Origin: a virus | DNA: 30,651 nt | IMG/VR virus record: IMGVR_UViG_3300014501_000208 | Location: 1 to 30,651 of that record | Strand: one strand, 5' to 3' | Shown: piece by piece, positions 1-30,651 of the stretch | Layout: each line of letters starts with the position of its first letter | Numbering within the stretch: the first letter of the stretch is position 1 | Position numbers and translations under genes: made by a program | Notes under the pieces: model-generated | Told to the model about the DNA's origin: nothing | Seen by the model: only the letters and a program-made list of their open reading frames with translations | The model's database searches: none

Positions 1-36
1 CTAATGAACGAACAACAGGAGCTACCAAATGTCTGA
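1..36 (+). CDS. C-terminal tail of an upstream gene (partial)
   Basis: Frame 1 is open from the first base and ends at TGA 34-36, giving the tail LMNEQQELPNV. It overlaps the start of the next gene by 8 nt (ATGTCTGA), the same kind of junction seen elsewhere in this operon. Only eleven residues are visible, so no function can be given, and the reading frame could be accidental. Confidence 0.3.
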   Translation, partial: LMNEQQELPNV

Positions 37-220
37 GCCAGAGCGCCTCAAACAGCTGCTCAAAGAAGCCAAGGATGACATGGATAAGCTAGACGATTGG
101 ATGAAATCTCAGGAGCCTGCCCCTGGGGTCTCATACGAAGATTGGGGCAAACAGGAGACCGAGAAGAACGTCGCCCAGTCAAGAGCTCTGTCTGATTTCG
201 CCGGAGGAAGCGCCGACTAA
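29..220 (+). CDS. small acidic hypothetical protein, 63 aa
   Basis: The ATG at 29 follows AGGAG at 17-21 with a 7-nt spacer, a good start. The protein is short and highly charged: the N-terminal 30 residues are Lys/Asp/Glu/Leu-rich and look like one amphipathic helix (LKQLLKEAKDDMDKLDDWMK), followed by a Gly/Pro-containing tail. There is no signal peptide, membrane segment or cysteine. I do not recognise a family. Its place upstream of other short genes suggests a phage accessory protein, but no role can be read from the sequence. Confidence 0.6.
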   Translation: MSEPERLKQLLKEAKDDMDKLDDWMKSQEPAPGVSYEDWGKQETEKNVAQSRALSDFAGGSAD

Positions 221-319
221 CTGATTCGGAATCAGTTGCTCTATCCATGTAACTGCTGAAAAGAAAGAGATTAGCGCACGATCAGCACCCAATGTGGCGT
301 GATTGTGGCGGGAGGGATC

Positions 320-547
320 GTGGCCATCAATGAATCACAGAAGGCGTGGCGGAGGGATGTCAGTCAATCTGAATGGGATAGCATCTTCAATCCATCTAAG
401 CCATTGACGGCAAAGGAACTCCCTAGGGATGGTCACCCTCCCACCCCAAGCCCACTACCCCGTCCGATCCGGTGCGGTTTACCTGTACTGTTCCACGCCC
501 CGGCGCTCTATAAAAAATTGAGATTAGCCCTTCATCGCACCTTTTAG
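320..547 (+). CDS. small hypothetical protein, about 75 aa
   Basis: An open frame ends at TAG 545-547. GTG at 320 is favoured because GGAGGG lies at 311-316; GTG at 299 is an alternative, giving 82 residues. The N-terminal half (MAINESQKAWRRDVSQSEWD) is polar and protein-like. The C-terminal half is Pro/Arg-rich and could be a chance extension. The stop codon sits inside the first copy of a 30-bp dyad repeat (537-566), so the last residues are encoded by the repeat. The next gene ends in the second copy in the same way. No family recognised. Confidence 0.35.
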   Translation: MAINESQKAWRRDVSQSEWDSIFNPSKPLTAKELPRDGHPPTPSPLPRPIRCGLPVLFHAPALYKKLRLALHRTF

Positions 548-566
548 TGCAGCACCATTTGGTGCA
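537..566 (+). repeat. 30-bp dyad repeat, copy 1
   Basis: This stretch matches 813-842 at 29 of 30 positions. Read on the minus strand it is two adjacent dyads: the first has perfect 6-bp arms GCACCA/TGGTGC around AA, and the second is TGCACTAAAAGGTGC. It overlaps the stop codon of the preceding ORF. It could be a repressor operator pair or an RNA hairpin at a gene end; the sequence does not decide between these. Confidence 0.7.
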
Positions 567-661
567 TATCCTTACATATTCGACTGATTGCATCCGGTCT
601 CCGCTAAATCCCAAACCAACCAAACCCGCGCGCCACAAGACAGTATTGAGGGTGCAAAGCC

Positions 662-823
662 GTGAGCATTGATAAATGCAAGAATGTAGGTCGTTACAAA
701 GGTAAATTCTTCCCGCGCTGCAATGGTGGTAAACCCTGCAATGCCTGTCTCCTGAAGTACGCACAGGTTCAGTCTGGATCTGGAACGTTGGTCGTTAACC
801 GCAGGCACAGGTGCACCTTTTAG
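662..823 (+). CDS. cysteine-rich small protein, 53 aa
   Basis: The GTG at 662 follows GAGGG at 648-652 with a 9-nt spacer. The frame runs 53 codons to TAG 821-823. Five cysteines are present (6, 20, 26, 29, 51), with Cys26-Asn-Ala-Cys29 and Cys20 forming a compact CNGGKPCNAC cluster that could hold a zinc ion. The rest is basic (many Lys/Arg) with no membrane segment. The last codons and stop fall inside the second 30-bp dyad repeat. I do not recognise the family; a small zinc-binding phage protein is a guess from the Cys spacing. Confidence 0.45.
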   Translation: MSIDKCKNVGRYKGKFFPRCNGGKPCNACLLKYAQVQSGSGTLVVNRRHRCTF

Positions 824-842
824 TGCAGCACCTTTTGGTGCA
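813..842 (+). repeat. 30-bp dyad repeat, copy 2
   Basis: Second copy of the 537-566 repeat, differing by one base. The minus strand reads GCACCAAAAGGTGC followed directly by TGCACTAAAAGGTGCA, two near-identical dyads in tandem. It spans the stop codon of the 53-residue gene and lies about 60 nt upstream of the truncated HNH-like gene. Confidence 0.7.
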
Positions 843-878
843 CGTAGACGCCGCTGAGCTACTTCGTGGGGCGTGGCA

Positions 879-908
879 TGTCAAGTTTTTGTTAAGAAAA
901 ACATGACA
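879..908 (+). promoter_or_regulatory. inverted repeat over a possible start codon
   Basis: TGTCAAGTTTTT (879-890) and AAAAACATGACA (897-908) are complementary over 12 bp with one mismatch, around a 6-nt loop. The 3' arm contains the ATG at 903, so the hairpin would bury the start if that codon is used. It may act as a translational brake, an operator or a weak terminator. No function is proven. Confidence 0.5.
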
Positions 909-1190
909 AAAAGACAAAGAAACAAGTACATGCGGGATCGCTATGCGGCTCGCCCAGATGTGCGCGAGTACCAAATAGCCCAAGCGCTCGCACGGTATCA
1001 TGCTGGTCGCTGGGTTGAGGTTCAAGACCAGAACATGAGCCTGAAGGAAGAGGTTCTGACTCACTACGGACGAGACGGAAAACTGCAGTGTTGCTGGGAG
1101 GGATGTGAAATTACGGACTTGGATATGGGCGGGAACCGGCTACTTTTTCGCAACGCAGTGTTCAGCATTCCCAGGCGTTTCTTCGCCTAA
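903..1190 (+). CDS. truncated HNH-endonuclease-like protein
   Basis: From ATG 903 the protein begins MTKRQRNKYMRDRYAARPD, a basic helix typical of a group of small phage/bacterial HNH-type proteins. It then reaches a segment of the form LKEEVLTHYG..G.LQCCW.GCE.TDLDM (about residues 45-75). From family knowledge, this segment is normally followed by the leucine and the DHI catalytic stretch of the HNH nuclease. Here the frame instead runs into about 20 unrelated residues ending FSIPRRFFA, over two small hairpins, and stops. The metal-binding His residues are therefore missing. GTG 873 is an alternative start (105 aa). Family assignment is from memory of the motif and is moderately sure; an inactive remnant is the likeliest reading. 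Confidence 0.5.
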   Translation: MTKRQRNKYMRDRYAARPDVREYQIAQALARYHAGRWVEVQDQNMSLKEEVLTHYGRDGKLQCCWEGCEITDLDMGGNRLLFRNAVFSIPRRFFA

Positions 1191-1215
1191 ACCCTGCTCA
1201 GGCGCTTAGCCGCCT
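1173..1215 (+). repeat. twin hairpins with the same AGGCG/CGCCT stem
   Basis: AGGCG 1173-1177 pairs with CGCCT 1184-1188, and AGGCG 1200-1204 pairs with CGCCT 1211-1215. Both loops are six bases. The first hairpin ends at the stop codon (TAA 1188-1190) of the truncated HNH-like gene. Neither is followed by a T-run, so they are not standard intrinsic terminators. Confidence 0.55.
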
Positions 1216-1220
1216 AGGCC

Positions 1221-1270
1221 GCGACCATTATTCTGAACGTTACGCGGGGTAGCGACCATTATCCTGAACG
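1221..1270 (+). repeat. 19-bp direct repeats resembling an IS end
   Basis: GCGACCATTATTCTGAACG (1221-1239) recurs as GCGACCATTATCCTGAACG (1252-1270), 31 bp apart with one difference. Short repeats of this type with a CCATTAT.CTGAACG core resemble, from memory, the multiple terminal repeats of some IS21-family elements. No transposase is nearby, so at most this is a solo end left after loss of the element. Confidence 0.45.
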
Positions 1271-1283
1271 ATATGAGACATTG

Positions 1284-1358
1284 GGGCGTGTAGCATCTGG
1301 TGATGCCTCCAGCCTGTGACGCTGCGAGAAATGTGTTCGATTCGCAGCATGCCCTCCA
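1284..1358 (+). tRNA. tRNA-His (GTG anticodon), divergent
   Basis: The acceptor stem GGGCGTG (1284-1290) pairs with CATGCCC (1348-1354) over 7 bp, followed by T and an encoded CCA (1356-1358). The D arm is GCAT/ATGC with loop CTGGTG. The anticodon loop CTGTGAC (1314-1320) carries GTG at 1316-1318, with T33 and A37 in place. The T loop TTCGATT (1336-1342) is canonical. A G at 1283 provides the extra 5' G typical of histidine tRNA. Oddities are two bases between the D and anticodon stems, one mismatch in each of the anticodon and T stems, and U rather than C at position 73. It is probably a phage tRNA, possibly a decayed one. Confidence 0.75.
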
Positions 1359-1401
1359 TTTCTGAGCCCTATCGCGGCAGGGCGATCCGACAGGTCATCC
1401 A

Positions 1402-1800
1402 ATGAGCACTATTAGTGTACGGGCGTGGAAGTGCGACCGCGTGGCGTGCGGTCATGTCCGAATCGCAGAAGGCGAGAAGCCGAAACGTTGCGCGAAGTGC
1501 AAGAGTCCGGCATGGGATAAGGGAGGCGCGAATGTGGGAGTTTCTTCCGCACCTGGTTCGAGTGGGGTTGATCCTGCTGGCGTGGTCGATAGCCGCGCTC
1601 CTCGGCTTCCTAAAAAACAGACGAGACAGAAAAAGAAAGCCGCAGTAGCTCAGACAGCAGAGCAGGGGTTTTGTAAACCTCAGGTCGGTGGTGCAACTCC
1701 TCCCTGCGGCTCCAAGATTACAAAGTGTCCAGCGTGCGGTAAGTCAACAACTGAATGGGGCGTACTGCGGCGCTGCGTTTCCTGCAATAGAAATTATTAG
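1402..1800 (+). CDS. zinc-ribbon protein, 132-aa frame containing a tRNA gene
   Basis: ATG 1402 opens a frame to TAG 1798-1800. Residues 7-40 form a clear zinc ribbon: Cys11, Cys16-Gly-His18, then Cys30-Ala-Lys-Cys33 and a terminal WDKG. A second CPACGK...CVSC pair ends the frame. Between them the frame crosses the 38-residue membrane-protein gene (1532-1648, other frame) and the Thr tRNA (1639-1714). The stretch AVAQTAEQGFCKPQVGG is the tRNA read as protein. The N-terminal ribbon alone (about 41 residues) looks like a complete small protein of this type. Either the frame is open by chance past that point, or two ribbon genes are joined across a tRNA. The ribosome site upstream is weak (acagg). 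Confidence 0.5.
   Translation: MSTISVRAWKCDRVACGHVRIAEGEKPKRCAKCKSPAWDKGGANVGVSSAPGSSGVDPAGVVDSRAPRLPKKQTRQKKKAAVAQTAEQGFCKPQVGGATPPCGSKITKCPACGKSTTEWGVLRRCVSCNRNY
1532..1648 (+). CDS. small single-span membrane protein, 38 aa
   Basis: ATG 1532 follows GGGAGG (1521-1526) with a 5-nt spacer, much the strongest start in this stretch. The protein has a short N-terminus (MWEFLPHL), one hydrophobic helix (about residues 9-26) and a very basic tail (KNRRDRKRKPQ), giving N-out/C-in or holin/antiholin-like topology. It lies in another frame of the 1402-1800 ORF, and its stop TAG (1646-1648) lies inside the 5' end of the Thr tRNA. The start context closely resembles that of the gene at 3542, which also begins Met-Trp and a membrane helix. 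A role in lysis is possible but unproven. Confidence 0.6.
   Translation: MWEFLPHLVRVGLILLAWSIAALLGFLKNRRDRKRKPQ
1639..1714 (+). tRNA. tRNA-Thr (TGT anticodon), divergent
   Basis: The acceptor stem GCCGCAG (1639-1645) pairs perfectly with CTGCGGC (1704-1710), followed by T and an encoded CCA (1712-1714). The D stem is GCTC/GAGC. The anticodon stem GGGGT/ACCTC encloses TTTGTAA (1670-1676) with TGT at 1672-1674. The variable loop is five bases and the total is 76 nt. Two features are abnormal: the D loop AGACAGCA lacks the conserved GG pair, and the T loop TGCAACT has G where position 55 should be U. Both positions normally make the tRNA elbow. The T stem has one T-T mismatch. It may be a degenerate phage tRNA or a specialised one. 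Confidence 0.75.
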
Positions 1801-1812
1801 AGAAGGGAAAGC

Positions 1813-2016
1813 GTGAGCGCAAAACCTAAGCGTTTTAATGAAGACATGATCACCCGCACTGATATTCCTCATGACGTATTCACGTTGATCCACGATTTGG
1901 CTTATGACCATGAAGGACGCGACAGGTTTCAGTATCGAACGAGAGCGCAACAACTTCTCATGGCTTCTAACCGAGCAAATCAACATCAAGAACGTCAAGA
2001 TTTAAGGGAGGGGTAG
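1813..2016 (+). CDS. small hypothetical protein, 67 aa
   Basis: GTG 1813 follows AGAAGGGA with an 8-10 nt spacer. The stop TAG (2014-2016) shares its G with the GTG of the glycosyltransferase gene (TAGTG), so the two are translationally coupled. The protein is charged, with a predicted helical middle (PHDVFTLIHDLAYDHEGRDR) and no Cys, signal or membrane segment. I do not recognise it. Confidence 0.65.
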   Translation: MSAKPKRFNEDMITRTDIPHDVFTLIHDLAYDHEGRDRFQYRTRAQQLLMASNRANQHQERQDLREG

Positions 2017-3098
2017 TGAATTACGAAGCAAAGCAGTCTACCCCGAACCTTCATCCAGACGTTCATGCGCCTTGGTCTCAGTGGTCGAACGATCAAACAT
2101 TACATGTGGCCGTGGCTTACTCGAATCCGTTTCGCTGGCAGTCGCGCCGGCAGTTGATGAACGATTTCCGCGCGCACATGTCGGTCCAGGCCAACGTTGT
2201 ACTTCACGTCGGCGAACTGGCTTATGGCGATCGGCCCTTCGAAGTCACCGGCAACCACTCCGGCGATGTGCAGTTTCGGACAAACTCCGAACTTTTTCAC
2301 AAAGAGAACATCCTAAACGAAGTAATCAAAACCTTTCCTGCGGGCTGGAAGTATGGCGTTTACATTGACGCCGACTTCTCGTTTACGCGACAGGGTTGGG
2401 CATTAGAAACAATCCATCAACTCCAGCATTCCCCCTGGGTGCAACCTTTCTCTACCTATACCGCACTGTCGGCGAAGGGGAGTGGAGGTTCGCAGCCAGG
2501 TTCGCCGCGGACGACGTTTGCGGCGACTTACATTGCCAACGGATATAAACTTCCCGAGTATGACTATAACGCGGGATGGGACGTACGGGCGGTAAAGGAT
2601 TCCGGATTAAGCTCGGAAACGAAGGCGACCGCGCCGGCGAAGTGGGTTCCGGTGGGCGCCACGGGCGGAGCGTGGGCTTTCACGCGCTCGGCCTTTGATG
2701 GCGTAGGCGGATTACTGGACTGCTGCATCCTTGGACACGCCGACTGGTTCATGGCGTTCGGACTAGTGTCGCAGCCGACGCGCGGCACGATCGCCAACTC
2801 AAAGTTCCATCCTCATTATGCGGCGCAGATTTCCGGCTGGCAGGAACGGGCTGGCGGAGTATTCAAGGCTGACATCGGCGTTGTTGATCAATTCGCGATT
2901 CACCACTTTCACGGATCGATGGCAAAGCGCGGATACGACTCGCGCGACCAGATCCTCGTTAAGTATCAATTTGACCCAATGGTTGACCTGAAAAGGAACT
3001 GGCAAGGCATTTACGAGTTAACCGGAAACAAGCCGGGATTGCGAGACGCAATTCGCGGGTACTTCCTGAGCAGGGACGAGGACAATCCAAACGGTTAA
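2016..3098 (+). CDS. GT-A-type glycosyltransferase-like protein, 360 aa
   Basis: The GTG start overlaps the previous stop and follows AAGGGAGGGG. A nucleotide-sugar-binding Asp-Ala-Asp lies at 118-120 after hydrophobic YGVYI, where GT-A enzymes carry their DxD metal site. A second conserved block, GATGGAWAFTR...GGLLDCCILGHADWFM (214-246), matches the Gly/Asp-rich acceptor-side region of such folds. The block HHFHG (296-300) followed by RGYDSRDQIL resembles the C-terminal His signature of phage galactosyltransferase-like proteins. It has no signal peptide, so it acts in the cytoplasm, plausibly adding sugar to a virion protein, DNA base or host glycan. The acceptor cannot be read. The fold call is moderately secure; the donor is unknown. 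Confidence 0.65.
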   Translation: MNYEAKQSTPNLHPDVHAPWSQWSNDQTLHVAVAYSNPFRWQSRRQLMNDFRAHMSVQANVVLHVGELAYGDRPFEVTGNHSGDVQFRTNSELFHKENILNEVIKTFPAGWKYGVYIDADFSFTRQGWALETIHQLQHSPWVQPFSTYTALSAKGSGGSQPGSPRTTFAATYIANGYKLPEYDYNAGWDVRAVKDSGLSSETKATAPAKWVPVGATGGAWAFTRSAFDGVGGLLDCCILGHADWFMAFGLVSQPTRGTIANSKFHPHYAAQISGWQERAGGVFKADIGVVDQFAIHHFHGSMAKRGYDSRDQILVKYQFDPMVDLKRNWQGIYELTGNKPGLRDAIRGYFLSRDEDNPNG

Positions 3099-3113
3099 GC
3101 CTGGGAGGGCGCG

Positions 3114-3320
3114 ATGGAAACAGAAGACGAGAGGCGGCCACATTATCAGGGATGCTGTGCGTACACATGGAAGCCCGAGGCTGGAACATTGGACGGATAC
3201 GTTTCGTGCGGCGAGGAAGCTGTTCTCATTAGACTGCGTGGCATCGTGGAATTTGTTGTTCCCTTGTGCCGGGAGCACGAAGAACTCATGTCGCGGCGAT
3301 GCGAGGTGAGCCGTGGATAG
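3114..3320 (+). CDS. small Cys/His-containing hypothetical protein, 68 aa
   Basis: ATG 3114 sits in a GGGAGGGCGCGATG start cassette (3103-3116), repeated at 3531-3544. Cysteines at 14-15 and 32, followed by the block VPLCREHEE around residue 50, suggest a metal-binding or disulfide-stabilised small fold of the kind common in phage accessory regions. Its end overlaps the next gene (GTG 3313) by 8 nt, which indicates coupled translation. No family recognised. Confidence 0.6.
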   Translation: METEDERRPHYQGCCAYTWKPEAGTLDGYVSCGEEAVLIRLRGIVEFVVPLCREHEELMSRRCEVSRG

Positions 3321-3675
3321 CGATCAAGCCCGGCGCGTGGCGGATCGAACGTTGGATGTTGCGCCTATCTGGAGAGACAAAGAATTCGGCCTAGCGGTGC
3401 GCTTCGGTAACTATTGCAACGCCACTCCTTATGGATGGCAGCCATACACGGAGCGAGAGGATATCAACAAAATACTGCTGGCGTTGCGCGGTCAGTTGGC
3501 TGGACTACTGCAGGGCTGGGAGTTAATTCAGGGAGGGCGCGATGTGGTTCCTGTTGTTCCTGTTGGCAGCAGCAATTCTGTTTTTTACCGTCGATTATTC
3601 AATGGTTTCGCGAAGGCGAAACAAACTCTTACGGGAAGCGAAGTCGATTCAGACAACGCAAATCCTGGTACTTGA
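3313..3675 (+). CDS. hypothetical protein, up to 120 aa
   Basis: GTG 3313 is preceded by GAGG (3303-3306) with a 6-nt spacer and overlaps the previous gene by 8 nt. The first 75 residues read as a soluble folded protein (FGLAVRFGNYCNATPYGWQP, then a Leu-rich helix NKILLALRGQLAGLLQGWE). After about residue 76 the frame overlaps the membrane/coiled-coil gene at 3542 for 134 nt and becomes low in protein-like character (VVPVVPVGSSNS). The tail may be a fortuitous extension. No family recognised. Confidence 0.5.
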   Translation: MDSDQARRVADRTLDVAPIWRDKEFGLAVRFGNYCNATPYGWQPYTEREDINKILLALRGQLAGLLQGWELIQGGRDVVPVVPVGSSNSVFYRRLFNGFAKAKQTLTGSEVDSDNANPGT

Positions 3676-3928
3676 AACCACGCTGAAAGCTACCGGCAAA
3701 GCTCTCGATCAACAGAAGTCAGTATCGAAGTCCATCTTCGATTTACTCCTAGTGCAGATTGCGGCGACTGATGATCTCAAAGAAGAAAAGGCGCGCCTGG
3801 AGCGCGAACTGGCAATGGCGGAAGAACAGATTCACGTCCTGACGCCAGCCCGCGATCTTTACGGCCGATTTACTCCAACGTATTACGAGAGAGAAGAGAA
3901 GCCGCCTCGGCTGTTTTGCCAAGTTTAG
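3542..3928 (+). CDS. membrane-anchored coiled-coil protein, 128 aa (spanin-like topology)
   Basis: ATG 3542 sits in the GGGAGGGCGCGATG cassette (3531-3544), a strong start. Residues 2-18 (WFLLFLLAAAILFFTVD) form one membrane helix, followed by Arg/Lys (SRRRNK). A long heptad-rich charged helix of about residues 30-105 follows (LKEEKARLERELAMAEEQ). A short N-terminus, one span and a long coiled coil is the layout of an inner-membrane spanin (Rz-like), which links membranes at lysis. No endolysin, holin or o-spanin partner is recognised nearby, so this is a topology argument only. A structural membrane protein is equally possible. Confidence 0.55.
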   Translation: MWFLLFLLAAAILFFTVDYSMVSRRRNKLLREAKSIQTTQILVLETTLKATGKALDQQKSVSKSIFDLLLVQIAATDDLKEEKARLERELAMAEEQIHVLTPARDLYGRFTPTYYEREEKPPRLFCQV

Positions 3929-3936
3929 GAGTTGAC

Positions 3937-4521
3937 ATGCAGATAGCGGAGGCGATTGCGGCGGTAGACCGGCGTCAATTTCTTCCGCCTGACGTGGCGA
4001 ATACTCCCGACATCGAGGACGTGCCAGTGCCATTTGGTAATGGCCAGACCGTGCCGACCGCGCTGATGACGGAATTGTTCATAAAGTTAGCCGACTTACA
4101 TCCGTTCGATGTGGTCATGGAGGTTGGTACAGGCTCCGGATACCAAGCGGCCATCCTTTCGAAACTGGTTAAGGAAGTCCATACCTTCGAGGTTCGGGAC
4201 ATCCCAGCCTGCTTGAGTCAGCGGCTTCCGGATAACGTGACCATCTATCACCGCGACGCCGTTTCGGATGTTTCCGACATTGATTTTGTGGCCGACGCGA
4301 TTCTGGTTACATGCGCTATTCCTGGTCCATATCGCGTGTGGAAAAAACTTCTCCGCAATGGCGGCGTACTGGTAGCTCCGTTGCGCGGCACTGGAGAGAT
4401 TTGCAAGTACGTGAAAGACGGCCTCTATTTCCGCGACATAGGTCCATTCGCTTATGCGAACTTTGTGACCGTCGAATCGCCGTCGAGCGAGAGCGGAGTG
4501 ATTGATGAGCAGGGTCTATGA
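3937..4521 (+). CDS. protein-L-isoaspartate O-methyltransferase-like enzyme, 194 aa
   Basis: ATG 3937 follows AGGAG (3927-3931) with a 5-nt spacer. The N-terminus carries the PCMT-type substrate segment VPFGNGQTVPTALMTEL (31-47). The SAM-binding motif I EVGTGSGYQAA (62-72) and a later acidic strand end HTFEV (82-86) follow. In known PCMTs the GQT is followed by Ser and is the signature of repair of isoaspartyl residues using SAM. Here the Ser is replaced by Val-Pro. The protein is about 20 residues shorter than typical bacterial PCMTs. It sits immediately before the terminase part, overlapping it by 17 nt. It could repair or methylate virion proteins; a different substrate is possible. Confidence 0.7.
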   Translation: MQIAEAIAAVDRRQFLPPDVANTPDIEDVPVPFGNGQTVPTALMTELFIKLADLHPFDVVMEVGTGSGYQAAILSKLVKEVHTFEVRDIPACLSQRLPDNVTIYHRDAVSDVSDIDFVADAILVTCAIPGPYRVWKKLLRNGGVLVAPLRGTGEICKYVKDGLYFRDIGPFAYANFVTVESPSSESGVIDEQGL

Positions 4522-5491
4522 ACCGCTACCCGGCTTGCGCTGCTGGATTAACAAAAAAGGTGCCCTGATTGTAAGGCTTCATTACACCGCCGATCCCGTG
4601 AAGCGCGAACCATCGTGGATCGCGAACATGCGGAAGGGGATGGACGAAGCCTACTACCGGCAGGAATTCGAGATTGACTTTGGGGCAACGTCTGGGCAAC
4701 TGCTGTACCACATGACGGATGAAGTAACGCTTGAGGATGAGTTCGTTGTCCCGGCATCGTGGACTCGCTACTACGCCCTTGACCCGCATCCGCGTAAGCC
4801 GTTTGCTTCGCTGTGGGCGGCGGTAGATCCGGACAACATCAAGCACGCTTACCGCGAACTGTGGCCGTCGAAAGTCTACGGACGGCCTGGGCGGGTGCCG
4901 GAGGATGACAACCGGGTCTCGATTCCAAACTATGTGGAGTGCGTAGCGTGGCTGGAGTCGAAAGACAATCCGCAGAACGGCGGCAAGGCGGAAAAGATTT
5001 ACGAGCGCGTCATCGATTACGCCGGAAGGGCGTTCAAGGCCAGCAACCTAGCAGAAGACGACGGGTCGATTCATTACCAACGATTGATCGAGGATGCCGC
5101 CGAAGAAGTAGCCAAGAAATACAAGCACTTCGGGATGATGTTCACGGACGCGATCAAGGCGGAGAAAAGCGTCGGAATAGAAATCGTCAACGAAATGCTG
5201 CGGGCACTCGAAACGTTGAGCCGCGACGGATCCTGTTACGAGAAGCGCAGCGTGGTTCGCATCATGCGCCAGCGCTGTCCGGAACTGGTTTGGCAGTTAA
5301 AGCACAACCGGCTCGCGACACAAAGTTCCCATCAAAAAGACTTGGCAGATCCCGAAATGAAAGCCTTACAGATCAGAAATGACTTGTCGGACTGCTTCCT
5401 TTATCTATGTCGCAATGGCATGGAGTACCGGGAGTCAAAGAGGGACGAACTGCAGCCAATGCAACAAATGTACGAAGGTGTTGGATATTAG
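4505..5491 (+). CDS. terminase large subunit, nuclease domain only, 328 aa
   Basis: ATG 4505 is chosen over TTG 4502; it overlaps the methyltransferase gene by 17 nt. Residues 22-60 (HYTADPVKREPSW...YRQEFEIDF) match the segment linking ATPase and nuclease in large terminases. The RNase H-like nuclease follows: ALDPHPRKP with Asp93, FTDAIKAEKSVGI with Asp215, and a C-terminal NDLSDCFLYL with Asp293/Asp296, plausibly the metal-binding acids. Full terminases carry about 200-250 further N-terminal residues with Walker A and B motifs. None is present here, nor in any other gene in the window. This enzyme would cut DNA during headful packaging, but must rely on an ATPase encoded elsewhere unless it is a remnant. 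Confidence 0.7.
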   Translation: MSRVYEPLPGLRCWINKKGALIVRLHYTADPVKREPSWIANMRKGMDEAYYRQEFEIDFGATSGQLLYHMTDEVTLEDEFVVPASWTRYYALDPHPRKPFASLWAAVDPDNIKHAYRELWPSKVYGRPGRVPEDDNRVSIPNYVECVAWLESKDNPQNGGKAEKIYERVIDYAGRAFKASNLAEDDGSIHYQRLIEDAAEEVAKKYKHFGMMFTDAIKAEKSVGIEIVNEMLRALETLSRDGSCYEKRSVVRIMRQRCPELVWQLKHNRLATQSSHQKDLADPEMKALQIRNDLSDCFLYLCRNGMEYRESKRDELQPMQQMYEGVGY

Positions 5492-5499
5492 GAGAATTC

Positions 5500-7740
5500 A
5501 TGGCGGAGCCGTTGAATGATGATGTTGAGCTTATACGGCAACGCCGGGAAACTTCCGCGCTCTGGTGGAACGACAATTACTGGGGGGAATTTGTAGAGGT
5601 TCTGCGCGCCTCGAAGTGTCTGACAAAGCCGATTTACGTTCGCAGTAAGTCTGGAAAGATGATCGAGGACCGGACCCGTACCAACGTAGCCATGCCGGAC
5701 ATCTCGCGGATCATCCGCCAGAACACGGCACGGCTGACAGTTAACCCTCCGCAACTCAACTACCTGTGCTCCGATCAGAACGTGGCAGCCAAGTTGAGTA
5801 CCTGGCGCTACCAGCAGTTTGATCGCTCGGGCGAAGCGGTGGTCCGCAGGAAACATATCCAGCAGGAAGAAACGCTGGGTATTTCGGTTACTAAGAGTTT
5901 CTGGGACAAGATCACGGCCACTAAATCTTACCGCCATCCGGCAATGGTGCAGGACGCGCAGGGCCACAATGTTCCGAACTTCAATGTGTGGACGCGTGCC
6001 AATGTGATGGAGGCTCAGGGTGCCAATCCGCAAGAGATTCAGCAGGCGGTAGCGCAACTCGGACCAGCCCTAAGCTCAGATGAACACGCGAGGGCGATGT
6101 CTAAGTTAGGCGACGAGCTGGTCATCTCGGACGACGTTACCCGCCATGAAGGTCCGCGGGTGAAGTGGGTTTTTATGGGTGACTTCTTCCCCGAGCCCGG
6201 CTTTGAGGACATTCATAAAGGATGGCTTGTTGAGCAGTACATCGAGACCGACGTTTGGCTCGAAGACATGCTCACCAAGACTTACGAGGACGAGGACGGC
6301 AAGGAGTGCCAGGTATTTGACAAGAAGGCCTGCGAGACTCTTGCGGAAGATGACACTACTGTTGCCTCAACCCTGAATCGCCGAACGGTCGATTTGCGCC
6401 GGCAGTTGCGCGAGGTACTTGGAAAAACCGACCCGTCACAATATCAGGATCAGTCGAACCTGATCAAAGGCAAGCGCTTCCAGATTTACGAGTCACACGA
6501 GTGTGTTGATGGCAAGTGGCAGATCGTTTGGTCTGGCAACGACCGCGTGCGCCTGGGATCGATGCCCTATCCGCACGACCTAGAGGGAAAGTCTTACTAC
6601 ACTCCATTCGTCGGATTGCCCGACCTGATTGTGGGCGTAGGAGATTCCACGCCGCGCCTGATGCGATTTCTTTACAACCTGCACAACGCATCCGTAGCAC
6701 AGGCGATCGATCTTAATAACCAGATTCTTCGCCGCACGGTGTTACGCGCAAAAGATGCGGACATGCCGGACGAGGCAGTCGAGCGCGCATTCTACCGGAT
6801 CCTCGACGTGAAGCGAATTTCAGACTTCCATGTCGTCGATGAACCGGATATTCCTGCCGGCGCATTCAACGTGCAGGACATGATCAAGCGCGAGCAGGCA
6901 TCGCTTGAACCATCATTATTTTCGACGGATGCCGGGAGCGCGGGCAATCCGATGGCCGGCAAGACGGCTACCACGGCCGTGCTGGGCCAGAAAACCAGCG
7001 ACGCGCTGCTGCAATTCAAGATCGACCAATTGGCGCTTTACGACCGGGAGTTAGGCTACAAGGAACTCTGGATGTTTCAGCAGGAACAGCAAGGGCCGGT
7101 GAAACTCCACAAGCGGTACGCGAAGACTGAGGCCTTGTCCCATCAGTTCGGCGAAACGGCGGTTATCGACCTAAGTCCCTACGAGGTCCAGGAAGATATC
7201 AGCATTGAGCCATCAGTTGGTGCCACGCTGTCGCAGGATGACGAATTCCATCGCATGGCCTGGGAGCGACTGTATCAGTTGGCAGAGCAGAACCCAACCA
7301 TCTGGAATCGGACGGAAGTTGCCAAGGGATACGCGCAGACGATTCGCGGAGCGGACGCAACCAAGCTAATCAATCCGCCGACGCCGCCGCCTCCTCCTCC
7401 TCCCAAAGTCTCGCTGGCAATTACGGCGAAGTTTGAGAGCCTGCCGGCTGGTGTCCAGACCAAGATTCTCAGTGGCCAAGGATTGCAACTCACGCCCGAA
7501 GATGAAGCGGAGATGCAGCACGCGGACACGCTGAAATCGGTCAAGGAACTAGGCGACGCCGCGGATGCAGCCGGAAAACTGGCTGAACCGGCGAATCCGA
7601 TTGCCGCGCAAGCCGCGCACGATAGAGACTTAGCGGGACAGAATGCGGATCACGCAGTGATTCAGCAGAACCACCAAGGCAAGATTGACGTGCTGAAAAT
7701 AAAAGCAACGCCGAAACCGAAACCCACTGGAGGGCAATAG
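5500..7740 (+). CDS. portal protein, 746 aa
   Basis: ATG 5500 follows AGGAG (5490-5494) with a 5-nt spacer, 8 nt after the terminase stop. Size, position between terminase and scaffold, and sequence style fit a large podovirus-type portal, the dodecameric ring through which DNA enters. Recognisable portal-like traits include a Trp/Tyr-rich N-terminus (ALWWNDNYWGEFVEVL), a helical core, and a central wing-like region (IVGVGDSTPRLMRFLYNLHN). A poly-proline hinge (about residues 625-636) separates a C-terminal Ala/Lys/Asp-rich helical barrel-like tail. Assignment rests on synteny and length as well as residues. The stop shares its G with the next start (TAGTG). Confidence 0.75.
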   Translation: MAEPLNDDVELIRQRRETSALWWNDNYWGEFVEVLRASKCLTKPIYVRSKSGKMIEDRTRTNVAMPDISRIIRQNTARLTVNPPQLNYLCSDQNVAAKLSTWRYQQFDRSGEAVVRRKHIQQEETLGISVTKSFWDKITATKSYRHPAMVQDAQGHNVPNFNVWTRANVMEAQGANPQEIQQAVAQLGPALSSDEHARAMSKLGDELVISDDVTRHEGPRVKWVFMGDFFPEPGFEDIHKGWLVEQYIETDVWLEDMLTKTYEDEDGKECQVFDKKACETLAEDDTTVASTLNRRTVDLRRQLREVLGKTDPSQYQDQSNLIKGKRFQIYESHECVDGKWQIVWSGNDRVRLGSMPYPHDLEGKSYYTPFVGLPDLIVGVGDSTPRLMRFLYNLHNASVAQAIDLNNQILRRTVLRAKDADMPDEAVERAFYRILDVKRISDFHVVDEPDIPAGAFNVQDMIKREQASLEPSLFSTDAGSAGNPMAGKTATTAVLGQKTSDALLQFKIDQLALYDRELGYKELWMFQQEQQGPVKLHKRYAKTEALSHQFGETAVIDLSPYEVQEDISIEPSVGATLSQDDEFHRMAWERLYQLAEQNPTIWNRTEVAKGYAQTIRGADATKLINPPTPPPPPPPKVSLAITAKFESLPAGVQTKILSGQGLQLTPEDEAEMQHADTLKSVKELGDAADAAGKLAEPANPIAAQAAHDRDLAGQNADHAVIQQNHQGKIDVLKIKATPKPKPTGGQ

Positions 7741-7916
7741 TGGCTACCGCTCTTTTGTATATTGCGCTATTTGGTGTCACGGTCGGGCTGGGAAGAAATG
7801 TTGCCACCGTCGTCCACGCGACCAAGGTATCGGTCAAGGCGATCCATCACCACACGACAAAGCCGCTGTATCGACACGTCCTGAAGCCGATCGCAACCGG
7901 AAAGGCTGGCGACTAA
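7740..7916 (+). CDS. small membrane protein, 58 aa
   Basis: GTG 7740 overlaps the portal stop by one base, preceded by GGAGGGC, so it is coupled to the portal gene. Residues 2-18 (ATALLYIALFGVTVGLG) form one hydrophobic span. A His/Lys-rich tail (KAIHHHTTKPLYRHVLKPIA) follows. The stop TAA shares its last A with the next ATG (TAATG). Function unknown; its place between portal and scaffold suggests a minor head-region or membrane-targeting protein. Confidence 0.55.
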   Translation: MATALLYIALFGVTVGLGRNVATVVHATKVSVKAIHHHTTKPLYRHVLKPIATGKAGD

Positions 7917-8182
7917 TGGAGCAACCGCAAGAGTCGGAACTGCTGGCGCTCAGCGGGATGCTGAGTATTCCGATCCTAAGGGAACTTTTAAAAAGCATTT
8001 TTGCCGAACAGCAAGTCGCGGCCATGCAGGACTGTAACGAGTTCACGCTGTCCGATGAACGACACAAGGCGACCTGTGCGGCCTCCCGCGCCGATGCTTT
8101 TGGGGATGTGACGAAGATCCTCGATGAGTTCGTGGAACTGTACGGGCGCAAAGAAGGGCCGGAAGAAGAGGACAAAGAGTAA
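7916..8182 (+). CDS. hypothetical protein between portal and scaffold, 88 aa
   Basis: ATG 7916 overlaps the previous stop (TAATG). The protein is helical and acidic at both ends. Two cysteines (CNEF, CAAS) are 14 residues apart, and the C-terminus is strongly acidic (KEGPEEEDKE). There is no membrane segment. It is the last gene before a strong intrinsic terminator (8202-8231). Unrecognised family; a head-assembly accessory is plausible by position only. Confidence 0.65.
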   Translation: MEQPQESELLALSGMLSIPILRELLKSIFAEQQVAAMQDCNEFTLSDERHKATCAASRADAFGDVTKILDEFVELYGRKEGPEEEDKE

Positions 8183-8201
8183 GAGATTCTGTACGGAACG
8201 G

Positions 8202-8231
8202 GGGAGGCGAACCTGCCTCCCTTTGCTTTTT
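8202..8231 (+). terminator. intrinsic terminator
   Basis: GGGAGGC (8202-8208) and GCCTCCC (8215-8221) form a 7-bp perfect GC stem around GAACCT, followed by TTTGCTTTTT (8222-8231). It lies 20 nt after the stop of the 88-residue gene and separates the terminase-portal block from the scaffold-capsid block. Confidence 0.85.
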
Positions 8232-8243
8232 GAGCGATGCGAA

Positions 8244-8326
8244 GGTGGGACTCGCAATCGGGGTCTGACGGATCGCCCTCCCGATGCGGCCCTGAGCCGA
8301 TGTCCAGCCATTGGATGAGTCCCACC
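8244..8326 (+). ncRNA. candidate structured RNA leader (three-way junction)
   Basis: A perfect 10-bp stem GGTGGGACTC (8244-8253) / GAGTCCCACC (8317-8326) encloses two further hairpins. P2 is GCAATCGGG (8254-8262) with CCCGATGC (8280-8287), stacked on the first stem with one bulged A. P3 is CCGATG (8297-8302) with CATTGG (8309-8314) around TCCAGC. The element begins 12 nt after the terminator and ends about 62 nt before the scaffold start. It is not a tRNA: no T-loop sequence or CCA. Function unknown; a cis-regulatory or processed RNA is possible. Confidence 0.45.
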
Positions 8327-8388
8327 TATGGATCGATCAAAATTTTTGCTGGAGAATTCCCGGACCTACCGGAAAAAGAGGACATCAA

Positions 8389-9594
8389 TTGGAAACCGAA
8401 GCCATTGAAAAAGAACTGACCGTACTCCCGTTTCTATTTGCCGAGGCAGAGGTAGCGGAGACTACGGAAACCACCGAAAGTGCAGAACCGACAGAAGCAG
8501 CCGAATCGACCGAAACCAGTACCAGCGATCAATCGGAAGAAGCGGCGGCAACTGAAGAGACTGCGGACGGCCAAACTGAAAGCGAAGAGGAAGCCTCAAC
8601 CGAAGGGGCTGCCGAGGCGACTGAATCTGAGGACGGACCCGAGCTTCCAATCAAGCAGGCGAAGTCATACGACAAGACGCTGACGGACCATTACGCTCAG
8701 AGGTTCGGGTGGACGCCGGAAGAGATCGAGAAAGACAAAACCAAGGCGTATGCCGTTAAGAAGGCGATTGACAGCGACATCTTTATCGCCCAGCAAGAAG
8801 AAAGACTCGCCGCACTCGAATCCGAAGAGGCGACGGAAGAGGCAACGACTGAGGAAGCGCCACAAGTAGTTGAGGCTGCAAAGCCCGCTACTCCGGAACA
8901 GCGCGCGGCCTATATCGAAAACCTGAGAAAGTTTTCCAAAGAAGTGACCGAGCCAGAGATGGCCGTCAGTTACGCTAAGTCATACTGTAAGTCTCAGGGC
9001 GTGGATTACGAGAAAGCAGTCAAGGCCGGGTTCAATCCAGAAGAGTTCGTGCAAGAGCAGACGATGTACGCCGCGAACCTGGTGAACACGATCTTGCCGC
9101 GCCTGATGCCGTCGTTCCTTTCGGCGGCAGTGGAAGCGGTATTCCCTGGATTCGGCAAGATGTACGAAGGAGCCCTCCACGCCAATACGTGGGAGGAAGT
9201 TCGTTCGTCTGACGCCAACTTCAAAACACTGTACGCGTTTGGCACGCCGGAATATCAGGCGGCTTACAAGGCAGCCTTGAAGGCAAATCCGTGGATTGAG
9301 CAGGCCCAGTTTACTGACCCCAAGACAGGTCGGCCATTGTCGGTGCCGCAGGCGGTAGCAACGCGCTACCGAATCGTGGCGCAGTACCTTTCTGGGCAGA
9401 AAGTTACGCCGCAGACAGTACAGGACGCAGTGAACAAAGGAAAGCAAGATGCCACCCGAAGCAATCGGAGAGTTTCGGCCAGTGGCGCGCTTAAGGGCGG
9501 TAGGACTACGGGGACGATTGGAAAGGTCACCGAAAAGCCCGAAGGCGGCTCCATGATGGATGCTTACAACAAGCAACATAGTGGAGTTATTTAG
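8389..9594 (+). CDS. scaffolding / capsid assembly protein, 401 aa
   Basis: TTG 8389 is chosen because AGAGGA (8377-8382) precedes it by 6 nt; no ATG occurs in frame until far downstream, and TTG 8311 lacks a ribosome site. Residues about 15-95 are an extremely acidic Glu/Thr/Ala/Ser stretch with repeats of the TEATES kind. A helical core with TPEYQAAYKAALKANPW and a basic C-terminus (NKGKQDATRSNRR, then a Gly-rich tail) follow. Acidic N-terminal low complexity and a positively charged C-terminus that binds the capsid protein are typical of phage scaffolds. It lies directly before the capsid gene. No protease domain is visible. Confidence 0.7.
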   Translation: METEAIEKELTVLPFLFAEAEVAETTETTESAEPTEAAESTETSTSDQSEEAAATEETADGQTESEEEASTEGAAEATESEDGPELPIKQAKSYDKTLTDHYAQRFGWTPEEIEKDKTKAYAVKKAIDSDIFIAQQEERLAALESEEATEEATTEEAPQVVEAAKPATPEQRAAYIENLRKFSKEVTEPEMAVSYAKSYCKSQGVDYEKAVKAGFNPEEFVQEQTMYAANLVNTILPRLMPSFLSAAVEAVFPGFGKMYEGALHANTWEEVRSSDANFKTLYAFGTPEYQAAYKAALKANPWIEQAQFTDPKTGRPLSVPQAVATRYRIVAQYLSGQKVTPQTVQDAVNKGKQDATRSNRRVSASGALKGGRTTGTIGKVTEKPEGGSMMDAYNKQHSGVI

Positions 9595-9671
9595 AAAAAG
9601 ATCGCTGGGCGCTGGCAATAGTAACGGGCAAGATTGCGCCTTCTAACTTATAGAGGGCCGAGGAAACCTCC

Positions 9672-10922
9672 TTGGCTATTTTGAATTCTCCCAGAGTTGT
9701 ACAGACTTCCGTCACCGAATCCACGCTGAAGCGTGATGTTGACGACTCGCTCGTAAGGCTGGAGCCGGATGCGGCTCCGCTCTACGTGCTCACCAATAAC
9801 AAGAAACGAACTGCCGGCGCATCTTCGCCAAGGTTTGAATGGTTCGAAGATGCAGAAGCGCCGTTGTGGGGCCAGGTATCAAACACGGCCGCGTACTCCT
9901 CGGCTGCTACCACAATTGTGGTAGTGGACGGCACGATCTTTGCGGTTGACGACCTCATTCTCGTTCCCGTGGGAATCGGCGCCGGATTGTCGGCGGCAGA
10001 AGAGGTCATGCTGGTCAGCGCCAATTCTGGCGGTTCTGGCGCGACCCTGACTGTCGTGCGCGGCATTGGCGGCGTTGGCGCGAATACCATTGCGGCCACC
10101 GCCTCACTGAGAATTCTTGGGCAGGCATGTACCGAAGGTTCGGGCGTTCCGACCTTGCGGACCACGCTCAAAGTTCCTCACATCAGCTATTGTCAACTGT
10201 TCAAAACTCCGGTTGTGGTATCGGAGCACGAGCAGGCAACTGAAGTGTATGCCGCCCCACAGGGCGAACGTCGCTATCAGCAGGCAGTGGCCTTAGTCCG
10301 TCACCGCTCGGAAATCGAAGCGGCCGGACTGTGGGGTCGCGGATCTGAAACTCTGGCAGGCGGCACAGAGCCTTCTGGTGGACTTGGCGCGATTACTGGC
10401 GCTTCCCGCTGGACGACTCAAGGCGTGAAACCGACAATCCAAACCTATATCACCGATGCCTCGACGACCCTGACGTACACGGCGATGCTGCAATTCGGCG
10501 AAGGCGGATTCCGGTACGGCGAAAAGTCAAAACTCTGCATGGCTGGTCCGCACGTGTTGTCGGCGTTTGATTATTTTAGCGCCAACAAACTGCTGACCAA
10601 CGTTCTTGCGGACGTGTTCGGCGTGCAGATCAAGAAGATCGTCACGAATCACGGAACGTACCTAATTGCCAACAACTTCCGCATGGAAGCTGGCATTGCA
10701 GGCGCGGCCGGGTTTAACGGCGAGTTTTATTTGATCGATCTGCCCAGCGTGATCTTCCGTTACCTAAACGGCAACGGCAAGAGCATGAATACCCGCCTTT
10801 ACGAGGACATCGTGAAGGACGGCAGCGACAAGACGGTGGATGAGTTCAAGTCCATTGTTGGATGGCAGGTGAAGTTCGAGAAGAAACATGCTCGCATGTT
10901 CAACGTGAGCGCGTTCGCTTAA
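9672..10922 (+). CDS. major capsid protein, SU10/DUF5309 type, 416 aa
   Basis: TTG 9672 gives MAILNSPRVV, with GAGG about 9 nt upstream. The N-terminal region has TLKRDVDDSLVRLEPDAAPL and RFEWFEDAEAP, the signature of the SU10-type capsid family: an HK97-like fold with a characteristic F-E-W-x-E-D block. A beta-rich insertion (about residues 75-145) follows. The P-domain/A-domain helix FKTPVVVSEHEQATEVY and a C-terminal QVKFEKKHARMFNV segment complete the fold. Length is normal for the family. It forms the icosahedral head shell. The 77-nt gap upstream shows no strong promoter. A strong intrinsic terminator follows at 10939-10971. Confidence 0.88.
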   Translation: MAILNSPRVVQTSVTESTLKRDVDDSLVRLEPDAAPLYVLTNNKKRTAGASSPRFEWFEDAEAPLWGQVSNTAAYSSAATTIVVVDGTIFAVDDLILVPVGIGAGLSAAEEVMLVSANSGGSGATLTVVRGIGGVGANTIAATASLRILGQACTEGSGVPTLRTTLKVPHISYCQLFKTPVVVSEHEQATEVYAAPQGERRYQQAVALVRHRSEIEAAGLWGRGSETLAGGTEPSGGLGAITGASRWTTQGVKPTIQTYITDASTTLTYTAMLQFGEGGFRYGEKSKLCMAGPHVLSAFDYFSANKLLTNVLADVFGVQIKKIVTNHGTYLIANNFRMEAGIAGAAGFNGEFYLIDLPSVIFRYLNGNGKSMNTRLYEDIVKDGSDKTVDEFKSIVGWQVKFEKKHARMFNVSAFA

Positions 10923-10938
10923 TCGAGAGGCAGGTTGT

Positions 10939-10971
10939 GGGGGCTGGCTTCGGCTGGCCCCCTACGTTTTT
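10939..10971 (+). terminator. intrinsic terminator after the capsid gene
   Basis: GGGGGCTGGC (10939-10948) pairs with GCTGGCCCCC (10953-10962) over 10 bp, with two G-U pairs in RNA, around a TTCG tetraloop. TACGTTTTT follows to 10971. Its core (GGGGCTGGC..GCTGGCCCC) is nearly the same as that of the terminator at 12428-12464. Confidence 0.9.
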
Positions 10972-10987
10972 ATCCCATGGAGGGCAG

Positions 10988-11458
10988 ATGGCATTACTTG
11001 AATTTGTTTGTACGCGATGCGATGCGAAGTTCGTGCAGGGCAAATGGAACTGCAAAGATGGACAGGCCCACACCGTCGCCGAGAAAATCTACTTTGTGCC
11101 CAGCGAAGGACTTGCTGTTTACTACACCCAGCAAATAATGGTCCCGAACGCCCACGGACAAGCGCAGATCATTCCAGCCAAACGGTTGGAGTTTATCCGC
11201 GGCACTTACACCACGAGCGACCCGGAAAAACAGGCATTCCTCGACAATTACGCCGGCTGCGTGTCGCGTGAAGTTTGGGAACAGACCCACATTCCTCTAA
11301 AAGAACGCCAGGCCAAGGTGAAGCGCGAGCTTGCGGCAAGTGAGCAAAACATGAAAACCGCCAACGCTCAACTTGAACAACTGAGAGCCGACATCGCCGC
11401 CGCGCAGGCAATGAAAGATAGTCTGGTGCCAGCGGATGCCGTGCAAGGTTCTAAATAA
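10988..11458 (+). CDS. zinc-finger/coiled-coil head-region protein, 156 aa
   Basis: ATG 10988 follows GGAGGG (10979-10984). The N-terminus has CTRCDAKFVQGKWNC, a Cys-X2-Cys plus a third Cys that could bind zinc. A compact beta region (KIYFVPSEGLAVYYTQQ) follows, then a coiled coil over roughly the last 60 residues (QAKVKRELAASEQNM...QLEQLRADIAA). Its stop (11456-11458) abuts the next start exactly. Paired with the next, also Cys-rich, gene. Role unknown; a minor capsid or head-completion protein by position. Confidence 0.6.
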   Translation: MALLEFVCTRCDAKFVQGKWNCKDGQAHTVAEKIYFVPSEGLAVYYTQQIMVPNAHGQAQIIPAKRLEFIRGTYTTSDPEKQAFLDNYAGCVSREVWEQTHIPLKERQAKVKRELAASEQNMKTANAQLEQLRADIAAAQAMKDSLVPADAVQGSK

Positions 11459-11896
11459 ATGGCGCACTGCGGAAATTGCGGACGCGACGACGCCGCGCGA
11501 GTGGTGACTACATTCCTGAATGGCGCCGAGGCGGAGAAATGCAACCTTTGTGCCAAGCCCGGAGATTCCGATTTTACGGGCAAGGTCATGGACCCATCCG
11601 ACAAGAAGATGTGGCCCGACTGGATCGTCAATCCCAAGGGATACAAACAACGCGGCGACACATTGGTAGCTACGGACGAAACCTTGGCCGATCTTGAGGC
11701 CGAGGTATCTTCGACCAAGGAGGCCGATGCAGAACTTGCGGAGGCCGTGAGAAAGAAACGCGAGTTTGTCGCACACCGAAACCAGATTCCGCTGACTCAG
11801 GCCGAGATCGACGCGCGCGTAGAAGAGTTTCGGCGGCAGCGCGAAGAAGTAGAAAAATTAGCGCGCTTCCAAGAGTCCGGGCTGGTATTGCCGTAA
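11459..11896 (+). CDS. zinc-ribbon/coiled-coil hypothetical protein, 145 aa
   Basis: ATG 11459 immediately follows the previous TAA, so translation is coupled. The N-terminus has CGNCGRDD and, 24 residues later, CNLCAKPG: two Cys-X2-Cys knuckles of a likely zinc ribbon. A charged helical C-terminal half (DLEAEVSSTKEADAELAEAV, then RVEEFRRQREEVEKLARF) should form coiled coil. The layout mirrors the preceding gene and suggests the two may act as a pair. No family recognised. Confidence 0.6.
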   Translation: MAHCGNCGRDDAARVVTTFLNGAEAEKCNLCAKPGDSDFTGKVMDPSDKKMWPDWIVNPKGYKQRGDTLVATDETLADLEAEVSSTKEADAELAEAVRKKREFVAHRNQIPLTQAEIDARVEEFRRQREEVEKLARFQESGLVLP

Positions 11897-11927
11897 AGGG
11901 CAGAACTTAAATTAAGGAGATTTATCA

Positions 11928-12404
11928 GTGTCAACCTACGCCAACAATTACACCAGTTTTTCTTGCACGTTCTATAACGGCAATCCGGCCACGAATCCAA
12001 GTCTGCTCCAGAGTAGCGTAAACGTCGCGGCCACCTCACAGGCTGCTGCCTCTGCGGCGCTTCTGGTTTTGTATCCGAACGCCGTCATTACCGGCATCAC
12101 CGAAGACACTGACGGCACTGAGCCGGTCTATCTTCCTGCTGCCGTTACTGGAACCACGTCCCCGGCTAACCTCTATTCCGTTGACTTCTATCCGTCTGCG
12201 CCAGCCGGATCGACTGGCACCGCCGGCACCTCGGCATTCCAGGTCGAGCAGAACGCCGTCATTGCACAGAATATGCAAGTGATTGCAAATTCCGTAGCGC
12301 AAGCCGAAGCGGTTGTGGTGAATTACTATGCGGCAGCCGTTATCATCGCGATCGGTTCTGTCACGGAGCCAGTACCGGTTTCGATGGGCATCCAAACGGC
12401 CTAA
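11928..12404 (+). CDS. hypothetical virion-region protein, 158 aa
   Basis: GTG 11928 follows AAGGAGA (11914-11920), a strong ribosome site. The sequence is Ala/Thr/Val/Tyr-rich with few charges, resembling a beta-rich structural protein (SFSCTFYNGNPATNP; AVITGITEDTDGTEPVYLP). Ala/Val-rich helical stretches occur near the end (QAEAVVVNYYAAAVIIAIG), which could be a membrane-like or oligomerisation segment. It is followed by a strong terminator. No family recognised; a capsid decoration or neck protein is a guess from position. Confidence 0.6.
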   Translation: MSTYANNYTSFSCTFYNGNPATNPSLLQSSVNVAATSQAAASAALLVLYPNAVITGITEDTDGTEPVYLPAAVTGTTSPANLYSVDFYPSAPAGSTGTAGTSAFQVEQNAVIAQNMQVIANSVAQAEAVVVNYYAAAVIIAIGSVTEPVPVSMGIQTA

Positions 12405-12427
12405 GCTTGTGGGGCGCTGGTTGACAA

Positions 12428-12464
12428 GGGGCTGGCCTTAACAGGCTGGCCCCAAACTGTTTTT
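12428..12464 (+). terminator. intrinsic terminator
   Basis: GGGGCTGGCC (12428-12437) and GGCTGGCCCC (12444-12453) pair over 10 bp with two G-U pairs around TTAACA. AAACTGTTTTT (12454-12464) follows. It ends the capsid/completion block just before the sugar-transfer genes. Confidence 0.9.
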
Positions 12465-12475
12465 GTGGGGGCGAA

Positions 12476-13426
12476 ATGGGCGACCTGACAAGATTTACTC
12501 CGGGCGAGATCGAAGCCAAGCGTAAAAAGATTAGCCGCATCCTCCAAAGCGAATGCGGGCGAGATGTGTTAGGTGCCATGCTTGGTATGGACTTCTCCGA
12601 GGCTCCAGACTTAAACGGTAAGCCGATGGTGGAAGTGCTCGTGCCCACCTATAAGGCATTCGATCCCCTGATGGATGCCGCAGCGCGCGAGATGCTGAAG
12701 CATTCGCGACAGTTCTGCACGGTGAACGTGCAACCGACGATGCCGTGCGGCGTGGTTCACTGGGCGCGTAATATGCTGTTGGCCCCACTCTATCGCGACA
12801 AGTCGAAGTTCACGCACGTACTCTTCATGGACGACGACATGCTGCCAGAGAAAGACTTCCTGGTACGCCTGTTGCGCCACGAAAAAGACATCGTTGGGGC
12901 ACTCGCGACCCATCGAACAGACCCCCCACTACCCAATATCAGTCGATGGGACGCGGAAACAAACTCGTATTACCGCGTGTTTGACTGGAAAAAAGATGCG
13001 CTGATCGGTCACGGCGGCACCGTCGCGGTTGGCGCCGGGATGTTGCTGATCTCGCGCCACGCCCTGGATCTGATCGCCGACTTCTATCTCAACTGTGAAT
13101 ACGAGTTGCAGATGTGGGCTCCGGCGATCGACAAACTGGAAGAGACGAGAGCCAAGCGCCGCGCCTTCTTCGAGGAAACCGGAAACGCTTTGTGGTTCGA
13201 CTTTCTGAAGGCTCCGAACGGCAAAGCGGAGCTCGGCGAGGACGTTTCCTTCTGCTACAAGGCTCATCTGTGCGGGTTGAAGGTTTACGTGGATACTTCG
13301 ATTCAGCCGGGACATGTCGGCAAGTACACCTATGGTATCAAGGATTTTCTTCCCTACCAGCAGGAACTACTAGCCGCCGAAGGTAAGGCCGGATGGAAGT
13401 TCCGGTTAAACGAAGATGCCGAGTAG
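12476..13426 (+). CDS. GT-A glycosyltransferase (GT2-like), 316 aa
   Basis: ATG 12476 follows a G-rich GTGGGGGCG. The fold is well marked: VEVLVPTYKAFDP (52-64), the metal-binding Asp119-Asp120-Asp121 in THVLFMDDDMLP, and a GGTVAVGAGMLLI segment (180-192). Gly-Glu-Asp (254-256) in LGEDVSFCYKA and a His at 280 complete the active site of a phage GT2-like enzyme. It would transfer sugar from a nucleotide donor to an acceptor in the cytoplasm. Fold sure, donor and acceptor unknown. It overlaps the next methyltransferase gene by 11 nt. Confidence 0.85.
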   Translation: MGDLTRFTPGEIEAKRKKISRILQSECGRDVLGAMLGMDFSEAPDLNGKPMVEVLVPTYKAFDPLMDAAAREMLKHSRQFCTVNVQPTMPCGVVHWARNMLLAPLYRDKSKFTHVLFMDDDMLPEKDFLVRLLRHEKDIVGALATHRTDPPLPNISRWDAETNSYYRVFDWKKDALIGHGGTVAVGAGMLLISRHALDLIADFYLNCEYELQMWAPAIDKLEETRAKRRAFFEETGNALWFDFLKAPNGKAELGEDVSFCYKAHLCGLKVYVDTSIQPGHVGKYTYGIKDFLPYQQELLAAEGKAGWKFRLNEDAE

Positions 13427-13994
13427 GCCGGAAGTATCATCGCCAACAAAGGAATGCCCACATCCCCATCGTTGGCGCTGTTACGACGAAATGACTGCCG
13501 AGGTTGAAGTTCTTGACTTTATTGGGCAACTGGTGCGAACGGTAAAGCCAAGGCTGGTTGTAGAAACTGGATCGTATCTCGGCGTGGGCGCGTGTTACAT
13601 CGGTAGAGCATTGAAAGACAACGGACGCGGACACCTAGTTACGTGCGAGATACTGCCAGAACTACATAGCAAGGCCGCAGAGTTAATTAAGCGAGCCGGC
13701 GTTTCGGACGTAGTGGATTGTCGTCTCATGTCGAGCCTGGAACTGGAAATAAAAAATGAAATCGATATTCTTTTTTCCGACAGCCTGCCGGAAATAAGAG
13801 TCAAGGAAATAGATCGCTTCTGGGACCGACTATCACCACAAAGCCTGATTGTGGTTCACGACGTTAACTCCGGCGATCACCACGAACTCAGGGAGCGAGT
13901 TCTGCGGTTGGATGTAGAGCGCAGGTTGTCGGTGGTCATGCTGCCTACGCCGCGAGGGCTAGCGATTTGCCAAAAGATAAAAGACAGGACGTAG
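13416..13994 (+). CDS. class I SAM-dependent methyltransferase, 192 aa
   Basis: ATG 13416 lies 11 nt inside the glycosyltransferase gene. Motif I is VVETGSYLGVGA (48-59), an acidic strand end follows at Glu78 (HLVTCEI), and ILFSDS (118-123) and LIVVHDV (144-150) complete a Rossmann methyltransferase of the Methyltransf_24/cephalosporin-hydroxylase-like kind. Such enzymes often O-methylate sugars. The tight coupling to a glycosyltransferase suggests they modify the same glycan, on the virion or the host. Substrate unknown. Confidence 0.8.
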   Translation: MPSRPEVSSPTKECPHPHRWRCYDEMTAEVEVLDFIGQLVRTVKPRLVVETGSYLGVGACYIGRALKDNGRGHLVTCEILPELHSKAAELIKRAGVSDVVDCRLMSSLELEIKNEIDILFSDSLPEIRVKEIDRFWDRLSPQSLIVVHDVNSGDHHELRERVLRLDVERRLSVVMLPTPRGLAICQKIKDRT

Positions 13995-13997
13995 CCG

Positions 13998-15062
13998 ATG
14001 AATCGCTCGACCGTAATCTCGATGGTGCAAGACCTGACGGAGCATAGGGCAGATGAACGCCTCGACTTCAATAACCTCTTCAATCTTCGTCTGGTTAAGT
14101 TCATTCAGGAAGAACCGTTCTGGTGGCGCAAAAAGATTTTCTCGTTTACGACGGTTGCGGGAATACCTACTTACGATTTCAATAATTTCCCGACTCCGGG
14201 ACTGACGCAAGCGATTATAGATGCGCAGTTTACGACCGGCACGAACGGCGTATTGTTGTCATTTAGCGGCTCGGTTCCGGGATGGCTGATACCCGGTGCG
14301 CAGATTGCCGCAAGTCTTTCCGATAGTCGCTTCAATGGTGGTCCGTGGACGGTTGTATCTGTGACTCCGGGATCGCCAAACGTGATCGGCCTCACGGTCA
14401 ACCTAGGATCGTCGTCCATTGCCCAAGAGGCGGTTACGGGCCAAGTGCAGCAGATTTACCCCACTTCTTTAGCCTCAGACCTTGAGTCGTTCCTAAAGGT
14501 AACTCTCTGGCTTAATGGCCAAAAACTTGGCCAGATGGAGCCGAATTTTGATATCGAGAGCATTGCTGATGCGCAACAAGATGCACTGAACTCCTCTACC
14601 TGGTGTGCTCCTGGAACTTACTGTATTGAACCAGACAGCCAAGCTCCGATCCCTCCATCGCTAGCGCTGCCGACGCTCACGACGATGCGTTTGATGAACT
14701 GCCCAGACCAGCCCTATTTGGTTGTGGTTAGTTATATGGCGGTTCCGCAACTGCCTGACGATTGCGACGACGACATAATTCCTCTGATTCCGCCGATGTA
14801 CCACCACGCGCTGGTGTCCGGCTTAAAAATGGATGTAACCGGATTCCTTTTCGGGGAAAAGAGCGACCTGTATTCAGTCTCACAAAGCGAATACCAAGAG
14901 AGTGTCCAGAAGGCGATCGCGCGGCAAGACATCAGCGCAGCCAAGAAACTGCAATTCATTGTGCGCGAGGAAAGCGTTCGCTCAACGGTCGGAGGCTATG
15001 GCGTGGCTCCTGGCGATCAGGTATTCGATACTGACGTGATTGAGAGCGGGTTTAATCAATGA
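13998..15062 (+). CDS. head-tail adaptor-like protein, 354 aa
   Basis: ATG 13998 starts 3 nt after the methyltransferase stop. The opening is a helical domain followed by EPFWWRKKIFSFTTVAG and YDFNN, the style of podovirus adaptor/tail-tubular proteins that bind the portal. Residues about 70-155 are an extra beta-rich insertion. Later DDDIIPLIPPMYHHALVSGL and a helical tail (SEYQESVQKAIARQD) fit the adaptor pattern. The stop overlaps the next start (ATGA, 15059-15062). Assigned by sequence style and by place between head genes and nozzle. Confidence 0.6.
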   Translation: MNRSTVISMVQDLTEHRADERLDFNNLFNLRLVKFIQEEPFWWRKKIFSFTTVAGIPTYDFNNFPTPGLTQAIIDAQFTTGTNGVLLSFSGSVPGWLIPGAQIAASLSDSRFNGGPWTVVSVTPGSPNVIGLTVNLGSSSIAQEAVTGQVQQIYPTSLASDLESFLKVTLWLNGQKLGQMEPNFDIESIADAQQDALNSSTWCAPGTYCIEPDSQAPIPPSLALPTLTTMRLMNCPDQPYLVVVSYMAVPQLPDDCDDDIIPLIPPMYHHALVSGLKMDVTGFLFGEKSDLYSVSQSEYQESVQKAIARQDISAAKKLQFIVREESVRSTVGGYGVAPGDQVFDTDVIESGFNQ

Positions 15063-17638
15063 GCCCGCAGGCGCAAGTACAGGACAAGGGGCTTGCTGAG
15101 TTATATATCTTTGGAGGGGTTGACAGCCGGAGCAATCCTCTCAATATGCCGCAGGACCGCTCCCTGCTCTGCTCGAACTGGGTTCCGAACATTGGGGGAT
15201 GGCTGGAATTGCGTCGAGGGTACACCGAACTTGCAACGACGGGCGCGACGATCGGTGCCTACATTCATTCTATCGCTCCGTATACGATGTGGACAAATGT
15301 CAAATACCTTTTACTGGGCGCCGGTGCCAACGTTTACTCGCTGGCGCTAGCGACTGGCGTTATCACCGAGATCGGAACGCTGAATACCAGCAATCCGTGG
15401 AACTGGTTTCCATCGGCCGGGCAGATAAACATCGGCGACGGAGCAAATGTATGGTTTTTTGATGGAACCACGCTGCGATTGAGTGGCATCCGCTCCATGA
15501 CCACAGCAGAAGCGAATAACGTCTCAGTCAGCATCGGAACCGATACGCCGTCTCTCTCTGGAACCACGGTGGTATTCGCTTCTGGCGGAGACTGGTTAAG
15601 CAATGACGTTACTGGAGAAATAGTTTACGGGGCCGTGTGGGATCCTTTGGCTGGCGCAATTTCTCCGCTAGTTGCCATAAATACCACTCCCATCCTTGGG
15701 GTCGCAGGACAAAGACTGAACGCATCATCTTTGCCTTTATTGTCTGGTTCCAAGTTGTGGGTGCTAGCCTGCACCGCCGACGGAGGAACAGCTCCGAGTT
15801 ACATTTCGGCTCGCGGCACGAGTAGCCCCACCGCCCTACCATTCACGAGCTTCTCGGTTTCCGGGCAAGTTGTGACCGTAGTTTCCACTGGGCATGGGAT
15901 GACGGATGGTTATCCAATAGCCGTCATCTATCAAACGGGTACTCAGGTCGTATGGTACGGCGGCGTGTTTAGGGTTGATCCGGTTTTCGCCAACGTGGGA
16001 CCGGTGGCCATCGCGGTCATTGATGCCAATCACTATAGTTTCCAAGTTCCAGCCGGAACCACGGTGCCTGGATACTCTTCAACGCTTATTACGTACGCCA
16101 TAATGACGGGCGGAACGATTGTATCGAACCTGCCAGTCCTGGCCGCTAATTATCAGCAGACTGGATTGCCGCCGAGTACGGTTGGCGGAGCGCAACCCGG
16201 TTATCAGTTGTATGCCTGCATCTGGGATCCGGTAACGCAGCACGCGGGCAACAGGATGGCGATTGGCGCACGACTTGCACCCTCCGATCCATCCACGATT
16301 AACGTTGCGTCATTGCCCAACCTGAACTCGGAAAATCCCGAATGGCAGATTCTTTTGGGATACACGATCGATGGCGGAGAGGTTCCTTATTTACTGCTCG
16401 ACAGCGGTGGAAACTGGCTATCGGTGCCGTCCGGCGTGACTTCGTGGGTGATTGGCGGAAACTATACCCAGGATCAAACCTCGGAGATGCCATACCGCAA
16501 CGGCATTCCTCCGGCGATGAATAAGTTTTGCATCATTGGCGACCAGGCCTTGGGATGTACGGGGCAAGATGCTTACGTGTACGTGTCGGCATCGGCGGCT
16601 AGTCCACTGAATCCCGAAGTAGTGGGACAGCCGAATGAGTCGTGGTCTCCGGATGACGTGGTGACGTTTCCGACTCGTGAAGTTCCAACCTGCATCCAGG
16701 AATACAACCAGAGCGCGATGGTGTTTTCGCTGAACTACTCTGCGCCACTGGTGAATACCTCTGGAGTGTGGGACTGGGGACAAGGCTTCCCGTGCGGATG
16801 CGCGGGACAACGTGCCTTTGTCAAGACAATTCACGGACCATTCTGGGTGACCGGACAAAAGCAACTGGCAACCATAAACACTAACTGGGGGGCCGGCTAC
16901 GCTCTTGCCACGGGGCCGATCGTGGTTTCCTCTGAATACGAGCGGGCGCTACTTGCGATGATCGGCGACCAATACCTCGGCGAAGTCGAGGTTGCGGCCT
17001 ACATCGACGTGGCGAAACAGAAAGACGAGATCATCATCAAGGCGCTAGACGTGAATGGCGTGCCGTTTGAAATCGTTCACGACTTCAATCTGAAGGACGA
17101 TAAGGCGCAGTTCGGGCAAGCCTATTTCCGGCAGTACGGATCAACTCTTGCCGAAGATTACACCCTTGCCAACGGATTCGACGTAAACGGTCTGCAGCGC
17201 GTCTATGCTGGCGGATCGGACGGTAACGTCTACCAGGAAGAGTCTGGCTACAACGACAACGGGGATGAGTTCGAGGCCACATATCTCGGACTTGTCAATC
17301 TCGGCGGCGAAAAGCCATCACTGACTGACATTCAGATATGGGGCGATCACACCATTATCGACACCCCGGTACTCCAGTTAAACAACACGCTGGATGCCAC
17401 TGGCGATTGGGTGCCATTGTTGCCAGCACAGGATCGCGGCGACGGAACACATGATTTCAAATTCCATAATCGCGTAAAATCTGGGGAAAGCAACTTCTTT
17501 TATGTCCAGATTCAACTGACAAGTCATTCCGTGGATGCGCCGACAACGGAGTTAAGCACCCCTCCCCACTTCCCGGTCGAAGATTATGGCAAGATTTATT
17601 TAGCAAGAATACTCTTTGGAACCTCGCGAGGTACGTAA
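15059..17638 (+). CDS. tail nozzle/stabilisation-like structural protein, 859 aa
   Basis: ATG 15059 overlaps the adaptor stop by 4 nt. The N-terminus contains DRSLLCSNWVPNIGGWLELR followed by RGYT, a motif seen in phage tail hub/nozzle proteins with beta-propeller folds. Repeated beta-strand units with Gly/Trp (VWFFDGTTLRLSG; EWQILLGYTIDGGEVPYLLL; GVWDWGQGFP) continue through the protein. The C-terminus has a metal-like DNGDEFEATYLGL region. It most likely closes the portal channel below the adaptor. The length is large for P22 gp10-like proteins but fits T7 gp12-sized nozzles. Confidence 0.6.
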   Translation: MSPQAQVQDKGLAELYIFGGVDSRSNPLNMPQDRSLLCSNWVPNIGGWLELRRGYTELATTGATIGAYIHSIAPYTMWTNVKYLLLGAGANVYSLALATGVITEIGTLNTSNPWNWFPSAGQINIGDGANVWFFDGTTLRLSGIRSMTTAEANNVSVSIGTDTPSLSGTTVVFASGGDWLSNDVTGEIVYGAVWDPLAGAISPLVAINTTPILGVAGQRLNASSLPLLSGSKLWVLACTADGGTAPSYISARGTSSPTALPFTSFSVSGQVVTVVSTGHGMTDGYPIAVIYQTGTQVVWYGGVFRVDPVFANVGPVAIAVIDANHYSFQVPAGTTVPGYSSTLITYAIMTGGTIVSNLPVLAANYQQTGLPPSTVGGAQPGYQLYACIWDPVTQHAGNRMAIGARLAPSDPSTINVASLPNLNSENPEWQILLGYTIDGGEVPYLLLDSGGNWLSVPSGVTSWVIGGNYTQDQTSEMPYRNGIPPAMNKFCIIGDQALGCTGQDAYVYVSASAASPLNPEVVGQPNESWSPDDVVTFPTREVPTCIQEYNQSAMVFSLNYSAPLVNTSGVWDWGQGFPCGCAGQRAFVKTIHGPFWVTGQKQLATINTNWGAGYALATGPIVVSSEYERALLAMIGDQYLGEVEVAAYIDVAKQKDEIIIKALDVNGVPFEIVHDFNLKDDKAQFGQAYFRQYGSTLAEDYTLANGFDVNGLQRVYAGGSDGNVYQEESGYNDNGDEFEATYLGLVNLGGEKPSLTDIQIWGDHTIIDTPVLQLNNTLDATGDWVPLLPAQDRGDGTHDFKFHNRVKSGESNFFYVQIQLTSHSVDAPTTELSTPPHFPVEDYGKIYLARILFGTSRGT

Positions 17639-17639
17639 T

Positions 17640-18119
17640 TTGCCATTCAGCAACGTGCCATGGAGCGGCCCCTCCCAAGAGCAGAGGCAACAACTTTCCG
17701 ACATGCTGCGAGTCCGCGGCGGCAGTGCCGTACCGAGTCCGCCGCGCAGCATCATCGCCCAACCGGGCAACGGGAAGATTATCTTGACATGGAATGCGGA
17801 CCCGGCCAATCCGCCCAATTGCAAACCGAGAATTTACGTGGGTAACGAAAACTCGTTGCACGCGGAGAATCCGGCAGGGGTCAACAGTATCGCGATTCCA
17901 GTTACTGGAGGCGCGGCCCCTCCAGTTACCAACGTCTTCGTTTCTTTCGTTTCTCCGCTGGGTGCGGAATCGCGCAAGGTTCCAATTCAATCTTCGGCGG
18001 CAGTGCAATCCGGATCGACTCCGCCGCCTGATCCGCCAGTCCCTCCAGGATGGAACACGGAGCCGAGTGGCGGGGCATTCAACAACAACATTCCAAACAC
18101 TCTGCTGGGGGTGCGGTAA
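17640..18119 (+). CDS. fibronectin-III-like domain protein, 159 aa
   Basis: TTG 17640 is preferred because GAGG (17628-17631) stands 8 nt upstream and it follows the previous TAA by one base; TTG 17616 would extend into the nozzle gene. After a short polar N-terminus, residues about 34-115 form one FN3/Ig-like domain (AQPGNGKIILTWNADP, then VFVSFVSPLGAESRKV). A Pro-rich tail (PPPDPPVPPGW) and NNNIPNTLLGVR follow. FN3-like domains on phage tails are thought to help weak surface binding. It abuts the next gene without a gap. Confidence 0.6.
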   Translation: MPFSNVPWSGPSQEQRQQLSDMLRVRGGSAVPSPPRSIIAQPGNGKIILTWNADPANPPNCKPRIYVGNENSLHAENPAGVNSIAIPVTGGAAPPVTNVFVSFVSPLGAESRKVPIQSSAAVQSGSTPPPDPPVPPGWNTEPSGGAFNNNIPNTLLGVR

Positions 18120-18530
18120 ATGGACATAATTCCTTGGGATCTACAGTGGCGCGGAAACATCCTTTTTCCGGTGGACGAAAAGGTACATGCGGCGGCAACT
18201 GAGTTTTGTAGGGATCATCTCGCGGCACCGTTTGACCCGCGCGGACACGCGAAAATATGGGTAGCGCGGGAAAACGATAGCGTTGTGGGCGTGGCTGGAA
18301 TAAGGTCTTGTTGGGACATTCCGGTATTTCGCTCCATCAGCGAGAAGGCCAGTTTCAGATTGGCGGATCGGGTTAATTCGTACTTCGCTGATCAGGGATT
18401 TCGCGGCCAAGGCGTGTTCCTGTATCTTTCGCAGTCGGAGAGTCCGGAGCAGATGTGTCCGCACCGGGAAGCGATTCTTTCCAAGGTGGACGCGAAGCCG
18501 GCAGAGCGCTACGTGGTGACGTGTAAATAG
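18120..18530 (+). CDS. GNAT-like hypothetical protein, 136 aa
   Basis: ATG 18120 directly follows TAA 18117-18119. The segment IWVARENDSVVGVAGI (46-61) looks like the strand pair of an acetyltransferase, and FRGQG (94-98) resembles the acetyl-CoA-binding R-x-x-G-x-G/A loop. The N-terminal helix and Leu/Arg run fit too. The conserved pyrophosphate loop is poor, so this is a weak call. It may be a structural relative without activity. Adjacent to tail genes. Confidence 0.4.
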   Translation: MDIIPWDLQWRGNILFPVDEKVHAAATEFCRDHLAAPFDPRGHAKIWVARENDSVVGVAGIRSCWDIPVFRSISEKASFRLADRVNSYFADQGFRGQGVFLYLSQSESPEQMCPHREAILSKVDAKPAERYVVTCK

Positions 18531-18571
18531 ATTGTTTGGCCGGAGGGGGCCGAAAGAAATGGGAAATAATT

Positions 18572-19132
18572 ATGGGTGGTGGACCCTCTCAGGCGCAGAA
18601 AAACGCGGCAACGCAACAGGCTGCACTCTCGGCACAACAAACCGCGACGGCGGCTCAGAACCAGCAAGAGCAGCAAACGGCGTATAACGAGATCAACCCC
18701 ATGGCAACTAACCTGATGGCCAACGGGTTGCCATACACGAACGCGATCACCAACTACAACAATGGAACCACGGCAGCGTCGGCACTGCCAGCGCGTGCCT
18801 CGCTGCTGCGCTCAATGGGAGGAAACACCGCAGCGCAGCCGAACGGCTTCAAGACGGCAGAGATGGGTGATTTCGACAACGGTCTGGCGTCAAGCTTCGA
18901 CAATAACATGACGAGCGCTCTGACGAATAACGAGAACGCCAAGCTGCAAGGCGCAAGTATGCTCACCGGCCAGCAACAAGTGCTAAACCCGTTGGGATAT
19001 TCAACGGCAGCCAGTGGCACCAATTCCTCTATTATGAATGCTCCGCTGGCGACGCCGAGTCCGCTGGGTGCGGTACTAGGGGCTACCGGTGCCTTGGGTA
19101 CCGCAGCCATTAATAATTCGCCAGCGTTTTAA
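18572..19132 (+). CDS. Ala/Gln/Asn-rich virion protein, 186 aa (ejection type)
   Basis: ATG 18572 begins MGGGPSQAQKNAATQQ, a typical start of phage internal/ejection proteins; TTG 18536 is an alternative without support. GGAGGGGG stands some 25 nt upstream. The N-terminal 45 residues are an amphipathic Gln/Ala helix, and the rest is flexible with Met/Leu/Asn patches. The low-complexity, uncharged character and the location before two more proteins of the same kind suggest DNA-ejection (internal) proteins, which form a channel in the host envelope. No family recognised. Confidence 0.55.
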   Translation: MGGGPSQAQKNAATQQAALSAQQTATAAQNQQEQQTAYNEINPMATNLMANGLPYTNAITNYNNGTTAASALPARASLLRSMGGNTAAQPNGFKTAEMGDFDNGLASSFDNNMTSALTNNENAKLQGASMLTGQQQVLNPLGYSTAASGTNSSIMNAPLATPSPLGAVLGATGALGTAAINNSPAF

Positions 19133-19143
19133 GGAGCCAGACA

Positions 19144-20838
19144 ATGGGTTCACTGTTTAGCAATTTGACTCACACTGGCGTACAGCAACCGAACGGGCAA
19201 ACGTCTTTTCAAAACAATCCGGCCGCAACTGGACAGGCTCTCGCTTTAGCGTCGGCCGCGACGGCGCAACCGAACACCTCGAATGTGGACGGCACGCTTA
19301 ACCCTGACACGTATACACAGGAGGTCGCTGGCGGACCGTTAACAAAGCAGAGTTCTGACAACACGACAGTCACGCAAAACGCTCCTCCGGTTACGGCGCA
19401 GCCGAGGGTGGTCACTCCTTCCTTCGGTCAAGCGAACGACGGCGGCACCAATCCTTTCAGTTCGGCATTAACGACGAAAGGGAAGGTTTTGTCCGGCCTG
19501 CTGGTTGCCATGCAAGGTGCGGCACGCGGCGCGGCGGCGAGCGTTCCCACGAATCCACATATCAGTCCCGGCATAGGACCGGCACTCGCGGCGGGCGTGG
19601 AAACTCCGTTTGCGATGAAACAGCAACAGAACGAATTAGAGAAAGAGGGAGCACAAAACAAACTGATCGCCGCCCAGTCAGCGATGGTTCCCACGCCGTA
19701 TGGACAAATGCCGGAGGGTATGGCCAAGTTAATGTTCCCGGCCATGATCAAAGCTGGCGCCACGACTGATGCAGCCAAGATCGGAGCTGGCAGTCGCGAA
19801 AACGTAGCCAACACCGCAGCAAGCAGTCGCGAGACTGTCGCTCAGACGAATAAGCGGTTTATGGCCGTTCCGGGCGTGGGATTACTAGATACACAGGATC
19901 CCAGCGGAAAACCGACGTTGGTTCCCGGTTCCCAGGAAGGCATCACGCTTACACAGCAACATCTTGACGACTATGGATTGCCGAAAGAATTTCTCGGCAA
20001 GACAATGACGATCTCGCAACTCTCGGGACTCGAGCGCGGACAGGCAGCTCGTGCCGGAACAACCACGAATACGGTCGAGTACAAGGACGACGGGCAAGGG
20101 AACATTGTAGCCCTCCCCAAGACGACCACTACCAATAAAAACCTTCCCGGCTCGCCTGCCGCGTCGGTAAAGCCGGCAGTCGGCGCAACTTCGCCAGGAT
20201 CGCCGAAAGTGGTTATCAGCGGAAAGTCTGTTCCAATGTCGTTTGGTACGGACTCTGATGGCAATCAAGTAGCCGGTACTCCTGCTGAACTGAAAGCCGC
20301 AGGAGTTAGCAACTACTCGCCACTTGGCGCCGACGGAACGGCAAAGGTTAACATCGCTCGGCAACTCATCAGCCCGACAGGATTATTTGCTCTGGCGCAA
20401 AAAGATTTGGACAAGTTCAAGCCTGGAGAACTTGAAGGGTTAGCGCCAAGATGGAATGAGTTCTTGGCTGGCAAGGTTGGAACCGACGATCCGCGATACG
20501 TCGCTCTCCGGACCCACGTTAACGGCCTACTGAGTACCGCTTTAATGCAAGCCCACATGGGCGCCCGTGGCGGCGAAAGTATCATGGAACATTTCCAAGA
20601 CATGGCCAATGCCGGGAAAATGTCCAAGGATACCCTCCAGTCTGCCCTTGGTGCCGAGAAAGAATACGTGCAGGACAAGGCGATGCGGCCAAAGGTTAAG
20701 CAAGCTGGCGCTGCGCCTCCGCCAACAGGCATGGCGGTAAGCCTCTCGGCAGCGAGACAACTTCCCCAGAACAACGGCAAGACTGACGACCAAATCAAGG
20801 CTGACATTGTGAAATACGGCCATGCGGTGACACCCTAA
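19144..20838 (+). CDS. large ejection/internal-virion-type protein, 564 aa
   Basis: ATG 19144 follows AAGGAG (19131-19136) with a 7-nt spacer. The N-terminal 190 residues are Gln/Asn/Thr/Ala-rich and low-complexity. The middle holds Ala-rich helices (AKIGAGSRENVANTAASSRE). A folded C-terminal part (about 400-540) contains LFALAQKDLDKFKPGELEGL and HMGARGGESIMEHFQDM. The stop shares its last A with the next ATG. Size and context fit a podovirus internal protein released with the DNA; no enzyme motif such as a lysozyme is seen. Confidence 0.55.
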   Translation: MGSLFSNLTHTGVQQPNGQTSFQNNPAATGQALALASAATAQPNTSNVDGTLNPDTYTQEVAGGPLTKQSSDNTTVTQNAPPVTAQPRVVTPSFGQANDGGTNPFSSALTTKGKVLSGLLVAMQGAARGAAASVPTNPHISPGIGPALAAGVETPFAMKQQQNELEKEGAQNKLIAAQSAMVPTPYGQMPEGMAKLMFPAMIKAGATTDAAKIGAGSRENVANTAASSRETVAQTNKRFMAVPGVGLLDTQDPSGKPTLVPGSQEGITLTQQHLDDYGLPKEFLGKTMTISQLSGLERGQAARAGTTTNTVEYKDDGQGNIVALPKTTTTNKNLPGSPAASVKPAVGATSPGSPKVVISGKSVPMSFGTDSDGNQVAGTPAELKAAGVSNYSPLGADGTAKVNIARQLISPTGLFALAQKDLDKFKPGELEGLAPRWNEFLAGKVGTDDPRYVALRTHVNGLLSTALMQAHMGARGGESIMEHFQDMANAGKMSKDTLQSALGAEKEYVQDKAMRPKVKQAGAAPPPTGMAVSLSAARQLPQNNGKTDDQIKADIVKYGHAVTP

Positions 20839-21800
20839 TGTCACAAGATCCATACGCCCAAATCGCACAGCCAATACAGACCACACAGGCTGATCCGTAT
20901 GCGGCCATTGTCAAACCTCCACCATCCGCGCCCGTTACGCAACCAACGTTCATGCAGGTTTTGACGCAACCTACAGACAAGACCGACAAAGAGTATGGCG
21001 GATACACTGGGCCAGCGGGGGTTGCGGGTGCAACCATTAAAGGATTGGATGATGTAGGCCGTGGCGCGCAAGACGCGGTGACTGGTACGTGGAACATACT
21101 GCGTCATCCAATTGACACGGTTAAGGCGGCAGCCAATTTGCCGTTGCAGGCGGCTCAGGTTCCAGCCGCAATCCACGACATCAATCAATCCCCCGACCCA
21201 ACGGGAAGTTATCTTCAGGCCGCACAAGACACGGCAGCCCAAGGGGCTGGCCAAGCCCTACTGGCAGTGGCAACCGCCGGAGCGGGAAAGGCGGCAGGAA
21301 AAATCCCAAGCGCTGCGCGTGCTGGCGCCGCCCTCAATGACGTGAAGAATGCAGCCGGAAGTATTCCGGTAGACACTTCAACGTTCAGTGACTCAGCACT
21401 GGAACTCTACACGCAATCGCAACGCGGAGCCAAACTTCCAAAGGCCGTGCGCGATCTAGTAACGCGGGTCACGAAGCCAGACTCGCCGCCATTGAACTAC
21501 GCGGAAGCCAAAGATTTTCAGTCCAACATCTCCAACTTGTCAGCAAATGACAAGATGGCATTGAGCGGCAAAACGTCGCGCCTTGTGGGGCAACTCAACC
21601 AAGACCTGAAGAGTAGTTTGAAGGACGCGGCAGACGTTGCGGGCAAGGGACAACAGTTTCAGGACGCAATGCAGCAATACCACAACGCCATGAAACTAAA
21701 GGGACTCAGCGACAATGCAATCAACGCGGCATGGAAGGCTGCGCTGACTGGCGTCGGGCTATACGGGGTCAGTAAAATATTTACGGGTGGCTCACGTTAG
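20838..21800 (+). CDS. Ala-rich ejection-type protein with hydrophobic segments, 320 aa
   Basis: ATG 20838 overlaps the previous stop by one base. The N-terminal 55 residues are Gln/Pro/Thr-rich (YAQIAQPIQTTQADPYAAI). Residues about 55-170 are Ala/Gly-rich and partly hydrophobic (AAQGAGQALLAVATAGAGKAA), plausibly membrane-inserting. The last half is a charged helical region, ending in a short hydrophobic helix (ALTGVGLYGVSKIF). This matches the look of phage ejection proteins. The stop overlaps the end of the minus-strand microprotein gene by 4 nt. Confidence 0.55.
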   Translation: MSQDPYAQIAQPIQTTQADPYAAIVKPPPSAPVTQPTFMQVLTQPTDKTDKEYGGYTGPAGVAGATIKGLDDVGRGAQDAVTGTWNILRHPIDTVKAAANLPLQAAQVPAAIHDINQSPDPTGSYLQAAQDTAAQGAGQALLAVATAGAGKAAGKIPSAARAGAALNDVKNAAGSIPVDTSTFSDSALELYTQSQRGAKLPKAVRDLVTRVTKPDSPPLNYAEAKDFQSNISNLSANDKMALSGKTSRLVGQLNQDLKSSLKDAADVAGKGQQFQDAMQQYHNAMKLKGLSDNAINAAWKAALTGVGLYGVSKIFTGGSR

Positions 21801-21895
21801 CCAAACCAGAACTTCCGATACCAGCGACGACGAGAACGCTCCCGCGCATTGTCCAGTAACACTAAAACGATCGCAGTAAAGATGATCCAACCCAT
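21797..21895 (-). CDS. 32-aa minus-strand membrane microprotein
   Basis: On the minus strand ATG (21893-21895) is preceded by GAGGTG (21900-21905) with a 4-nt spacer. It runs 32 codons to TAA (21797-21799). The peptide has an N-terminal hydrophobic span (GWIIFTAIVLVLL) and a strongly basic tail (RERSRRRWYRKFW). It is the only gene on this strand that I support. The TTGCAT-18-TACAAT signal upstream adds weight. The topology suggests a holin-inhibitor-like or toxin-like peptide, but no function is shown, and such short ORFs do arise by chance. Confidence 0.4.
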   Translation of the reverse strand: MGWIIFTAIVLVLLDNARERSRRRWYRKFWFG

Positions 21896-21911
21896 AAAGC
21901 ACCTCAATGAC

Positions 21912-21941
21912 ATTGTACCGCCCGTGCGGGAGAGAATGCAA
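21912..21941 (-). promoter_or_regulatory. candidate sigma70-type promoter, minus strand
   Basis: Read on the minus strand, TTGCAT (21936-21941) and TACAAT (21912-21917) are separated by 18 nt. TACAAT is one base from the -10 consensus; the -35 is 3 of 6. The start of transcription would fall near 21905, at the Shine-Dalgarno sequence itself, leaving a very short leader, which weakens the case. Confidence 0.3.
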
Positions 21942-21986
21942 GGGAAATCGCGTGAATCAGCTTATGCGAAAAGAAGGTAAAACACG

Positions 21987-22307
21987 ATGGGATCGATGCA
22001 GCCGCCGAAGCAGTTTTCGGCACCAGGGGTAATGCTCTCCCCTGATCAACAACAGGCCGTAACGCAACAGGCACAAGCATTGCCGCAACAGCCGCTCAAT
22101 CCCAACCTGATGATGAACATGAATCAGTTGCCGACCGTGGCGTCACCCAACGCTACGCCAAGTCCGGTTTTACCGCAGCCCAGCAATAACCCGGCGCAGT
22201 CGAATCCGATCGGATATCCGGCACCAGGCGGGAATGGCGGACAGTACGGCAGCACTCTGCCGTTGCAGCCAGTCAAGACGCCTGTTCGTGCTGCAAAAGC
22301 GCGGTAA
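21987..22307 (+). CDS. Gln/Pro/Asn-rich virion protein, 106 aa
   Basis: ATG 21987 follows AGAAGG about 10 nt upstream. The protein is almost entirely Gln/Pro/Asn/Met (QQQAVTQQAQALPQQPLNPN), with no folded core and a short basic end (VRAAKAR). Probably a flexible structural or ejection-associated protein. The gene sits between the ejection block and the adhesins. No family recognised. Confidence 0.55.
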   Translation: MGSMQPPKQFSAPGVMLSPDQQQAVTQQAQALPQQPLNPNLMMNMNQLPTVASPNATPSPVLPQPSNNPAQSNPIGYPAPGGNGGQYGSTLPLQPVKTPVRAAKAR

Positions 22308-22334
22308 GTCACACACCAAGGAGATGCAGAAAAG

Positions 22335-25300
22335 ATGATGCGCTTATCCCCCCTGCGCGCGTTCGCGGGCGTGTGTGTTTTTATGGTTGCATCGCTTGCG
22401 GCCTTTTGTCAGAGCGTTACAGTGACAGCGAATCTGCGCTCTTTGACCGGAGCGGATGTTACTAGTGGAGCTTATTTTCAGTTCACCTTGAAGGCGTTCA
22501 ACGGCAATCCTGTTCGCGTAGTCGGCTCGGCTTGGATCAACACAGCTCCAATTATTGCCCGCCCGGACTCTAGCGGCCATATCTCCGTCGCACTCGAAGG
22601 CAACGACACGCTGACTTCCTACGTCGTCAACGATACCTACTACCTCGTTGAAGTCTATAGCGCCGGAGCTAAGATTTACGGCGCTCCATTTAAGATCACA
22701 GGTTCACCTTCGTTCGATTTAGATGCTGCAACACCGATCTCTCTAACGCCTCCCAACTCAAGTCTTCCGACAGGTTCATTGAACTACGTTGACACGTTCT
22801 CTAATCAAACCATCGGCGGGAATAAGGACTTCAGTGGAACGATTGGCGTAGGAACCAACGGAAGTTTAATTCAGGGCGCATCGTCCGGCGGCGGCACGGC
22901 GACTCTCCCTGACGGCAGCGGAACGCTTTGCTATATCTCAACTTGCCCAGGATCAGGATCATCTTTCGATCCAACGGCCAATATCGCCTTCAGTGGAGTT
23001 GACACTGCTTCCAATCTCAACGGAGTGCTTTACGCTGCTGATTGTGCGGGCGTGGATATGGGCGCGCAAATCAATGCCTGCGTGGCGCAACTTCCGACCG
23101 TCGGCGGCTATCGGGTGGGAACGATTGTTCTGCCGAATGCTGCGGGAACGACGTGGAGTACTCCGGTAGTCATTGGGCCGGGAACGAATTTGCAAGGGCA
23201 GGGAAAATTAGCCAGCAGCTTTTCCTGTATGGTCGCAAGCGGAAACTGTCTGACCGTCAATCACTCGGGATCTTCCGGGCAATTTGCGCACACGGTCGAA
23301 CCGAATAGCATTCTTGAAAATTTCTCCATCATTGGAAACGGAGCGACGGGACAAAACATCATTGTCGCTGAAGACATGACGAACGTCATAATTCGTAGCG
23401 TCATGGCGGATGGTGCAAGTGAATCCGGGGGAACGTGCTGGTATTTGCAAGACGTTAACTTCTGGACGGAGCGCAACACGTTCGAAGACGACTCTACTGG
23501 CTACGGTTGTACTTTCGGTTTGCGTTTCACTGCGCCTTCCGGGCACCCGAGTTTCGGCTACAACCGATTCCTCGATTTCAAACTAAGCCCGAATAATGTA
23601 CAAACCGCTATCTCGGTCGAAGGATCTTCTTATCTTTATCAAGGAACCTACCGCTTCACGATCAACAAAAATGGCGTTGGTTCAACCGTCTGGCACATGC
23701 AAAACACAGCGCAGTTCTATGACAATTTTCTGCAATTGGACGGAGAAGACGATGGATCGGGCGGTTATCTCTTCGACTTAGCCTCCGACTCAACCGTTCC
23801 GGCGATCGTCTACTGGGGCAACATTTTCTTCACCGCGATCGCCAACAACTTCGGATCGAACGGAATCAATCACGTCATCGACTCCAATTACTTCACGGCG
23901 GGCGGCGGCTCCATCGTCTTCAACCCATTCGATTTTACGGCTGGCATCACGTCGGATACCGTAACCGGAGGCAACACTACCGGCTACACAACCATAATTC
24001 CGTCCAACAATTCCGTGGGCTACGCATTCGCGGTAACGAACTATAACGGTTTGACGAATTTTTTCACAATTGCCAATCCCAGTGGGAACGCCCAATTTAC
24101 CGGCAACTTACAGGTGCAGGGGACTATGAGCGTGCCCAGCCTCACGGTAAGCGGGCTGACTTCTGGGAGATGTGTACAAACTACTACGGGCGGCGGATTT
24201 ACCGTGACTAGTGGTGCTTGTGGAACCAGTTCCGGCTCACTTACCGCAACAGGGTCGCCGGCCAGTGGTAACCTAGCTGCCTTTTCTGCCAGCACTTCAC
24301 TAACTAACGTGAACCTCTCCGGAGATGCCTCGACTTCAGGTAGCGCCGTAGTAGAAGTTACCGGCCTACTGAATAAGGCGTTGCCTAGCTTGGCAACGGG
24401 ATGCTTAAACTACACATCGGGTGGGGCTTGGGCGCTTAGTACGTGCGCTTCGGGTGGCTTACCTGCGGTGATGATCTACGAGCCCGCTGGGACGTCTTTA
24501 TCAACCTTGCAGGCGGCTATTAATGGGGCCTCCCCAGGGACTGAGTTCGAACTCGCGGGCACTTATTCCGGTATTTGCGGACTCACAATCACAGGCTCGG
24601 GCATCCGGCTGCGCGGCATGAACGAATACTCGACGACCTTTACCTGCTCGACGGCGGGCACGCCAGTGGTCACAGTCAGCGGCAGCGGCGGCAATGGCTT
24701 CGCGATGTACGGCATCACCGTGCAACATGTCACCAACGCTCCCACCTGCTCGGGCGGTCCGGGAACTTCAACGTGCGGAGACGGCTTACAGATTCTCGGC
24801 GGATCGAGCCGCGTCAAACTGGAGAACGATCACTTCAACTTCAACTATGACAACCTCGTTCTCGGCTATACGTCCTATGGTGACGTAGTTAACTCGGAAT
24901 TCGAATACGCGCAGGGCGACAACATTTACCTCCTGATGGACTCCACGCATACTACGATGCAGTGGTCAATTCGTGGCGGATTGGCAGAGCAAGCACTGGG
25001 CAATGGCGTGAATATGACCTGCCCGAGCGCATTCAGCGGAGTGCAATCCACCGCCCCCAATATTTATGATTTTACCTCTTACGCCAATGGTCTATCCGGT
25101 TTCAGGTACAGTTGCTCGGCCGCGACAAGTTCCGGCATTGCGGATGTGATTTTGGATGGCGTGACTTCGACGACGAACAACGGTTCGGATATTCTTCTGG
25201 ACCTGGGGCCAGCCGGTGGCCGTAATGCCACTGTACGTTGCGTGCTCTGCGAACTGGCGGGACAGGCCAACGTGGGTGCTGGTTTCGCCCAGGGCACACA

Positions 25301-26054
25301 GACCCCGACCGGAGTGGGGGACGGCGTTACGGTAACCAGTTCCTGCGATGCGACGACGCCGCCAAGCATCAGTGGGGTGTTCTGGGAAAACTCTGACGCG
25401 GGGGTGAATACATCATGTGCGGGCACTAAGGTTTCCGAAGGCGACTATTTCCACAACGGCCTTGCCTCGGGCGCGACGGCTACTCAGTCTGACGTGGAAG
25501 TACAGGCGTCGAACGTGTCCATTACGGATAATTATTTCCGTAACACCACCAACGGCCTCTACATCGTCAGCGGTGATACTCCGAACGATATAGGGAACGT
25601 TTGCGATTCTTCCGTCACGAACTGTAAGGCTTGGGCGACTTTTCCGCCCAGCGGTTTTCAGTCGTGGATTGGGCCTAGCAAGGTTACTGTAGGGAGTGGC
25701 CCGGCAGGACTGAGTATCCCTGGAATCATCACAGGGATTCAGTACGCGACCACTACAAACTGTGCGGTGAACTCAACTTCCCCGGCTATGTGCGGATCGG
25801 CGGCTTCTGGTGCGGTTGTGATTCCGACGACAACAACTACTTACACGATCGACACGTCGGCAGTGACCGTTCACAGCCGAATCCAGTTGACGTGGCTTAG
25901 CTTTGCTTCGGATTTGCCTAGTTCTCCGACCTGCGTGGCTCCTTCAGCAAGCGCGGAACCGACAGTTTCAGCAGTCAGCGCCGGAACGAGCTTCACGGTC
26001 TCGCTAGCGTCTACCAGTGGACAGACGTGCCCCATGTTTACGATCACAAATTAA
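22335..26054 (+). CDS. tail spike/adhesin with signal peptide and beta-helices, 1239 aa
   Basis: ATG 22335 (or 22338) follows AAGGAG (22318-22323). The first 25 residues form a Sec-type signal: LSPLRAF, hydrophobic AGVCVFMVASLAAFC, then QSVTV. Residues 25-140 are a beta-sandwich-like domain; NQTIGGNKDFSG (157-168) is a common tail-fibre repeat. Residues about 233-560 and 715-1000 form right-handed parallel beta-helices of pectate-lyase style: DMGAQINACVAQL, then LPNAAGTTWS, and later TLQAAINGASPGTEF and similar. Many Cys come in pairs. It should bind or cleave a host surface glycan. No catalytic triad is identified. Confidence 0.7.
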   Translation: MMRLSPLRAFAGVCVFMVASLAAFCQSVTVTANLRSLTGADVTSGAYFQFTLKAFNGNPVRVVGSAWINTAPIIARPDSSGHISVALEGNDTLTSYVVNDTYYLVEVYSAGAKIYGAPFKITGSPSFDLDAATPISLTPPNSSLPTGSLNYVDTFSNQTIGGNKDFSGTIGVGTNGSLIQGASSGGGTATLPDGSGTLCYISTCPGSGSSFDPTANIAFSGVDTASNLNGVLYAADCAGVDMGAQINACVAQLPTVGGYRVGTIVLPNAAGTTWSTPVVIGPGTNLQGQGKLASSFSCMVASGNCLTVNHSGSSGQFAHTVEPNSILENFSIIGNGATGQNIIVAEDMTNVIIRSVMADGASESGGTCWYLQDVNFWTERNTFEDDSTGYGCTFGLRFTAPSGHPSFGYNRFLDFKLSPNNVQTAISVEGSSYLYQGTYRFTINKNGVGSTVWHMQNTAQFYDNFLQLDGEDDGSGGYLFDLASDSTVPAIVYWGNIFFTAIANNFGSNGINHVIDSNYFTAGGGSIVFNPFDFTAGITSDTVTGGNTTGYTTIIPSNNSVGYAFAVTNYNGLTNFFTIANPSGNAQFTGNLQVQGTMSVPSLTVSGLTSGRCVQTTTGGGFTVTSGACGTSSGSLTATGSPASGNLAAFSASTSLTNVNLSGDASTSGSAVVEVTGLLNKALPSLATGCLNYTSGGAWALSTCASGGLPAVMIYEPAGTSLSTLQAAINGASPGTEFELAGTYSGICGLTITGSGIRLRGMNEYSTTFTCSTAGTPVVTVSGSGGNGFAMYGITVQHVTNAPTCSGGPGTSTCGDGLQILGGSSRVKLENDHFNFNYDNLVLGYTSYGDVVNSEFEYAQGDNIYLLMDSTHTTMQWSIRGGLAEQALGNGVNMTCPSAFSGVQSTAPNIYDFTSYANGLSGFRYSCSAATSSGIADVILDGVTSTTNNGSDILLDLGPAGGRNATVRCVLCELAGQANVGAGFAQGTQTPTGVGDGVTVTSSCDATTPPSISGVFWENSDAGVNTSCAGTKVSEGDYFHNGLASGATATQSDVEVQASNVSITDNYFRNTTNGLYIVSGDTPNDIGNVCDSSVTNCKAWATFPPSGFQSWIGPSKVTVGSGPAGLSIPGIITGIQYATTTNCAVNSTSPAMCGSAASGAVVIPTTTTTYTIDTSAVTVHSRIQLTWLSFASDLPSSPTCVAPSASAEPTVSAVSAGTSFTVSLASTSGQTCPMFTITN

Positions 26055-26061
26055 TCAACCT

Positions 26062-28539
26062 ATGAGAAAATTTCTTTTTGGTTTATTGGTTGCGGTTTCG
26101 TTCGCGCATGGGCAAAGTGTTACCATAACCGGCCCTGGCACAATCACTTTCACGGGAAGCCTAACCTTCAGTCCCTTAGTGAATTGCGGACCCCCGTCTT
26201 ATTGTGCGTCCACAGAAACAGACATCGTGGCTTTGCCGACTACGACGTACATGGGCGGGCTTACAAAGAACGGAACCATTTTCTACGATACGTCGTATTC
26301 GGCTGGCTCGCCCAGTCCGGTCGCGCGCTGCACCGATTCGGCAACGGCGCAATCGGGTTATTATCCTTACGCTTCAAAGTCGGCGGGGCTGGGCGGCGCG
26401 GGGTCTGCAGGGCCGCTATTTAATTCCACCGACACGCTGCTGCACGTCAATGACAACGAGGGCAACAACTGGATTGTCCCCTTCAATCCTTCAAGCATGG
26501 TTTGCTCGCCGGCGCTGACGGCAAACCTGAATCAATCTTCAACGGGCAGTTCGTCGGTCACGGTCGATTTCGGGCAAGGCTATTTCGACTGGCAGAATGC
26601 TTCGATCTATCACGCCGACAACAACGTTACGCAAGTCGTTCCCTATACCATCAACACTTCGACGGGAACGTTTACCGTAGGAGTGGGCGGCAGCATCGGA
26701 GTCACGGGCGCGGCCGAGGCTGATTTTCAATATGCGCTCCCTTACGGCTCACTGGTGGCGGCGTGGCAAGCCAGCCATTCGTACACTCAGGGGCAATACG
26801 TTTCTTACGCGCTGACGAGCACGCAGGCGCCGGACTGGACGGCCAGCAAATCAACTTACAGCCTGGGTGACATCATCCAGCCGCTAACGAACAACGCTCT
26901 GAATTGTGCGCTGAAACTTGTTCAGACGGGAACGACCGCAAGTTCTGGTTCAGAGCCGAATTGGAACGGCGGCGGGATAACCTCTTGCCACTACGCCGAT
27001 TGGGGCAGCATTTCCGATGGCACGGCGGCTTGGGAGTATCTTGGCCCTGGCTCAGGCGCGACATTTATTTTTCAGCTCACGTCTTCGAGCGGAACTTCGG
27101 GATCTTCCACCCCCGCATTCGTTCCGGTAGCAACTGGCCATCCTGACCTAATGACTGCGGTCAGTGACAACGGCCTGACATGGACGAATGTAGGCGTCGA
27201 GTCTCTGAATTCCTATCGCAGTTTCGCGGGAGTCTCTTACGACGGCACAAAATTCTGTCAGACGACTTCGACCGATGTCTACGGCTACAACGGGAGCTAT
27301 TCGAATGTGAACGGGACGCAAGGACAAGGGAACTGGGAGCAGTGCTACTCGACGACATTGAACGAATACATTTTGCTGAATACGACGACGGGCTGGCAGT
27401 CGGTGGTCGGATGCGCGGGCGGAACGGGCTTCAACTGCTCGGGAGGCTCCTGGGCGATGACGCCCCAAGGTTCGTATCCGGTGCTTACTACGGGCGCATG
27501 TGGATTCTTTACCCACAGTACCCGGAGTTCTTACGCGCTGACCTATGTCTCGATTGATATTCAAGCGAATCTCACGGGTGCGTCCGGGTGTGAAGTGGGC
27601 AACGCCTATGCCTGGAATGCGTTTCAGAGCTTCAATTCCTCGACGGGCTTGGGAATGTTTCGCGCCGGGTTGAATCACTACGCGATCGGCAATAACACCA
27701 TTTGGAATAACGGGCAGAACTGCCTCGATAACACGCTGGGCGGCTCCAGTTGTCCGGGGGGAACTTTCGGTTATGCCGCAATCGGCAGTTATGGCGGTGC
27801 GTATCTGAATGCCTACCAGGACGCCAATCCTTACACTCTGGCCGACATTAAGATTGCCTGGCAGCCGACGCCGTGCGATAGCTCCGCGTACACGGCGGGA
27901 CACATCTATACCAACCCGCCCTGTCAGTTCGGCAATGCCTACGACTCGCACTTGGGCGCGATCTATAACCTCCTGGGCGGAGATTCCTCTCCCGTCTGCG
28001 GCAGCATTCTCAACGTCGTGACCGGCAGCCCCAATCCGTTTGCGCCGTGGCATGGCGAGTTTGTCTGTGTACCCACAGCCACGACATGGGCCTATGGTGC
28101 AGCACCATCGGGTCAAAACAAACCGTGGCGATTTGTCCACGAATTCAATACCATGACCTGTCCGTTCTTTGATTGTCAATTCGCGATTTCCCAGGTCTCT
28201 ACCACCGGGAAGTTCGCGGCCTTTACTTCTGACTGGATGTGCTCGCTGGGTTCGACTTCGGGCGGCCCGACGGCAACCTGCGGCCTTCCCTGGACCGGAA
28301 GCACGGCTTACACCACTGGCCAGTATGTGAATCCGTGGAGTTCGTTTGAAGGTTCCGGCACGGATTACGGGGTGTATGACATCACAACCGGAGGCACCAG
28401 TCCAGCCACGCATCCTAGTTGGTTTGTCTGCAATGCCGGGACGGTGGGGAATACTGTAACCGACTCGAACGGCGTGGTCTATACCTGCGTAGGCCAAAAC
28501 AATCAGCGCGGCGATGTTTTCATCGTGAACTTAAAGTAA
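26062..28539 (+). CDS. Cys-rich secreted-style tail adhesin, 825 aa
   Basis: ATG 26062 is chosen because MRKFLFGLLVAVSFAHGQS is a clean signal peptide. TTG 26017 would bury it inside a longer frame. The start lies 7 nt after the previous stop with no clear Shine-Dalgarno, so it is likely coupled. The body is beta-rich with several W-x(3)-SYTxGQYV-like units (WQASHSYTQGQYVSY; WTGSTAYTTGQYV) resembling carbohydrate-binding repeats. Many spaced Cys occur (CDSSAYTAGHIYTNPPC; CPFFDC). No beta-helix signature is clear. A tail adhesin or depolymerase is likely. A host-derived secreted protein is a possible origin. Confidence 0.6.
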   Translation: MRKFLFGLLVAVSFAHGQSVTITGPGTITFTGSLTFSPLVNCGPPSYCASTETDIVALPTTTYMGGLTKNGTIFYDTSYSAGSPSPVARCTDSATAQSGYYPYASKSAGLGGAGSAGPLFNSTDTLLHVNDNEGNNWIVPFNPSSMVCSPALTANLNQSSTGSSSVTVDFGQGYFDWQNASIYHADNNVTQVVPYTINTSTGTFTVGVGGSIGVTGAAEADFQYALPYGSLVAAWQASHSYTQGQYVSYALTSTQAPDWTASKSTYSLGDIIQPLTNNALNCALKLVQTGTTASSGSEPNWNGGGITSCHYADWGSISDGTAAWEYLGPGSGATFIFQLTSSSGTSGSSTPAFVPVATGHPDLMTAVSDNGLTWTNVGVESLNSYRSFAGVSYDGTKFCQTTSTDVYGYNGSYSNVNGTQGQGNWEQCYSTTLNEYILLNTTTGWQSVVGCAGGTGFNCSGGSWAMTPQGSYPVLTTGACGFFTHSTRSSYALTYVSIDIQANLTGASGCEVGNAYAWNAFQSFNSSTGLGMFRAGLNHYAIGNNTIWNNGQNCLDNTLGGSSCPGGTFGYAAIGSYGGAYLNAYQDANPYTLADIKIAWQPTPCDSSAYTAGHIYTNPPCQFGNAYDSHLGAIYNLLGGDSSPVCGSILNVVTGSPNPFAPWHGEFVCVPTATTWAYGAAPSGQNKPWRFVHEFNTMTCPFFDCQFAISQVSTTGKFAAFTSDWMCSLGSTSGGPTATCGLPWTGSTAYTTGQYVNPWSSFEGSGTDYGVYDITTGGTSPATHPSWFVCNAGTVGNTVTDSNGVVYTCVGQNNQRGDVFIVNLK

Positions 28540-28580
28540 TCCTTCCCGTCGTAGATTCCAAAAAATCTTTTCAAGAACGA

Positions 28581-28596
28581 CTCAAGCCACCTTGAG
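28581..28596 (+). other. small hairpin just before the third adhesin gene
   Basis: CTCAAG (28581-28586) pairs with CTTGAG (28591-28596) around CCAC. It stops 3 nt before the GAGG ribosome site of the gene at 28612. There is no T-run, so it is not a terminator; it may simply structure the short leader. Confidence 0.4.
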
Positions 28597-28611
28597 CGCG
28601 AGGTAGACCCT

Positions 28612-30651
28612 GTGCGTAAATTACGAATCCCCGATGCGCTGCTGATTGTCGCTGTCACGATGATCAGCACCATCGGCGCAGTATGTCAGAACGGCCTGGG
28701 CGGCAACGTTTCTGGGAATGTGTTTATTCCCCCTCCGTTCAAGCTGTGTCTCGGCGTTGATAACGGGCAGAATGTTTGCTTTCAACAAACCGGCGACGGA
28801 ACGGCAGCGGTTACTGGAACGCTCACCGGCGTAAGCGGCGTAGGACCTGGAGGCGCGAATTCCCAGATTCAAATCAATACCGAAGACACATTTGGAGCAA
28901 TCGTTAACGTAGTCCCCGGATCTGTGTTGGTTTCTCAAGGCACAACGACGCCGGCGATATTTCAGTCCAAGTTAACGATTGATGTTCGCGACTACGGAGC
29001 GGTTTGCAACGGGTCTTACGACGACACGGCAGCCTTGAACGCGGCGGTCGCAGTGGTTTCCGGCTCCGGCTGGAATGGCTCGTCTTGGGGGAACCCAACG
29101 GTCAGCGGCAAAATCGTGCTGCCGATCGGGAACTGCACCACCACGACCGGCCTTGTCTACAACGGCGGGAATAATTACTCCATCGAAATCGCGGGGCAGA
29201 CTTCGGCGGCGAACACGACCGCCTCGACACTGACCTACACAGGTGCATCAGGCGGAACGGAAATCCTGTTTAACAGCGCCGTGCGGTCGAAGATCGACAA
29301 TGTGTTTATTTCCTGCACCAACTGTCTCTACGGAATCAACTTCGACTCTCACAACCTTACCGAAAGCGGCGCTGCGGGTTCCCATGATTTGGCGATTGAT
29401 CATGTCACGATTGGCATGGGGTCGGTTGCGAACGCAGATGCCGTAGCCTTTGGTCATCCGGGCTGTACCGGAGAACAGACTGATACCGTGCTGATTACGG
29501 AGCCTTACTTCGCGGGGCAGGGACTAGCCAGTACCAACGGAATCCTTAATTTCTGCGCCAACAACAACAAGAATTTCACGGTTGTAGGTGGTTCGCTTAT
29601 TTCTTTTGGTACGGCGATAAACGTAATTTTATCAATCGGTGCTTTCGACGTATATGGCACAACATTCTTAAACAATGGAGTATCTATTAGTCCCAGCGGC
29701 GGACCTGCCAACTGGAACATTGTCGGAGCCCGCGTTGAGGGAGACGGACGGTTTGTCTATCCTGGAAATATGAGCGATCCATCCACGATGACCATTCAAG
29801 ATTCGTATATGTCATTGGCCGCCCCATCAGATGACATTGCCATTCAGTTCTACGGGATGCTGAACTTGATCGGCAACGACATTAACGATAATCGCACAGG
29901 CTCTTCGCGTCCACGAATTGTCGCCGCTGCCGTTAGGCATGATTCTTCGATCACCACAACTCCGAGCGGCGTTCACTCCATGCATAACTGGTTTAAGAAC
30001 GCGGACGAAGTAACCAACTGTGTTTTCTACGATAGTAGCGATAACGTTCTCAACGATAAATGCGGCTCAGCTTACTACCAGCATTTTGCACTAAACACCG
30101 ATTTCACCAGCGAAGGCGACTGGGGCGGGGCGGTCGGGGCGATCATTCCGCTTTCCGGCTCCGATCAACTGGGGAAAGATTTCTTCGGAGCGACGTTCCG
30201 CGAGATTGGCTCGACCTCGAACTACCCTCCGCAGACGGGCTGCTTCCTCTGCATGTTGAACAGCGGAGTCATTCTCTTTGAGAACAATGCTGTCTCGGGA
30301 ACAGTCAACGGCTTAAGCAAGAATTCGAGCGATGTTGTCGTAGTCGGCGGCGCGGCAGGAATCTCAGTAACGGGTTGCGCCGGTTGCAGCCCCTTCGGAT
30401 CACTCACCACTACAGGTACGAGCGGCGCGGCCACGCTCAGCGGCGGGGTGCTGAATATTCCGCAATACGCAGGTGGCGGAAGCATGACCTGGCCATCGGG
30501 CGCTGGAATCGCCGTCTATGCTGGTAGCTCGGCTTGGGGAACGTCGCTGACGGCCCCAGCGGGCACTATCGTTGGTACGACAGATACCCAGACTCTGACG
30601 AACAAGACGTTGGACGGCGTGACCCCGACAATCATGGGGTATCTGGATGCC
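28612..30651 (+). CDS. tail spike, pectate-lyase-like (partial, runs off window)
   Basis: GTG 28612 follows GAGG (28600-28603) with an 8-nt spacer. The frame stays open for 680 codons to the last base. The N-terminus is a basic-plus-hydrophobic signal (MRKLRIPDALLIVAVTMIST, cleaved around CQN). DVRDYGAVCNGSYDDTAALN (124-143) is a textbook pectate-lyase-3/tailspike entry motif. A parallel beta-helix follows to about residue 560. The visible end carries DTQTLTNKTLDGVTPT, a tail-fibre repeat. Paired Cys again occur. Likely a depolymerase or receptor-binding protein; the C-terminal trimerisation part is outside the window. Confidence 0.75.
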   Translation, partial: MRKLRIPDALLIVAVTMISTIGAVCQNGLGGNVSGNVFIPPPFKLCLGVDNGQNVCFQQTGDGTAAVTGTLTGVSGVGPGGANSQIQINTEDTFGAIVNVVPGSVLVSQGTTTPAIFQSKLTIDVRDYGAVCNGSYDDTAALNAAVAVVSGSGWNGSSWGNPTVSGKIVLPIGNCTTTTGLVYNGGNNYSIEIAGQTSAANTTASTLTYTGASGGTEILFNSAVRSKIDNVFISCTNCLYGINFDSHNLTESGAAGSHDLAIDHVTIGMGSVANADAVAFGHPGCTGEQTDTVLITEPYFAGQGLASTNGILNFCANNNKNFTVVGGSLISFGTAINVILSIGAFDVYGTTFLNNGVSISPSGGPANWNIVGARVEGDGRFVYPGNMSDPSTMTIQDSYMSLAAPSDDIAIQFYGMLNLIGNDINDNRTGSSRPRIVAAAVRHDSSITTTPSGVHSMHNWFKNADEVTNCVFYDSSDNVLNDKCGSAYYQHFALNTDFTSEGDWGGAVGAIIPLSGSDQLGKDFFGATFREIGSTSNYPPQTGCFLCMLNSGVILFENNAVSGTVNGLSKNSSDVVVVGGAAGISVTGCAGCSPFGSLTTTGTSGAATLSGGVLNIPQYAGGGSMTWPSGAGIAVYAGSSAWGTSLTAPAGTIVGTTDTQTLTNKTLDGVTPTIMGYLDA

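Follow-up and report, generated by a model that had tools for sequence, protein, structure and literature searches.

Export of fibres by the secretion machinery of the host seems to occur in some tailed phages, because three consecutive long genes of the soil phage analysed here encode proteins with Sec-type leaders and paired cysteines, and because the Cellulophaga phage phi10:1 carries leadered proteins annotated as part of the virion. Judged from sequence, we lean towards the reading that the three products, ORF1-ORF3, are fibre or tailspike precursors of a podovirus-like phage that would be exported by Sec, cut, folded in the periplasm, disulfide-bonded and docked at or after lysis.

The window, meaning the whole stretch of DNA analysed, is a linear IMG/VR virus record of 30,651 bases. 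Its genes include one resembling a terminase, one for a major head protein and a cluster for tail and internal virion proteins, and the gene order is podovirus-like, as in Roseobacter phage CRP-810, with a GNAT gene soon after the stabilisation protein. Downstream of the virion block and on the same strand, ORF1-ORF3 reach the contig end. Pfam and PHROG searches of the window ORFs gave almost no matches, and a search seeded with the large gene at 5407 found no relative. The host is probably a member of the Acidobacteriota, as suggested by the likeness of the modules to an Acidobacteriaceae contig and by the leader type. The features referred to below are as follows.

9672..10922, plus strand: major head protein (phrog_1328, E=2e-15), which served as marker in the search for relatives
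15059..17638, plus strand: large tail/stabilisation-type protein without leader, assigned by position and kinship with relatives, at the same place in CRP-810
18536..22307, plus strand: putative internal virion proteins, assigned by position only, Cys-free and without leader, immediately 5' of the fibre block
22335..26054, plus strand: ORF1, putative leadered fibre/adhesin, 1239 aa, with 28 Cys in the mature chain as 14 consecutive pairs
22335..22409, plus strand: predicted Sec/signal peptidase I leader of ORF1, MMRLSPLRAFAGVCVFMVASLAAFC followed by Q, from the leader rule and direct reading
26062..28539, plus strand: ORF2, putative leadered fibre/adhesin, 825 aa from the ATG at 26062, with 24 Cys in the mature chain
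26062..26112, plus strand: predicted Sec/signal peptidase I leader of ORF2, MRKFLFGLLVAVSFAHG followed by Q, from the leader rule
28612..30651, plus strand: ORF3, putative tailspike-like protein with a leader, 680 aa or more and open at the contig end, with 14 Cys in the mature part
28612..28686, plus strand: predicted Sec/signal peptidase I leader of ORF3, VRKLRIPDALLIVAVTMISTIGAVC followed by Q, from the leader rule
30400..30480, plus strand: fibre repeat motif LTTTGTSGAATLSGGVLNIPQYAGG in ORF3, common to 21 other viral contigs
30583..30651 (start approximate), plus strand: fibre motif beginning TDTQTLTNKTLDGVTPT in ORF3 at the contig edge

Two further observations concern the rest of the window. 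Inside the virion block, the interval 12476-13994 holds a gene whose PHROG match is of glycosyltransferase type, followed by a methyltransferase-type gene; the head genes of phage phi12:1 include an adjoining methylase and glycosyltransferase. Two tRNA genes, His(gtg) and Thr(tgt), are located at 1284-1358 and 1639-1714, and the second is overlapped by an ORF at 1402-1800.

The first-pass annotation had described Sec-type leaders on three successive ORFs, and this was confirmed. A home-made leader rule, used in place of SignalP, flagged only ORF1-ORF3 among the window ORFs of at least 100 aa, against a background of 1 in 3000 random N-termini and 1 in 131 ORFs of at least 250 aa from ten control records, the single control hit being a 268-aa protein adjoining a lysozyme gene. 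By the same rule, each leader has the anatomy of a Sec/signal peptidase I substrate, with a positive n-region, an uncharged h-core and small residues at -3 and -1. All three end in A-x-[C/G] before Gln (Ala at -3, Cys or Gly at -1, Gln at +1), and the predicted mature chains begin with QSVTV in ORF1, QSVTI in ORF2 and QNG in ORF3. ORF1 is preceded by the ribosome-binding site GGAG. The naive call of ORF2 is a GTG at 26017, and its leader starts at the ATG at 26062, 7 nt past the ORF1 stop. Such ambiguous starts, which occur in ORF2 and several relatives, together with the home-made predictor could suggest that the leaders are start-site or chance artefacts, but the low background, the three consecutive occurrences and the same finding in relatives make this hardly credible. 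From their sequence, the leaders are very probably working signal peptides.

The sequences do not point to lipoprotein processing or type IX secretion. Processing as lipoproteins by signal peptidase II does not fit ORF1-ORF3, in which the lipobox [LVI][ASTVI][GAS]C is absent: AAFC of ORF1 and GAVC of ORF3 have no G, A or S immediately before the Cys, and ORF2 has no Cys at that place. As for type IX secretion, Pfam detected no C-terminal domain of the Por_secre_tail type, neither among the ORFs of the window nor among the leadered Bacteroidota fibres that were scanned.

ORF3 was assigned as a fibre or tailspike by its fibre motifs and a weak pectate-lyase-like match (PF12708, residues 123-339, E=0.0035, below the cut-off). 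For ORF1 and ORF2, only position and architecture led to this assignment. ORF1 had no match in Pfam, PHROG or the phage collection, and no direct homologues of ORF1 or ORF2 were found in the viral contigs or the phage collection. A PDB sequence search gave no match, and, on the point of a beta-helix fold, single-sequence AlphaFold2 models reached a mean pLDDT of 33-34. In their modules and gene position, ORF1-ORF3 resemble tailspikes and fibres of Caudoviricetes with pectate-lyase-like regions and fibre motif repeats, but the usual proteins of this kind have an N-terminal virion anchor domain and no leader. We consider it likely that ORF1-ORF3 are virion fibres.

The paired cysteines reported in the first-pass annotation proved to be more strongly patterned than it had claimed. 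Cys makes up 2.1-3.0% of mature ORF1-ORF3 versus 0-1.9% of the other ORFs of at least 300 aa (Mann-Whitney P=0.007). Once the leader is removed, the gaps between Cys residues run alternately short and long, in register, and in ORF1 they measure 3-32 within pairs and 32-221 between pairs. Compared with random placement, this pairing gave P=4.5e-4 for ORF1, 0.028 for ORF2 and 1e-3 for ORF3 (Fisher combined 2.4e-6). Pairing was also found in the three leadered proteins of viral contig L022 (P=2.5e-4, 5e-4 and 5e-5) and in leadered proteins of L029 (P=0.005), L018 (P=0.009) and L036 (P=5.5e-4), and was not significant in those of L026 and L059. Cys-rich proteins without a leader as a rule show no such pairing. 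Among the Cys-rich control ORFs, the two at P<0.01 (L018:7338 and L022:11614) are both leadered by eye, three further ones lie at P 0.02-0.04, and the remainder have no pattern. An even Cys count was rejected as evidence, since most leadered proteins are even and most controls are even too; therefore only the spacing counts. The spacing in ORF1-ORF3 is that expected of sequential disulfides. Ordinary exported proteins of the sampled Acidobacteriota are Cys-poor (0.47%), hence the Cys richness is particular to fibres of the ORF1-ORF3 type. Since the leadered proteins of phi10:1 have 0-2 Cys, disulfides lie outside the general phenomenon.

The closest relatives by head protein, L002, L003 and L004 (64-67% identity), each have, within the structural block, a gene for a leadered protein roughly 900-960 aa long. 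The protein comes in two distinct versions, and those of L002 and L004 are 48% identical with the leader present in both. Two more remote relatives, L048 and L049, have another leadered protein in common (34% identity over 951 aa), which in L049 matches phrog_3287, a virion structural protein (E=1e-13). Relatives among Roseobacter, Vibrio, Aeromonas and Microcystis phages have fibres without leaders. The refuting condition named in the first-pass annotation, that homologous phages lack leaders, holds for remote relatives with other hosts and fails for the closest ones.

Two further observations concern the relatives. In L013, the first 20 kb of the L003 contig, positions 10780-19522 carry a set of type I-C CRISPR-Cas genes (cas3, cas5c, cas8c, cas7, cas4, cas1) with a 15-repeat array. 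On this phage contig the set is flanked by a gene for a DnaB helicase on one side and by the virion genes on the other. None of the 14 spacers had a good match among the sequences compared, and the set could be phage-borne or reflect a prophage or assembly junction. The virion block of L004 (L011:1336-12279) ends in a 3647-aa protein with methylase/helicase-like stretches, which replaces the leadered fibres and resembles a large 'DNA methylase' of Vibrio phage VS-ABTNL-3.

More than half of the fibres in the 21 viral contigs that match the short ORF3 motif have a leader, often several consecutively, and in a second, broader fibre-motif sample 6 of 69 were leadered and 63 were not; neither is a random sample of phages. 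L022/L023 encode three leadered fibres in a row with 2.0-3.3% Cys. Among named genomes, the motif occurs in an Acidobacteriaceae MAG and in Fibrisoma limi (Bacteroidota), both with leadered fibres. The F. limi prophage has three leadered fibres followed by a lysozyme-like gene; the PHROG matches of its 534-aa leadered protein are to tail fiber, EPS depolymerase and tail spike families (E to 5e-12), and the leader and about 60 aa replace the usual N-terminal domain. A leadered protein of L021 matches virion structural (E=6e-24) and tail spike (8e-13) PHROGs. The leaders sit on mostly non-homologous N-termini, indicating that the trait was gained or moved many times. Large tail proteins have no leader in the isolated Bacteroidota phages 6H, B124-14, P2559Y, RAP44, 11b, phi12:1 and immuto; therefore the leader is a variant within the host phylum rather than its rule. 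Separately, Flavobacterium phage FCL-2 encodes a small leadered protein annotated as hypothetical (L044:45363-45806; MKTIVITLLLSISTYS, cut before QVGIATTTPTE...), with near-identical copies in 78 Flavobacterium phage records, mostly of F. columnare.

Capture of host secreted-protein genes had been offered as one origin of the leaders. In favour of a recent capture, with no role for the leader in the phage, the leaders resemble those of the host, and Gln at +1 also occurs in exported proteins of Acidobacteriota and Bacteroidota. However, the leaders front phage fibre and tailspike modules in many unrelated phages, on unrelated N-termini, and persist at 34-48% identity. The N-terminal domain of ORF1 found no homologue in 297 Acidobacteriota genomes, which is a weak negative as the search had no positive control. 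We regard recent capture as very unlikely.

Gln at +1, known as the Q-rule, was found in all three of ORF1-ORF3 and in 29 of 41 leadered ORFs, or 19 of 37 when the scoring bonus for Gln was left out; the orthologue leaders of L004 and L049 do not have it. Host leaders carry it in 6/19 cases for Acidobacteriota and 17/33 for Bacteroidota, a weak comparison because the scorer favours Gln. In Bacteroidota, substrates of signal peptidase I expose Gln at +1 and cyclise it (PMC5837995, PMC10653852). The cut that exposes Gln is common to these substrates and, as predicted, to ORF1-ORF3, although the rule was set out for hosts in the Bacteroidota, neither for Acidobacteriota nor for the fibres of phages. 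The closest precedent comes from phages of Porphyromonas gingivalis (proposed Nixviridae), in which five Q-rule proteins have been reported whose function is unknown (PMC10367356). These are likewise phage-encoded, and their signal peptides follow the Q-rule of the host, but they belong to phages of a Bacteroidota host and were read as host modification and not as fibres. The export and disulfide bonding inferred in the first-pass annotation are thus supported by the leader anatomy, the retention of the leader in diverged homologues, Gln at +1 and the Cys-pair test.

In the cultured marine phage phi10:1 (KC821618), the four consecutive proteins gp91-gp94 are annotated as virion structural proteins by experimental MS/MS and all have Q-rule leaders (leader region of gp94: MKHTISIVLFFILSLGLNA), and therefore leadered fibres can be virion parts. 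PHROG assignments place gp94 in tail fiber and gp92 in virion structural. The source of phi10:1 is presumably a PNAS paper of 2013. Like ORF1-ORF3, gp91-gp94 are encoded one after another in the fibre region that closes the tail block, and each has Gln at +1 after a Sec leader, but they belong to a marine Bacteroidota phage of a longer-tailed gene-set type and contain almost no Cys; no direct sequence similarity to ORF1-ORF3 was established, and the record does not mention the leaders. The premise that fibres are built without export therefore stands for most phages sampled but not for these four proteins. A search of the open-access literature returned no report that expressly describes fibres of tailed phages as carrying Sec leaders. 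Filamentous phage coat proteins pIII and pVIII pass through Sec with a cleaved leader, and the virions are extruded without lysis. They resemble what is proposed for ORF1-ORF3, namely virion proteins that use Sec and lose the leader, but differ in the non-lytic extrusion at the membrane and in an unrelated virion type.

The leadered proteins might instead be exported without joining the virion. As secreted adhesins or depolymerases, they would remove exopolysaccharide, coat the producer cell or mask receptors in superinfection exclusion. The combination of Sec leaders with pectate-lyase-like modules would suit such a role, the Q-rule genes of P. gingivalis phages were so interpreted (PMC10367356), and the gene next to gp94 in phi10:1 encodes a leadered pectate lyase, gp95, that is not marked as detected by MS/MS. 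We consider this role unlikely in view of the MS/MS annotation of gp91-gp94, the placement of several leadered proteins in virion structural and tail fiber families, and the finding of no other fibre gene in the available sequence of the window phage. A leadered protein in a virion preparation could nevertheless be a secreted protein sticking to virions. It is also conceivable that the leader stays uncut, as a hydrophobic N-terminal segment serving tail anchoring or a membrane-bound stage of assembly. The N-terminus is the usual site of the virion anchor in tailspikes, and the leader and about 60 aa of the Fibrisoma tailspike stand where the anchor domain would be. Yet an anchor needs no small-x-small site before Gln, which is kept on unrelated proteins with an uncharged stretch up to the cut, and the Cys pairing points to an oxidising compartment, making an uncut leader quite improbable. 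Two ideas of the first-pass annotation, that the fibres are made or displayed outside the cell and that assembly has a membrane-anchored early stage, could each apply.

Under the preferred reading of ORF1-ORF3 as exported fibre precursors, Sec would translocate them in late infection and host signal peptidase I would cut between A-x-[C/G] and Gln, baring an N-terminal Gln that is probably cyclised to pyroglutamate. The chains would fold in the periplasm, where consecutive Cys would form disulfides, and the folded fibres would be kept there until lysis, docking on the tail as lysis mixes periplasm and cytoplasm or just afterwards. In P22 and T4, fibres and tailspikes can be added to completed particles extracellularly. 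For an exported fibre to meet a cytoplasmic tail, docking at lysis or later appears the likeliest route, and we give it about an even chance. Export and cleavage are strongly indicated, and the time and place of docking are suggested more faintly; for the window phage, we infer pyroglutamate, disulfides and the presence of ORF1-ORF3 in the virion.

More broadly, and with somewhat less than even confidence, we propose that some lytic tailed phages that infect Bacteroidota and Acidobacteriota may use a two-compartment assembly, in which heads and tails are made in the cytoplasm and Sec-exported fibres in the periplasm are fitted at lysis. Phage phi10:1, with MS/MS data on its virions cited in the record, lends itself to a direct test. 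A signal peptide has been argued as evidence against being a virion protein (PMC6199706); if the proposal is true, it would no longer count in this way. A whole class of phages would then make its tail fibres outside the cytoplasm, which would change the limits on their folding through disulfides and periplasmic chaperones, and would bear on how fibres avoid binding inside the cell and on the laboratory expression of fibre genes.
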